DNA of 64,000 bases. It comes from Ricordea florida. Taxonomy: Eukaryota > Cnidaria > Anthozoa > Corallimorpharia > Ricordeidae. Positions 1-64,000 of this stretch are shown here, piece after piece. Location: positions 27,906,839 through 27,970,838 of the forward strand of contig OX453281.1 of assembly GCA_949710005.1 (NCBI GenBank), written 5' to 3'. The notes below the pieces were generated by a model, which did no database searches, was not told the origin of the DNA, and saw only the letters and a list, made by a program, of their open reading frames with translations. Both the position numbers and the translations under genes were made by a program. Within the stretch, counting starts at the first letter, position 1; the number at the start of each line of letters is the position of its first letter.

Positions 1-2789
1 ACTATGAATGGAAAAGATAATGCCTTTAAAGATGTTATTGTCAGGAGAAGCAAAGTTCAGCGAGCACTTATTTGGTTAATTCAAAATAATCCGCACTATA
101 CAAATGTGACACTTAATTTAGATTCCTTACAATCTTTGCCCGAGAATGGTGTACCAGATGATCTGCAAACTGTAGAGACCAATGAAACCGAGTTCCAGAA
201 TATTGAAACAAACAAAAATACCAGTGATGATTCTGATGAAGATCAGCTCATAAATAGTCAAACAAAAACTAGTAGTTTTCTGCCACGCAATGAGAATGAG
301 AAACTTGAAAAGGATGCAATTTTGTCTGAAATTGGAACAGGAAAAATCAATTGGCCCACAATAGAGGATAAACCATTAAATGAATATACTATTTCAGGCC
401 TTGCTACTTTAGCCTTTCCTACATTGTTTCCAGATGGTAAAGGAGACCCAACAAATCCATGTTTACATAGGGATGTCCCTTTCAATGAAAGAATTAAACA
501 CTTGTTAAAGTTTGCAGAAACAATAAATGGAAAATTTTACTTCAGGTTTGCTTCACATCCTAGATTTTCATATTGGGCTCTGAACATGATTCAAAGAAAA
601 CGAACAATGCAACAAACAGCTGTTTTCTTTAAACAAAACCCTGGGGAAGCACATTTGACATTAGAGCAGCTCAGAAACATGGCCAACGAAAAGAAATCAC
701 AGTTGTTTATGGCAAAGGTATCAAGATATGTAGCAAACATTACTGGAAGCTCGGCATACTGGTACAAATTACAACAAGATCTAAAATCAGTCATAGAATA
801 TAAAGGGCCACCAACAATATTCTTCACCTTGTCTTCAGCAGATATGCATTGGCCTGAATTACATCAACTCTTTAGCTCCAACGTAGATGATATTACCTCT
901 GAAGAAAGGCGAATGAATGTTATAAACAACCCTCATTTAGTAGATTGGTTTTTTACAAAACGTGTGAAGCAATTTGTAAAACATTGGTTGTATAATTGCC
1001 TTGGAGCCGAGTGGCACTGGTACAGGTACGAGTATCAAGCTCGAGGAAGTATTCATTGCCATGGTATAGCAAAGCTTAAAAGTGATCCAGGTCTGTGTGA
1101 TTTGACTGCCAAAGCACTAAAAGGATTCTTGGCTGAAAAGGCATCTGCTGAAACATCCATTCCTGATATTTGCATGATTACTGATGGCAAAAAAGCTTCG
1201 CAACAAATTTGCCAATATGTAGATACCTTGATGTCAACTTACAATCCATGCCCCCCTGATAGTGACACATGGATAAAACCAAAGATCCATCCATGTAAAC
1301 AAAGGCATGAATGTGTTACTGACATAGATGACGATTATACAAATCTGTTGAATACTGTCCAACGCCATACACATTGTAATACAAGGTAATGTCTAAGATA
1401 CAAACAAGGTCTTAAGGAAATGCAATGCCGCTTTAATTATCCATTTGATCTATGCCTACAGACAAAATTAGTTTTTGAACCTGTTAATAGGAGTGATGGA
1501 AAGTTGCCTCAATTAAAAGCCAAAATAATTACAAAAAGAAATGATACTAGGCTAAACAATCACCAACGAATTCAGCTGCAAGGATGGAGAGCAAATTGCG
1601 ACATTCAAGTTGTGATTGATCAGTATGCTTGCATAGAATATCTTTCAAAATATGCTGCAAAAGGTGAACCTAAATCGCCAGTGCTTGCTGAAACGTTTGA
1701 CATTGTATTGAAAAATACAGATAATAAGTCAGATGCACAAAAAACTATGAAAAAATTTGCAATGAGAACACTTGGACAAAGAGATTTCTGTGCACAAGAA
1801 ACTGCGCACTTACTGTTATCCCTGAAATTATATAGCACAACCTTTAATGTCCGTCCTGTCAGTCTGTATGGCTCTCGTAGAATAAACCCTAATCAACACA
1901 ATGCATCAACTCCTTGTACTAAGGATTCAGTACTTGATCTTTATGCAAAACGTCTGCGATATGGTAAAGATTTTCCAGATATAAAAAAGATGAGTCTTGC
2001 AGAATTTATTGAAAAATATACTTTAGTAAAAGGCAAACTAGTCAACCAGTCTTCACTCATAGTACCTCGAGTATTTCCACACTATTCTCCAAATCCCAAA
2101 GGTAAATTTTACAGTTTATTTTGCAAATATCAATTATTAAAATATAAACCATGGACAAATAACCCAAATAATGCTTGGAACAGTGAAGAACCTTCTGATC
2201 AGACTTAAATAAATGCATGGCATGAATATTTGAGTTCGCCAGAAGCTGTATTGCATGTTCCAAATTGGGAAGAAAAGTTGCATGATGCAATGCAGAATGC
2301 TGAGATAGATAATACAGACGATGTCGCAGTTGTAGAAGATGAAACATCTCAAGAAGAGTGGATGATACTTGCGTCATTCCACACTAATGCTCTAACCAAT
2401 GCTTCATCTTCAATTGTTAATTCCCATGATTGGCATTGTGATGCTGTTAAATACACGGACCAGCAAATTGGGGAAATGCCAAGTTGGATCACAGCAAAAA
2501 AAAAAGAAAACTTTCTTCCAAGGAAACAAACATTTTCAATCAATACAGAATCATTCAGTGATGCACAGAGACTAGCTTATGAAATTGTTACAACTCACAC
2601 AATGCAAGAGAAACCACTACATTTGATTATTAATGGGGAGGCTGGAACTGGTAAAAGCTATTTAATATATGCACTATATACCCACCTCAAAGATAAATGC
2701 AAAGTAACTGCAACAACAGGAAAAGCTGCTTATGCTATAAATGGAAAAACCATCCATTCTTTTCTACGATTGCCTGTCACCCACATGTT

Positions 2790-3285
2790 AGAAAAAGATG
2801 GTCTCCCGAAACTGGAATGTCTTCTCAACTAAGACCCTAGTCTCTGCCAACCGATTAGGATGCCTTGCATGCTGATACATCTGCAAAGACGAAGCCTCTC
2901 TGTTCACATTTTCATTCTGAAAGAGAATATTATCATAAGCAAATAAAGAATACACAACAAAACACAACAATATACAAATGTGCTTCTTTGCATAACAAAT
3001 GCCACTATTGTACATTACTGTTTGGTTTGGTAAAATAAGAGGCTGATTTTTTTTTTACCCAATCAAGCACAGCCAACTCTACTCTCATGTTGTAGGTGTC
3101 ATCCCCATAATGGATCCTCTTTGAAACATAGATGAGCATGGCTGTGTGGAAAGACTCTATCCAGTATGTTTCTCTGCACTGCATATAGAGAAAGGGAAAA
3201 GTGATTAATTAAATATTCAATACTGACAAGCTACATCACTACATTTGTAATGTGCCTTCCCTAAATGATATTTTGGCAGAAAAAA
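2790..3285. mobile_element. ~490-bp insertion in the helicase domain
   Basis: The helicase alignment stops after LPVTHMLEK and resumes at LSGQAL. The intervening DNA is unrelated and is flanked by AGAAAAA on both sides (2790-2796 and about 3278), a possible 7-bp target duplication with two extra A residues at the right copy. It holds two antisense exons (next entry). It could be a non-autonomous element carrying a gene fragment, or a gene fragment captured by the Helitron. Confidence 0.55.
2797..3178 (-). pseudogene. captured two-exon gene fragment (antisense in Helitron)
   Basis: On the minus strand an exon at 3178-3059 is bounded by a TATATGCAG acceptor and a GTAAAA donor. A second exon begins at 2916 after TTCTCTTTCAG and runs to the edge of the insertion. 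Both are phase 0 and open. The joined frame contains YWIESFH, KRIHYGDD, ELAVLDW then NENVNREASS, continuous and protein-like. It resembles a motif I associate with cnidarian hypothetical ORFs, but I cannot name the family. It is truncated on both sides, so not a functional gene here. Confidence 0.5.
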
Positions 3286-4517
3286 ATTGTGCTTATCAGG
3301 TCAAGCATTGATAACAATACAGGAAAGACTGACACAAGTAGATTATATAATTATAGATGAATATTCTATGCTTGGTCAAGCATCTCTAGGGTGGATTGAT
3401 AGACGATGCAGACAGGCAACTGGTCTGCATGAAGTACTGTTTGGTGGAAAGTCTGTTATTTTCTTAGGAGATCCTGCTCAATTACCTCCAGTGGGAGATA
3501 AGCCTTTATACCATTCTAAACCAGCAAGCGAAATTGCAGAACTGGGCTATTGTGCCTATCAAATGTTTGATAAAGTTGTAATTCTGAAAGTAAATCAAAG
3601 AGTGCTTGGGTCAGAACTTGATCAAGTATTATTCAAACAATTGTTGACAAGGTTAAGGAATGGTGAGACTACAGAACATGATTGGAAACAGTTGTTAGCA
3701 AGACAACCTTCACAAGTTGAAAATATTAAATGCTTTGAAGATGTAACACGATTATATTACAGCAACGATGAGGTAGCAAAATATAATTACTATCGTTTGC
3801 TAGAACTAAAACAACCTACAGCAGAAATATTTGCTAAACATTCTAGTGCTGAGGGAAAGAACATCAGTGCCCAACAGATGCTTGGTTTGCAACCAAAACT
3901 ACTCGTGGCAAAGGGTGCAAGAGTCATGCTTACAATGAACCTCTGGCCATCAGTTGGTCTTTGCAATGGTTCAACAGGATCAGTTGCAGATATTATCTAC
4001 GAGCCCAATACACAGCCTCCATCATTGCCTCTTGCAGTTATAGTTAAATTTGACTCATTCTCAGGTCCATCTTTTACAGATAATAAGCCTTCATGTGTTC
4101 CTATTCCACCTATAACAGCCACAGTTCAATGTGGCAACGTAGTGCATGAACGGCAACAGCTACCTTTAACACTTGCTTGGGCGTTGACAATTCATAAAAG
4201 TCAGGGTATGACTTTGAATAAAGCTTGGGTTGATATTGGCAAAAAAGAAACCACATTAGGAATTACATATGTTGCCATAAGTAGAGTACGCAACATCTCT
4301 TCATTAGTCATTGAGCCTATGACATTTGAGAGACTACAGAAAATCAAGAATTCAGAATTGTTGAAATATAGGCTGAAAGAAGAACAAAGGCTTAAACAAT
4401 TGTCTGACAAAACAGTTTTAAACTACTCTAAAATTGTTTGATATGACCAAAATGCACTTAGGTTGATTATTGGTTTCTTATGTTTACTATGTTTTACCTC
4501 ACTAGGGTTGCTACAGA

Positions 4518-6808
4518 ATGAGTAAAAGATCAAAATCAAGTAAGTAATAAAACAAACATGTACTACAACTATACGTCCTTTTTCTGTATTCCTATCTTAC
4601 AGTAAATAAGCAACCATTTTTATTTTCTACCAGAAGCTGCAGCTGCTTCAATTCAGAAACAACACATGCCCACCACACAAATGAAAAGTAAGTACAACAA
4701 AATAACATACTGGTACAGTAGAAGCTCTATTAGTGACCTACTCTGATAACGACCAACAATTTGAATTGCAGTGTGAATTGTCACTTAAACTTTGTAATGA
4801 AAAGCTCTCGTAAGTGACAACCTTAGGAGCTTCTGGGCGACCAGCTCCTTTAGCAACCACTTTTGAGGTTTACCAACTAGTGACAAGCAGAAGCTACTAC
4901 AGCTGTATTTCAAAACATCATCTCGCGCTGTTTAAGCTAAAAAATAGCCATATTATACTACCACAAGTTATTTGTTGCCACCGTAATGGACGTCAAAACC
5001 TTTGTAATTATGTCTATGAGACCAACTTCTAGTGTTTGTGATTCTGTTCGACAAACAGACCACTTTCTTGCAAGCACTAGCTTCGTTAACCATTTTCAAT
5101 CCCCGACGTTGTCGCCTTCACTGTAGTTGAATGAAACATGAATATTAATAACCATAAAAATTTAATATGGTAAAAGCAGTGTATAAGGAAATGCTTTATT
5201 AGTAACATACACTTCACATTTACTGAATGCGTTAAATGATGTTAAAAGTATTATTTTGCATCATCAGATAACAATCCATCAATCATCAACCCTCAAGACT
5301 TATCAGATGAAGCTGTCGCTGGTTCCTCAAACCCTCAAGACTTATCAGATGAAGCTATGGCTGGTTCCTCAAACCCTCAAAACTTATCAGATGAAGCTGT
5401 GGCTGGTTCCTCAAACCCTCAAGACTTATCAGATGAAGCTGTGGCTAGTTCCTCACAAACACCTCCCAGCAGCCACGCTGATCACAGCACCCTCATTCAC
5501 ACTCCTACTAAACAAGAAGAAAGTAAGTAGTAAAGCCAAAGAACTGAAATAAGTTGAACATACAGGTAGAATAAATTTTTCCTCTTTAAACAGTTGGCAA
5601 CTGGAATTTTCATATTATGGAATGACTATAAGATTCTCCTGATAATGCAGATTCTTGCTATTACGGACAGCAACTTGTTATTCTAAAGGTGCCTACTGCA
5701 ATATGAGTCAACTTTAAACAATATCCTAGACATTACAATCGTTCTTTTCTTATTTTTTTTTCTAGATTCACCTTTGATTTGCTATCTGCATAATTTGTCC
5801 CCCATGAAGAGGAGCCAAGCAAACAACGACTATTTCGATGCCACTCTTCAACTAAAAGACAAATCAATGAGGGCTGTGTGTTTTTCGCCAGATAAACATT
5901 CCTCCATGAAGTCCAAGTTAGAATCCACATCACCTATCAAAATAAGTAACTATAACATAAAACGCAACAGATACACCGATCAAGACGAACTGCACATCAA
6001 TAAAAGAACCAAACTATCAGACCCTAATAAAACTGAAATCACATTCGACTTCACCAAGATCACAAAAGAAGAGCAGGAAGACACGGAGTCCACACACAGC
6101 ATACAAGAAATTATGGCAAATGAGAATGCTAAAAGCAAAGTAAACATCACTGGGCGAGTCACACAAATTGAACTTCCAACCACCATAACATCAAATGGCA
6201 AGACTTTGACGAAACAAGAATGCACACTCACTGACGAAACAGGATTCATGAGATTAGTGCTTTGGGAAGAAGACACTAAAAGAATACAGTCAGGAAACAC
6301 CTACAAGTTCTGTAAGGCAATTGTCAAGAGCTACCAACAACAGAAGTACATAACACTTAATAAGCAGACATCTATCGAATCGTCAGCTACTCAAGTACAT
6401 AGAAAAGATGCAATCACAAACGACAACTCTCAGAACACAGTCACATGCCCAGCTGAAGCAGTCGAAAGGCTCACCACTTATCTCTCCTGTACCAAATGCA
6501 ATTCCTCCTTGCCTTCGAATGATAGCGGCAAGATAATTAGGTGTTCCAATTGTGGCATGGCAAAACTAAAAACAAAGTGCAAAAAAAGAGCTTTTGCAAA
6601 AGTACTGTTTGTCACAGCTGTTCAAAAAGACGTAACACTGACCATCTTTGATGACAAGCTTTCAGTGCTGTATGCAATTTACAAAAAACAGTCAGGTCAC
6701 GACAAAGAGTTTAGCCAGCTGACAGAAGAAGACCTAACAGAGATGCTTCTAAGTGTGAATGCAACCATAACCTACACTCACAACAACCGAGTTCTAGCAA
6801 TCTCCTAA
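4518..6808 (+). CDS. RPA-like single-stranded-DNA-binding protein of the Helitron
   Basis: Four exons join in frame with every intron in phase 1: 4518-4539, 4634-4687, 5268-5522 and 5766-6808 (457 codons). Donors are GTAAGT at 4540, 4688 and 5523. Acceptors are TCTACCAG, TCATCAG and TTTTTTCTAG. Exon 3 is a low-complexity linker of four 14-residue repeats. Exon 4 carries an RPA70-like OB fold (NITGRVTQIELP ... GFMRLVLWEED) and a second, C-terminal OB region with a four-cysteine zinc ribbon (CTKC ... CSNC) as in RPA1 DBD-C. Helitrons are known to carry RPA-like genes, thought to protect displaced single strands. Start chosen because it is the ATG directly before the first consensus donor. The gene looks intact although the neighbouring Rep/helicase is not. 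Confidence 0.75.
5288..5455 (+). repeat. 42-bp coding tandem repeat, 4 copies
   Basis: Four head-to-tail 42-bp units inside RPA exon 3 encode NPQDLSDEAVAGSS-like 14-residue repeats with few substitutions, so the length keeps frame. Confidence 0.9.
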
Positions 6809-7241
6809 ACTGTCCATCATGTCCATTATACACTGAACAAAACATTGAAACAATGCAGATCTTAACTTGCCAATGTTTATTACACTTTTGAAAAGCGTTA
6901 GTTTCGGTTACAATCAGAGATTATAAACTTTAACCCCAAAGAATCATTTGTCTAGTGCTTCTGCAATGCAGATGGACATTACTTAACATAACCTTGTATG
7001 TTCAGTTTACATATTGTTGTTCTTGTTTTTATTGTTCATTTTATACGAGTGGACCATTAGAATGTGGAGAGACTACCCCTATTTCTAATCGCCAATCACT
7101 TATATATCGTTCTGTTACAATAGTTCTAAATCTTTGTTAGGATTATATTGGTTTGTACACATGTTCATGCTAAATCGTTTGTCTTGAAGTAAAGTTTATT
7201 CAGTTGCGTTGAACTTTAACTTATTATGTTCATTTACATTT
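6809..7241. other. no gene seen
   Basis: AT-rich DNA after the RPA-like gene. No ORF with coding character, no recognisable repeat. The Helitron 3' terminus may lie here. Confidence 0.5.
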
Positions 7242-7387
7242 GAAGCGGTGTCTGGAAAAAAGCCCTAAGTGACTTATAAAAAACTGCCAGATTCTCCTTC
7301 TAAATTGTCTTGTATTCTCTTTGAAACACAAGGAGAATTTGACATTACATCAAAAGTCACTTAGGGCCTTATTCCACACACCCCTTC
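7242..7387. repeat. MITE-like foldback element
   Basis: About 145 bp with imperfect terminal inverted repeats of roughly 30 bp: left GAAGCGGTGTCTGGAA then GCCCTAAGTGACTT, right AAGTCACTTAGGGC then TTCCACACACCCCTTC. No coding capacity. No convincing target duplication. Confidence 0.7.
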
Positions 7388-7930
7388 ATTTTATGCATTT
7401 CTTTTACTCAAATCACCTAATAAAACCAATTCAGATTCCTTTTCATTCAGCCAGTGCCAACTATCACACCTCCTGAGTACACTTTTTGTCGGTTAGTCAT
7501 ACCTTCCTACCAAAATCCTAGAATTACCTCAGTACTAAATTGTATTGTTGAAAATTGACCTGTGTTTTGCTTGTACTGAGTTATCGGTACGGTTATTCAA
7601 AGCACTAACCGGTTTTAACCCACTTTTGAGCAATTAGATCCTGGCAACTAGATAGAAGAAACATTTGTAGCCCTGACAACCTCTTTCCCATGCAATTAAA
7701 AGTTGCTGCAGACCGGCAGCCCTCATGATATCTAGAACGCAACATAGATTTCAAACCATTGCGTAACATGCTTCAACTGCTGGAAAAGAGGCTGCACAAC
7801 AAATAGTGGTCTGATTTCAATCTCAATCCCTTTCGCCATACATTACACGTGAGCATTCCCTACCAATAGGTATACTAGTTTAGTACATAAGCAGGAGCCC
7901 ATAAGTCATAGAAATGCCCGGATTACTTAC
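7388..7930. other. no gene seen
   Basis: Unremarkable AT-rich sequence between the foldback element and the next exon-like segment. Confidence 0.4.
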
Positions 7931-8120
7931 CGCATCTTTCAACATATCTATTTTATCCAGGTGGTATTGTTCGCGAGTCTTTGTTAAGGCTTCCACGAAA
8001 GGGATCACGTCCCATAGATTATATTCTCGGAGCCAATCGAGCATATTACCCTTAACATAGCCCCGCATATATAATTCAGTAACGAAGTTTTCATATTCAT
8101 CAAGAATTATTATTGTTTTT
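7931..8120 (-). pseudogene. isolated internal exon, unknown family
   Basis: A 190-nt minus-strand segment is bounded by a strong acceptor (TTACTCCTCTCTCCAG at its upstream side) and a consensus donor (GCG then GTAAGTAA). It is open throughout, encoding a stretch with LDEYENFVTELYMRG, WDVIPFVEAL and IDMLKDA. Similar wording occurs, from memory, in repeated cnidarian ORFs of uncertain function. No flanking exons were found nearby, so I treat it as a gene or transposon fragment. Confidence 0.45.
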
Positions 8121-8125
8121 CTGGA

Positions 8126-8520
8126 GAGAGGAGTAAAAAGCCTCATAGGGGACAGGGTTTATACGACTTAGCTTTTCATAACTATCCAACCACTCAAAAG
8201 GGAAAACCGGAGCGTTTGCACTTCGCAGCCCATGGATTTGCACCATGCATCAAGAGATAGGTCAGGAGCCAATTGCAAGTAGTTTCTGACATCTAGAAAC
8301 TTTGAATTTTACGCAATAAGGAACACATAGTTGTTCTCTCTTTTGGCTAACGGATATATCGCCTTGGTTCTCGGTAATACGTTTTACAAAATATCGCTTA
8401 ACAACAACAATACTTTATTTAACCACGCTACATGATTAAAACTCGATAAAACATGTGCGTGAAACAAAAACTGTTAAAATGAAAAAAATAATTTAAAATT
8501 TAAAATTGCCATTCTTAAAT
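8126..8520. other. no gene seen
   Basis: Intergenic AT-rich DNA leading into the LINE fragment. No coding signal. Confidence 0.35.
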
Positions 8521-8925
8521 CTATCTAAGAACTTGCTTCTTTAAAAGACATTTAAAAGTAGAAATATCTTTGGCGTTTCTAACATACGTAGGTAACAAAT
8601 TCCAAAGTTTTGCTGCCAAAAAATGAGAATGACTTATGGCGCCATTCTAGATTAAATTTGGGTAGCATTAAAAGTGTCCCCGACCCTCTTAAATTATAAT
8701 TACAGATTTTAATCTTAAAAAAAATTCTTCTATGTACCTTGGGGCTTCTTTATAAATACATTTATACACCAGAACTAGGGCCTGTAATTTTCCTCTTTCT
8801 TCTAGCGTTCTTATACCAGCCATATTTAATAAATGGTTGTATGCAGGTGTACACTTTCCAAACACTAAAATAGATCTAAGAATATAATTACTGGTGTCTA
8901 ACGGATATATCTTGATGCTGCGAGA
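8521..8925 (-). pseudogene. non-LTR retrotransposon (LINE) ORF2 C-terminus, degraded
   Basis: Minus-strand reading shows the typical tail of a LINE reverse transcriptase: LEERGKLQALVLVYKC, then EAPRYIEEFF, NLRGSG, then AKLWNLLPTYVRNAKD and FKCLLKKQVLR before a TAG at 8521-8523. These blocks lie in different frames, so frameshifts and a stop are present. Upstream ORF2 is missing. A 5'-truncated dead copy is normal for LINEs. Confidence 0.75.
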
Positions 8926-8930
8926 GTATT

Positions 8931-9411
8931 GATCTAAAAATACTTTATTTTCAAATAGTATACATGATACATTTACAAACGTGATATCTTTAAGTATACT
9001 ATTTTAAATTTTTTGGGGCCTAGAACATATATGGGAATTGCAAAATCTAGCGTGTGCACGAACGTTTCATTTTTTTTCCAACTTTATTTATACCTACATT
9101 CTTGGTAGTCTATGTAATCTACTTAAATTGGCCGAGAATATCCGGTCAGTAGTTCTAACGGAGATATTGATTGGTGGAAATCTCTCTGTGTAACAGCTTA
9201 CATTATACTGACGATCCCGCAATGGAATCAATATTAATCAAGAGTCACTGTTTTAAATCACTTAAGAGCACTGACATAAGCCAAGAGAAAATGAGGCTAT
9301 TAAGAGCAGCGTATGGTGATGTGCCGACTAGCGCAACAATACTACATACAGAGTTACAAAAGTAGTTATATTTTTATACTTTCCAGTCTAAGAAAAATAG
9401 CGATACATTTT
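8931..9411. other. no gene seen
   Basis: AT-rich DNA without recognisable coding or repeat structure up to the first copy of the 1-kb repeat. Confidence 0.35.
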
Positions 9412-10434
9412 GGATCATTCACGGTTTCTGGTAAACCAGGTAAAAAGCTCTCGATACAAAATGACCACGATACCACGTTCTGCCACTCCACGACATACGA
9501 GGCTCGATTCGACATTCGAGGCTCGTTTCTTTAATCGAGGCTCGTTTCTTTAATCGAGGCTCGATCATTCGATTGAGGTTCGTTTGTACAATCCGAGGCT
9601 CCGGGTATCGAGGAAACTAGAAAGAGGGGAAGAAAGCTAAGCAGGCAGGAAGGAAGTGAAGGAAGGCAGGAAGGATGGAAGGTGGCCAGGCAGGCAGGGA
9701 GGAAGTAAGCCCAGAGTGAAAGGAAGGAAGGAATTCGAAGGTGGAAAGTAAGATAGGGTGGCGGGTAAGGAAGAAGAAAGGAAGCAAGCCAATGAAGGAA
9801 ATAAGGAAGGAAGGAAGGAAGTAAGAAAGAATGACATGCACAGGTAGCCGGGCAGGCAGGTAGGATGGAAGGTGGAAAGTAAGATAGGGAGGAAGGAAGG
9901 GAGGGATACATAAATTTATTACATGAAGGTCACTGCCGCTAGTTTGCAACTCACGATTTACTAAAAAGTTGTTAATGTCTTGAGATTTTTTGCATGTTTC
10001 TCAAAATACTTTGAATGCTAGCACCACTCTAAAGTATTACATTCTGCCTCATCCTTACAGAATAATACTGCAAGTTGAAAAAGAATCACTATTACACCCC
10101 ATATGCTAGTGGGGTTCTGGTAATGAGTAAATCTGAGAGAATCTCTCCGCTCTATTAGATGGAACTGCAAACTTGCTATATTTTCTAAGATTATGTGGTT
10201 GGCAGTATACATCAGTGAATAGATGTATGACACTTGCATACTGCAGATTACATTTAGGCCTAACTATCGCTCCAGTTAGCCTGAATATCACTCCGAATCC
10301 GAATATCAGCCTGTCTACTGTTAGTTATCGATAATGGAAATGGGAATACGGTATAAGTTAAAAATTCTGCAATCTGCATGTCATACATCGATGCACCAGG
10401 CAGCATATGCATAACGCGTAATTTACTCATTCGA
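9412..10434 (+). repeat. ~1-kb repeat unit, copy 1 (GGATCATTCACGG ... TTACTCATTCGA)
   Basis: This segment recurs inverted at 19004-19988 and direct at 20192-21180, with the same order of parts. The parts are a 19-bp TCGAGGCTCGTTTCTTTAA minisatellite, a long GGAA/GGCA purine-rich microsatellite, a short conserved AT-rich block, and a terminal ACGCGTAATTTACTCATTCGA. Open frames rich in Pro/Ser/Leu here are by-products of the microsatellite. No transposase seen. It may be a non-autonomous mobile element. Confidence 0.8.
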
Positions 10435-10805
10435 CATTTGAGGCTCGATCATTCGATTGAGGTTCGTTTTTATAATCGAGGCTCCTCTTTAAGAAAGACA
10501 GACAGACAGACAGAAGGAAAGAAAGAAAAAATAATTATTAAGACCCATATGCTAGTGGAACTGCAAACGTCCTAGATTTCCTAAGATTATGTGGTTGGCA
10601 GAATGCACCAAGAAAAAATAACAATAAAATGAAAAAAATGAAAACAAAAATTACAATATAATGAAAGTTCTTATCGTGGGAGCATCAGGTTTTTTCAGCA
10701 CAGTTAAAAAAATTATTGTCTGCCTTAAGTAGACTGTAGGCATTCCTTCTTCGTTTAAGAAAACGCGAGAAGTAGGAGATCTTCGCCAACCCTGGGGCAC
10801 CCCTT
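10435..10805. other. simple-sequence and unremarkable DNA
   Basis: Contains a further partial copy of the CGAGGCTCG minisatellite and a GACA/GAAA microsatellite at about 10494-10530. No gene seen. Confidence 0.5.
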
Positions 10806-11112
10806 AAAATCCAATCACACCGAAATAAAAACAGTAAAAACCACCAAAATCAAACTAACCCCCAAAATCGGATCAAAAACCACCAAAATCGGATCAAAAA
10901 TCCCAAAAATCGGATCAAAAAAATCCCAAAAACTAAAAATCAAAATCCCAAAATCAAATCATAAGAAAACTCGACAACTCCAAGCAAATCACACAGAGCA
11001 GAATCCAAATCAAAATCAAAATCCTAAAAATCAAATTCAAAATCCTAAAAATCAAAATCAAAATCCCAAAAATTAAAATCAAAATCCGAAAAATCAAAAT
11101 CAAAATCCGATC
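10806..11112. repeat. A-rich tandem repeat (AAAATCAAAATC type)
   Basis: Degenerate 12-20-bp units built from AAAATCAAAATCCCAAAA, with weak open frames on the minus strand that only reflect the repeat. Confidence 0.8.
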
Positions 11113-11696
11113 GTTGGCAGAATGTGTCATTTGTAGCAAAGATAAATTAACCTATGGTATTGAAATATATAATTGATCAAAACGAAAATAAATAATTGAA
11201 ATATCATATCAGTAAAATAACGTACATTGACAAAATAAAATTGCATGTTGACTTAGAAACTTTGGTACAATATAATAAACACTCGTAATAAGTATCTAAT
11301 AATCAGCAAAATCACTGTCTTTATTCTCTATCATAATAGCTTCCTTTTCAAACGAAAAAGTATTGATATGAAATGCAGATTATCTTAAGATGTCTCTAAA
11401 AGAAATTATGCCGACTCCAGAAAGCTTAACTTTGGTATTTATAAAGTTCCATCGGCAGTTACTTAGTCCTAGCTCTTTTTCTTTCACAGTTTATGTGTGA
11501 TTTAGTTTTCGTTCGTATTTTTCATTCCTACATTGATCGTCATTAGAGTCTACAACAATCTATTTCGTCAATATGATTATCAGTATGATTTCGTTAAGAT
11601 CGAAGTTTAAATGAAAGTAGGATTAATTAACTGACATGCAATATTTATTTTGGAAAAAAACATTTTCTTATTTCTTAAATTTTAATTCACTGATTT

Positions 11697-12046
11697 TGCA
11701 GCGTGCTGCCAAAGTGCCTTTTGTAATATTTATTTTTGAAAACAGTATTTTTTAATAAATGAAGCCTTTGTTATTATTGCCTATTGTGTTGGGAGACTTG
11801 TGTTCTTTTCCCTTGAGTCTATAGACTCAAGCAGAGTTCTCTTTTAATTCATGTCTTTAGCAGCGTGCCGCTAAAGTGCCTTTTGTAATATTTATTTTTG
11901 AAAACAGCATTTTTGAATACATAAAGCCTTTGTTATTATTACCTATTGTGTTTGCAGACTTATGATCTCAGTCCCTTGAGGACTAGGCCGTATATTGAAC
12001 ACGAGCTTTTTCAATTCATTGATTTAGCAACGTGTCACTACAGTGC
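11697..12046. repeat. ~160-bp tandem repeat, two and a partial copy
   Basis: The block GCAGCGTGCYGCYAAAGTGCC then TTTTGTAATATTTATTTTTG recurs at about 11699 and 11861, and a degraded start (GCAACGTGTCACTACAGTGCC) at about 12026. No coding capacity. Confidence 0.75.
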
Positions 12047-12426
12047 CTTTTTAACTTAAGCAATTGTTTTCACAATTCTCTAGAGACCTATTTCCCTGTG
12101 TGTTTTGTAGAGTTCATTAAAGTGGGCAAAGAAAAGTGACCGGATATTTTCTCGATTGATTCTCCTTTTCCGTGGTATTTGCCAACATGTCTGGATTGAG
12201 CCACTTCAACTGCGAGCTTTTACCCGATGCTAACATAGACGACCATTTAATTTGCCCTATATGGTAAGGTTTACCTTTTCTGATTGGAAAACTTAGGCAC
12301 TGTTTGAACTTATGGTCTTTCAAAACGTGTCGCGGTCATAAGATTTTTTAGTTACTTTGCCCTGTAAGCTGTCGAGCCAAATGAGGTTGAATTGTCTCCG
12401 CGAGTTTCACGAACATGAATACAACG

Positions 12427-12483
12427 CTAGTGAGAACAGCAGCAACCTACCAACATTTACTTCTCCGATGTTGTTCTCACTAG
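12427..12483. repeat. short inverted repeat
   Basis: CTAGTGAGAAC at 12427-12437 faces GTTCTCACTAG at 12473-12483. A second hairpin with CATAAGCACAA arms follows at about 12512-12558. Probably degraded foldback elements. Confidence 0.55.
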
Positions 12484-12741
12484 TAATAGCCGTGAGATAA
12501 GCATAAACCGACATAAGCACAATAACAAGAACCGAAATTGTTTTTCTTGTGCTTATGCTATAGTTGTCTCTCGGAAATCGCTAGTGGGAAGAACATAACA
12601 TAAATAAGCATTTGCTCTTTTTTTGTGCTTGTGCGCCAGTCAAAAGCAGCCTTAACTCTCAACAACCGTCCCTTGTGAGATCATTCCATTTGCCCTCTCG
12701 TTAACGCTCCGCGCGAGCAATGTTGTATTTGTGAGTTTTAA

Positions 12742-12963
12742 ATGGACGTTGTCTCTTTGTTCGTGAGTGCTGAGGAGAATTGGGAACTTTTCTTTTGTCC
12801 AGACCTGTCAAGTTTCATTGCGAAAGAAAAAAAACCCTGGCGATCAGGGAAGAGTCAGCTTAACTCCAAGTTCGGAAAAAAAGAGAACACAGAAAAAGTG
12901 CTGAGGAGAAGCCCCAAATCAAGTGAAATTTATGGCAACTACGTCCTTACCTCAAAACTCTAG
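12742..12963 (+). other. short ORF of 73 codons inside a dispersed repeat
   Basis: An ATG-initiated frame ends in ...NYVLTSKL. It has charged composition, but no domain I recognise and no splice context. Part of the same DNA recurs inverted at the right end of the window, so it may be a repeat-borne or exon-derived frame. Weak evidence for a gene. Confidence 0.2.
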
Positions 12964-13598
12964 CGACTTGCAATGCGTGCGGTGCAAATTATTCAGTGGA
13001 AATGCATAAGAGTTTCTATCCAAATCTTGACAAGAGGTTCAACTATCGATAGCTCTCATTCCCTTTTGGCCTGTTAACTTAGCGATGGTTCGTAGCTCAT
13101 TTACGATTAAACTTGAGCAGTTTGTTTTTCCCTCGGCGCTCACCACCGATTCGTTTTCCGAAAGCTTAAACGTTAAGTCCGGGCTAAGTTAAAAGACACA
13201 GTAACCCAAGAGGCGCCGATGTAAATTACGCCATAAAGGTAGAGAAATTCATTTCCTTGGCTCTTAAAAGTTGTAGTTACTAATAAACAAACATTGCTCA
13301 CTCTATCATGAAACACTTAGCCCGGTCAGTTATAAATATTTCCAGTCTACTCATTACTTGGAATTTGTACTCTGTGAATTTTACTCCTGGGTCCGGTTGT
13401 TCAAGGCAGATTTACCATTATTCTTTGGGAGTGTTTTGATTGTAGTTTGTCAACTTCATGCCGGAGTCTTCTGTATAAACATTTTATGTTCTTGATTTTT
13501 TTCCTGCTTTCATATTGGGTATTGCTAATCGGCTATCGAAAGACACGAGTCGGCTGATTCCGGTCGCTAACGCTTGCGCTCATGTTTAGGTTTTTATT
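12905..13598 (+). repeat. dispersed repeat, copy also inverted at 63310-64000
   Basis: About 690 bp match the reverse complement of 63310-64000 with few differences. The match ends at AGGTTTTTAT just before the palindrome's left arm. The right-hand copy runs off the window. Confidence 0.85.
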
Positions 13599-13608
13599 TC
13601 CATATTTT

Positions 13609-16600
13609 AGGAAATATTCCAGAATCTGAATCTGATGATGAACTGTCAACCACACTACCAGGTGAGGAATACAAATGGTACATCAAAAAATAATTAAAAG
13701 AAAATGAAAAAACAGTGAAGAATAAAAATGAAGTAACTTCAAATGATACTGGACAAAAGAAAGCAAAGCATTAAAGACATGTGAATGAGATCATGATAAA
13801 GTACATTATGACCATAAAGGAAAGCAGACCCAGTCTTAACAAGGGTTAATGCAATCCAAAAACAAAATTGGATGTAACCTGCGTGGCTCAGAGATAATAA
13901 GTTGACAATCGAGACAAAAATGCAGACTCAGCAATGTCCCAAAAAAACAAAGAAAAAGTGCTTCCTTACAAATTTTGCAGGAAATTGCCTTCACATGCCA
14001 AAAATCAACACTGATCATATATTAATTTGTGTGTGTACAGGCTTATTACATTAATACTTTTTACCCAATAAAAATCAAAGGTCACCGTACAATTTTATTA
14101 ATTTAATGAATAAATCACAATCACATTTACTGCTTGAGGTATTATACTGTAAATATAGTAAAGTAATAAAGGAAATAAAAAATATGGCACTCAAAAGTGT
14201 TAAGTTCACAGATTTTTTCCCAACAACTAGCTTATCTCTTCAAAAATCAGAGTAGGATGGGCAATATATTCCCAAAAAAGATAAATTATGTATTATTGCA
14301 TACTGAGACTAGTTCTTGTTACAACAGACGAAAATCCAAACACAAGAAATAAAAATGAGGTAAGGGAAGTAGTGCAGATTAAAATGTCATGTAAAATTAT
14401 TGGAAGTATGCTTTACTATTAGAACCCAACAATAAAAACTGTTGCAATGTCATGTAATTCATTATAATTCCCGGCAGAAAAAAAAATTGAACTTCACTTG
14501 AATCACAAATGTCCCTTTGGGACGGACACTTAAGACAGACTGAAAGATCCCTTGGGACAAGGTTCTTTGTGAGCATAGACACTTGCATTAAACTGACAGA
14601 CAGGTCCCTTAGGACGAGGTTCTTCGGGAGCATCGACACCTGGGGCAGACTGACTGGTCCCTTGGGACTATAAAGTTCACATATGAGCATTGACACTTGG
14701 GGCAGACTAACAGGTCCCTTGGGACGAAGTTCTTCGTGAGCATCGACACTTGGGGCAGACTGACAGGTCTCTTGGGACGAAGTTCTTCGTGAGCATCGAC
14801 ACTTGGGGCAGACTGACAGGTCCCCTGGGACGAAGTTCTTCGTGAGCATCGACACTAGGGGCAGACTGACAGGTCTCTTGGGACGAAGTTCTTCGTGAGC
14901 ATCGACACTTGGGACAGACTGACTGGTCCAATAAGACTATAAAGTTCACATAAGCATTGACACTTGGGACAGGCTGACTTAATGTCCAATGAGACTATAA
15001 ATTTGACATAAGCATTGACACTTGGGACAGACTGACTGGTCCCTTGGGACGAAGTTTTTCATGAGCATCGACACTTGGGGCAGACTGACAGGTCCCTTGG
15101 GACGAGGCTCTTCATGAGCATCAACACTTGGGGCAGACTGACTGTTCCATTGAGATTATAAAGTTGACATAAGCATTGACACTTTGGGCAGACTGACTGG
15201 TCCTTGAGACAAGGCTCTTCTTAAGCAGCAATACTTGATGCAGACTTACTTGACTGTTCCTCTTGTGACAGTTCTTATATTAAGCAAAAACGTTTAGGCT
15301 GAAGTATGTACAAAACACATGTCAAATAGTATATAAACAAAAAACTTAAGTGAACAAAAAGAACTGTCATGGCTTCCTCCTGCATAACACTAACATTAAT
15401 ACCTAATCAAATAATACTAACAACAGCAGGATTGGCCGACTGACAGTATATATTTTCACATATTTTAAATAAGAGTCATGCTATTAGGAAAATGTTAGTT
15501 AACAATGTATGTTATTTAGAGACAATAGGGAACATGTTATTATGCAATTAGATAAGTAGATAATTTACATCATTTACTTAGAGTGTTTACTTAAGAAATG
15601 GTATTGAATGTCTTATTTTAATTTACCATTAAAATATGAGGTCACGCAATTAGATTAGTTAATGTTAGTTTTATTAGTATATTTCTTTAGTATATTTCAT
15701 TATAATACTATCTCTCTATTATAATAATCATGGTTATTAAGGGAAGTGTGCCACCCAAAAGCTGGAGCCAGTTGTATCTTGCTTTAACTATTGGTGATCT
15801 TTCGTGGGCTATGGCTAAGTTGTTAGTTGTTAAACGTAAGTTACACGTGACTCTTGTGGGTGGCATACTTCCCTTTTCTTTTTATCTCATTTCAGGAATC
15901 GCTTCCAGGGACATCTGGACTTCTTCTTGCACAAGCAGGTGAGAAGCATATGTCTAATTGTATAATACTCTGTATGTAACCTACCAGTAAGGATCTTAAT
16001 TGTTATGTGGGTAAAAGTAGCCATCAGTGACAGTAGTTGATCCACTGGCATTCGACTGTATTTCAGGGGATTATGTCATAGTAATATACAAGTAGAGCTC
16101 TCTGTGTTATCAGGCAATGGCAGTCTTTCATCACAAAGTTCATTAGGCCAAAAGAAATTAGTCAGAAGGTCAAATAGAACAATCGTACTCTACTAGAAAA
16201 TTTTGAAAATACATGTAACTGGATATTTGGAGACAATAATATTTTTGCCCCAGAGACCATGGATTATGGGATTTCCTACAGATCCTTTTTGCTTAGGCCC
16301 CCACTTAAAGTGGCAATGTATTAAGCACTTCCATCCTAACCGGGAACACTATAAATAGGGAATTATGTTGTAAATCAACAGCAACATTAAGACAATTATT
16401 GGTCAATCTACAACCTTTAAAATCGGAATTTTATCCCAGAAGAAAGACAAGAAGTAGAGGAAAGTCAAGTTGGCACTGATGAGGAGGAGAAGACAGAGGA
16501 AGAGAAAAACGAACATAGAGAAGAAGAGAAAAAGAAGGAACATAGAGAAGAAGAGGAGAAGGAACACAGAAGGAAAAGGAAGGACAAGAGAACAACTGCA

Positions 16601-16646
16601 AAAAGGAAAAAGGCAAAGGTGGAAAATAACCCAGAAAGTTAATAAA
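13609..16646 (+). pseudogene. duplicated 3' end of the host UBX-type gene
   Basis: Contains a truncated IPESESDDELSTTLP exon (13611-13661, donor GTGAGG), a 43-nt exon at 15897-15939 (acceptor TCTCATTTCAG, donor GTGAGA) and the terminal Glu/Lys-rich exon 16440-16642 with stop TAA and AATAAA at 16641-16646. All have counterparts on the minus strand in the right arm. There is no 5' half of the gene on this side, so it is a truncated copy. Confidence 0.7.
14520..15230. repeat. ~53-bp minisatellite, left-arm array
   Basis: About 13 units of the type TGGGACGAAGTTCTTCGTGA then GCATCGACACTTGGGGCAGA, each with an internal CGAAGTTCTTCG palindrome. Some units carry a variant GACTATAAAGTT block. The matching array in the other arm is at 24560-25285. 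Confidence 0.9.
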
Positions 16647-16649
16647 AAG

Positions 16650-18015
16650 GACTTTTAAAGGACCCTAGTTTTTGTTTACCTGTGGATTTTGCAATATTTT
16701 ATTTCATGCGTAGCAGGTCCAAATGAAAAAGATTGCAATGAAACTGCTAAGGATAATTTGACAGACGTCCAGGAACACAACTTGGGACAATGCAATAAAA
16801 TCTCAATTTGCCATATAATTCACATATTTTAAAGGTCATCAAAAGTGGCAGAGGCTGGTTAGAGTCCTTTAAAAGTTCATCTTTACAAGCAGCTATGAGG
16901 TTAATTATGTAATTTAACTTCATTTTGATTGTGAGGGTTAATCTAACACATTGATTTAACAAATAGAACTCCTTAGGATATTGTTCTTACATTTCTTGTG
17001 TCCCACATAACCATACATACCATTTAAAAGAAAAGAATATAATATTGAGAAATACAATCTTTTTCCAGCCCAGGCCAAATAAGTATTCTTAATTTCCTGT
17101 CGATTGTTAATGAAGGCTGAAAATATTCTTGGAGAGTGAAAGTTGTATCATTACTTTGATGTCATTTTAAAATCTCGTCCTCTTGTTGATTTGTTATAAT
17201 ATTCTTAATATATGCAAATTTCAGCCTCTGTCTTGCAGTTATAACATATATTCCCATGGCTGTGTCTCACCTTTGAATAGCAGATGAAGTAATAATCACT
17301 TGTAACAAGCACAGTGGGCATGTTTTGAGTACAAGAAAAAGGAAGTTTCATTTTATCTGTAACATTATGCTTGAGAATAACCACGGCAGGTTTCTTTTAC
17401 AGGTCCCATTCCACAGGTCAAAGCACATGTCGCTGCTCTACAGATAAATAAACAAGCTCAAAATAGTCTCCTAGCCCTAATGACCATACAAACATTTGTT
17501 CTAGATCGGTGTGCAACTGTTTTGCTTAGTTACCAATTGATAAAACAGTGACCTGTACCACTGACCTGTGGAATGTGACCTGTAAAAGAAACCTGCCGGA
17601 ATAACCGCAGTAAATTTTTACAGCCATACTTAGAAATTCAGACTTTTTCAAATGATTATTATTTCTTTTAATTTCAAATATATTCATGGCCTGATGATAT
17701 TATGAAAGTATAATAAGAAAATAGTGAATAATTATTCAAAGATAACTTTCTTTCACATGTACATAAAAGAGATCATACATTGGAATAAGAAAATTTAGAA
17801 GACTTTTAAAAGAGTAGTAAAATCTAAGCTTGTGTGGCACTCAAAACCTTACTTATTGAAAGGTATGGAATTAGCTTCCTTGGGTAATAGCACAGTGATT
17901 AAATAGAGTAGGGACCCTTTGGCTTAATTCTTGCCTTGCCCTGAACAATAAGAAAATTTAGAAGAAAATTATACAGTAAATATACACATTTTATGGCCAG
18001 AAGTTTAAATCTGTA
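16650..18015. other. no confident gene in left arm
   Basis: Mirrors 22169-23537. Short open frames (16747-16962, minus) are conserved between the arms, but the arms are recent duplicates, so that is no evidence for coding. An internal inverted repeat (GGTTTCTTTTACAGGTC...) lies near 17390-17600. Confidence 0.4.
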
Positions 18016-18718
18016 TCAGGGGTGATTTGCTCCTGTCTGTATATAATTTGATGATGACCAATATGCATGGAGCCCAAAAAATTCAGTCACTGATATATAT
18101 ATGTTGGTAGTGTCACAGGGAAGTAATAATGATTTGAAATTAAAAGTTAATTTTGCACATGCAATATCACCTGGTTTACTTGTGTCAACTATCTTTACTT
18201 TGCAATTTAAAGAATTTAATGACTGTTGTAAATAGTCAATTTGTTTCCTCTTCAAAGGTTTATTAGTCTTTAAAATGAGAAAAAGAAAGGATTATTATAC
18301 AAAATTTTATGGAAAACTGGTTCCTCTTTTTCATCAAAAGCATGCTAAGTTTCCCACTTTCAGAAAATAGGCATATTTTTTCCTTGTTTTGCGCAGTATA
18401 CCGTTTATCCTATGTAGTGATATACGTTCCTCCTGTGAAGGACTTTGTTCCTCACTCTTGAACGTTTTTTCTTTCGAGAAAAAAATCTCATTTTACGGAA
18501 ACTGTACACATTGAGACTCGCTGAAAATTAACCAGACACACCCTGTAATCAAAGGAGCAATTTAGTTCCTTAAATGTTTATTAAACTTGATTTAAGACTC
18601 TTACCCCCTTCGCTTCTATGGGTCACATTACATTTTGCTTTGCATTGACCGGTATTAAGCCTAACCTAATGCAAATTGAATACAGTAAATAACATAAGCT
18701 TACCCTTTCTGAAGACAT
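18016..18718 (-). CDS. left-arm copy of small two-exon gene
   Basis: Inverted duplicate of the gene at 21466-22168 (see there): exon 1 18718-18704 and exon 2 18267-18016, identical at the protein level as far as I can compare. Confidence 0.45.
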
Positions 18719-19003
18719 TGTGCATAATTTCGAACACTCGGGTACACTGTAACTGCGATGAACACTCCACTTTCGGTGGGTAACACTTTTGGAAACCAAA
18801 AAACGAAACTTATCCTCTGCTCCACCCATCCATCTCCTGTTCACAACTTGTTTGCGGTTTCTTTTAGCATGAAAGTACAGAAGCGTCCAAAGCAACTGTT
18901 CTTCCCTCTGTTTCGTTCAGTCGGAGAGCAATCCATGCGCCTTCACTTACTTGCTCAGTGGATTCTAACCACACCGAAAAACCCTTCCAGGACCCTGGGC
19001 CTC

Positions 19004-19988
19004 TCGAATGAGTAAATTACGCGTTCTGCATATGCTGCCTGGTGCATCGATGTATGACATGCAGACTGTAGAATTTTTAACTTAAATCGTATTCCCATTT
19101 CCATTATCGATAACTAACAGTAAACAGGCTGATATTCGGATTCGGAGTGATATTCAGGCTATGCAAATGTCATACATCACTGGTGTATACTGCCAACCAC
19201 ATAATCTTAGAAAATATAGGAAGTTTGCAGTTCCATCTAATAGAACGGAGAGATTCTCTCAGATTTACTCATTACCAGAACCCCACTAGCATATGGGGTG
19301 TAATAGTGATTCTTTTTCAACTTGCAGTATTATTCTGTAAGGATGAGGCAGAATGTAATACTTTAGAGTGGTGCTAGCATTCAAAGTATTTTGAGAAACA
19401 TGCAAAAAATCTCAAGACATTTACAACTTTTTAGTAAATCGTGAGTTGCAAACTAGCGACAGTGACCTTCATGTAATAAATTTATATATCCCTCCCTTCC
19501 TTCCTCCTTACCTTCAGATCTCCATCCCTCCCTTCCTTCCTACCTGCCTGCCCGGCTACCTGCGCATGTCATTCTTCCTTACTTCCTTCCTTCCTTCCTT
19601 ATTTCCTTCCTTGGCTTGCTTCCTTTCTTCTTCCTTACCTGCCACCCTATCTTACTTTCCACCTTCGAATTCCTTCCTTCCTTCCACTCTGGGCTTACTT
19701 CCTCCCTGCCTGCCTGGCCACCTTCCATCCTTCCTGCCTTCCTTCACTTCCTTCCTGCCTGCTTAGCTTTCTTCCCCTCTTTCTTTCCTCAATGCCCGGA
19801 GCCTCGGATTGTACGAACGAACCTCAATCGAATAATCGAGCCTCGATTAAAGAAACGAGCCTCGATTAAAGAAACGAGCCTCGAATGTCGAATCGAGCCT
19901 CGTATGTCGTGGAGTGGCAGAACGTGGTATCGTGGTCATTTTGTATCGAGAGCTTTTGACCTGGTTTACCAGAAACCGTGAATGATCC
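19004..19988 (-). repeat. ~1-kb repeat unit, copy 2 (inverted)
   Basis: Begins TCGAATGAGTAAATTACGCG and ends CCGTGAATGATCC, the reverse complement of copies 1 and 3. It forms the inner end of the left arm of the palindrome. Confidence 0.85.
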
Positions 19989-20039
19989 TACATTTTTATA
20001 TATGTATGTTGGTTTAAGTGTAAAATTTCACATTAATTA
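19989..20039. other. palindrome spacer
   Basis: 51 bp of AT-rich DNA between the two arms, the loop of the potential hairpin. Confidence 0.85.
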
Positions 20040-20191
20040 GGATCATTCACGGTTTCTGGTAAACCAGGTCAAAAGCTCTCGATACAAAATGACCACGATA
20101 CCACGTTCTGCCACTCCACGACATACGAGGCTCGATTCGACATTCGAGGCTCGTTTCTTTAATCGAGGCTCGATCATTCGATTGAGGTTCG
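20040..20191 (+). repeat. 152-bp direct duplication at the palindrome centre
   Basis: GGATCATTCACGG through GATTGAGGTTCG is present twice head to tail (20040-20191 and the start of 20192-21180), while the left arm has one copy. Confidence 0.9.
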
Positions 20192-21180
20192 GGATCATTC
20201 ACGGTTTCTGGTAAACCAGGTCAAAAGCTCTCGATACAAAATGACCACGATACCACGTTCTGCCACTCCACGACATACGAGGCTCGATTCGACATTCGAG
20301 GCTCGTTTCTTTAATCGAGGCTCGTTTCTTTAATCGAGGCTCGATCATTCGATTGAGGTTCGTTCGTACAATCCGAGGCTCCGGGCATTGAGGAAAGAAA
20401 GAGGGGAAGAAAGCTAAGCAGGCAGGAAGGAAGTGAAGGAAGGCGGGAAGGATGGAAGGTGGCCAGGCAGGCAGGCAGGGAGGAAGTAAGCCCAGAGTGG
20501 AAGGAAGGAAGGAATTCGAAGGTGGAAAGTAAGATAGGGTGGCAGGTAAGGAAGAAGAAAGGAAGCAAGCCAAGGAAGGAAATAAGGAAGGAAGGAAGGA
20601 AGTAAGGAAGAATGACATGCGCAGGTAGCCGGGCAGGCAGGTAGGAAGGAAGGGAGGGATGGAGATCTGAAGGTGAGGAGGAAGGAAGGGAGGGATATAT
20701 AAATTTATTACATGAAGGTCACTGTCGCTAGTTTGCAACTCACGATTTACTAAAAAGTTATAAATGTCTTGAGATTTTTTGCATGTTTCTCAAAATACTT
20801 TGAATGCTAGCACCACTCTAAAGTATTACATTCTGCCTCATCCTTACAGAATAATACTGCAAGTTGAAAAAGAATCACTATTACACCCCATATGCTAGTG
20901 GGGTTCTGGTAATGAGTAAATCTGAGAGAATCTCTCCGTTCTATTAGATGGAACTGCAAACTTCCTATATTTTCTAAGATTATGTGGTTGGCAGTATACA
21001 CCAGTGATGTATGACATTTGCATAGCCTGAATATCACTCCGAATCCGAATATCAGCCTGTTTACTGTTAGTTATCGATAATGGAAATGGGAATACGATTT
21101 AAGTTAAAAATTCTACAGTCTGCATGTCATACATCGATGCACCAGGCAGCATATGCAGAACGCGTAATTTACTCATTCGA
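20192..21180 (+). repeat. ~1-kb repeat unit, copy 3
   Basis: Same components and orientation as copy 1 at 9412-10434. Confidence 0.85.
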
Positions 21181-21465
21181 GAGGCCCAGGGTCCTGGAAG
21201 GGTTTTTCGGTGTGGTTAGAATCCACTGAGCAAGTAAGTGCAGGCGCATGGATTGCTCTCCGACTGAACGAAACAGAGGGAAGAACAGTTGCTTTGGACG
21301 CTTCTGTACTTTCATGCTAAAAGAAACCGCAAACAAGTTGTGAACAGGAGATGGATGGGTGGAGCAGAGGATAAGTTTCGTTTTTTGGTTTCCAAAAGTG
21401 TTACCCACCGAAAGTGGAGTGTTCATCGCAGTTACAGTGTACCCGAGTGTTCGAAATTATGCACA

Positions 21466-22168
21466 ATGTCTTCAGAAAGGGTAAGCTTATGTTATTTACT
21501 GTATTCAATTTGCATTAGGTTAGGCTTAATACCGGTCAATGCAAAGCAAAATGTAATGTGACCCATAGAAGCGAAGGGGGTAAGAGTCTTAAATCAAGTT
21601 TAATAAACATTTAAGGAACTAAATTGCTCCTTTGATTACAGGGTGTGTCTGGTTAATTTTCAGCGAGTCTCAATGTGTACAGTTTCCGTAAAATGAGATT
21701 TTTTTCTCGAAAGAAAAAACGTTCAAGAGTGAGGAACAAAGTCCTTCACAGGAGGAACGTATATCACTACATAGGATAAACGGTATACTGCGCAAAACAA
21801 GGAAAAAATATGCCTATTTTCTGAAAGTGGGAAACTTAGCATGCTTTTGATAAAAAAGAGGAACCAGTTTTCCATAAAATTTTGTATAATAATCCTTTCT
21901 TTTTCTCATTTTAAAGACTAATAAACCTTTGAAGAGGAAACAAATTGACTATTTACAACAGTCATTAAATTCTTTAAATTGCAAAGTAAAGATAGTTGAC
22001 ACAAGTAAACCAGGTGATATTGCATGTGCAAAATTAACTTTTAATTTCAAATCATTATTACTTCCCTGTGACACTACCAACATATATATATCAGTGACTG
22101 AATTTTTTGGGCTCCATGCATATTGGTCATCATCAAATTATATACAGACAGGAGCAAATCACCCCTGA
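21466..22168 (+). CDS. small two-exon gene, unknown function
   Basis: Exon 1 gives MSSER up to a GTAAGC donor (21466-21480). Exon 2 starts at 21917 after TCTCATTTTAAAG and is in phase 0, running through KRKQIDYLQQS and FFGLHAYWSSS to a stop at 22168. The open frame extends upstream of the chosen ATG, so the first exon could be longer. No domain recognised. It converges on the host UBX-type gene. A copy sits in the left arm. Confidence 0.45.
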
Positions 22169-23537
22169 TACAGATTTAAACTTCTGGCCATAAAATGTGT
22201 ATATTTACTGTATAATTTTCTTCTAAATTTTCTTATTGTTCAGGGCAAGGCAAGAATTAAGCCAAAGGGTCCCTACTCTATTTAATCCCTGTGCTATTAC
22301 CCAAGGAAGCTAATTCCATACCTTTCAATAAGTAAGGTTTTGAGTGCCACACAAGCTTAGATTTTACTACTCTTTTGAAAGTCTTCTAAATTTTCTTATT
22401 CCAATGTATGATCTCTTTTATGTACATGTGAAAGAAAGTTATCTTTGAATAATTATTCACTATTTTCTTATTATACTTTCATAATATCATCAGGCCATGA
22501 ATATATTTGAAATTAAAAGAAATAATAATCATTTGAAAAAGTCTGAATTTCTAAGTATGGCTGTAAAAATTTACTGCGGTTATTCCGGCAGGTTTCTTTT
22601 ACAGGTCACATTCCACAGGTCAGTGGTACAGGTCACTGTTTTATCAATTGGTAACTAAGCAAAACAGTTGCACACCGATCTAGAACAAATGTTTGTATGG
22701 TCATTAGGGCTAGGAGACTATTTTGAGCTTGTTTATTTATCTGTAGAGCAGCGACATGTGCTTTGACCTGTGGAATGGGACCTGTAAAAGAAACCTGCCG
22801 TGGTTATTCTCAAGCATAATGTTACAGATAAAATGAAACTTCCTTTTTCTTGTACTCAAAACATGCCCACTGTGCTTGTTACAAGTGATTATTACTTCAT
22901 CTGCTATTCAAAGGTGAGACACAGCCATGGGAATATATGTTATAACTGCAAGACAGAGGCTGAAATTTGCATATATTACGAATATTATAACAAATCAACA
23001 AGAGGACGAGATTTTAAAATGACATCAAAGTAATGATACAACTTTCACTCTCCAAGAATATTTTCAGCCTTCATTAACAATCGACAGGAAATTAAGGATA
23101 CTTATTTGGCCTGGGCTGGAAAAAGATTGTATTTCTCAATATTATATTCTTTTCTTTTAAATGGTATGTATGGTTATGTGGGACACAAGAAATGTAAGAA
23201 CAATATCCTAAGGAGTTCTATTTGTTACATCAATGTGTTAGATTAACCCTCACAATCAAAATGAAGTTAAATTACATAATTAACCTCATAGCTGCTTGTA
23301 AAGATGAACTTTTAAAGGACTCTAACCAGCCTCTGCCACTTTTGATGACCTTTAAAATATGTGAATTATATGGCAAATTGAGATTTTATTGCATTGTCCC
23401 AAGTTGTGTTCCTGGACGTCTGTCAAATTATCCTTAGCAGTTTCATTGCAATCTTTTTCATTTGGACCTGCTACGCATGAAATAAAATATTGCAAAATCC
23501 ACAGGTAAACAAAAACTAGGGTCCTTTAAAAGTCCTT
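22169..23537. other. no confident gene between two convergent genes
   Basis: Short frames at 22800-23033 and 23222-23437 could be additional exons of the preceding gene, but I see no clean splice sites. Otherwise AT-rich. Confidence 0.35.
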
Positions 23538-23541
23538 TTTA

Positions 23542-26500
23542 TTAACTTTCTGGGTTATTTTCCACCTTTGCCTTTTTCCTTTTTGCAGTTGTTCTCTTGT
23601 CCTTCCTTTTCCTTCTGTGTTCCTTCTCCTCTTCTCTATGTTCCTTCTTTTTCTCTTCTTCTCTATGTTCGTTTTTCTCTTCCTCTGCCTTCTCCTCCTC
23701 ATCAGTGCCAACTTGACTTTCCTCTACTTCTTGTCTTTCTTCTGGGATAAAATTCCGATTTTAAAGGTTGTAGATTGACCAATAATTGTCTTAATGTTGC
23801 TGTTGATTTACAACATAATTCCCTATTTATAGTGTTCCCGGTTAGGATGGAAGTGCTTAATACATTGCCACTTTAAGTGGGGGCCTAAGCAAAAAGGATC
23901 TGTAGGAAATCCCATAATCCATGGTCTCTGGGGCAAAAATATTATTGTCTCCAAATATCCAGTTACATGTATTTTCAAAATTTTCTAGTAGAGTACGATT
24001 GTTCTATTTGACCTTCTGACTAATTTCTTTTGGCCTAATGAACTTTGTGATGAAAGACTGCCATTGCCTGATAACACAGAGAGCTCTACTTGTATATTAT
24101 TATGACATAATCCCCTAAAATGCAGTCGAATGCCAGTGGATCAACTACTGTCACTGATGGCTACTTTTACCCACATAACAATTAAGATCCTTACTGGTAG
24201 GTTACATACAGAGTATTATACAATTAGACATATGCTTCTCACCTGCTTGTGCAAGAACAAGTCCAGATGTACCTGGGAGCGATTCCTGAAATGAGATAAA
24301 AAGAAAAGGGAAGTATGCCACCCACAAGAGTCACGTGTAACTTACTTTTAACAACTAACAACTTAGCCATAGCCCACAAAAGATCACCAATAGTTAAAGC
24401 AAGATACAACTGGCTCCAGCTTTTGGGTGGCACACTTCCCTTAATAACCATGATTATTATAATAGAGAGATAGTATTATAATGAAGAAATATACTAATAA
24501 AACTAACATTAACTAATCTAATTACGTGACCTCATAACAATGATGACCATCGTCAACGTGACGATGCTCATGAAAAATTTCGTCCCAAGGGACCAGTCAG
24601 TCTGTCCCAAGTGTCAATGCTTATGTCAAATTTATAGTCTCATTGGACATTAAGTCAGCCTGTCCCAAGTGTCAATGCTTATGTGAACTTTATAGTCTTA
24701 TTGGACCAGTCAGTCTGTCCCAAGTGTCGATGCTCACGAAGAACTTCGTCCCAAGGGACCTGTCAGTCTGTCCCAAGTGTCAATGCTTATGTCAACTTTA
24801 TAGTCTTATTGGACCAGTCAGTCTGTCCCAAGTGTCGATGCTCACGAAGAACTTCGTCCCAAGGGACCTGTCAGTCTGCCCCAAGTGTCGATGCTCACGA
24901 AGAACTTCGCCCCAAGGGACCTGTCAGTCTGCCCCAAGTGTCGATGCTCACGAAGAACTTCGTCCCAAGGGACCTGTCAGTCTGCCCCAAGTGTCGATGC
25001 TCACAAAGACCTTCGTCCCAAGGGACCTGTCAGTCTGTCCCAAGTGTCGATGCTCACGAAGAACTTCGTCCCAAGGGACCTGTTAGTCTGCCCCAAGTGT
25101 CAATGCTCATATGTGAACTTTATAGTCCCAAGGGACCAGTCAGTCTGCCCCAGGTGTCGATGCTCACGAAGAACCTCGTCCTAAGGGACCTGTCTGTCAG
25201 TTTAATGCAAGTGTCTATGCTCACAAAGAACCTTGTCCCAAGGGATCTTTCAGTCTGTCTTAAGTGTCCGTCCCAAAGGGACATTTGTGATTCAAGTGAA
25301 GTTCAATTTTTTTTTCTGCTGGGAATTATAATGAATTACATGACATTGCAACAGTTTTTATTGTTGGGTTCTAATAGTAAAGCATACTTCCAATAATTTT
25401 ACATGACATTTTAATCTGCACTACTTCCCTTACCTCATTTTTATTTCTTGTGTTTGGATTTTCGTCTGTTGTAACAAGAACTAGTCTCAGTATGCAATAA
25501 TACATAATTTATCTTTTTTGGGAATATATTGCCCATCCTACTCTGATTTGAAGAGATAAGCTAGTTGTTGGGAAAAAATCTGTGAACTTAACACTTTTGA
25601 GTGCCATATTTTTTATTTCCTTTATTAATTTACTATATTTACAGTATATACCTCAAGCAGTAAATGTGATTGTGATTTATTCATTAAATTAATAAAATTG
25701 TACGGTGACCTTTGATTTTTATTGGGTAAAAAGTATTAATGTAATAAGCCTGTACACACACAAATTAATATATGATCAGTGTTGATTTTTGGCATGTGAA
25801 GGCAATTTCCTGCAAAATTTGTAAGGAAGCACTTTTTCTTTGTTTTTTTGGGACATTGCTGAGTCTGCATTTTTGTCTCGATTGTCAACTTATTATCTCT
25901 GAGCCACGCAGGTTACATCCAATTTTGTTTTTGGATTGCATTAACCCTTGTTAAGACTGGGTCTGCTTTCCTTTATGGTCATAATGTACTTTATCATGAT
26001 CTCATTCACATGTCTTTAATGCTTTGCTTTCTTTTGTCCAGTATCATTTGAAGTTACTTCATTTTTATTCTTTTTTTTTTTCATTTTCTTTTAATTATTT
26101 TTTGATGTACCATTTGTATTCCTCACCTGGTAGTGTGGTTGACAGTTCATCATCAGATTCAGATTCTGGAATATTTCCTTTGAATGTCACCTGCAATAAG
26201 GATAAGGAAGGTCATTATGTCACCCAGAAGTAACATTGTCTTCTTTCCTCACCATTGCCACCTTCTAAATATTTGCTTAACCCTATCAATAAAACTGAGC
26301 TCATAACCCAAACTGTTAACCTCAATTAAGGTCAAAGTAACTGTATTTATACACTGATTATAAGACAGAGTGTTCTTTTCTGATGTCAGCAGAATGACTT
26401 CATTCAAAGATAAGTTGTTTTTGTTTTCATTACTGTTGGTCTTTTACTGAATGTAGTCATTTTTTTTCCTAACCTTGGATCCCAATAGTGATTTAATCTC

Positions 26501-29500
26501 TGCCTCATCCTTGACAAAAAGGATAAAAACAACACGTTATCAGAATCAAGACAAGGTTTAAGAAGCCTCGGGTGAGTGACACTCTTAAAGTCCAGAGTTT
26601 ATAAGGTATTTATCAAGTTGGCTGTTTGTACATATTTTTACCACAGTGAATATGTAAACAAAAATCCCTACAAAATTCATCCCTGTATTATTTATGTACC
26701 TCTTAATGAGTGGTTTTATGTGCATGTAAACTATCAGGTTTAGGCATATCAGTTGTCATATTTTTCTCATCCCCTCTTAACAGGATTAACTGATATTTTG
26801 GATAAATTCCAATTCAACATAGGTGTTCCATTTCCCTTCTTGAAATGGCACAAGTATATTTTAGACTTCAATTCCAGTTTTCTAATACTGTTATTTGTTT
26901 TACGGTATATTATTATTTACTTACTCTCTCATAAATGTGTAAGACCTCCGCTCTCTCCAAGATGTCTCCGTGTCTTACAACTTCCCTACCTCTTTGGATA
27001 GAGAAGTGTAGCGGCAGAGACTCATTGGAACCTGCCCAGTCATATACCTCCTATATCATTTAAACAGGAAAAAAGGTTAGATTTAAAAAAAAAATGATAT
27101 AGCCAATCAATGCATGTCTACATTTTACAAGAAGTGCTATTTAATGTAATTTGTATCATTGTATGTATGTACCTGGAAGAAGGCACCTTTATTAAACTGG
27201 CGCTCTTCCTTGCCATCTGAGTGGCGGAGGACAATTGTGACTTTTTCTCCTTTCTTACTGGCATCCGTAACTCTGGCTTGTCGGGCCTCCCTAATTTGCT
27301 TACTTGATTCTTTAATCTGACAAAATAAATACATGATAACTTAATTAATATTTCACTGAAAATGTTTTAATAAAATTTTGAAATTACTGTGGCTTGCCAG
27401 AGAGCGTGGTAATTATATCAGTTTTATTGGCAATAAATATTGTTTGTGTTTCACTTTATGTCACTCACTTCCTTTCCTGTTTGAGATTGTGTCTCTGAAA
27501 CTTGGGCTTTATCTTGACCTGTGGTGCTTGTACATGTGTTGGCTCCTAAAGTCTTAAAGGAAGTCATCAAACAAAGATTCTCATTTCATTGCCTGACATT
27601 CTCATAATTTTTATTTTTGTAACGGGCAATTATACCATGATTGATGTGATTGATATGGACATTATTTTTGCAATATAACTTTTTGCAGAAATGAAATTTA
27701 CCAATTTCTTCTTTTCAATGTCTATTGCCCTCTGCAAAACAATCTCCTGCTCCCTTTTTAACATACGTTCCTCTTCTAACCTCTCCCTGTTGGAAACAAG
27801 AAATAGCCTGTTGTTATCATAGATTTTGTGTCGGTAAATTGATAAGCCTCCTTTCTTATGTCTAGTACTCATAATTTAGTATGTGCCACAGCAAATATCC
27901 TGGTGTTCGTACTGTCCTCTTTTGATTTCCTTTTGACTTCATGCTTCATGGCAGGAAGCTGGTGAAAATGTTAAGATCACGAAAAGCATCGTCGCAATTT
28001 TGATTGATTTTCACCCTCCACCTCCTCCCTCATAATTAAATTTTGCAGGGGATAAATCATTCTTAACAACATGTGAATGTCATCTGCATTCACTTTGATT
28101 TGATGCAACAAATGTAAATCTGCCTGGATAATTAAAGCATTATGCACATTATACAGATATATCTGGGTTTTTAGAATAGGAAGTTGTAAAGAAGACATTG
28201 GTTGATGTAACAGGTTGATGTCTGATGTATAAAAAATGCATCAGGTGTTTAGCTATATAAACTTATGGAGATTTTCTGTAGGTTCATAAGGTTGCTAATG
28301 ATTAACGACTAATTCTTCCCTTATCGTATCAAATATACAAATATATACCTCTTACCATTCCCTGGTGAATGCATCCACAGCATATGCTGCCCTTTTCACA
28401 GCATCCACTACATCATCTTTAGTTGCCAATTTTAGGTTGTCTCCTTGTCATAAGAGTCATAAATAAAAGATTTTTTTTTCAGTCATCTTTAAGTCAAATC
28501 ATGTCAATATTAACCTATGATGTTTACTTTTAAAAACCCAGCCAAAATATGTAGTAAAGCAACTGTACCACACTGAAATCATTTTTGTATGGGAAAATTT
28601 ATACTAGGTTAAACTACATGTATGGTATGAAGGTAAGGTACTGGTGCCTAATAATGACATGGGAAATTATATATGTTTGCAAGTTAACCTTGAAATGAAA
28701 TAATACGTTATGTTTAAATTAATATGACATAAGATAAGTGAAGTACTTTTAAACCAGTGGAATTTTTTCTTAAACCTCCACATTTGAACTCTACTTACTC
28801 ATACCCACACATATAATGATGACATTGAAATTGACTGAATAGAGACTGCCTTGCACGCATAAGATCATTTTCAAACATTCCAAATTGTGAATTTGCTAAG
28901 AAAAGCTTACAATGCAAAATTCCCATAGTTCATATATACCGACCTTTAAACAAATTGTGTTTTATGCTACACTCTTAAAACACTCACCACAAAAACGCTC
29001 TATGAGTATAGGCTGAGAAGTTGTCGGTGCCATTACAAATAACTCCGACCCTGTGCTTCCAAATTTTCTTTTCACTGTCATAACAAACACACGTAAAATG
29101 GTAAGAAGAGTTTAGAACATTGATAATAGCATCTATTGTTGGAGTGTAGATTCTTATAGGGTACCAAATATAACATAATGCAACATAACATAAATTATAT
29201 GACAACAGAAAATACTAGTTTGCTCATGACTGCAGAAAGTACATGTAAGAAAATTTGTTATAAATGCATCCTGAAAGGGAACAGGGGATCAACCCTATCA
29301 ACGTCCTTTAATAATGAAGAAACATATCTATGCACACACTCTTTACAGTACACAATATCAGTACACCAGATGTGTTATGAAATCTTTGCAAAGTGTGAAA
29401 ATTATACTAAATAAAATCTGTTCAAAAAACAACACAATCACAGTTTAAGGTGTGTCACTTAATAGTTATCTGTAACAGATAGGTAAACTGCTTCCAGGCA

Positions 29501-31244
29501 ACACGCAAATACAAGATTAAATATGAATTATCAATTAACTTTATAACTAATGTGCCTATCAATTAAACACTTACAATCACTTGTAGGTAATGTCAAGTCC
29601 ACCTGATTTACAACACCACTTGCCACACTTGTTGCACCACTGGAAGTCTCTGGCTGGATGACTGAGTTTGTCACACTTGTTTGAGACGAGGTGGGATTTG
29701 GGTGAGTGGTAGATTGTTGAGGAAGCAAGGCAGGGTTGGGATTGGGTCTAGAAGGGGAGAGGGAGGGTTGGAATTGATTTGTGGAAGGAGGGAGGGAGGG
29801 AGGGAGGGTTGGAATTGGGCTGAGCAGGGGGGACAGAGGGTTGGGATTGGTTTGTGAAGGGAGGGAGGGAGGGTGGGTTGGAATTGGGCTGAGCAGGGGA
29901 AAGGGAGGGTTGGGATTGGTTCATAGAGGGACGGAGGGAGGTAGCATTGGAATCAGGATTCAGTTGAAGAGAGGGAGAAGAAGGGTTGGGATTGTTCTCT
30001 CCTGGTGTTGGTGCAGACTGAGGGTTAAGGTTAGATCCTGGGATGAAACAAAAAAAAATTAGCCTTTTGAATTACCAATGAAACAGTTGGCACGAAGCTC
30101 TTCGTAACGTGCAATTTCAATTCTTTTTGCTTGTGGCCAAGGATATTTATAAGCTGACTGTAAAGACACAAACCCCTGATTGCTTATGAAAGACTACACA
30201 AACCTCCATTTCTAGGGCGTTGCAAAACCATGTATATACGCTTCGAATTTGAACTCCCCTTGCCATAAATTCGTAACAGTTCCTTGGCATCTGGTATGCC
30301 TCTGTATATCTTTTCCATTTTGCTCCCACGGCTTGTGGACTTGTATAGACGAATCCTAGGAAAAAACGGTAACCATTGACATTACATACAGTTTACAGTG
30401 GTTATATATAATTGAAATTTCAATTCACCACATAGTAAATATAGTATGTAGTAAATATAAATACAGATGATTAATGATAAGTTTCTAGACTTGTTCAGCA
30501 TGTGTTATTCCAGTCTACATTCCCCTCTGCCCCCTTACCCCCTCATCCTTCCTTAATGTTTAGTTCCCAGCTGATCCTCAAATTCCAGTTAAGGTTCCTG
30601 CTTTCCTTAAATATTTTCCCAATCAAGAGTAATTTCAGAATTTCTGATGACCCTCCATGGGATGGATCTGGATGTTTTTACCCGCCCATCCTTATTATAA
30701 AAGGTGCTGCTTTAGTATATTACGTACAGTTTCAACTCCTCTAACAGTCGTTACAGCCGCAGCAAGCTAAGTTCACTGCGCATAATTTAGTTTTAATGAA
30801 TGATCCGTAGTAAATAGTTAAAGTATGAGTTATAAATTACTAAAGGCTGCTTTGAATCGCACGTCGTGTGGGCTGATATTTGCATTGTTTGGCTCTACCT
30901 GTTTTTTACATGACTACACACTTGTTCGTTTACATTCAGTATTCAAAGCAGACAACTTGCATGCGAGATAAAGTGCTCTGGTACTTAACCTACCTATTCA
31001 AGTCAACTGCCGCAAGTCCAGCAAAATTTTCCTTGACCAGGTCTTTTATCTTTTCGCTCGAAGAGTTGGCTCCAATTGAAATTTCTTTAACTCTGCCCTC
31101 ACGATTCAACAGTACCCACGGATTTCCACGCGGTGTACACTTTGCCTTTTCCTTCAGCCATACGAAGACTTTAGTGATTGACCTTCCTCTCGGCTGTGGT
31201 GACCCGCAATCGCTTGCAGAGCTGGAATCGCCTGAATCTGCCAT
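23542..31244 (-). CDS. host multi-exon gene with ubiquitin-like (UBX-type) segment
   Basis: Minus-strand exons joined by consensus sites: 31244-30994 (start ATG), 30355-30204, 30037-29575 (Pro/Ser/Asn-rich), 29074-28988, 28443-28356, 27786-27702 (charged coiled coil), 27552-27469, 27316-27173, 27050-26925, 26509-26474, 26190-26127, 24285-24243 and last exon 23741-23542. AATAAA lies at 23538-23543 on the minus strand. Phases agree from exon 1 to 26127. One exon between 26127 and 24285 is unresolved because phases do not match there. Residues KVTIVLRHSDGKEERQF followed by VYDWAGSNESLPLHFSI resemble a UBX/ubiquitin-like fold. The last exon is Glu/Lys-rich and probably nuclear. Oddity: a 4-bp (CCCT) expansion near 29775 shifts frame inside the Pro-rich exon. 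Function not identified. Confidence 0.65.
24560..25285. repeat. ~53-bp minisatellite, right-arm array
   Basis: Counterpart of the left-arm array, in reverse orientation. Long open frames here repeat the same Cys/Ser-rich words every unit and are repeat artefacts. The array lies in an intron of the UBX-type gene. Confidence 0.9.
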
Positions 31245-32706
31245 GTTCGCTACAACTTTGTCAGTTCAGTCAACTCACACTACAGCAGCCTTTTATCGAT
31301 CAAATTTAAATGAACAGGCCCTCTTTGTTCTGTCGTAGACGCACGAGTGCGGCACGTTAATAAGAAAACCGAGACCAATAAACTTCATTGTTGGGAGGCC
31401 TCTGAAATATCATACCAAAACACTATTTCCATTATCACACCACTATTGTATATAGCAAAGGTAATGAGCGAAAAAAACCCAAAGCTTTCCCAAACCACTC
31501 AAGAATTTGCGTCAGTCAGGGATTTAAGTCTGCTCACAGGGCTTTTTATTCCCTACATTTCGATGGCGCAAACGAAGTAAAAACCGCAGGGGTTTGGAAA
31601 AGGAAGACGGTTGGAGGTGGAAAGATCACTTGGACATTATTGACGGATAAACTTGTTCTTGTTGTTGTTGTCATTCATTGGTCTTCTTCGTTTTTAGTGG
31701 GTCGCGTTTCACTCAGAGTGCTAATAAAAATACTGGGCGAATGACGATTTGATGCGACAGACGTGAAAAAAAGTAATAAAGTGAAAAACACACAGTCCGT
31801 GTTTTCACGAGCGATTTTTCGCTTAGCAAGTGCCGGCCGGAAATCTCATGAAAACAGTTGGTCGTCTAAATAGCTGACATTTAGCGAGTTGGAATTCTCA
31901 TCCACCAAAACAGTAGGCAATTATTTTCGGTCAATCACGAGCCGCTTGCGGTCAAACAGTTGAAAAGGCTGTTCAAATGGGAAAAGAACACGCCATTCTG
32001 TATTTGTGCATCGTCAAGTTTACAAGCAAAAAATCGACACCAAAATGAGTCATCCTTAACCATTGACTTTCCCAAGTACCAGAATTGTGGCCTTTGTTTT
32101 ACAGAACCCACGCAACTTTTCGTCTGCGATGTATCTTACGCTGAGACTGAAAAAAACAAAGACGGTTTTGTTCTCCTTTTCCCGCTTCCGATGGCGGGCA
32201 ATCTCAGCCTTTGCTGAAATCGTTTTCTTCGTCGCATTATATTTGTTGCGTTCTCGGGCGATGTTTTAAATCGAGTAAACGTTAGTGTCGACCAGTGTGC
32301 TACACAAATAGGCTTTATTGGATCACACAGGGTGAAAACTAGAATAAATGATTACAATAATTAGAAGAATATTATATACCTGAAAATTGACAACATAACA
32401 CGGAAATAACGAGAAGAAAAAGGGGGAAAAAACTTACATCTGGTAGGCGTACGCTCCAAACAAAGCCGATTGACTGGAGAGCTACCGAGCACATGCTAAG
32501 AAAGGACGCTGAGATATCGAATGACTGAAAGTGAAATATTAACCGCGGTCTAACAATGAGTTCGGTAAATGGACCGCAGGATAAATAAATGTGTAGCAAA
32601 CATAACAATATTAATTTAACTTTCTATTAGAAGTTCAAGAAATCGGAATTCCATTGTGCCCTTTGTCGCCTTGTTCCTGGCCTCCCAAACTAATTTACAA
32701 ATCAAC
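31245..32706. other. upstream region of the host gene, no gene seen
   Basis: Contains the presumed promoter of the minus-strand UBX-type gene directly right of 31244. No coding signal elsewhere. Short + frames at about 31960-32270 lack support. Confidence 0.4.
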
Positions 32707-33555
32707 CTAAATTACGTAGTCCCTATATTGCGAGGCTAAAACAGGCAAAAAGTTGCCAATAATATTGTCTAGACCTCGCCATTGCCTCCACATCCTATCA
32801 TCAAGGTAAGACTGAAGGTCATCACGTGAGATGCCACGCCGTGCTTTAATAGGAGCCTTCAAATTTGCCCACGCCGATTCTGCTTCCTGGGTGTGTACCC
32901 CTGTAGCTGGATCAACAAAATTGTCGGCGTGGACAACGACTCGATGCCGGGCAACATGATTGGGAAGATGCTGCTCAATATTCTCATAGGCGCCCCAGTC
33001 GTCCGTGATGACCTCACTCCCTGGATGGAGACACTTCTCGAGAATCGGCAAAAGAGTGTTGCGATCCCTTCTCGCAACTACCTCATAAAATCCCCTAGCA
33101 GGTCTCGTAGCTGTGGAGATAACTCCGAAGACCCACACGTCTGGAGCACGTCTTCCCCTGTTGTACTACAGAATATGGCAATAATTAGCACTGGTAAAGC
33201 TTGAATGCTAAATATCAGGCGGATTCAAACCACAGCATTTTTTATTAAATTTGAGCTTGTTATTATTGTAGTTTTTATCATCATCATCATCATTTTTATT
33301 ATTATAATGTTATTGTTATTGTTATCATTATTATTATGTAATGCCAACCTTCGCCTTGTGATTGAATTTGCTTTCATCGCACTTCACCACTGCTGGGCCG
33401 CCAAAAGGGATGAATGGGTTAGTGGTAATATCCTGGGAACACACATCCTCCAAATGTCTGAAAATAGTGCACACCAGGTTTCTATTCATGGTCATCATTC
33501 TCGATGTTTGTGTTCGTGTTTGATCGATAGACCAAAAATAGAGCATCATCATCAT
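32707..33555 (-). pseudogene. Merlin-type (IS1016/ISXO2-like) transposase remnant
   Basis: Two exons: 33555-33349 ending GGPAVVKCDESKFNHKAK (donor GTTGGC), and 33165-32707 starting after ATTCTGTAG with YNRGRRAPDVWVFG. The second exon continues through EVITDDWGAY and NFVDPATGVHTQEAESAW, with a stop at 32707. The CDESKF, TDDWGAY and HTQ-E blocks are the DDE/D core of the IS1595/ISXO2 fold. The N-terminal zinc finger and terminal repeats were not found, so it is a fragment, although this part is still open. Confidence 0.75.
33240..33340. repeat. ATC and TTA microsatellites
   Basis: (ATC)n then (TTA)n runs in the intron and flank of the transposase remnant. Confidence 0.8.
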
Positions 33556-35331
33556 TTCCCCCAGAGGAATTTTGGGGAATTCAGCGAAAAAGCTGTTGGC
33601 TCTTAAACTTCGCTTTTTCTTGCATGTCCTGCATCTCCTTAAGTTTAAAAGAAAAGAGATAACCGAGGTGTAAATCGTAAATTACTTTTAAAATTTCAAA
33701 CCTTTGTTTTCCTTTTATTATGAGACTGTTCGTTTTTGTAGACCAACAATATCTTTTTTTTTCCTGAAAGGATTCTGGAGCAGACTATAGCGCGTGCGAA
33801 AGCCTTTGGAAGACGCAGACAGGAAAAGATTTACGTATGCTATTTTATCAATTTTTTCAAAGTTCACACGAACTCGCTTGTTTCGCGCCTCCTCCAGGGT
33901 GAGGCAACATCAACTTTCAGTGAAAATTTAGCTCCCGTTTGTGATTGTGATCTGTTTCATGCTACTCCGGCGATCAGTTTCAATTTTGCCCCAGTAATGC
34001 AGACTTAAAAGTAATCTTCGACCGCTTATATTAAATCACGTCTTAAAAGCATAAATTTCCTAATACTAAGCGTTTTTCTGAATTCCGAGCCGTATATTAA
34101 GTCGGACTTTTTAAAACATACTGATGAATAACAATAGAGTCCATTGTAGTATGCCTCGTTCTTTAAAAGAAACCGACACATGTAAATGAAGTGGTGGGGT
34201 ATTCTAAAGTTGCTCCCTTATCGGCATTCATTTATACTAAATGCAACAAAAGCTCCAAATACGGCCTGTGAAAAGAGAAACCGTAAATATAACATATGGT
34301 ACACATGTAATATAAAAGGCTTATTTCAGGTAACCGTGAATATAACATATGGTACACAAGGCTTATTTCAGATAACCGTGAATATAACATATGGTACACA
34401 AGGCTTATTGCATATAACTAACCATTGATATCCGTCGACGTGGCCATCAGTTCTCTCAACGATAACCATGTCCTCGTGACAAGCGCCGCAATGCAGAGGA
34501 TTGGCGAGAAGAGACCGATTCTGCAGCCACCGGATCATCCTTGATACGGGGTATTGCCTAAGAGTAGTAAAATAACTCAAGTCCATAGCACGTTATGAAG
34601 TTTCCGACAAGCAAACGAACGCAATGTAGTCTGAGCAGAGGCGAGCAATGGCGCGGCATATGGATTTGAAGACTGTTAATTTTTAACCATATTAAAAGTG
34701 CGCGACGAGCGGAAGGAGACAAACAAGAGTGCGAAGCACAAGACGATCGATAGCCGAACAATATATGATCGATATCCTTCTCTCTTTCCCTCCTTCTTTC
34801 TCTTTTCTTGAATGTATTGGTGAATAAAAGAGTGAGTGAGTGCTTGAATGATCGACTTTGTTTCGTTAGTAGCTTTTAGAAAGTTTCGATCAGTTTATAG
34901 GTGTCTCTTAGCTTGCGCCTGCAACGACCGCTGATTTGCTTCCTGACATTTCCTTCAACATTTTGTTAAGGCGGGGTATACGTGAATTTGAGTGAAAATT
35001 TAAGACGTTTTAAGAAGGGGCTGAAAAGAAAAAAAATTGGTTTGGAGCGCCACCAGACAGTTGACCCCACCAGGTTGGTAGGGACTGTTTTTCAGTTAAC
35101 TTCAAATGGCAATTTTAAAACTATATCAAATCTTCAGCATTTCTTATTTACCTAAAATTTGTTGATCCTTTTTGAAAAAACTATCTCTTTCCAAAAATAC
35201 GCGAAAATTAACAAAAATACTTCAAAACATAGATTCATGAAATGAGCGGGCTGATTTTGGATTGTTTAAGACGCGAGCGAGATATTTGCGCTAAGCCCAT
35301 GTTAAGCGGCTTAAAAGCGGCCTTTTAGTGT
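33556..35331. other. left flank of the Polinton, no gene seen
   Basis: Holds a 42-bp tandem repeat (next entry) and, near 34967, GTTAAGGCGGGGTA. That motif is nearly the reverse complement of the DNA just right of the Polinton. No ORF with coding character. Confidence 0.4.
34289..34415. repeat. ~42-bp tandem repeat, 3 copies
   Basis: Units of the type CGTGAATATAACATATGGTA then CACAAGGCTTATTTCAGATAA. Confidence 0.85.
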
Positions 35332-35336
35332 ACCCC
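35332..35336. other. target-site duplication, left (ACCCC)
   Basis: ACCCC precedes the left terminus and recurs at 59701-59705 directly after the right terminus. If the terminal T of the right end is counted as flank, the repeat can also be read as 6 bp (TACCCC), the usual Polinton size. Confidence 0.8.
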
Positions 35337-35466
35337 AGTAGTAAAGGGGGTCACTTTGGGACAAATCTAGAGCGCTGATTGGCTGCGAGTTTCGCGCGCA
35401 AATTCAGGAATGTCGTCAAACCGGTTTTGGAACTGGAAAAACCGGTTTTTTCTTGTTGATCTTGTT
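35337..35466. repeat. left terminal inverted repeat
   Basis: Starts AGTAGTAAAGGGGGTCAC. The first 65 bp are identical to the right end and the remainder has scattered differences. Contains two AACCGGTT palindromes. Confidence 0.95.
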
Positions 35467-35511
35467 GAATTTGATTTTGAGTGGTAAAAACCTGTTTGTT
35501 TGAAAATGGGT

Positions 35512-35519
35512 TATAAAAG
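35512..35519 (+). promoter_or_regulatory. TATA box (TATAAAAG)
   Basis: About 44 nt upstream of the ATG at 35563, just inside the left terminal repeat. Confidence 0.65.
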
Positions 35520-35562
35520 TGGGAAAAGATTTTGGTGAGTCACTTTCAGAAAAGGGCAAAGC

Positions 35563-36144
35563 ATGGATGAGATGAAGAAATATATAGATGATACCGATAG
35601 AGTAAGATATAAATGCTTACCCCCGGATGACTTGGAAAATATTCGAAATAGAATCGAACAGAACATTGCAGTTACTGCAGATGAGATGAAAAAATATAGA
35701 GCCAGATGTAAAGATACAGGGGATGCTGGCGAAATAATAATAAAAGACTCACCACCACCAGAAGCTTACGATCAGATGAGTAATAGGGAAGAACTGGAAG
35801 ATGCGCTGGAGAAATTACATTGTTTGGAGTGGCTGGGAAGAGAGTACGAGGAATTAATCCCGCAGATAGATATCTACATCTCTCAGGTGGACTGGATATC
35901 ATGGGAAGCCAGTTACAAAGAAGTTACCTGTGATGTTTACTTCTGGGCAGATTTTGGCGGCGGTGAGGATATGTACCGAGCAGAGTGGAAGGGTGAAATC
36001 CTACCCAAGGAGAGACACAACAAGCTCAATGCATTTGAAGATCCTAAAACTGAGGAAAGGGTCGGTTACGGATTCATTACTTCCACAGTCACTAACGAGC
36101 AGTTACCATTTGTACTCACCGATATCAGATTGAACAACAACTAA
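35563..36144 (+). CDS. Polinton left-end accessory protein A (193 aa)
   Basis: Charged N-terminal region with a repeated DEMKKY heptad, then a C-terminal domain of about 95 residues with VDWISWEASYKEV, AEWKGEILP and GYGFITS. This C-terminal domain is clearly homologous to the whole of the next ORF. No named family recognised. Intact, with its own TATA box 44 nt upstream. Convergent with the large minus-strand block, which suggests a separately controlled, possibly host-interaction gene. Confidence 0.75.
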   Translation: MDEMKKYIDDTDRVRYKCLPPDDLENIRNRIEQNIAVTADEMKKYRARCKDTGDAGEIIIKDSPPPEAYDQMSNREELEDALEKLHCLEWLGREYEELIPQIDIYISQVDWISWEASYKEVTCDVYFWADFGGGEDMYRAEWKGEILPKERHNKLNAFEDPKTEERVGYGFITSTVTNEQLPFVLTDIRLNNN

Positions 36145-36148
36145 CCAG

Positions 36149-36484
36149 ATGGAACAGCAGTTAGCCGAAACGATGAGGGAACTGATGAGTAAAAGATATA
36201 CTGTAATGAAGCCGAAGATGAACATACATGTGGATAAGATACAATGGATGCCATGGGATTTACCACGAAAGATAGAATGTACTGTGTGGTTTCGTGTTGA
36301 TTGGCGATGGGAAAGTGAAGAGTATAGAGGAACATGGAATAGTGAACTATTACCAAAGAAGAAAGAATGTAAAGTTTCGTTGTATCAAGATCAAGAGGAG
36401 GATAAATTTATACTGGTTGGATATATTCATGCGGACTGTGGCAGAACCTATCCCTTTATTATAGATAATGTAAAAGAAGAGTAA
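36149..36484 (+). CDS. Polinton left-end accessory protein B (111 aa), paralogue of A
   Basis: The ATG lies 4 nt after the stop of protein A. Shares IQWMPWDLPRKIECTVWF, YRGTWNSELLP and GYIHADCGRTYPFI with A's C-terminal domain. So it is a tandem duplicate without the N-terminal extension. AATAAA follows at 36493-36498. Confidence 0.75.
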   Translation: MEQQLAETMRELMSKRYTVMKPKMNIHVDKIQWMPWDLPRKIECTVWFRVDWRWESEEYRGTWNSELLPKKKECKVSLYQDQEEDKFILVGYIHADCGRTYPFIIDNVKEE

Positions 36485-36492
36485 TGGAACAA

Positions 36493-36528
36493 AATAAAGC
36501 TTGGATTGTGATAAAAAAAGTTTTTATT
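36493..36528. terminator. back-to-back poly(A) signals
   Basis: AATAAA at 36493-36498 serves the + genes. TTTATT at 36523-36528 is AATAAA on the minus strand for the convergent GRF-finger gene. Confidence 0.65.
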
Positions 36529-36583
36529 GATTGTCTCACTACTTAGAATGGAAAAAATATGTACAACAACTTTCTTTTCTTTC

Positions 36584-37522
36584 CTACTGCTGGGACTGTT
36601 CTTCTAGTTTGTTTAACATGTCTGTGTAAAACACTGCATCATCCACACTGTCAACCTCTTTTGCTAAGATCTCCTCTCTTGTAAGCTTAATGGGTTCTTC
36701 AACTGTCACGGCGGGCGATGCTTCCTTTTTCTGCTTGGGCTTTTTTTCAACATGGGGTCCTACCACCAATACATCTGTTTTACCGGATAGGAAATCAGAG
36801 GTAATGAAGCGTTCGGGGATCATCCAGTCTTGGTAGAAATGGCGGAGCTCATCTTGTACCAAGTGTGTTTCCAGTTCGCTTCTGAAGTAACGAGCCACCT
36901 TACCGGGTTTACAGCGCCGGGGTTTTCGTTTTTCCCCTTCTTTGGGTAGCATTAGATTCCCGTCGAATCTTCTCGCCTCACCATCTACTTCCAAAATGAG
37001 AAGCTTGGTGGGAGGGAAGGCGGTTTCTCTGGGTTTTCGTTTTCTTTCCTTTACGGGGGAAGTTGGGGGTGGTTTCACCGTTGTTGCAGTGTTCACGCTT
37101 CTACCAGCATTGCACTCAATGGTCTTAGCGTTGGGAGCTTCATCTGCCCACTGAAAGAAGTTACACGGAGCATCCTGCATCTTGTTGAAAGCACACTTGA
37201 AAAATGGCCTGTTTTTATTCTCATCTGTATTGGCCAAATTCATGATAGCTGTATCTCCGTGTCTGCACAGCGGTGGGAGATGTTTGTAGAGCGATTGCAC
37301 TTTGTACAGCAACACTGTTGAATAGCAATCCAAGTTATCTGTTTTGGTGAAGAAAGGACAACCACCATCGTTGTAACACTTTGTGTAGCTGGTGTAAGGA
37401 AATGTTTTCGCGTTGAATGTGGTCAAAGTGTTTTGACAGAATCCACAAAGCTGATGTGGTTGTTCTGGTTTCACAGGACCGTAGGAAAACATGGTTCTTG
37501 GAGCTTCAACGAAGATGCACAT
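36584..37522 (-). CDS. GRF-type zinc-finger protein
   Basis: 312 codons. N-terminal zinc-ribbon-like cysteines (C26, C29, C49, C55), then a GRF zinc finger at about residues 86-127: CRHGD, RPFFKC, APC, NFFQWAD (C86, H88, C110, C120). GRF fingers in TOP3A, NEIL3 and APE2 bind single-stranded DNA, so a replication or repair role is plausible. The middle is Lys/Arg/Pro-rich. The start could also be the Met at residue 11. A TATA box lies 45 nt upstream (37567-37573). Not one of the Polinton hallmark genes. Confidence 0.8.
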   Translation of the reverse strand: MCIFVEAPRTMFSYGPVKPEQPHQLCGFCQNTLTTFNAKTFPYTSYTKCYNDGGCPFFTKTDNLDCYSTVLLYKVQSLYKHLPPLCRHGDTAIMNLANTDENKNRPFFKCAFNKMQDAPCNFFQWADEAPNAKTIECNAGRSVNTATTVKPPPTSPVKERKRKPRETAFPPTKLLILEVDGEARRFDGNLMLPKEGEKRKPRRCKPGKVARYFRSELETHLVQDELRHFYQDWMIPERFITSDFLSGKTDVLVVGPHVEKKPKQKKEASPAVTVEEPIKLTREEILAKEVDSVDDAVFYTDMLNKLEEQSQQ

Positions 37523-37566
37523 CTAACAAGGTTCGATGATGAGTGGTAGAATGAAATTGTTCCTGC

Positions 37567-37573
37567 ATTTATA
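37567..37573 (-). promoter_or_regulatory. TATA box (TATAAAT)
   Basis: 45 nt upstream of the ATG at 37522 on the minus strand. Confidence 0.6.
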
Positions 37574-37603
37574 CACACGCGTGAAAAGAACCAGGCTGTC
37601 CGG

Positions 37604-38203
37604 TTAATAGCGCAACCAATGACGCTGCATCAAGTTGAAGATACCGGTTCCAACCTGTTCTTTCTTTTTCTTTGTTTTGGATCTTGTCATGGCAGGGCTG
37701 ACGATGCGTTTGGCTGTAGATTTTTTTCCCTTGGATGAAGGTGCTTTTTTGGGTGTTGCTGAATCAGGGGGAGTTAGGAAAACGGAAGATGTAGAAGCTG
37801 TAGCGGGTGGTGGTGTGAACAAATCTCCAGTAATTGGTCCCACATCACCGTCTGCAGCTTGTGCAACAGGTACAACTGGAACAGCTTGTCTAACAAGAGA
37901 GGTTGTACCTACAGGTGTGGCAAATTTTAGGTTTTTCCTCTTTACCGGTTTGTCCTTAATGATGCGCACTGCAGGTACTTGCGCTTGATACTGCGCCAGT
38001 ACATCTCTGTAACGATTCATCACTTGATCGTAAAGCATCAGTTTTCTATCCAGAGGAATCTTGTTGTTGTCAAGGATCGCTTTCATTTCCGAATCCATAT
38101 GGGTCAAAGAAAGAATGTAGGGTGATGTGTTCACTTTTTTTTCTTCTGCCATGGTGAGAAGAAGATTCTCCGGTACAAGAGCCATACGTGTTGCACTAGT
38201 CAT
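37604..38203 (-). CDS. conserved Polinton protein, unknown function (199 aa)
   Basis: N-terminal helical part with NNKIPLDRKLMLYDQVMNRY, a pattern I associate with a family repeatedly found near capsid genes in metazoan Polintons. It is followed by a Pro/Thr/Val linker and a basic tail (MTRSKTKKKKEQ). Basic ends of this type suggest a DNA-associated virion or nuclear protein; that is inference. TATA-like TATAAAC lies 41-47 nt upstream. Confidence 0.7.
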   Translation of the reverse strand: MTSATRMALVPENLLLTMAEEKKVNTSPYILSLTHMDSEMKAILDNNKIPLDRKLMLYDQVMNRYRDVLAQYQAQVPAVRIIKDKPVKRKNLKFATPVGTTSLVRQAVPVVPVAQAADGDVGPITGDLFTPPPATASTSSVFLTPPDSATPKKAPSSKGKKSTAKRIVSPAMTRSKTKKKKEQVGTGIFNLMQRHWLRY

Positions 38204-38243
38204 GGTGTTGTGTAAAATGTAGAGAACAGTTATACGATAGTGT

Positions 38244-38250
38244 GTTTATA
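38244..38250 (-). promoter_or_regulatory. TATA-like box (TATAAAC)
   Basis: About 42 nt upstream of the ATG at 38203. It overlaps the end of the next gene. Confidence 0.5.
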
Positions 38251-38623
38251 GCTTTCCGAATGCATGCTTCCCGAATCTCGTTACTAACATATTTGCAATC
38301 ATGGGAAGTACAACAGAAGCTAGTTTTGCCAAAACTCCACCACCACCGCCACTTTGACTCAATATTACTTTTCTTTGTCGAATGGAGACTCTCTTCTTAG
38401 CCAGATCCCTCATGTTTTTCGCTTCCTTTCTCAACTGTCGGAACTTTGCACGAGATAATGGAATGTTTCCTTTCAATAGGTTTAAAGATACTTCACTTAA
38501 CGCATCGATCTGATCCTTGCTTGCTTTCCGAATAAGAGTTACACGATCAGATGGTTTGCTCTTTGCGAGTGTCCTCAAAAAACGAATGTTTCTTTCCATA
38601 CGCTCCATTGCAGACTGAATCAA
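38246..38623 (-). CDS. candidate membrane-active virion protein (125 aa)
   Basis: Helical, Arg/Lys-rich body with LSEVSLNLLKGNIPLS and RQLRKEAKNMRDLAKK, a pattern common beside Polinton capsid genes. Then QSGGGGG (residues 90-96) and a C-terminal hydrophobic amphipathic segment (VLAKLASVVLPMIANMLV). A protease-releasable hydrophobic peptide would resemble the membrane-lytic parts of adenovirus pVI-type proteins; inference. Its first ATG directly abuts the stop of the upstream gene. Start could instead be the Met at residue 6 or 9. Confidence 0.7.
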   Translation of the reverse strand: MIQSAMERMERNIRFLRTLAKSKPSDRVTLIRKASKDQIDALSEVSLNLLKGNIPLSRAKFRQLRKEAKNMRDLAKKRVSIRQRKVILSQSGGGGGVLAKLASVVLPMIANMLVTRFGKHAFGKL

Positions 38624-39148
38624 TCACTCTGTGTTAAGGACTTTTGAACTCTCTGGTTTCTTGCTGATGCTGGGTTTCTTGCTGATGGTTATGCTGGGTT
38701 TCTTCGTTTTCTTTGCAGCCAGTTTACGCTTTTTAGGCTGTGGTTTTGGAAAAGGTATACCGTACTCAGCCAGTTCATCATCATCATCATCATCATCAGC
38801 ATCTTCCTTATCCAGCTCAGGCTGGAAACCTCCCCACTCAAGGCCGAGAATATGCCTGTATGTAATGATTTTATCAGCCATGTCAGCCTCCAAACCAAAG
38901 ATGATGGAGAGAAGATGGATACAGGAACCCGCGATTGAATCAATCTCTCCAAGCGTGGCTGATGATAACAGTTCCCGCTGTTGTTCAGGTCCTGGTGCAT
39001 TCAACAACATGTACAAGATCATATTTTTACAACGATCACCGTTGTTGGTAATTTCTCCCTCCTCCATGGAGTGATAATCTTCATCTTCTTGTGTATCTCC
39101 AGCACACATTGTCTGGCAACCTTTATCGTTGTTACCTTCTCGAAACAT
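38624..39148 (-). CDS. acidic/basic bipartite protein, unknown (174 aa)
   Basis: Starts MFREGNND; an upstream in-frame extension lacks an ATG. Has a helical middle (EQQRELLSSATLGEIDSIAG), a seven-residue Asp run, then a repetitive Lys-rich tail with KKPSI repeats. The Asp run corresponds to a GAT/ATC microsatellite. No family recognised. Lies in the virion gene block. Confidence 0.65.
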   Translation of the reverse strand: MFREGNNDKGCQTMCAGDTQEDEDYHSMEEGEITNNGDRCKNMILYMLLNAPGPEQQRELLSSATLGEIDSIAGSCIHLLSIIFGLEADMADKIITYRHILGLEWGGFQPELDKEDADDDDDDDELAEYGIPFPKPQPKKRKLAAKKTKKPSITISKKPSISKKPESSKVLNTE

Positions 39149-39185
39149 AGAGAACTGAATGAAGAAAATCAATTGAGCTGAACCT

Positions 39186-40046
39186 TTATTGCGTTTGACG
39201 CGTGGATATTCGAGTTACTTGTGGTCTTTGATTGGCTCCTTTATAGGTGGTTGTAACTGTTCTCGTTTCTGTTACTGCCGCAACGCGCCTACCCCTTATT
39301 GCATTAGCTGCTCTGCGTTGTAAGTTTTCTACGGTTTGTTGATTTCGTGGAGTGTTTCTCACTCTGTGTACGCGAGTTCTTGCTGAACTTGTAACTCTTC
39401 CTCTAGTTCTTGCTGCATCTGGGTTAGAAGATGCGGATGAAGATGATGAACTTGTAGAAGATAGAGGAGAAGGTGATGAACTGGTAGCTGGGTTGCGAGT
39501 TCGTCTTACGCGCTGCCGTTGTTGTACACGCCTTCTTCGCCTTCCTCGCCTTCTTCTTGGTGCAGGAGTTGATGTTGTTGGGGCTGGTGGTGGCGGTGGT
39601 GATGCTGATAATCCCACACCTGCCTCTCCAATGGAACGAGGAGGTGATCTTATTGTAGACAAGTCTGGTGAGTATCGAAGCGGTCCTCTAGGCGGTGTGG
39701 GTTTATAGGCAATGCGTGGAGTGCCAGGAGAAGATGTCCGTGCAGGTGGTGTAGCCAATCCCACCCCAGTAGCTGCAATATTACGCAAATGAGGTGGGGT
39801 ATCAAGAGGTCTGTAACCGAAACTACTAGCAATACGATCGGTAAGAGCATCGTGGGCTAAAGGAGCAGTTTGCTGCTGTTGAGCAAGATTCACTCTTGAA
39901 TCCCCAAAACTTTCACGGAAGAATCTGTTTGAGTCAAACTCCCCAGATGCTTCACTCAATAGTTGGCGATTAGTTGCATCGTCGAAATCGTCATAGCCAA
40001 TAGTGGGAGGATTCCCATGCTCATCCGTGGGCCATCTACTTGCCAT
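39186..40046 (-). CDS. Pro/Ser/Arg-rich putative core protein (286 aa)
   Basis: Acidic N terminus, then a low-complexity Pro/Ser region with two GVGL words (residues about 93 and 143), an Arg block (RRRRGRRRRR) and a Ser run. The AxGVGL words resemble GxG-type adenain sites. Composition fits a DNA-condensing virion protein; inference. The stop overlaps a poly(A) signal (CAATAAAG). Confidence 0.65.
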   Translation of the reverse strand: MASRWPTDEHGNPPTIGYDDFDDATNRQLLSEASGEFDSNRFFRESFGDSRVNLAQQQQTAPLAHDALTDRIASSFGYRPLDTPPHLRNIAATGVGLATPPARTSSPGTPRIAYKPTPPRGPLRYSPDLSTIRSPPRSIGEAGVGLSASPPPPPAPTTSTPAPRRRRGRRRRRVQQRQRVRRTRNPATSSSPSPLSSTSSSSSSASSNPDAARTRGRVTSSARTRVHRVRNTPRNQQTVENLQRRAANAIRGRRVAAVTETRTVTTTYKGANQRPQVTRISTRQTQ

Positions 40047-40090
40047 ACTGATGTGGTGGAAAGAAATGAAATAACGAGTCCTAACACATG

Positions 40091-40762
40091 TTATTTATTT
40101 TCTTTGTAAACGATGGTATTTCCTTTTAATACATGAGTTCGAAGGCGCAAAGCATCGGGAGAAGAAGGATGAAGATCGAATAATAGATATCCATAGGGTT
40201 CACTCGTTGCATCTTGAAAACAATCCATCACATAACTCACACGGCCAGGATAAGCTTGTTGTGCTAAATTACGAACACCCACTGCATCTCGTGGATTTTT
40301 AAAAGCCACCACATAATGCGAATTTAATGAAATAGTTCTTGCAAACTTCCCTGGCGGAAATAAATTTTGGGTTAAGTAAATACAAGTCACATCATTATGA
40401 TGAGATCCTCTAGTGAAAAGATCCACCACGCGTTGGTCGTCACTACAGTCGCGCATTAAATCATCCAGTACCAAAATACCAGGTCTTTGATCTTGAGGAA
40501 ATAGAGCATGAATGTTGGAAGGAATACCTTTGTGAAATTGAATCCCTTGCTTCTGCATTGCACGAAAACACGGTTGACTTTCCCCGTAACAGTAAACGAT
40601 GCGCTTAGGTGCTCGATCAAACAACATGTGGGCCTGTTGTAATAGTTGCCTGGTGAAGGTTGTTTTCCCACACTGGCTAGGCCCCGCAATCATCATACTA
40701 CAAGGTGATCGGAATAACGGTTCGTCAAATGTAGCCGTTGACATGATTGAAACACTTTCCAA
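40091..40762 (-). CDS. ATP: FtsK/HerA (A32-like) genome-packaging ATPase
   Basis: 223 aa. Walker A GPSQCGKT (residues 27-34), Walker B ILVLDD (96-101), and a sensor glutamine in IYLTQN (Q132). These features and the size are normal for Polinton/adintovirus packaging ATPases, which pump genomic DNA into preformed capsids. It is directly downstream of protease and capsid genes on the same strand. The stop is embedded in AAATAAATAA, giving a poly(A) signal. Confidence 0.95.
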   Translation of the reverse strand: MESVSIMSTATFDEPLFRSPCSMMIAGPSQCGKTTFTRQLLQQAHMLFDRAPKRIVYCYGESQPCFRAMQKQGIQFHKGIPSNIHALFPQDQRPGILVLDDLMRDCSDDQRVVDLFTRGSHHNDVTCIYLTQNLFPPGKFARTISLNSHYVVAFKNPRDAVGVRNLAQQAYPGRVSYVMDCFQDATSEPYGYLLFDLHPSSPDALRLRTHVLKGNTIVYKENK

Positions 40763-40798
40763 CAGTGAAATGAATTGCCTTGTAAAACTTTCTTCTTT

Positions 40799-41365
40799 TT
40801 ATTTTCTACAACGACGATTGTTACAACATTGTTTTCTTGATAGGTTACATTGGTTACAATCCTGACTCATATCACATATGCTTCTATATCTCTTGCGCCG
40901 AACAGCTAAATGATGCTTAACGAAAGCTTCCACATAAACATCGTTGGCTTGTTTGTTGTTCGGGGTGAAGGATTGTTCAATGGCTCTCAAACTCTTTCCT
41001 CTTGCTCGAAAATACAAATAATATAGACAATAATATCCACATGCGAATGAATTGAGGGATTGCAGAGATTCCTTATTTCGTATGCTCCTTTTCTTGCCTT
41101 TCTTCAAATAGTTGGTAAAACGGGTAGAATAAAATGAAGGTGGAAAACCATAACTATCAAAGAACTCACTGTTCTTCTTATCTGGAAAATACATGGCTAT
41201 CCAGTGCTCTCCTGGTTTACTGGACGGGTCCGTGTTGGCAATAAGAGAGGCCGGATAAGTAGGTATTCTACGAGGCAGTCGATTACTCGGAAAAACTCCC
41301 AAAAAAGTGGGAGCAATACAGGGGTCATTCATACTCAATGTCCTTAACTTGCCCGTGTACAGCAT
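40799..41365 (-). CDS. PRO: adenain-like cysteine protease (maturation protease)
   Basis: 188 aa. Catalytic pattern of the adenovirus protease family: His54 (GEHWIAMYF), acidic residue in EFFDSYG (E67 or D70), Gln102 seven residues before Cys109 (ACGYYCLYYL). It would process capsid and core precursors during maturation. Starts two nt after the capsid gene stop, so the genes look co-transcribed. The Cys-rich tail is unusual. Confidence 0.93.
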   Translation of the reverse strand: MLYTGKLRTLSMNDPCIAPTFLGVFPSNRLPRRIPTYPASLIANTDPSSKPGEHWIAMYFPDKKNSEFFDSYGFPPSFYSTRFTNYLKKGKKRSIRNKESLQSLNSFACGYYCLYYLYFRARGKSLRAIEQSFTPNNKQANDVYVEAFVKHHLAVRRKRYRSICDMSQDCNQCNLSRKQCCNNRRCRK

Positions 41366-41367
41366 GA

Positions 41368-42717
41368 TTATGCCAGGTTGTAGGTTACGTTCTTGTTACC
41401 GTCAACTTCCATCACATCCACATACTCAGCATACACAACCATAGTAAGTACCGTGGTGGTAGCATTTTCAAACAGTCCACTAATGTTGACTTGACCTTTA
41501 TATTCTGGATGCAGGTGAGCTGCGCCACCGCTCCCGTCTGGTGTTAAATCCCACATGAACAGCGCAAAGCCATCCGCCCAATTGTTTCTACTTATTTGCA
41601 GTCCTTTACCGCGATGCATGTGGCCGCTCCCCAACAGCAGTGAATTGTAACCGTTTACATGACCTTCATCACTTAGTTCTATTGGAGCATAAGGATATTC
41701 CTCTCCATTCACAAGCAGCTTTAACATCTTTAGGCCGAACAACTGAAAATTGAACGGGTTTCTGTCTTTGCTTCCCACATAGGCATCATTCCTGACAAAA
41801 CCGACCACAATACGCCTGGGTATTTTATTCAAGAACAGATCAGTTTTCTGGAAACTGGACTGACCACTGGCAATATTGTAGGTTTGTACATCTCCTCTTT
41901 CCAAGCTGTACAGGGCTGGCTGTGCAGGTTTTTTATCCATGTGTCCCAACATGATTCTGATATGTTTCAGTCGCACACTATCACTCACTTTCACATAACG
42001 TATCACAAACTGACAATCCAGTACTTGCACTTTCTCGGTTCCAGCAACTGACATGAGAGAGAATGCTTCATTGTGTAGATCAATGCGAATATTGAAATTC
42101 ACATTATTCACCAGGTACTTGTCGGACTGGAACAATGCATGAGCTGGGGTTCCTTGCATTTGTACAACGCTACTCCCATCAATAAACAGCTGGCGTAACT
42201 TTAAGTTGGGTACTCCAGCTCCTACACTTCCACCTGTTGTTTCAGTTGCATCAAATTTTCCTGTTTGATCAATATACCACAACACACAAGTCATGTAAGA
42301 TTGAGCAGCATCTTGATCGTAACCCAACAGATTTTGTATATACGCCTTATAAGCGTAAGTGTCATTCTGTTGAGTAACCAGGGTGTTGTTGAGTTTGATG
42401 GAAAATTGTTTGATGAGACTGTGCATCCAGTTGTTGATAGGGATACATTTCTTATCGGCTAAAGCACTGGTTCCATCGGCTTGCATTACTCTCACTTTCA
42501 TCTTCAAGTAACATTTGGAAAGGTCAATGTAGTCACTGTTTGTTTCAATGTTGAACTCGATTGGACTGCCACGTTGAATTCTCGATTCCGGGTAATACGA
42601 TTGCCATCGCCCGCTCAGTACACTCGTATCGGTAGGGGGTAATTGAAATATTTCCAAAGCAGAATTTCCACCTCGTACTGAGGCATAATGTTTTGGACTC
42701 TGCTCCAATTCCGTCAT
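41368..42717 (-). CDS. MCP: major capsid protein (double jelly-roll type)
   Basis: 449 aa, matching the usual size of Polinton major capsid proteins (similar to the C. elegans F54H12.2-like family). Recognisable words: ISRNNWADGFALFMWDL, QGTPAHALFQSDKY, NNTLVTQQNDTYAYKAYIQ. Predicted to form the hexon-like capsomers. It has VRGG at residues 14-17, a possible protease site. Hydrophilic, no signal peptide. Confidence 0.93.
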   Translation of the reverse strand: MTELEQSPKHYASVRGGNSALEIFQLPPTDTSVLSGRWQSYYPESRIQRGSPIEFNIETNSDYIDLSKCYLKMKVRVMQADGTSALADKKCIPINNWMHSLIKQFSIKLNNTLVTQQNDTYAYKAYIQNLLGYDQDAAQSYMTCVLWYIDQTGKFDATETTGGSVGAGVPNLKLRQLFIDGSSVVQMQGTPAHALFQSDKYLVNNVNFNIRIDLHNEAFSLMSVAGTEKVQVLDCQFVIRYVKVSDSVRLKHIRIMLGHMDKKPAQPALYSLERGDVQTYNIASGQSSFQKTDLFLNKIPRRIVVGFVRNDAYVGSKDRNPFNFQLFGLKMLKLLVNGEEYPYAPIELSDEGHVNGYNSLLLGSGHMHRGKGLQISRNNWADGFALFMWDLTPDGSGGAAHLHPEYKGQVNISGLFENATTTVLTMVVYAEYVDVMEVDGNKNVTYNLA

Positions 42718-42776
42718 GATGTGAACCTTATCGTTTCCTAGGCGTGAATGATATTTTCTCTACCTTGAGAAGAATT

Positions 42777-43370
42777 TTATCCAAAAATATCCTTCTGTTT
42801 TCGAGACCTCCTTTTGGTGCGCATTGCTCTTAGTTTACTCATAAAGCGTTTTGCTTGGGCTGATCCTTTTGGATATCTTCCTCCTGTTTGTATAACTCTT
42901 TGCCTTGCCATCACAACACCAGGAGCCCTTCTCTTTCTTCGCACAATCCCTCTCCTTAATCCCGCTGTTCTTCTTGTGGAAACCGCTTTTCTTCTTCTTT
43001 TAGCTTTTAATAAGCTCCTTGCTTGAGTTGCTGCTGCTTTAGCTATTTTCGTTATACTTGAACCTGCTGGTACTGTACTGGGGGCTTTTCGTTTTCTACC
43101 TCTTCGTTTTCCTGTGAGACGGCTCACGATACCGCCTACACCTGATGCTAAGGCTGCTTTTGCTTGACCTTGTATTGCTTTTGTTACAAGAGGCGCTGCT
43201 CTTGCCATCACACTTCGACCTCCTGCACGAAACAACGGCGATAATAACGCTGCTGCTGCACCTATCCCACTCCCTCGTTGTACAATATGGGGAACCGCAG
43301 CCCCTTTAAACACAGTGATCCCACCACCTACTTGTCTCATAGGAATCATGTAGGGTGGAGCATTCATCAT
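42777..43370 (-). CDS. basic core protein, pX/pVII-like (197 aa)
   Basis: Strongly Arg/Lys-rich with Ala-rich helices. It contains QVGGG (13-17), QRGSG (31-35) and QTGGR (161-165), all fitting the xxGG-x or xxGx-G scheme of adenain substrates. Position between the capsid and penton-like genes and composition suggest a DNA-binding core protein processed on maturation. The ORF starts immediately before the stop of the upstream penton-like gene. Confidence 0.8.
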   Translation of the reverse strand: MMNAPPYMIPMRQVGGGITVFKGAAVPHIVQRGSGIGAAAALLSPLFRAGGRSVMARAAPLVTKAIQGQAKAALASGVGGIVSRLTGKRRGRKRKAPSTVPAGSSITKIAKAAATQARSLLKAKRRRKAVSTRRTAGLRRGIVRRKRRAPGVVMARQRVIQTGGRYPKGSAQAKRFMSKLRAMRTKRRSRKQKDIFG

Positions 43371-43371
43371 T

Positions 43372-44235
43372 TCAATGCGGTACTCTGCTCCTCTTGAAAT
43401 GTAACGTTACCTGAACGACCGACTCTGCAAATGGTATTTCTTTACCTGTGTCATCTGTTATAAGGATGCTGATAGATGAAAACAATGTTTGTCCCACACT
43501 AAAATACATGGGATTTGTAAAATCTTGATTCACCACGCTCTCCTTTTCATTTACAGGTACCAAGCGCAGCAGAGATGCATTGGCATTTCCCACAGGATGT
43601 CCGTCCACAATATCCGTATAAACATACATATCGTTGGGCTTGTATTGAGAGAGTTCATCCATATTCACTTTATGATCAGTAGAATACCAGGCAGTTCCAC
43701 TAACTCGTTCTGCTAACTCGAGGCGCCCATAAGCCAATCGAGATCTGTGACCTTTTCTACCCTCTATAAACTCATATTTTCTGAAACTTAGGTCGGGCGT
43801 GAGAAAACCAAGAGTTATAGCTAGAGGGATACTAAAGCTCAGCTTTGTATTTTGGCGCAGAGTGATATTTGTCTTTCCATCCTTGTTTTCCAGAACCAGA
43901 TAATCACTTATCGTAATGCCTTTAGTAGCGGTGAGAGTTACAATTGCATCATGAATTGCCTGAAAGATCGCTCCGCTTGTTGAATGTTTGGTTGAAAGAT
44001 GAAAATGTCCAGAAAAGTGGAGCGGAATATCCACATAAACAGTATAAGCTCCTTCACCTTTACTGTAGGAATTTGCATAGATGAAGTTAACGAGACCCAC
44101 TTTCCAATATTGGCCCAATTGTATCCTTTCAGGTAACTGTATGGTGAAGTTGCTTGTTCTGTTATTAGGCTGATAAACACTCCCTGTATTACTCGGTAAT
44201 GTGATGTAGAAGCTACCGTCAGTAACTGAACTCAT
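43372..44235 (-). CDS. penton-like minor capsid protein, paralogue 1 (287 aa)
   Basis: Begins with the family signature FYITLPSN and has VYTDIVDGHPVGNANAS near the C-terminal third. Ends with DTGKEIPFAESVVQVTLHF. Predicted single jelly-roll penton-type protein. Overlaps the preceding paralogue by 4 nt (ATGA). Confidence 0.85.
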   Translation of the reverse strand: MSSVTDGSFYITLPSNTGSVYQPNNRTSNFTIQLPERIQLGQYWKVGLVNFIYANSYSKGEGAYTVYVDIPLHFSGHFHLSTKHSTSGAIFQAIHDAIVTLTATKGITISDYLVLENKDGKTNITLRQNTKLSFSIPLAITLGFLTPDLSFRKYEFIEGRKGHRSRLAYGRLELAERVSGTAWYSTDHKVNMDELSQYKPNDMYVYTDIVDGHPVGNANASLLRLVPVNEKESVVNQDFTNPMYFSVGQTLFSSISILITDDTGKEIPFAESVVQVTLHFKRSRVPH

Positions 44236-45167
44236 CGTTTTTTCCTGAAATGTAACGTTACTGCTACCACACCATGTAAAAATGGAATTGGTTTGCCTGT
44301 ATCGCCGGTTAAAAGTATTTCAATAGTGTCGAAAGTTCTCAAGCGAATATCGTGATAAAAGAGAGGAAAAAAGTTTTCGTGCACGATTTCACCTGGATTA
44401 CCTCTAGGAGCAATAGCTCGTAAGATATTTGCACGCACATTTCCAACCACTTGAGCAGCCACCACATCCGAGTAAATATATATTGTTTGGAATGAGATAG
44501 CTGTTAGAAACCAGTGAATCGGTTTATCCAGAGTAGTTGCCAACCAAAAGGAATCACTACCTTGAGTAAATCCTCCATGATATTCATCCACACCCAAACG
44601 TAGGTAACTGTTACGAGGGTTAGAAGAATCCAACCCACTCTGTCGAAAATATCTTTTTCCATAAGGCTGATCTCCATACGCTTCTGCTATTTCCAACTTG
44701 TTTACGATCCACGGATTAATAGCTAATGTCGAAGCTCTCTGGATGGTAATGGTAGGATGGTTGTTAGTGTAGCTGAACTTAAATTCCTCATCTGCTAAAC
44801 GATCACCAAAGGTAACCCGTAATGCTCTTTCCATTCCTCTAATAACATCCCCAGCTGTTCTGTAGTCACCTTCATGAAGGTGTAAAGGAACCCAATACTC
44901 ATCGTAATAGTCTTGTACATTATTGAATTTCTCGGGTCTTCTAGAGTTCCCTATTCTTGCAAAGAACAAACTCTCTGGTGTGTAATGTTGTGATAGATTT
45001 ATCCAAGTATGAGGATACATAATACTTGCTAAACCTACTTGCCACTCATCTCCATGAAGCTCATACTTGGTGGGCAAAGCAATTTTAAAACTGGAACCAT
45101 CATTGTGAGGGTAAATGTCTGTACTTGCATTACTTGGAAGAAACAAGTAGAAGTCATCACCGTTCAT
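44232..45167 (-). CDS. penton-like minor capsid protein, paralogue 2 (311 aa)
   Basis: FYLFLPSNAST at the N terminus, IYIYSDVVAAQVVGNVRAN in the C-terminal third, ending GDTGKPIPFLHGVVAVTLHF. Overlaps both neighbours by ATGA. Confidence 0.85.
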   Translation of the reverse strand: MNGDDFYLFLPSNASTDIYPHNDGSSFKIALPTKYELHGDEWQVGLASIMYPHTWINLSQHYTPESLFFARIGNSRRPEKFNNVQDYYDEYWVPLHLHEGDYRTAGDVIRGMERALRVTFGDRLADEEFKFSYTNNHPTITIQRASTLAINPWIVNKLEIAEAYGDQPYGKRYFRQSGLDSSNPRNSYLRLGVDEYHGGFTQGSDSFWLATTLDKPIHWFLTAISFQTIYIYSDVVAAQVVGNVRANILRAIAPRGNPGEIVHENFFPLFYHDIRLRTFDTIEILLTGDTGKPIPFLHGVVAVTLHFRKKR

Positions 45168-46174
45168 CCTTTTTTCTTACGAAAATGCAATGTGATTGTT
45201 ACAACACCTCCTTTGAATGAAATCGCTTTTCCTGTGTCGCCTCTTAAAAGCACTTCAATCTTACTTATACGATTAAGCCTCACAGGAGTGTAAAAGAGTT
45301 TAGAAAAGTTTTCATTGATAATATCGTTTGTTTCCCCTCTTGGTGCAATTACACGAAGCACATTGGCTCTCACATCTCCTACAATCTGTGTTCCCACTAC
45401 ATCTGAATAGATATATATGGTTTGAAAACTGCTTGCTCCATTAACGCCGGCAATGAACCAATTCACCTTGTCGTTTACGTTATGATCTACTCGATAATCT
45501 GCGTAATCAGCTTCGTTGGGTATTTCTTCTGCAGTATCGAACTCATCCCATCCGAATACAAGATAGTTACTGCTGTCAGATTGTCCTGTTGTAGGTTCTG
45601 GGAAATCATCATCAATGGGACTATATTCCACTCCTCCTATGATAGTGAGGGGAAGCCTTCTTACACGATCCTTCATATTAAGGACAGTGTACAGATATCT
45701 GTTCAAAGCCAATCCTGAAATCTTTTTTATCTTCACTTCTGTATGAGCATCCACTTCTTTAATTTGCCATTCTTCATTTACCACATCATCTCCAAATTCT
45801 TTTCTTAATGCCCTGTCAATACCTGTCATAACATCTCTTATCGTTTTGTAGTTACCTGGAGCCAGGTGTATTGGTATCCACCCTTTATAATAACCAGGCT
45901 TATCCTTGACATCATCAGCCCGACGATCTACACTGCGCATCGCCAGAAATTTACCAATATGATTCGGTTCAATCTTGTCTTCAAGAGGTGCAATAATATT
46001 GTACCAAGAATTAGGATAAACGAAACTGGCTAGTGCCACTTCCCATTCACCATATAGTTCAAGAGGATTTGGTAGAACCACTGTATATCCGCTAGGACCA
46101 TTTTCGGGAAATGTAGCGGTACTCGCGTTACTTGGTAGATAGAGATAAAAACTCGAAGGTGCTACTTCACTCAT
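45164..46174 (-). CDS. penton-like minor capsid protein, paralogue 3 (336 aa)
   Basis: FYLYLPSNAST, WEVALASFVYPNSW, IYIYSDVVGTQIVGDVRAN, and GDTGKAISFKGGVVTITLHF at the C terminus. Most similar to paralogue 2, suggesting a relatively recent duplication. ATGA overlap with paralogue 4. Confidence 0.85.
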   Translation of the reverse strand: MSEVAPSSFYLYLPSNASTATFPENGPSGYTVVLPNPLELYGEWEVALASFVYPNSWYNIIAPLEDKIEPNHIGKFLAMRSVDRRADDVKDKPGYYKGWIPIHLAPGNYKTIRDVMTGIDRALRKEFGDDVVNEEWQIKEVDAHTEVKIKKISGLALNRYLYTVLNMKDRVRRLPLTIIGGVEYSPIDDDFPEPTTGQSDSSNYLVFGWDEFDTAEEIPNEADYADYRVDHNVNDKVNWFIAGVNGASSFQTIYIYSDVVGTQIVGDVRANVLRVIAPRGETNDIINENFSKLFYTPVRLNRISKIEVLLRGDTGKAISFKGGVVTITLHFRKKKG

Positions 46175-47526
46175 GGTATCACGTGTGCCTTGTTTCGAAA
46201 ATGAAGTGTTACTGTGACAGTTCCTGCATAAAATGGAACTTCTTTTTCTGCATCAACCTTTAAAACAATTTCTAGTTCGCGTAAACGGGCCTCATGCAGG
46301 TCGTGGTAATGAATGTTTTCAATCACTTTGTGTTCCTGTGTCCCTTGTGGAATATTGTCAGTTGGAGTGATCCATTGCAATACTCTCGATTTCTTAAACC
46401 CATCGAACCACGGCTCAATATTTAAATTGGACTCGATCGAGAAAGAACTGATAGGATCATAGTCAATCGGTCGATATCTTCTCCTTGCACCTTGTGGAGG
46501 GCTAACATACAAAGTCCAGGCATTTTGGCGAGGCATAATCACAAACATGATCCGAGAAAGTGATAAATCCAATCTAAATCTCCCATCCCTATAAGGGGCT
46601 CTAATGTTACCGTTGAAATCCACAAAACCCATGATGCGCGCTAGGGCTAACGACACTCGAATGGAAGCACCTGGTTGAAGATCCAAACGATATCTTTCCT
46701 TGTCGTTTTCATAGTTCATCTCAATCCCATATTTCTCTTTAAAAAATGACTTTTTCGCGAATTCCTTGAACATAACACGGAAACGATAAGAATAAAAATC
46801 TTCCACATCAGCAAGAGTAGATAACCAATCTTGTTCAATGGCACTGTTACTAACACTGAAATCCATATCCGCATCTGTCATCTCCATCATAGGTTGGAAA
46901 AACACGAGAAGCGGTTCATTCTCATCATCATCATCATTATGAATCTCAAACACAGTATTTTCTCCTTCCTCTGTTATTTTGTAGATATCCGGGTAAGATA
47001 AGAAAGGTGCCATTTTCACATAACTTTTAGCCAGTTCTGGGTATTCCGGATGCTTCAAGGCGACAAAACCCAATATTCTTGCCATAGATATTGGAATCTT
47101 AAGAACATATCCAGCTGGGAGGCTCCAACGCACCGTTCGTGATGTTGTAGGATAGGAGTAGTGCTTAAAGTAGTGATAAGTAGTAACACCGCTTTCAGCC
47201 AAATCATGCTTCATGGCATTTACTATGTGTTCAAAGATATTGTAGTAACCAAGATATGATGCAGGGGGTAGCTTCTTTGTTACAAAAGGATTCCCTTCAC
47301 CAGTGCTATATTGCCAAGTTAAATCACTGGTTTCATTGAGACTTATCTTCGGAGGTTGATACCATGTTTTAAAAAAGGATATTTCAGTAACGCCAACTTC
47401 CCACTCTCCTTGTAGTAGAATCTCTTGAGGCAATTCGATTTTGTAGTGATGTGGTCTGTTATCCCAATAGTGGTTACTGGGAGTATTGCTCGGAAGGATC
47501 AAGTAGAAATCCTCTCGGGCCAACAT
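46171..47526 (-). CDS. penton-like minor capsid protein, paralogue 4, enlarged (451 aa)
   Basis: FYLILPSNTPSN and WEVGVTEISFFKTW at the N terminus and VPFYAGTVTVTLHF at the C terminus show homology. It is about 120 residues longer, with an internal near-repeat (ARILGFV and ARIMGFV blocks, each after a helical YFKHY or FKEKYG region). The middle may be a domain duplication. First gene of the minor-capsid run. Confidence 0.8.
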   Translation of the reverse strand: MLAREDFYLILPSNTPSNHYWDNRPHHYKIELPQEILLQGEWEVGVTEISFFKTWYQPPKISLNETSDLTWQYSTGEGNPFVTKKLPPASYLGYYNIFEHIVNAMKHDLAESGVTTYHYFKHYSYPTTSRTVRWSLPAGYVLKIPISMARILGFVALKHPEYPELAKSYVKMAPFLSYPDIYKITEEGENTVFEIHNDDDDENEPLLVFFQPMMEMTDADMDFSVSNSAIEQDWLSTLADVEDFYSYRFRVMFKEFAKKSFFKEKYGIEMNYENDKERYRLDLQPGASIRVSLALARIMGFVDFNGNIRAPYRDGRFRLDLSLSRIMFVIMPRQNAWTLYVSPPQGARRRYRPIDYDPISSFSIESNLNIEPWFDGFKKSRVLQWITPTDNIPQGTQEHKVIENIHYHDLHEARLRELEIVLKVDAEKEVPFYAGTVTVTLHFRNKAHVIP

Positions 47527-47558
47527 GCTGATATCAATGATTCAATAAATATAAAAAC

Positions 47559-47572
47559 TCTTTCTTTATTTA
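47559..47572 (-). terminator. poly(A) signal overlapping the integrase stop
   Basis: GTGTAAATAAAG on the minus strand: the stop TAA and AATAAA overlap. Confidence 0.65.
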
Positions 47573-48724
47573 CACATCCTTCACGTAACTGGCAGGAATC
47601 CATTGATCATATTTACTTGGCCAACCTCGCCATTTTACTAAATATTCCTTTCTACGCCCAGAACCGCGAGTATCAAGAATCTTCTCTATTTTGAAAAAGT
47701 CACTTTCCTTGCTTTGCACGCGTTCCAGTTCAGGTTCGTAAAACATCCCCTTTAACATTGTACCGTCATATTCCTTTAGTCTATAAGTGGGAACTGTGGT
47801 ACGGTTACGCCTGGCTATGGTAAAAACTTCTTCTGTCCAATTGGGTGTATAACCCTTGGCAAAAACACCTTGTGCTTTAGCAATTCGTACTTGATCACCC
47901 ACCTTGAACTTGTAGCGCATTTTTTCTACTCGTTTCACAAAATCATCTCCATACAAATAGTTCCATATCTCTTGAGCATTTTCCTGAGTTACACGATCGG
48001 GTGCTGTACCGATACTACGATGCGTAGAACTATTATAACTTTTCACCAGGTTATCTAACACATCCAGATAACGATAATGATTCGCTTCAGTGAAATATCG
48101 CCACATGCGTGTCTTTATGGTTCTATTAAAACGCTCCACAATCTGAGCCTTTGTATCGCTGTATGTAACAAAATGTTGCACATGTTTAGATTCCAAAAAC
48201 TTTTGAAACTGACGGTTTGTGAATTCACTTCCTTTATCCGTTTGTAAACGCTCTGGTACACGCCCATCTTCTTTAAATATGTGCTCAAAAGCATCCACCA
48301 AACTTTTTCCCGTTTTGTCCTTCAAAGGTACAACCCATGCATACTTTGAAAGAACATCAATAACCGTTAAAAGATAACGAAATCCATCATTTTCCCCTTT
48401 CAATGCTTGTACATCCACAAGATCTGCTTGCCACTGTTCATCCATGCCATTAACCACTACTCTACTCCGTTTAAACTGTTTCCGCACAGGCTTGTGTAAG
48501 GTATACGGAACCTGTGATTCGAGCCATTTCCTCGATATCGATGGCTTGATTCCTTTTACGCGTGCGGTACCAACCAATCGCTTTGCGCCAACAAATGCAG
48601 CAGGTTTTCCTGGTGTGTAGTATAACCTTTCTAACATGGGTATGGCCTGTCGTTCCGTCTTCCATTTCTTCTGTTTCCGCCGCATCTTCATACTCTTCTT
48701 GGTCATCAACAATCTCGATGACAA
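47570..48724 (-). CDS. INT: retroviral-like integrase with C-terminal chromodomain
   Basis: 384 aa. rve core with D101 (QADLVD), D163 (QTDKGSEF) and E198 (VERFNRT), D-x61-D-x34-E spacing. C-terminal chromodomain (FFKIEKILDTR, YLVKWRGWPSKYDQWIP). It inserts the linear element with a short target duplication; the chromodomain probably guides target choice. The first ~29 residues are Lys-rich and overlap a different-frame ORF, so the true start may be Met30 (MLERLYYTP), where family similarity begins. Confidence 0.95.
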   Translation of the reverse strand: MSSRLLMTKKSMKMRRKQKKWKTERQAIPMLERLYYTPGKPAAFVGAKRLVGTARVKGIKPSISRKWLESQVPYTLHKPVRKQFKRSRVVVNGMDEQWQADLVDVQALKGENDGFRYLLTVIDVLSKYAWVVPLKDKTGKSLVDAFEHIFKEDGRVPERLQTDKGSEFTNRQFQKFLESKHVQHFVTYSDTKAQIVERFNRTIKTRMWRYFTEANHYRYLDVLDNLVKSYNSSTHRSIGTAPDRVTQENAQEIWNYLYGDDFVKRVEKMRYKFKVGDQVRIAKAQGVFAKGYTPNWTEEVFTIARRNRTTVPTYRLKEYDGTMLKGMFYEPELERVQSKESDFFKIEKILDTRGSGRRKEYLVKWRGWPSKYDQWIPASYVKDV

Positions 48725-48815
48725 CTCCTTTACAACAGGCGATATGGCACTTGATGCGCTTAAACAAGTTTCTCAAAGTAACAGAAGGTAGAGCTCCGCG
48801 CCCCATGCAAGGCAT
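48637..48815 (-). other. alternative-frame ORF overlapping the integrase 5' end
   Basis: A frame from an ATG at 48815 encodes a stretch with IVDDQEEYEDAAETEEME, read from DNA that in the integrase frame gives a Lys run. It may be a separate small protein, an upstream exon, or a leader. Not decidable here. Confidence 0.3.
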
Positions 48816-48840
48816 TATAACACTAATAACAGTTCATCCT

Positions 48841-49170
48841 TTATGGTGCTCTTATGTAGTTGTACATGTAGATTACCAGCAACCACGGCAAACTGGGTAG
48901 TGACATGTTTTGTTCCCTTATCCATTCCAACATGTACCTTTTTCGTGAGGGTGGTAATGATAAAAAGTCAAGCATCCGTATATATACTGCAACATGACTC
49001 CAATAAACAGGTTTCGTTTCTTCTACTTTTCTCCAACAGTTCTTTAGTTCCGATACTGTATAAGGATAACAGCAACGAGGAATATTCAACAGTTCGCTTC
49101 TCACTAACCGATCTATCTCTGGTTCTATCCTTGCAATTTTACGCACGAGAAAAAGCTTTATCCTTTTCAT
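48841..49170 (-). CDS. small hypothetical protein (109 aa)
   Basis: Starts MKRIKLFLVRKIARIEPE. Helical, aromatic-rich (CWRKVEETKPVYWSHVAVYI). No family recognised. Same strand as PolB and integrase, between them. Confidence 0.5.
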   Translation of the reverse strand: MKRIKLFLVRKIARIEPEIDRLVRSELLNIPRCCYPYTVSELKNCWRKVEETKPVYWSHVAVYIRMLDFLSLPPSRKRYMLEWIREQNMSLPSLPWLLVIYMYNYIRAP

Positions 49171-49179
49171 ATCCTCTTC

Positions 49180-49221
49180 GCTCTTCGTGAGATCCGTCGT
49201 TACCAGAAATCAACCGAACTA
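49180..49221 (+). other. histone H3 alpha-N-helix match, copy 1
   Basis: In the + frame reads ALREIRRYQKSTEL, identical to the conserved H3 segment preceding the histone fold. The frame has no Met upstream (a stop lies at 49105) and stops 11 codons later. Lies between PolB and the 109-aa ORF, antisense to both. Confidence 0.75.
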
Positions 49222-49249
49222 TCAATGGAACAGAGGGAAAATACCTGTC

Positions 49250-49291
49250 GCTCTTAGAGAGATCCGTCGTTATCAGAAATCATCTGAACAT
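49250..49291 (+). other. histone H3 alpha-N-helix match, copy 2
   Basis: Reads ALREIRRYQKSSEH, exactly 70 bp after copy 1 and in a different frame. Differs from copy 1 by synonymous changes (CGT/AGA, TAC/TAT) and two substitutions at its end. Flanking DNA of the two copies is not similar. Confidence 0.75.
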
Positions 49292-49444
49292 TTTCGAATT
49301 GACTGAGCTGCCAAAGGAAACGAAGAAGAAGAATAGAGACCAAACGGTATCCATAAAACCTAGATGTGCTCCCAACGGAGCCGAAAAAAGAAATGATAAT
49401 ATTCCCTAAAAAACACCTTACTTCACTTTACTTTGGCTGCCTGT

Positions 49445-52400
49445 TCAATACCCGTAGGGTAATGTGTCATACTCGTCTATGATTACACGCTTGTCATATA
49501 CAAGCTTATATCTCTTGTCTTGTGCTTGAGTAACCACTTGTTTGCTCTTCGTGTTACGCATGATCTTGTGAGGATTGTGAACTGTAACGGGTTCACATTG
49601 TTCACTTCGTACCATGTCCACCATACTGTGAAAGTTCACTTTTTCTGCAGTTCGCACATTTAAGGTGAATCCACGAACCTTGCATACAACTTTTCCCTTG
49701 TATGTTTTATAAGCATAATTTTTGGGGCCAGCTGATACAAATGTTACAATATGATCGTCACTGTCCAGCTCGTTGGTGAGTTCCCCCAAGTAATCACCCA
49801 GTACAGGTTCCCATTGATCTTCTTCTGAGATATATATGATACTGTCTGTATCATAATAACAGACTCTCTCACCCAGCTTTGCCATGACACGATATAATTT
49901 CATTCTTGCCTGAGCTGTGGTGAATGCAGCTAACACCACATTTGTTCTGTCAGAAGCTTCCACGAAATCATTCTCTTGAGTATAGCAAACTTCCACCATT
50001 TCATCAGCAACAAGATGGACATCTTTTATACTCACACTGGCACTCGTAAACAGCTCAAAGTAACGCTTTACATCGTTGATCACTTCTAGCTTAGGTCTGT
50101 TTGGACGCTGCCCAAGCTTTCCCCACATATTATTCAAGATTTGTTTCCAGACGCTTCTTGCCCCTGCATTATGTTGAATGTGTTCTCTTTCCAAGCGAAT
50201 TCCCTCATGCTCATAATATTCTTCAATATATCTCGTTTTATCATCATCAGTTTCACACCAGCTAGGCCAACCTGAGGCTTCTTGTTTTTTCTTTAAGAAC
50301 ATGTTGATGTACTCTTTAAACAGAGTTTGGCTCTTTTGTTCGAAATGCCATACCTCATGTAACCGAACAACACGATAACCCATTTCACGAGCTAACTCCA
50401 GTTCTAAGCTCACCCATGTTCCGGTAAATGTTCTCTCTTCATCTGTGTGTTGACAGGGTGTTTTCTGTAATGCTTCAGCGCAGGTGCGACACAGTGCAAA
50501 CATAAGCTTGTTATTGCTCTTGAAGGGTAGTACTGGGTGATACAATCCCCGGGGTGCGAGAACATCACATTTGATGATTCCAAAATACTGACTGATTTCT
50601 GTAGGATCTAAATTGTCCGTGATTATTCTGGGATGCCCTATGGGATACAACCCGTTCTTGTTAATATCAGGATACAAACTCGTAAAGTCCACATAATTCA
50701 TCTTCTTATCCTCAACAAGCAGCTTTGTAGCATTTGTTCTACCCCCGTAGAATGCATCTCGTGGATTCAGAGGCGAAACAAACTGTAATCTATCCACGAA
50801 TGTTTTCACTTCCTTATCCTCTTTCAGCATCTTTCGCCACTGACATTCCCACATCTCCACCACTTCAATTCCTTGTTTCTTTAGATAATCTGTTCTTTCC
50901 AGTGTGTGCTGATAAAGTTCATACATGGAACACTGATTTATGGGGTTTATAGTAGTACCGGGAAAACACCTCATACAACCGTGATAAAAACAACCATGAA
51001 ATTCGTAGGCTGTATGAGTGGTTTCACAGTATCCATCCAACAAGTAAGAACCCACTCTCTTCTCTCCCTCGTTTCTACCATGACGAATGAAAACATTGTC
51101 CTTTTGTGACATATGAGCAAGCCATTGATACGCACAGTGTGATTGATTTGCTTTCTTTCTGTAGCCAAGATGAGGAATAATTGCGATAGTTTTCTCTTTA
51201 AGAAACATAGAACGAAAAATTAAATTACATAACGATGCTATAGTCATGCTTTCTTTAAAAGGGTGGATATGGCACAACCCTTTCACGGTGTTGATAAAAT
51301 GACAGCAACATCGACGCAGAATGTCCACATCTGAACGACAATAACTCACGAGTTCCTCTTGCATGCGAAATTCCACTTTCTTTGCTTCTTGTTCTTTATG
51401 CCAGTTAAGGAATGCTTTACGCACATCTGGTTTCATACCTTCAGGATCATAGTACTCAACAGCAGGAATGGGTCCCACATAGTACTGGTTTTCTTCTGTG
51501 TTGAAAAAATGGGGAAAATATCCTTTCTTCAATTCTTGTAAACCAAATGTTTTGGGTAACTTTGCAAGGGCCATAGGAAAAAAATTTAAACTGTCAATGA
51601 AACGTATCCCCACATCTGGAACTCGCATCTCCATGATCTTAGCTCCATTCATGATAAGAGTTGGTTTGATATTGTTCTTGTACAAGTAATCCAAAATAAA
51701 GTAGGAGTCATATCCTTTGAAATTATGTGCAATACAAGTTGATCCTGGCATCTCGTCAAATAACCATTCACAAAAAGCTTTACATGTTTTAAAGATCCAT
51801 TCCTTTCCATGTTGATCCTGCACTACCACAAGGTTAGGTACATGTTTGCCTGTGTTCTGTGTACACTCAAAATCGAAAAACAAATACAAATCCTCTTCAT
51901 CATCCCCTCTTTTTCTCTTTTTCTTCTGTTTCGGTACTTGCATGTAGCACTGATGATCTTTTTCAACAAACTTGTTGCAAACATGGCACATCAATTCCCC
52001 ACATTTATGTAATCTTGTATCCCGTTGAGTTCGATCTAACATCTTACCACAATCTTTACATTTCAGATACTGTTTGCAAACAGAAATTCCCCCTTGTGGG
52101 CCCATTCTACGATGATTCTCGAAACAACCAGGACCTTGAAACGACCTTTTACAATAAGCACAATATATCCATGATGATATATCCCCAGAGCATCCTTCTT
52201 GAAAACAAGATAAGCACTTCTTCTTGCACCGATGATGTCTTCCCTCTTCGGTGTTATAACCCTTTTCGCATTCTAAACAATAATAAATGCGCCCCATGAA
52301 TCCAGGCATGGATGTAATCAAATCAAAGTGACCATCATGTAAATATAAGTAAATGACTTTTTCCTTGGTAGGACCCTTGTAAATAACACTGTTAAACTGC

Positions 52401-53185
52401 TCTGCACTAACAATGACTAATTGGTACTCTGGCAAGATGGCTTGAAATTTCTTCGCTTCTTCAATACCACATGCTTGTAAAGGAACGCCCGCTCGTTCAT
52501 GTAAACTTAAAGCTCTTTCTCGTTGAATAGGTCTTCCCTTGTGAATTATGTCGTATTGCGGATCTTTCTCTAGTCTGGCGATTCCCACTACGATAGCTCT
52601 TGCCATACATAATTCATCTTTATTCCTGATACGAATAAAACATTTCTTCTCCTTTAATCGTTTTCCCATGTTAATCACTTTCTTTCTACCACCCCCAGTA
52701 GGAAGAGCAACATGTACTAGATTCACATCAAATCTTTGATTCGCATACAAATCCTCATATGATTGCAGGACTCTTTCCACCTCAAACATTACTCTCTGTG
52801 CTGTAAAATGTTCCACAGGCATGAAAGGTAAACTGATCGGAGAGGTTAATTCTCGTGTTTGCATAACAAATCGAACTTGATCTCGTGCATTCATTCCTCG
52901 TGTCATGTCAGTGATAGCACTTTCCAGCACACCATTTAAGTTACTTGTTCCTTCTCGAACGGATCTTGCTTCGGGAATATCGATGGTTAAGTGATAATCA
53001 ACCCCAGTTGTATTGAATTTCGGGATGTTACGTCTATTCTGTTCCTTTAGAGTATATTGCCCTCTTTCTTCTTCTCTCTTCCTTTTACCTCCAACTTGTT
53101 CACTAAAAGATATAAGTATAATAGTTCTTTTAGAAATCGAACATGTCCCACTCAAAAGCACCCGGTTGAACAACCCAATCATCAT
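49445..53185 (-). CDS. POLB: protein-primed-type family B DNA polymerase
   Basis: About 1,215-1,246 aa. A Cys/His-rich zinc-binding region (about 303-413) precedes the 3'-5' exonuclease motifs FFDFECT (D438/E440), HNFKGYD (D493) and YCRSD (D619). Polymerase motifs follow: A YVDFTSLYPD (D833), B KQILNNMWGKLGQ (about 1014) and C YYDTDS (D1112/D1114). An insert with VGSYLLDGYC and AYEFHGCFYHGC (711-737) resembles the VSR-like endonuclease segment seen in Polinton polymerases. It replicates the element from its termini. The first ~30 residues lie across the end of the upstream ORF and follow a TATCTTTTAG acceptor-like site, so the true N terminus may be spliced. Confidence 0.95.
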   Translation of the reverse strand: MMIGLFNRVLLSGTCSISKRTIILISFSEQVGGKRKREEERGQYTLKEQNRRNIPKFNTTGVDYHLTIDIPEARSVREGTSNLNGVLESAITDMTRGMNARDQVRFVMQTRELTSPISLPFMPVEHFTAQRVMFEVERVLQSYEDLYANQRFDVNLVHVALPTGGGRKKVINMGKRLKEKKCFIRIRNKDELCMARAIVVGIARLEKDPQYDIIHKGRPIQRERALSLHERAGVPLQACGIEEAKKFQAILPEYQLVIVSAEQFNSVIYKGPTKEKVIYLYLHDGHFDLITSMPGFMGRIYYCLECEKGYNTEEGRHHRCKKKCLSCFQEGCSGDISSWIYCAYCKRSFQGPGCFENHRRMGPQGGISVCKQYLKCKDCGKMLDRTQRDTRLHKCGELMCHVCNKFVEKDHQCYMQVPKQKKKRKRGDDEEDLYLFFDFECTQNTGKHVPNLVVVQDQHGKEWIFKTCKAFCEWLFDEMPGSTCIAHNFKGYDSYFILDYLYKNNIKPTLIMNGAKIMEMRVPDVGIRFIDSLNFFPMALAKLPKTFGLQELKKGYFPHFFNTEENQYYVGPIPAVEYYDPEGMKPDVRKAFLNWHKEQEAKKVEFRMQEELVSYCRSDVDILRRCCCHFINTVKGLCHIHPFKESMTIASLCNLIFRSMFLKEKTIAIIPHLGYRKKANQSHCAYQWLAHMSQKDNVFIRHGRNEGEKRVGSYLLDGYCETTHTAYEFHGCFYHGCMRCFPGTTINPINQCSMYELYQHTLERTDYLKKQGIEVVEMWECQWRKMLKEDKEVKTFVDRLQFVSPLNPRDAFYGGRTNATKLLVEDKKMNYVDFTSLYPDINKNGLYPIGHPRIITDNLDPTEISQYFGIIKCDVLAPRGLYHPVLPFKSNNKLMFALCRTCAEALQKTPCQHTDEERTFTGTWVSLELELAREMGYRVVRLHEVWHFEQKSQTLFKEYINMFLKKKQEASGWPSWCETDDDKTRYIEEYYEHEGIRLEREHIQHNAGARSVWKQILNNMWGKLGQRPNRPKLEVINDVKRYFELFTSASVSIKDVHLVADEMVEVCYTQENDFVEASDRTNVVLAAFTTAQARMKLYRVMAKLGERVCYYDTDSIIYISEEDQWEPVLGDYLGELTNELDSDDHIVTFVSAGPKNYAYKTYKGKVVCKVRGFTLNVRTAEKVNFHSMVDMVRSEQCEPVTVHNPHKIMRNTKSKQVVTQAQDKRYKLVYDKRVIIDEYDTLPYGY

Positions 53186-53960
53186 TCATAACTTGCCCTT
53201 CTCTTTCTTGTTCTTGCTGTTTTAGTTGTTCTTCAAGTATGGCTACTGCTTGAAGTAATTCCTGCTTTGATTCTTCACTCTCCTCCTCAAACTCATCATC
53301 CACAACAAGACGATCATCATCACTATCATCATCATCATTCTCCTCAAACTCAAAATAATCATCATCACCAACAATATCATCATCATCATCATCATCATCA
53401 TCACTCTCCTTTTCACCTTTGATCATCAAACTCAACAGTACATTTTCCAGATCCGGTCGATTGAACTGATAATTCACCCATTCCTTATTACACTGAAGAA
53501 CTTCCTGGGTTGTAAAACCCAAAATACAACATGATTTTAACCATGAAGTAACAACATTAGATGACTTCACACAATTCACTGCTTTTCCAATAAACTTTGA
53601 AATCTTGTGTTCATCCTCCATGTTACAACTATGATCTTGTTCATATGAACTTCTATGGGAACATCCATAACAGGCTTCATTTGCTAAGACTTTAACCTTA
53701 TCCCAAACACACTCACAAAACACTCGCCAAAATTGAGCTTCCACACTCTTTTCATTCTCTGGTTCATGCATCTTTCCAGTTTCACAACTTGTGATATCAA
53801 ATGGGACCCATAGCCCTTTTTTATACCCTATTCCTACTAGAACCTCACCCTGTTTTACCAGTCTTTTTTCTAGTGAACCCGGTTTTCTTTTAATTATTCT
53901 GCTTTTTTCGGAGGGGGTACCCCCCACCCCCCTCCCTGTTTCTGACCACGAACTCGTCAA
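53130..53960 (-). CDS. acidic Cys-cluster protein upstream of PolB (276 aa)
   Basis: Contains ACYGCSHRSSYEQDHSCNM, a Cys/His cluster that I recall from other cnidarian element-borne ORFs. A helical region follows, then very acidic tracts (nine Asp, EEESEESKQE) and a coiled coil (ILEEQLKQQEQE). Ends FEWDMFDF, which looks like an acidic/aromatic activation-type peptide. Overlaps the PolB frame by about 55 nt. The first Met may precede the transcription start, as a shared TATA box sits only ~20 nt upstream; Met64 is an alternative start. Confidence 0.65.
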   Translation of the reverse strand: MTSSWSETGRGVGGTPSEKSRIIKRKPGSLEKRLVKQGEVLVGIGYKKGLWVPFDITSCETGKMHEPENEKSVEAQFWRVFCECVWDKVKVLANEACYGCSHRSSYEQDHSCNMEDEHKISKFIGKAVNCVKSSNVVTSWLKSCCILGFTTQEVLQCNKEWVNYQFNRPDLENVLLSLMIKGEKESDDDDDDDDDIVGDDDYFEFEENDDDDSDDDRLVVDDEFEEESEESKQELLQAVAILEEQLKQQEQEREGQVMNDDWVVQPGAFEWDMFDF

Positions 53961-53969
53961 ACCGGTTTT
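53954..53969. promoter_or_regulatory. TIR motif TCGTCAAACCGGTTTT at the divergent promoter
   Basis: Exact 16-mer also at 35413-35428 in the left TIR, and 15 bp of it at 59610-59624 in the right TIR. It has a palindromic AAACCGGTTT core. Candidate binding site of an element-encoded replication or transcription factor. Confidence 0.6.
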
Positions 53970-53979
53970 TCTTGACCCC

Positions 53980-53987
53980 TATATAAG
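53980..53987. promoter_or_regulatory. TATA box (TATATAAG) between divergent units
   Basis: Lies between the minus-strand PolB-side ORF and the + strand RING array unit. Its palindromic TATATA core could serve both directions. Confidence 0.6.
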
Positions 53988-54093
53988 TGAGCACCCGTTC
54001 CAGGCTCATCACTCTTACTTGGCTGGTCTTTGCGAGTGCAAGCAAAGTTTTTACTAGTTACTTCAAGATTTTTTACTCCTTTCCTGCGGAAAA

Positions 54094-54867
54094 ATGCCCA
54101 AACGAAAGATGCAAACCCGTGCATTTCGTGCTAAGAGGCGCCTCAACTTTGATGAACCAGGTGAATCATCTACAACATCTAATGACCACCCTTCATTGAA
54201 TGTTGTGGATGAAACTGTGCCAACAACGCCCGTTGAGGATGCAGCAACAGCAGCACCGCCTGAGGATTCATCTGAGAATCAATCTTCCCCACCTGAGAAT
54301 GATTCATCCACACCAACTCCACCTCCCACACCTGACGAAGATGATAATCGATCCTACACCACTGAGGAGGGAGAGGATACTAATGATAGTGAGCTGGCTA
54401 CTAACGAAACCTTGGGAGCTTCTGGTAGCAGCAACAATGCCAATGATGCAAATGTTGAGCCGCAACGAGAGATCCCAAGAGATCCACCAGTCCATGGACC
54501 TTGCCTGGTATGTTTTGAAGGACACGAGTCCCCACCTACACCGTGTTGCAGAAAACCCCTGTGTGACCGTTGTTTACATCAGTGGTTGGATAGCCGCCGA
54601 TTTGACTGCCCACATTGTAGGAAGCAGTTTCCTTCAACCTATATCATGGTATCGGAACAGGCTACCGATGCTTTGTTGGCTGACCCTGAATTTCAGCGCA
54701 GGATTCGCTTGGTAAGACTAAGATTAAGACAAGTAAGAAGAAGAGCAAATATAACCCTTTCTATTTCTATGATATGTGCTTTTCTTGTACTGAGTATCAC
54801 ACTGTACTACTTATACCGGTACATAAGCAATTTAGAATCTCGTTTAAACAACTTAGAATATCGTTAG
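54094..54867 (+). CDS. membrane-anchored RING-finger protein (candidate E3 ligase)
   Basis: 257 aa. Basic nuclear-signal-like start (KRKMQTRAFRAKRRL), then a long Ser/Pro/Glu-rich disordered region. A RING-type finger follows at 137-175 (CLVC, CCRKPLCDRC, CPHC), then an Arg-rich helix and a transmembrane segment at about 220-242. The usual RING His is not obvious, so it is a RING variant. RING proteins transfer ubiquitin. Polintons do not normally carry one, so an accessory or host-interaction role is likely. Three phase-0 donors (54508, 54712, 54733) lie in the frame. Use of the latter two would keep the RING and replace the transmembrane tail by one of the downstream cassettes. Confidence 0.85.
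   Translation: MPKRKMQTRAFRAKRRLNFDEPGESSTTSNDHPSLNVVDETVPTTPVEDAATAAPPEDSSENQSSPPENDSSTPTPPPTPDEDDNRSYTTEEGEDTNDSELATNETLGASGSSNNANDANVEPQREIPRDPPVHGPCLVCFEGHESPPTPCCRKPLCDRCLHQWLDSRRFDCPHCRKQFPSTYIMVSEQATDALLADPEFQRRIRLVRLRLRQVRRRANITLSISMICAFLVLSITLYYLYRYISNLESRLNNLEYR
54508..54513 (+). promoter_or_regulatory. candidate 5' splice site CTG|GTATGT, phase 0
   Basis: Would cut after residue 138, inside the RING, giving a RING-less leader. Confidence 0.35.
54712..54738 (+). promoter_or_regulatory. two candidate 5' splice sites GTAAGA, both phase 0
   Basis: GTAAGA at 54712 (after residue 206) and at 54733 (after residue 213). Both keep the RING and remove the transmembrane tail. Their phase matches every downstream cassette acceptor. 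Confidence 0.5.
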
Positions 54868-54899
54868 TGATGAAACTTTTTTTCCATCTTCTTTTATAG

Positions 54900-55085
54900 A
54901 CTCATAACGAACTTGTTCTTTATCTAATGGATAAACAGCAAAGATATGTAGCATCTTCATTTATTGAACGCGTAACTCTAAATCTATTACAAAAGGCAAT
55001 ATGTATAGGCATGGATTGTTGGTTTGCCTGCAAACCCCTTCAGTATTATGAAAGAAAAGTTCTTTTTGATTCACTCTGCTTTTAA
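54900..55085 (+). CDS. terminal-exon cassette U1 (61 aa)
   Basis: Acceptor CCATCTTCTTTTATAG. Helical, with two Cys-containing aromatic words (IGMDCWFACK). Stop TAA, then TTTTTGTTATAG for U2. Confidence 0.6.
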   Translation, partial: THNELVLYLMDKQQRYVASSFIERVTLNLLQKAICIGMDCWFACKPLQYYERKVLFDSLCF

Positions 55086-55097
55086 TTTTTGTTATAG

Positions 55098-55301
55098 GCA
55101 CTGGTTAAACTAAAAGCAACCAAATCTACCCTTAAATATAGAGTGTTACTACAAAACAGATCTGTTTCCGATCCTTATAGATTTTTTTATAACTATTACA
55201 TGATACGAGAACTATTAGAGAGTGCTACTCATGAAGATGCTGTTATAACACCAGCTTTTATAAAAGAAGTTATAGATATATTGTGGATGCTTCGTTGTTG
55301 A
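55098..55301 (+). CDS. terminal-exon cassette U2 (67 aa)
   Basis: Acceptor TTTTTGTTATAG. Contains YRFFYNYYMIRELLES and IKEVIDILWMLR, a two-helix pattern resembling later cassettes. Confidence 0.6.
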   Translation, partial: ALVKLKATKSTLKYRVLLQNRSVSDPYRFFYNYYMIRELLESATHEDAVITPAFIKEVIDILWMLRC

Positions 55302-55318
55302 TTTTTTTTTTGACCGAC

Positions 55319-55422
55319 GTGAGGTTAGGGGTGGCTGTGAGGGGAGGATGGAGGCCACAGTGTAAATATTTAAGTTTTTTTGTGAGGTTAGGGGTGGCTG
55401 TAAGGGGAGGATGGAGGCCACA
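55319..55422. repeat. 41-bp direct repeat between U2 and U3
   Basis: GTGAGGTTAGGGGTGGCTGT then RAGGGGAGGATGGAGGCCACA occurs at 55319-55359 and 55382-55422. G-rich on the + strand and not coding in the cassette frame. Confidence 0.85.
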
Positions 55423-55504
55423 CAAAAAAACATAATTATTTTTTGTTTAAAAAACAATTCAGCATCCACAACTTATTTTTCTTTTTTTATTTATCTCTCT
55501 TTAG

Positions 55505-55609
55505 GTTCTACTTGATATTCACGATTATCAAATTCCTGTGAATACAGTGATAAGTACAAAAATCTATGGACATCAATATAAGATTGTTCACATTTACAAA
55601 AGGAAATAA
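55505..55609 (+). CDS. terminal-exon cassette U3 (34 aa)
   Basis: Acceptor TTATTTATCTCTCTTTAG, a strong tract. Short frame ending HIYKRK, stop TAA. Confidence 0.5.
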   Translation, partial: VLLDIHDYQIPVNTVISTKIYGHQYKIVHIYKRK

Positions 55610-55624
55610 CTTTATATCTTCCAG

Positions 55625-55810
55625 ATGTATCCAGAATTACGATATAGCAGCTCGGAAATGATAATTGAAAAATCATTTGTGATGTTTCGCGATCTAAAGG
55701 AACTTAATTTTTCGACTTTAAACATTCATAAAGAGCTTGTAATAAATTTTTTATTTGAAACAGTTAAGAAGCCTTCTTTCTTTCTACTTAGAGAGCACAA
55801 TCTCTTATAA
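55625..55810 (+). CDS. terminal-exon cassette U4 (61 aa)
   Basis: Acceptor CTTTATATCTTCCAG. The first codon happens to be ATG. Contains VMFRDLKELNFSTLN and VINFLFETVKK. Confidence 0.55.
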   Translation: MYPELRYSSSEMIIEKSFVMFRDLKELNFSTLNIHKELVINFLFETVKKPSFFLLREHNLL

Positions 55811-55825
55811 TTTTTCTCTTTTCAG

Positions 55826-56116
55826 CTTTTGGATGGTGTACATCGTTTTACTCTAAACATTCAATCGCATCATTTCAGAAGATACTTACGATCAATGGGC
55901 ATGAGTTTAATTCATCTTTTCGAATCAGTTGTTTTGCAACCAAGAGCAAGAACTTATTCTGAAGCTATTGACAACATTGATTCTCACTGTGATAGATTTC
56001 ATTATCACCACGATGTTACTTGTTTTTGTCAAATAGCTAAAAACTTGCTTTGTATCATGGCAATAGATCCTCATTTATTTTTGTTTCACGATGATGATCA
56101 ACCGTTAGATGATTGA
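55826..56116 (+). CDS. terminal-exon cassette U5 (96 aa, largest)
   Basis: Acceptor TTTTTCTCTTTTCAG. His- and Cys-containing helices (CDRFHYHHDVTCFCQ) and an acidic end (FHDDDQPLDD). Confidence 0.65.
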   Translation, partial: LLDGVHRFTLNIQSHHFRRYLRSMGMSLIHLFESVVLQPRARTYSEAIDNIDSHCDRFHYHHDVTCFCQIAKNLLCIMAIDPHLFLFHDDDQPLDD

Positions 56117-56137
56117 TTCTTTTTTCATCTTTTCCAG

Positions 56138-56323
56138 TTGACACAATCCATTGATAGTTGCTACAATTTCCTTAGTGATAGATGCTATACAATACTGGAA
56201 GGATATCCTGATCGCCATGATTTATTTCACATGTTTGATTCATTACGCGCAAGAGATAAGATATTTCAGTGTAGAACTATAGTCAACAGTTTACGATATG
56301 AACATGACTATTCTCATTTGTAG
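56138..56323 (+). CDS. terminal-exon cassette U6 (61 aa)
   Basis: Acceptor TTCATCTTTTCCAG. Starts with the DSCYNFL version of the D-x-C-x-x-[FY]-[LV] motif shared by U6, U7, U9 and, in part, U10 and U11. Confidence 0.65.
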   Translation: MTQSIDSCYNFLSDRCYTILEGYPDRHDLFHMFDSLRARDKIFQCRTIVNSLRYEHDYSHL

Positions 56324-56345
56324 TTCTATCGTATTTTCTCTTTAG

Positions 56346-56522
56346 GTAACAGAATCTATGGATACCTGTTCCTCTTATCTTTTGTTTGATATGTTACCAA
56401 GAACAGTGCGCGATGATGATAAAGATTTAATTGTGAATGTTCATAATTACTTAACACAGTGTATTTCACAACTTCATTATGTTATGCCCCCTTCACCTTA
56501 TGACATCCTATGGGATGATTAA
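56346..56522 (+). CDS. terminal-exon cassette U7 (58 aa)
   Basis: Acceptor GTATTTTCTCTTTAG. DTCSSYL motif, then an acidic middle (VRDDDKDLIVNVHNYL) and an end MPPSPYDILWDD. Confidence 0.65.
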   Translation, partial: VTESMDTCSSYLLFDMLPRTVRDDDKDLIVNVHNYLTQCISQLHYVMPPSPYDILWDD

Positions 56523-56552
56523 TTTTCTTTTTTCTTTTTTTTTACAAAACAG

Positions 56553-56675
56553 ATCATGAATGAACTTATCGAACTCACTAACTACATTGCATGCGAATAC
56601 TCGATCTCCTCAAGTTCACCTCTAATACAAGATTTAGATTGGGTTTATGTGAGCATTTGTCCTTTTTATTCGTAG
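56553..56675 (+). CDS. terminal-exon cassette U8 (40 aa)
   Basis: Acceptor TTTTTTTACAAAACAG. ELTNYIACEY resembles the shared motif. The stop TAG (56673-56675) is also the AG acceptor of U9. A TAT|GTGAGC donor-like site precedes it. Confidence 0.5.
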   Translation: MMNELIELTNYIACEYSISSSSPLIQDLDWVYVSICPFYS

Positions 56676-56828
56676 ATTTATGGACTGTTTGATGAGTGCT
56701 CCGCTTATGTTATAAACAAACGCGATCAAGCAGTAACACAAATGATGAAGGATTGTGCAGATGCATTACATAATGAACTTGTGTTCATTCAGAGTAGAAT
56801 TGGATGGTGTTATAATATAACCTTATAA
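56676..56828 (+). CDS. terminal-exon cassette U9 (50 aa)
   Basis: Acceptor TCCTTTTTATTCGTAG. DECSAYV motif and an amphipathic helix (MMKDCADALHNEL). Confidence 0.6.
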   Translation: MYGLFDECSAYVINKRDQAVTQMMKDCADALHNELVFIQSRIGWCYNITL

Positions 56829-56845
56829 CTTTTCTTTCTCCATAG

Positions 56846-56995
56846 ATATTCTCTAAGACTAGAGAATGTACAAATTTTCTGTACCGTCGATATGCAACTC
56901 ATTTTCCATATGCAGATCTACCTGTGATAGAACACATTTGTGACGATCTGAGAGTTGTAAGGCGCGGCTTAAGAAGATTAATTGTTTCTCGATAG
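56846..56995 (+). CDS. terminal-exon cassette U10 (49 aa)
   Basis: Acceptor TTTTCTTTCTCCATAG. Clear paralogue of U11: RECTNFLYRRY, then LPVIEHICDDL and RRGLRRL. The stop TAG doubles as the U11 acceptor. Confidence 0.65.
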   Translation: MFSKTRECTNFLYRRYATHFPYADLPVIEHICDDLRVVRRGLRRLIVSR

Positions 56996-57169
56996 ATTCA
57001 AAGAGAGAACAAGGCATGTGCAAGATTCTTATGTGACCGATATGGATCCAATTACCTAAAGCAATCAGATATACCGTTAATAGAGCATGTTGTTGATGAT
57101 CTAGCTGTTATGAGACACATGTTAAAACGATTACAAAGAGCACATTTTTTTGTTACCTCTTTTTACTAG
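56996..57169 (+). CDS. terminal-exon cassette U11 (57 aa)
   Basis: Acceptor TTGTTTCTCGATAG, weaker tract. KACARFLCDRY, IPLIEHVVDDL and RHMLKRL align with U10 over about 42 residues. Stop TAG doubles as the U12 acceptor. Confidence 0.65.
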   Translation: MQRENKACARFLCDRYGSNYLKQSDIPLIEHVVDDLAVMRHMLKRLQRAHFFVTSFY

Positions 57170-57331
57170 ATATATGCAAAGATTCAAGCAAGCATATGGT
57201 TTGTTCAGGTTCAAACGCGTAAACAACACCCAAGGATGTGTTTAGTAGAGTTGCCCTTACGAAAACATATAACCGACGATTTTGATTTTCAACTGCACTT
57301 GTTAAGAGGAATTATAAAACGATTCAGATAG
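57170..57331 (+). CDS. terminal-exon cassette U12 (53 aa)
   Basis: Acceptor TTACCTCTTTTTACTAG. CLVELPLRKHITDDF and LLRGIIKRF align with the C-terminal half of U10/U11. Confidence 0.6.
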   Translation: MYAKIQASIWFVQVQTRKQHPRMCLVELPLRKHITDDFDFQLHLLRGIIKRFR

Positions 57332-57346
57332 TTTCTTTTTTTTCAG

Positions 57347-57427
57347 CCCAAGCTCGAGGAAGAAAGAAGACGTTACTTACAATTTCACCATAACTTGTTG
57401 ATAAGCCTTGTAAGACAGTATAGATAA
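57347..57427 (+). CDS. terminal-exon cassette U13 (26 aa, shortest)
   Basis: Acceptor TTTCTTTTTTTTCAG. KLEEERRRYLQFHHNLL. A phase-0 GTAAGA occurs eight codons before the stop, so this unit might also act as an internal exon. Confidence 0.45.
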   Translation, partial: PKLEEERRRYLQFHHNLLISLVRQYR

Positions 57428-57444
57428 TTTTTTTCTTTTTTCAG

Positions 57445-57609
57445 AAAACATATCCCAGAGAAACAAGCCTAAAAGCTGCACTACTGTTCTTTTCTTACAG
57501 ATATTTGTTAAGATACAAGATATCTATAGTTCCGCCAGAGAAGGATTTCATAGTTCAACACTTTATGACTCAAATAGTTCTGTCAATGGTATACAACACT
57601 AGAAAATAG
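57445..57609 (+). CDS. terminal-exon cassette U14 (54 aa)
   Basis: Acceptor TTTTTCTTTTTTCAG. Helical, LFFSYRYLLRY and DFIVQHFMTQIVLSM. Confidence 0.6.
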   Translation, partial: KTYPRETSLKAALLFFSYRYLLRYKISIVPPEKDFIVQHFMTQIVLSMVYNTRK

Positions 57610-57651
57610 GAAAGCATAGATAGCTTTTTTTTCTTTTTTCCTTTGTATTAG

Positions 57652-57846
57652 GATGAAGATAGTGAAGATAGTGAGGATAGCGGAAAGCTCTGTCAATGTG
57701 AAGAGTGTAATAAAGATGTTGATCGTTATAGTTATTGCGGTTGTGATTGCGACTATTGTTCCAATATGACTGATGTATTAAGTTTCTGTGATTGTAAAGG
57801 TTGTGCTGGCATTTTCTGGCAGTTCAAGATTTTATCCTTACAGTAG
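57652..57846 (+). CDS. terminal-exon cassette U15, acidic Cys-rich (64 aa)
   Basis: Acceptor TTTCCTTTGTATTAG. DEDSEDSEDS start, then twelve Cys in pairs (CQCEEC, CGCDCDYC, CDCKGC), a likely metal-binding module quite unlike U6-U14. Confidence 0.65.
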   Translation, partial: DEDSEDSEDSGKLCQCEECNKDVDRYSYCGCDCDYCSNMTDVLSFCDCKGCAGIFWQFKILSLQ

Positions 57847-57865
57847 AACATTTCTTTTTTCTTAG

Positions 57866-57982
57866 GGTCAATACCAGGGAGATGATAGAGATTATCGTCA
57901 TTTATATCAACAAATTACTCATCTCCCAGACTATCTGATTTTCTTTGAACAAATGACTTTATCTTCATCAATATCACCTTAA
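57866..57982 (+). CDS. terminal-exon cassette U16 (38 aa)
   Basis: Acceptor ATTTCTTTTTTCTTAG. No phase-0 GT at all, so it can only be terminal. Confidence 0.5.
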   Translation, partial: GQYQGDDRDYRHLYQQITHLPDYLIFFEQMTLSSSISP

Positions 57983-58011
57983 GTGATACTAGGTTATCTT
58001 TTTTCTCTTAG

Positions 58012-58182
58012 GCTACAGGTGATGAGGATAATGACATTGTAAGATTCTTTCATCAAGATAGTGAAGGCAATTTTATTCAATATATTCCTCAAGATGAAAG
58101 AGTGCGAACTGAAATTGAAGATTATATTACAACACATGGTTTTGTTAATCAACCCGTTATTTGTTTTGTAGGGAACAAATGA
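58012..58182 (+). CDS. terminal-exon cassette U17 (56 aa)
   Basis: Acceptor TTATCTTTTTTCTCTTAG. Acidic (GDEDNDIV, QDERVRTEIEDY). Its end overlaps U18. Confidence 0.55.
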   Translation, partial: ATGDEDNDIVRFFHQDSEGNFIQYIPQDERVRTEIEDYITTHGFVNQPVICFVGNK

Positions 58183-58300
58183 TTTCCACGCTTTTCCATG
58201 GGTTGATGCCCATAATCAAACCGTTATTCTTTATTATCCTGAACTGCCAGTTGCGTTTCAACCAAACATATATAAGCTTTATCTTTGCACTTTGTTGTAA
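58172..58300 (+). CDS. terminal-exon cassette U18 (42 aa)
   Basis: Acceptor TTATTTGTTTTGTAG lies inside the U17 frame, so the two cassettes overlap by 11 nt in different frames. Aromatic-rich. Confidence 0.5.
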   Translation, partial: GTNDFHAFPWVDAHNQTVILYYPELPVAFQPNIYKLYLCTLL

Positions 58301-58368
58301 AATTATGTTATTCTCATTAAACAACAAGTTACCAAAAGATGGGATTTGTGTGTTTTTTTATTACTTAG

Positions 58369-58590
58369 GATGAACCCAATAACAGTGATGATGATGATGA
58401 TGATGATGAGAACTCTAGACCTGATAATTATCCCTATAACTGGTTACCTTATCATAGTGATGATGATCATTATTGGGATTCTTCTAATGAAGATGATTAT
58501 ACTGCAATAAGTGATGAAGATTGGGAAGTTGAATTATCCCCTGAACAAATAACCAACTGGGAAAGCATTCTGAGTATTCACCCACCCTAA
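58369..58590 (+). CDS. terminal-exon cassette U19, acidic (73 aa)
   Basis: Acceptor TTTTTTTATTACTTAG. Seven-Asp run and many further Asp/Glu/Trp/Tyr residues, ending in a Pro-Pro. Followed by the array's AATAAA at 58592. Confidence 0.65.
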   Translation, partial: DEPNNSDDDDDDDENSRPDNYPYNWLPYHSDDDHYWDSSNEDDYTAISDEDWEVELSPEQITNWESILSIHPP

Positions 58591-58591
58591 T

Positions 58592-58597
58592 AATAAA
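58592..58597 (+). terminator. shared poly(A) signal AATAAA
   Basis: Two nt after the U19 stop. No earlier AATAAA was noticed between cassettes. Confidence 0.65.
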
Positions 58598-58634
58598 TAC
58601 ACACTCCTTTTCTTCTTTCCCCTCATTTCACACA

Positions 58635-58772
58635 ATGCCTAAAAGGCGCAACACTAAAAAGAAATTTAAAAGAAAGCGACAATACGGTGGAAAACTCACT
58701 CTAAAGCAACTCGTTGAACGTTACAAGCGACCTCCACCTTTCATTGGAAGTTGGAAAAGAAATTGGATTTGA
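58635..58772 (+). CDS. small basic core protein (45 aa)
   Basis: MPKRRNTKKKFKRKR followed by QYGGK (residues 16-20), an adenain-like site, then a helical tail ending WKRNWI. Size and layout recall adenovirus pX/mu-type precursors. Its stop overlaps the next ATG (TGATG). Confidence 0.65.
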   Translation: MPKRRNTKKKFKRKRQYGGKLTLKQLVERYKRPPPFIGSWKRNWI

Positions 58773-59020
58773 TGGCAAACAAAAAGAAAAAAAGAGCAGT
58801 AAGAAAACGAAGAAAAACAAAAAGGCGCTCTATGCGCGGTGGAGCTCATTTCAGATACAAACCCACACTGGTTGACAAAATTGCTGAAGGAGCTAGCATG
58901 TTCCTATCAGGACCGGAAATCACCGGAATGACTATTGCTGGAAAGGCTGGCAGTCAAGCATTCAAGGCTCTTAAAGACAATTATAAACCGGTTTATACTT
59001 ATTATAAGGAAAAGTATTAA
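58772..59020 (+). CDS. basic virion protein with MRGG|A processing site (82 aa)
   Basis: MANKKKKRAVRKRRKTKRRS, then MRGGA at 21-25, a perfect (M/I/L)xGG-x adenain site. The rest has an amphipathic helix (LVDKIAEGASMFLSG) and a Tyr/Lys-rich end. Likely core or membrane-active precursor cleaved by the protease; inference. The frame extends seven codons upstream (ATG at 58751), but the 58772 start in TGATG fits better. Confidence 0.7.
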   Translation: MANKKKKRAVRKRRKTKRRSMRGGAHFRYKPTLVDKIAEGASMFLSGPEITGMTIAGKAGSQAFKALKDNYKPVYTYYKEKY

Positions 59021-59051
59021 ACTGTACAAACATGAAACTCTATCATTGTTT

Positions 59052-59057
59052 TTTATT
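59052..59057 (-). terminator. poly(A) signal overlapping the stop of the right-end gene
   Basis: TAAATAAAA on the minus strand. Confidence 0.55.
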
Positions 59058-59497
59058 TACACTCTCGTTCCAAATGGTGGGTAATAATAATCTCTTACAA
59101 CCTCTTGGCTATAACGATCGCACACATATTCGGCTGTAATCAACCATGTTTGTTTCCACAACAGTTCTTGGTTTGCTTTAGCTGCATTCCAAACAATCTC
59201 GTAATCACTTTCCCAGTAATTCCAATCTGTGCTTCCCAACTTCCATTCGGCATTTTTCCACAGTTTTCCTGTTCTTGTAACTCTTGGGCCATAACATACT
59301 CTTCTGAAACTGCAATCACCTTTTCTTTTACCCCATTCGGGAAAATCCACTCGTTGACCACCCCGTAATGAACTTTTCATGCGCTCTTCCACATATTCCC
59401 TCTCCAAATCCAGTTGAAAAGTGCTCAGTAGATCTGCAAACACTCCCACTGCTTTTTCCACCTTGTCATCTATGAGATCTTTCCCATCTCTATCCAT
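59057..59497 (-). CDS. Polinton right-end accessory protein (146 aa)
   Basis: Trp/Tyr-rich C-terminal half (WKLGSTDWNYWESDYE). LRGGQ at 44-48 fits a protease site. An in-frame Met 23 codons further upstream lies before the TATA box, so the start at 59497 is preferred. No family recognised. Convergent with the core-protein genes. Confidence 0.65.
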   Translation of the reverse strand: MDRDGKDLIDDKVEKAVGVFADLLSTFQLDLEREYVEERMKSSLRGGQRVDFPEWGKRKGDCSFRRVCYGPRVTRTGKLWKNAEWKLGSTDWNYWESDYEIVWNAAKANQELLWKQTWLITAEYVCDRYSQEVVRDYYYPPFGTRV

Positions 59498-59545
59498 TTC
59501 TATCGTGAACAGAAAAACAATTTTAGATTTACAACTCAATTTTCC

Positions 59546-59551
59546 CTTATA
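59546..59551 (-). promoter_or_regulatory. TATA box (TATAAG) of the right-end gene
   Basis: About 50 nt upstream of the ATG at 59497 on the minus strand. Confidence 0.55.
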
Positions 59552-59570
59552 TCCTATATTTTTCACTCAA

Positions 59571-59700
59571 AACAAGTTCAACCAGAAAAAACCGGTTTTT
59601 CCAGTTCGCAAACCGGTTTGACGACATTCCTCAAATTGCGCGCGAAACTCGCAGCCAATCAGCGCTCTAGATTTGTCCCAAAGTGACCCCCTTTACTACT
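59571..59700. repeat. right terminal inverted repeat
   Basis: Reverse complement of the left repeat. Ends CTTTACTACT and also has two AACCGGTT palindromes. Confidence 0.95.
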
Positions 59701-59705
59701 ACCCC
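59701..59705. other. target-site duplication, right (ACCCC)
   Basis: Matches 35332-35336. Confidence 0.8.
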
Positions 59706-60799
59706 CGCCTTAACCAACGAACGCGACATTTCAGTTTGACCTACACGAATCGATTGCAAGAAAAGGCGCCAAAATCAGTGGTGCGTTGGCCACTCTCTAA
59801 GTTGAATGAAACACGTGAAGAAAGAAATAGCATCTTCGTAAATAACATCGTGAAAAGAAACTTTACTAAAGAAGATGTAAATTCATTTTATTTAGAACTG
59901 AAATTTACGAACTATTAAAACAGAAACACAGCATTGGGCTTCCGCGCTTACCACTTCAATACTTTATTTCAAGGAAATACACTCACGACTCGTGATTAGG
60001 AACTATTTATAAAGTGTATTCTGGAATTCGTAAAAAACGTAATATCAAAATATGGAAAGGGGATGAACCAAGATAAGCCCCTTTCTCTTCGAGGAAGTAT
60101 TTGAACAAAACTGGGCAACAATATAAAATTTGAATTTTACTGTGCATTACCATAACTTATTAATTTGTTTTTTCCACTGAGATGTCTTTGTAATTTGCAT
60201 ATTGCTCGGTTTCCTTTATTTGGACCAGATACCTCGTGAAAGATAGTGCAGATAATGGATAAAGACCATTTCGACCTCGATAAACATCTGGAACGACTGT
60301 GCACAGGCGCACTGGCTCGTAGAAAGGCCTGATAACAAGCTTACGTAAGCCTTATAGGTCTTAGTTAAGACAGTTTTGAAATATGATTGATAGTTTCAAA
60401 TTGTTCCCAATAAAAGAACGCGGCAAAGTTTAGTAAAAGCAATTGTAAGAAGTAAAAAGTCGTTAAAGAAGTTGGATAAGAAACTTAATTGAATATGGAG
60501 TGCTTGCTTGTAGTGAGAGAGAGAGAGTGCTGAACGCTGATCTCCTTAATAGTGATACAGAAAATCCTATTTCGACACATAGTAGCATTAGGACGTTGGT
60601 ACGAAAAAACGAAGCCATTTTGTGTTAGGTTTTAGAATTATTGGAAAAGCTTGTGGCAAGTGAAAAACTGCAGGCTTGTGTATTACAAATTTATCCAAAA
60701 AAAGTTCTTAAGTAAAAAAACATTTGGTGGTTTCATTTTCTCGGCCAAAGGAGATTTAACAATATTACATAACACGTGGTATATTAGTATTTTTTTTTT
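59706..60799. other. right flank of the Polinton, no gene seen
   Basis: AT-rich, contains the 3' flank of the TRAF-like gene. A weak + frame at 59673-59918 runs out of the element and has no support. Confidence 0.4.
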
Positions 60800-61439
60800 C
60801 TATGAATGCTTGTAGATAGCTAATATTAGTTTTATAATTAAATCTTGCTCCATTTCAATCGGGCCAAAGTCTTCCTTTGTCCCGATGATTTGATCCTCTA
60901 CAAGGGTTTCACATTCAGTATCAAAGACTCTCATTCCTCCGTCCTTGTTTAACAAAACAAATCTGATAAAAAATGGTAGATTAATTAGTGTTTAGAATTT
61001 GATAGAGTGATGCATAGCGCAAATAAACAGTTAATTAATGTGAAAAGTTATAAGACTCTTATAAGTGCAGTTTGTTTGGATTAACGATGTAAATTACAAG
61101 GTGTGTAGACTGTCATTGCTAGGTTGACTTCTCTATTCATCACATGAATGACAAGCTGGTTTATCGTAGCTACCATTTTATTTAATAACAGTCAGGGTGG
61201 GATTGCCTTTTAACTTTCATACCTTGTTTGAACTGTGATTGGCGAAGAGCCAAATACTGCATTTAGAAAAAGCCTATTTTGGCCAGAGGTCTTCTTCCAC
61301 AGGCACCGAAACGTATGACTGCCAAACCCAAACAAAGGACTTGAAATATCCTCTGGAATTCCGATCGATGACTTCGGCACTGTCCATCGGAAGCTCTTTC
61401 GCTTGAACAACTCCCTTGTCACTGCAACTTGAGACTGCA

Positions 61440-61483
<44 letters not shown>

Positions 61484-63127
61484 TAATAATTATTATTATA
61501 ATAATAGTAAAGATAAGAGACAAAAGAAAATAACAAAAAAACAAAAACGAAAAACATCAATATTCAAACTGAATGAAAAGTGTCGTAAGTGTTATTGTTG
61601 AAAACGAATCTTGTTTAAATGAGATCAATAAACCTTTCCCACTTGGTGGAAAATCTCCGTTTCGGCCGGCAACAACACACCACCAAATCGGAGTTTTTAA
61701 ATTCGTGACTATGAAGAATGGTTTCCCAAAGCTCCGTTACACGAAAACGCCATTGCAAAACGGAGAATAAAAATATGGGTTTTCATATTTACGAGGATAC
61801 GTGTGGGCGGGCCAATTAGAATTAGTTGTATCTGCATTAATTTTTACAATATTAATTGAATTTCATACTTAGTTTTCGTCGTAAAAAGGCCGTGATTGTT
61901 CATCCGGCCTGGTGCAAGACATAAACTTGATGGGGTCAACTGACTCAGCCGTAGAACATTTGAAATTTCTTAAGTCCAATATCAAACTACTTTAGCCAAA
62001 TTCTCTCTTAACGACTGGACTCTTTATGGCGCTTACCCTTCCACTCCCGGTACTCGACAACTCGACATTTTTTACCCATCTACAAAGATAGCACCTGCTT
62101 AAATAGTCGTTTTACAATTACTTTAACTTCTAGTAAATGATTGTCTTCTAGCATTCGAGGGTCATTACTTGTGATCTATGTTGAATTCTTATTTGGTAAC
62201 TGTAGGTCAATTAGGTACCTCACAAACCTTGTCATATATCGCGCGCTGAAGACTTTCAACTTGACTCATTAGTAGCGCCTGGTGGCTTTCTTGGTACTGT
62301 TCGTTGTGGACAATTTCCAATCCTAATTGGTAGTAATTGTTACAGCCGGTCACCCTGCATTTGATCATCCTTTTCGGACATTCGTCCAAATGAAGGTGAA
62401 CGTGAGACCTGAAATAGACACACATGGATCTTACGCTATCGGGCTTCTTTGGGAATTTATTACTATTGCCGGGTTAATGCTTGAAGAGACCAAAAAAAAA
62501 ATATTGAAAACAAGTGTTACCTTAACGGTGCCTTACTAGTGGGGCAAAACCGGGCGTTGGTCTTATTGATTAATTTTTTCCCATGCCTTTTCCTTCACCA
62601 AAATGATGACGAAATGTCCTTAATCAATTCATGGCGATAACTGATTGATTACTGACCTGGGAAAATTATGGCCACAATTTAATGGACATGGTCCGGGCTT
62701 TTCTTGACAGGTTGGTTCATGCTGATCCAACATACACCTCTCCACCTCTGCAGTGCAGTGCTTGCATGGTACTTTCTCTTGAGGGCAGATCTCCAAGTGA
62801 CACTCAAGTGAATCTCGCAGATGCGATCCAGCACAGCCATTGGGGCATTCCAGCAGGAGAAATGAGCAGTTCTCTTGATGTCTCTCTTTATAGCGATGTT
62901 CACCGACCCACGTGCAGCCAACGTTTGTGCATTTCACAGTAAATTTGGAAATGACAGAGCTGAGGGGTATGCTGATATTCAACATCTGTTCGTTGATTGG
63001 CTCTCGACATACTGAACATATCATTTCCCGTCCACCTCCGCATTGTGTTGAAATGAGCTGCTGCATACATTCTTGGCATCCACTGTGTCCGCACAATAAG
63101 GACACGGGTCTGTTCATCAGCTCCTTG
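60800..63127 (-). CDS. host TRAF-like gene (RING remnant, TRAF zinc fingers, MATH)
   Basis: Four minus-strand exons with consistent phases: 63127-62657, 62408-62228, 61434-61223 and 60962-60800 (stop TAG). The first seen exon starts inside a RING (LLCGHSGCQEC, ICSVCREPI), followed by TRAF-type fingers (CTNVGCTWVG, CPNGCAG, CKHCTAEVE, CPLNCGH). The second gives another finger and a short coiled coil (QVESLQRAIYD). The third and fourth carry a MATH-like C-terminal region (KRKSFRWTVPK, LFLNAVFGSSP, GGMRVFD). TRAF proteins are receptor adaptors and ubiquitin ligases. The 5' exon with the first RING cysteines and start was not found before the window's repeat. Confidence 0.8.
61440..61506. repeat. 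AAT microsatellite in the TRAF intron
   Basis: (AAT)n run next to an acceptor. Open frames of Asn or Tyr here are artefacts. Confidence 0.9.
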
Positions 63128-63309
63128 CTAAGAAATAAGACGCGATTCCATCAGCAGTGGCAAGTGGGTCAAAATACCTGAACTCATTTACAGCTTTCGA
63201 ACGGCATTATTCGATCCATAAAGATTTATCAACACACAACTGGCATCAGACCACATCTACGGTAGTATGTTGCGTATACTCCGCAACAGGGACCCACCCA
63301 TAAATGCAT

Positions 63310-64000
63310 AAAAACCTAAACATGAGCGCAAGCGTTAGCGACCGGAATCAGCCGACTCGTGTCTTTCGATAGCCGATTAGCAATACCCAATATGAAAGCA
63401 GGAAAAAAATCAAGAACATAAAATGTTTATACAGAAGACTCCGGCATGAAGTTGACAAACTACAATCAAAACACTCCCAAAGAATAATGGTAAATCTGCC
63501 TTGAACAACCGGACCCAGGAGTAAAATTCACAGAGTACAAATTCCAAGTAATGAGTAGACTGGAAATAATTATAACTGACCGGGCTAAGTGTTTCATGAT
63601 AGAGTGAGCAATGTTTGTTTATTAGTAACTACAACTTTTAAGAGCCAAGGAAATTAATTTCTCTACCTTTATGGCGTAATTTACATCGGCGCCTCTTGGG
63701 TTACTGTGTCTTTTAACTTAGCCCGGACTTAACGTTTAAGCTTTCGGAAAACGAATCGGTGGTGAGCGCCGAGGGAAAAACAAACTGCTCAAGTTTAATC
63801 GTAAATGAGCTACGAACCATCGCTAAGTTAACAGGCCAAAAGGGAATGAGAGCTATCGATAGTTGAACCTCTTGTCAAGATTTGGATAGAAACTCTTATG
63901 CATTTCCACTGAATAATTTGCACCGCACGCATTGCAAGTCGCTAGAGTTTTGAGGTAAGGACGTAGTTGCCATAAATTTCACTTGATTTGGGGCTTCTCC
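63310..64000 (-). repeat. inverted copy of 12905-13598
   Basis: Begins after GGGTGGGTCCC-side DNA with AAAAACCTAAACATGAGCGC and continues past the window edge. Confidence 0.85.

Follow-up and report, generated by a model that had tools for sequence, protein, structure and literature searches.

The host genes mod(mdg4) and lola both carry a BTB domain, and lola has the same arrangement of a common 5′ part with many alternative 3′ exons. The alternative exons of Dscam are internal and mutually exclusive and come under the control of RNA structure, and in the adenovirus major late unit the leaders are untranslated and each open reading frame brings its own ATG. For mod(mdg4), an excerpt of PMC12692577 describes a common part with alternative 3′ exons that gives over 30 isoforms, produced by trans-splicing of transcripts from independent promoters.

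The locus analysed here lies in a 64,000-nt stretch of contig OX453281.1 of Ricordea florida (the window) and very probably represents one transcription unit, with a common 5′ coding exon and about 19 alternative terminal exons (referred to as cassettes c01 to c19). Its anatomy resembles that of Drosophila mod(mdg4), in which a common N-terminal exon is joined to one of many alternative 3′ exons, but it sits in a virus-like element and has a RING rather than the BTB domain of mod(mdg4) and lola. Unlike mod(mdg4), it also has stops that double as acceptors, spacers of 0–68 nt before 17 of the 19 cassettes, and no AATAAA other than the one immediately after the last cassette and those within two others. 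A single donor side, many alternative acceptors and a compact DNA-virus genome are shared with the adenovirus major late unit, whereas here the leader is coding, 6/19 cassettes lack Met and 1/19 has an ATG at codon 1. Dscam-type clusters likewise contain tandemly duplicated alternative exons, and in both cases conserved intronic RNA structure may steer the choice, but the exons here carry stops.

The layout of the array, its conservation, the protein-type evolution of the cassettes in group A (see below) and the paralogy of some of them were observed directly; splicing would join the RING part to the cassettes one at a time, and with tails swapped singly in this way one small gene could give about 20 proteins. 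The RING exon would close at a phase-0 donor, each cassette would offer a phase-0 acceptor and its own stop and be chosen by skipping the earlier acceptors, and the AATAAA at 58592 would be usable by all transcripts, with the unspliced RING frame reading into a hydrophobic tail as a twentieth form. The most likely role of the RING part, a putative active E3, is recruitment of a ubiquitin-conjugating enzyme, and that of the tails, which are predicted to choose targets, is to set target or location.

An array of a RING exon plus terminal exons in Polintons was not found in the literature searched, including excerpts of PMC11071296 and PMC12220804, and the original prediction likewise knew of no described Polinton system of this kind. 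If transcripts confirm the reading, the locus would, to our knowledge, be among the densest alternative-splicing loci of any virus or transposon, with about 20 proteins from 4.5 kb and exons nearly without gaps. A Polinton-type element would then be seen to invest in swappable tails on a ubiquitin-ligase-like protein, which would bear on the way elements of this kind cope with a multitude of host targets, and the array would provide a compact natural system for spliceosome choice among nineteen acceptors.

The Element Carrying the Array

The element is flanked by 130-nt terminal inverted repeats that are 95% complementary (left, 35337..35466, plus strand; right, 59571..59700, minus strand), with ACCCC recognized by eye beside both ends as a candidate target site duplication of 5 bp, which a shared base would extend to 6 (TACCCC). 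Its minus strand encodes PolB (49445..53185; PF03175, E 3.7e-47), the divergent neighbour of the RING gene, an rve integrase with a chromodomain (47570..48724; rve E 6.8e-17), an adenovirus-type C5 cysteine protease (40799..41365; PF00770 above cut-off) and a P-loop ATPase (40091..40762), a probable packaging ATPase with weak, sub-threshold matches to AAA and Pox_A32. An open reading frame of 449 aa at 41368–42717 gave no Pfam match and no PDB sequence match, and from its position it is a candidate double jelly-roll major capsid protein.

The terminal inverted repeats, PolB, rve integrase and C5 protease are hallmarks of Polintons and adintoviruses, and the same set is found in Polinton/Maverick elements and adintoviruses such as the Rhodactis coral adintovirus, to whose record the PolB of the element is 52% identical over 87% of the searched part. 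Two database proteins, P0002 and P0003, share 71% and 67% PolB identity, respectively, across the region searched. Viral contigs yielded no relative, either in protein scans with the RING, the 449-aa frame, the database protein P0001 (see below), a PolB alignment and a RING alignment, or in one DNA pattern search. Within the host genome, a RING match divergently adjoins PolB in 37 of 38 PolB rows. Upstream of the RING gene, a candidate TATA-like box, TATATAAG, was picked out by eye only (53980..53987, plus strand).

The RING Exon and Its Predicted Donors

The common exon of 206 codons (54094..54711, plus strand) runs from an ATG through a low-complexity N-terminus and a RING finger to the C-end ...DPEFQRRIRL. 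Its profile matches the solved RINGs 1z6u (best, E 4.3e-8), RNF125 and UHRF1, and its Pfam RING scores fall under the curated cut-off. Donors had been proposed at 54712 and 54733, and both prove to be GTAAGA in phase 0 relative to the ATG at 54094. The predicted main 5′ splice site (54712..54717, plus strand) follows TTG, and the predicted second site (54733..54738, plus strand) follows CAA and occurs in group A only, the first of three groups of arrays described below, where it is displaced to +33 in four copies. On the plus strand, the RING frame is the sole open reading frame of at least 100 aa that enters the donor in the cassette phase; an other-frame one (54200–54715) overlaps it and is out of phase at the donor. 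By a simple donor score built from general frequencies, the GT at 54161, inside the RING exon and in phase 1, ranks first in the region. Another GT, at 54508, is in phase 0 and precedes most of the RING; its score is lower than one of the two proposed donors and higher than the other (54733 and 54712), and it is kept as GT in 40/40 arrays and occurs as GTAAG in 0/40.

A protein database search with the RING matched one protein, P0001, and a search with the RING profile, which scored the 7992 candidates with most words in common, matched P0001 and P0122. Neither is a spliced RING-tail product. P0001 was assigned by eye to group C, from the Ricordea florida genome or close kin, and P0122 is a diverged 130-aa piece with the C-end ...DPEFQRRIRAV.

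The Cassette Array

The original prediction of 19 units, each composed of a pyrimidine tract-AG, a phase-0 open frame and a stop, was borne out in all 19, at the positions foreseen (the fourth cassette starts at 55625) and with lengths of 26–96 codons. All lie on the plus strand. The first seven are c01 (54900..55085, 61 codons), c02 (55098..55301, 67), c03 (55505..55609, 34), c04 (55625..55810, 61), c05 (55826..56116, 96), c06 (56138..56323, 61) and c07 (56346..56522, 58). They are followed by c08 (56553..56675, 40 codons), c09 (56676..56828, 50), c10 (56846..56995, 49), c11 (56996..57169, 57), c12 (57170..57331, 53), c13 (57347..57427, 26) and c14 (57445..57609, 54), among which c09, c11 and c12 use as acceptor the TAG that is the stop codon of the cassette before (c08, c10 and c11, respectively). 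The array continues with c15 (57652..57846, 64 codons), c16 (57866..57982, 38), c17 (58012..58182, 56), c18 (58172..58300, 42), which overlaps c17 by 11 nt, and c19 (58369..58590, 73). An AATAAA poly(A) signal (58592..58597, plus strand) lies directly 3′ of the c19 stop, and two further AATAAA words lie inside c04 (55741) and c15 (57709).

A blind chain search over the stretch recovered 19 units with 1040 codons, as against a mean of 4.9 units, at most 11, and at most 412 codons in 300 dinucleotide shuffles, which rule out a chance layout; the reverse complement gave 4 units. From the acceptors, the median open length is 56 codons in phase 0, and 11 and 4 codons in phases 1 and 2.

The claim that nearly all units lack an ATG at the acceptor also held, ATG being codon 1 in c04 alone (1/19). 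Six cassettes are without any Met (c03, c10, c13, c17, c18 and c19), and reading the cassettes as open reading frames with their own starts was therefore rejected. A related proposal, that the cassettes are separate small genes served by another leader, either by spliced-leader trans-splicing or untranslated as in adenovirus, with the RING exon outside the product, could appeal to the ATG of c04 and the Met at codon 2 of c08, and trans-spliced polycistrons, too, show the tract-AG-ORF-stop arrangement. This proposal is nonetheless very improbable, given not only the Met-less cassettes but also six more whose first Met comes only at codons 30–41, a phase common to all 19 that an untranslated leader would not need, and a RING donor that keeps this very phase.

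Transcription of the cassettes apart from the RING exon and joining to it in trans would reproduce mod(mdg4), with which the exon anatomy agrees and in which, according to the excerpt of PMC12692577, the alternative 3′ exons are driven by promoters of their own. With 17 of the 19 spacers too short, at 0–68 nt, separate cassette promoters are unlikely, and with AATAAA at the end of the array as a further argument against it, such trans-splicing appears extremely doubtful.

Conservation across Copies in the Host Genome

The host genome contains 107 RING matches, and 40 arrays, falling into the three groups A, B and C, were examined. In 39 of these 40, and in all three groups, a GTAAG donor follows the codons ...RIRL in phase 0. 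It is kept though the preceding Leu codon varies between TTG, CTG, CTT and CTC, and though the codon after Val shifts from AGA to AGT. Genome-wide, GT comes next after 72 of the 73 exact coding matches to PEFQRRIRL, and the DNA similarity of the window to the group C copies L035 and L040 stops at 54716, the final base of GTAAG. On the other side of the predicted intron, the acceptor AG is kept in 341/342 cells against 8701/9720 for control dinucleotides, a control that includes indel-rich tracts, although mismatches at the 4.3% rate of the spacers would by themselves spare about 92%.

The cassettes evolve as protein in group A, where dN/dS is 0.32 overall and 0.12–0.57 per cassette for all 19, and variable sites number 168/118/264 by codon position. 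Group C cassettes have a dN/dS of 0.39 and group B cassettes one of 0.37, with values above 1 in a few small cassette sets (one in C and two in B). Indels per kb and pair in group A amount to 1.56 in cassettes and 2.43 in the RING, compared with 22.0 in acceptor tracts and 18.6 in spacers; pairwise alignment placed 89 indels in cassettes, 46 of them not a multiple of three, a count that pools frameshifts with edge effects. Of 116 cassette matches between groups, 88 align in register from the acceptor codon, and homologous cassettes of distant groups are mostly 30–65% alike. Single copies do show decay, as in L016, which lacks c02–c16, and L023, with a short c06, and might be taken to mean that the layout is decayed or due to chance and serves no function. 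This reading deserves next to no credence, being contradicted by the shuffles, dN/dS and the acceptor and indel patterns.

Donor and acceptor conservation, dN/dS, indels and register thus make an alternative-terminal-exon system the most likely interpretation. At the DNA level, one common donor faces several terminal exons in one phase, and the sequence predictions that follow from one RING leader spliced to any one cassette are supported across the 40 arrays.

A different use of the same exons would be combinatorial chaining, with some cassettes bringing their own donors and acting as internal exons, and tails made of cassette strings. Three GTAAG words inside cassettes, all in phase 0, point in this direction: at 56957 in c10, at 57410 in c13 and at 58039 in c17 (GTAAGA in the latter two), kept in 20/20, 19/20 and 17/20 group A copies, respectively. 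The c10 word is also kept in the group B copies L033 and L034, the two found, despite a change from Arg to Ser in the codon after Val, and c08 has an in-phase GTGAGC at 56649 in 9/20 group A copies. Conservation of these GTAAG words suggests that c10, c13 and c17 may also serve as internal exons, and some cassettes may thus also be chained. As a general account, however, chaining is rather unlikely, since the cassettes keep their own stops in 336 of 342 aligned cells, ‘GTA AGR’ may just encode a conserved Val-Arg, and among the best 25 of 214 GTs no other in-phase site within a cassette scores above −1, barring the first codon of c07.

Under the preferred reading of alternative terminal exons, the presence of copies of many ages in one genome makes tail gain, loss and replacement directly measurable. 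A genome search for spliced retrocopies, that is, RING ends joined to non-donor sequence, gave none and turned up just one donor-lost copy.

The G-Rich Noncoding Element

Upstream of the third acceptor, the c02-c03 spacer holds two copies of a near-invariant G-rich noncoding element (55319..55358 and 55382..55421, plus strand), the second within A/T-rich inverted arms. In the window, the fold of this entire spacer is no better than those of shuffles (z 0.43), and the best fold of the G-rich element with 30-nt flanks does not contain the inner hairpin. Comparison of 12 distinct copies revealed two compensatory pairs and two unpaired cells in the inner hairpin, which are small numbers. We tentatively propose, with somewhat less than even confidence, an evolvable ubiquitin-ligase repertoire in which the RING exon would be combined with any of about 20 duplicating, diverging and replaced tails. 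Their choice would be steered by a near-invariant intronic hairpin of G-rich RNA; its outer arm would in group B coincide with the pyrimidine tract belonging to the following acceptor, and in group C lie just upstream of it.

The Putative Unspliced Tail and the Predicted Cassette Products

Read through the donor, the RING frame continues into ‘tail 0’ (54712..54867, plus strand), which comprises a basic stretch, a hydrophobic, likely membrane, segment and a stop. This tail is similar in groups A and B, and group C has a different one. Variable sites of the hydrophobic tail fall 19/8/16 by codon position in 16 copies, a pattern that alone would not demonstrate protein selection.

Among the cassettes, c06, c10 and c11 are paralogues that align from residue 1. 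Cassettes probably originate through tandem duplication, and from one element lineage to another they disappear or give way to others, a turnover comparable to what a repertoire under selection would show. A Pfam scan of 10 of the 19 cassettes found no family above cut-off, and Rfam gave two matches, both over c19 and both below cut-off. The predicted products differ in composition, c15 being acidic with 10 Cys and c19 having a net charge of −24. A search of c05 against the PDB gave no match (best E 5.0); its single-sequence model is all-helical, and c11 was modelled as a helical hairpin with a pTM of 0.44.

Layout of the Array and the Element Carrying It

Behind the RING exon (54094-54711), all nineteen cassettes (c01-c19) consist of a pyrimidine tract ending in AG, a frame open from the following base, and a stop, which bears out the nineteen-unit layout of the original prediction; its description of the sequence was right. 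The median open length of the cassettes is 56 codons in phase 0 and 11 and 4 codons in the other two phases. A blind chain search recovered 19 units with 1040 codons from the array, while dinucleotide shuffles (n = 300) gave a mean of 4.9 units and a maximum of 11 in the same search. Within the rest of the window, the median-score piece of equal size held 8 small units, and the top-scoring pieces outside the array region were mostly long ORFs of 1-3 units each. The mechanism proposed with this layout, in which the single RING exon is joined by alternative splicing to one cassette as terminal exon, is very probably right. Read in this way, the locus is of the alternative-terminal-exon kind, here in a virus-like element. 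No comparable system was found described in the open-access literature searched, which did not include the founding adintovirus paper.

The array (54094-58597) forms the right end of an element of ~24 kb bounded by 130-nt inverted repeats. These repeats, together with the PolB, chromodomain integrase, and adenovirus-type protease on its minus strand, identify the element as a Polinton or adintovirus. Near named relatives of the PolB include Dendronephthya, Paramuricea, and Rhodactis coral adintovirus, pointing to an anthozoan as the probable host. ORFs named by eye as Helitron-like helicase lie at the window's left end (4-4441).

Related Arrays in the Genome

Searching the genome (537.8 Mb, 48 contigs) yielded 107 RING matches, some being pieces of one locus. 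Forty arrays were compared, comprising the window and 39 stretches of 6.8 kb each, with one more close copy and most distant ones remaining outside the set. They fall into group A (n = 21; the window and L009-L028), group B (n = 5; L029, L030, L031, L033, and L034), and group C (n = 14; L032 and L035-L047). A divergent RING match lies 0.7-1.8 kb from PolB in 37 of 38 PolB rows, a count in which the PolB rows stem from 37 scored of 1709 candidates, two rows represent one PolB, and 77 of the 107 RING rows were used. In L046, c02 and the later cassettes lie ~4.4 kb farther downstream than in its kin, probably owing to an insertion inside the array. Four distant RING matches (G000:C4:13740476, C7:11549454, C3:27796753, and C16:19633965) sit within long frames that span 332-427 aa, one containing an internal stop, and might be fused or host-adopted genes.

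Donor Side

GTAAG follows the codons for ...RIRL directly and in phase 0 in 39 of the 40 arrays (54712 in the window), the junction reading TTG/GTAAGA in 21, CTG/GTAAGA in 5, CTT/GTAAGT in 12, and CTC/GTAAGT in 1; the sole array without it, L043, has lost the G. Group A carries an extra phase-0 donor 21 or 33 nt past the first (54733 in the window). Exact coding matches to PEFQRRIRL across the whole genome are followed by GT in 72 cases and by a non-G base in 1; in no case does a base other than T come after the G. DNA similarity between the window and group C (L035, L040) stops at 54716, the final base of GTAAG; with group B (L034) it extends beyond the donor over the hydrophobic tail and as far as c01 and c02, at 67%. 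Two GTs inside the RING exon count against these favoured donors on a simple donor score: 54161 (phase 1) has the top score, and 54508 (phase 0) scores between the two. At 54508, GT is kept in all 40 arrays and GTAAG in none. A diverged RING relative, the 130-aa database protein P0122 on a 175,859-base ENA contig, has some zinc ligands substituted (by eye), and its frame stops right behind ...DPEFQRRIRAV, at about the donor position.

Acceptors, Frames, and Selection

Across 18 group A copies, excluding L016 (deletion) and L018 (run of N), 341 of 342 cells retain the acceptor AG and 336 of 342 retain a stop, with 89.5% of control dinucleotides of the spacers and tracts being kept. The cassette is open and more than 65% identical in 376 of 399 copy-by-cassette cells of group A, including c06 of L023, shortened to 28 codons. 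The 23 missing cells belong to L016 (15, deletion), L018 (6, unread), L025 (1, c15), and L028 (1, c19). The deletion in L016 takes c02-c16 and a G-rich element, leaving RING, c01, and c17-c19.

Group A cassettes have a dN/dS of 0.32 overall (0.12-0.57 singly); of their variable sites, 168 fall at first, 118 at second, and 264 at third codon positions. For cassettes at least 70% identical to a reference copy, dN/dS is 0.39 in group C and 0.37 in group B; three small cassette sets of these groups exceed 1. Cassettes carry 1.56 indels per kb and pair and the RING exon 2.43, compared with 18.6 for spacers and 22.0 for acceptor tracts; multiples of three make up 43/89, 27/27, 11/101, and 12/113, respectively.

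Some cassettes may also be joined in chains, given their own in-phase donor words: GTAAG inside c10 (56957), c13 (57410), and c17 (58039), kept in most group A copies and, for c10, also in L033 and L034 of group B, and GTGAG inside c08 in 9 of 20 copies. Spliced retrocopies were looked for in the genome and none was found.

Cassettes as a Family

Relatives of c01, c02, and several other cassettes are kept in groups B and C, mostly at 30-65% identity, and in 88 of 116 cross-group matches the register of the acceptor codon is kept. Among the 28 out of register, 23 involve c15 and c19, whose relatives start longer or shorter, and the other 5 involve c06 and c11, for which another AG was picked in the chain search. 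By profile comparison, c06, c10, and c11 are paralogues whose alignments begin at residue 1 (c10-c11, E 8e-18 over 47 columns; c06, E 3e-9 and 8e-8 over 20-24 columns), with a weaker match to c07. Group C copies vary in their count of such units (L040 and L043 vs L038), a sign of recent tandem duplication of terminal exons. This paralogy, the varying unit number, and the in-register matches together indicate that cassettes get duplicated and lost while the exon boundary remains.

The G-Rich Element

The c02-c03 spacer contains a G-rich noncoding element of 40 nt, present in two copies in the window (55319-55421) and in 39 of the 40 arrays, L016 lacking it through its deletion. Compared with the window's second copy, listed copies from groups A, B, and C have changes at 0-2 of 40 bases, although RING-coding DNA is only ~67% identical between groups and their cassettes are mostly 30-65% alike. 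Comparison of 12 distinct copies reveals two compensatory pairs in the hairpin of the element, whose flanking arms vary in sequence by group but retain complementarity. The 3' arm is the next cassette's pyrimidine tract in group B and stops ~20 nt ahead of the next cassette's AG in group C. In the window's best fold the outer arms are paired and the inner hairpin is not formed; the whole c02-c03 spacer of the window folds no better than shuffles. The first 29 bases have at least 128 genome matches at up to 2 mismatches, and those compared by eye lie mostly shortly downstream of RING matches. No match was found in Rfam. We propose that this element may steer acceptor choice.

Predicted Products

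Profile matches to 1z6u, RNF125, and UHRF1 mark the common exon as a RING, with Lys at the place of the usual fourth zinc ligand His (by eye). The tails, which we infer choose the targets, include a strongly acidic one (c19, net -24), one with ten Cys (c15), basic ones (c10, c12, and c14), and two that are helical in predicted models (c05 and c11). In the aligned copies of groups A and B, the terminal tail of the unspliced form is hydrophobic.
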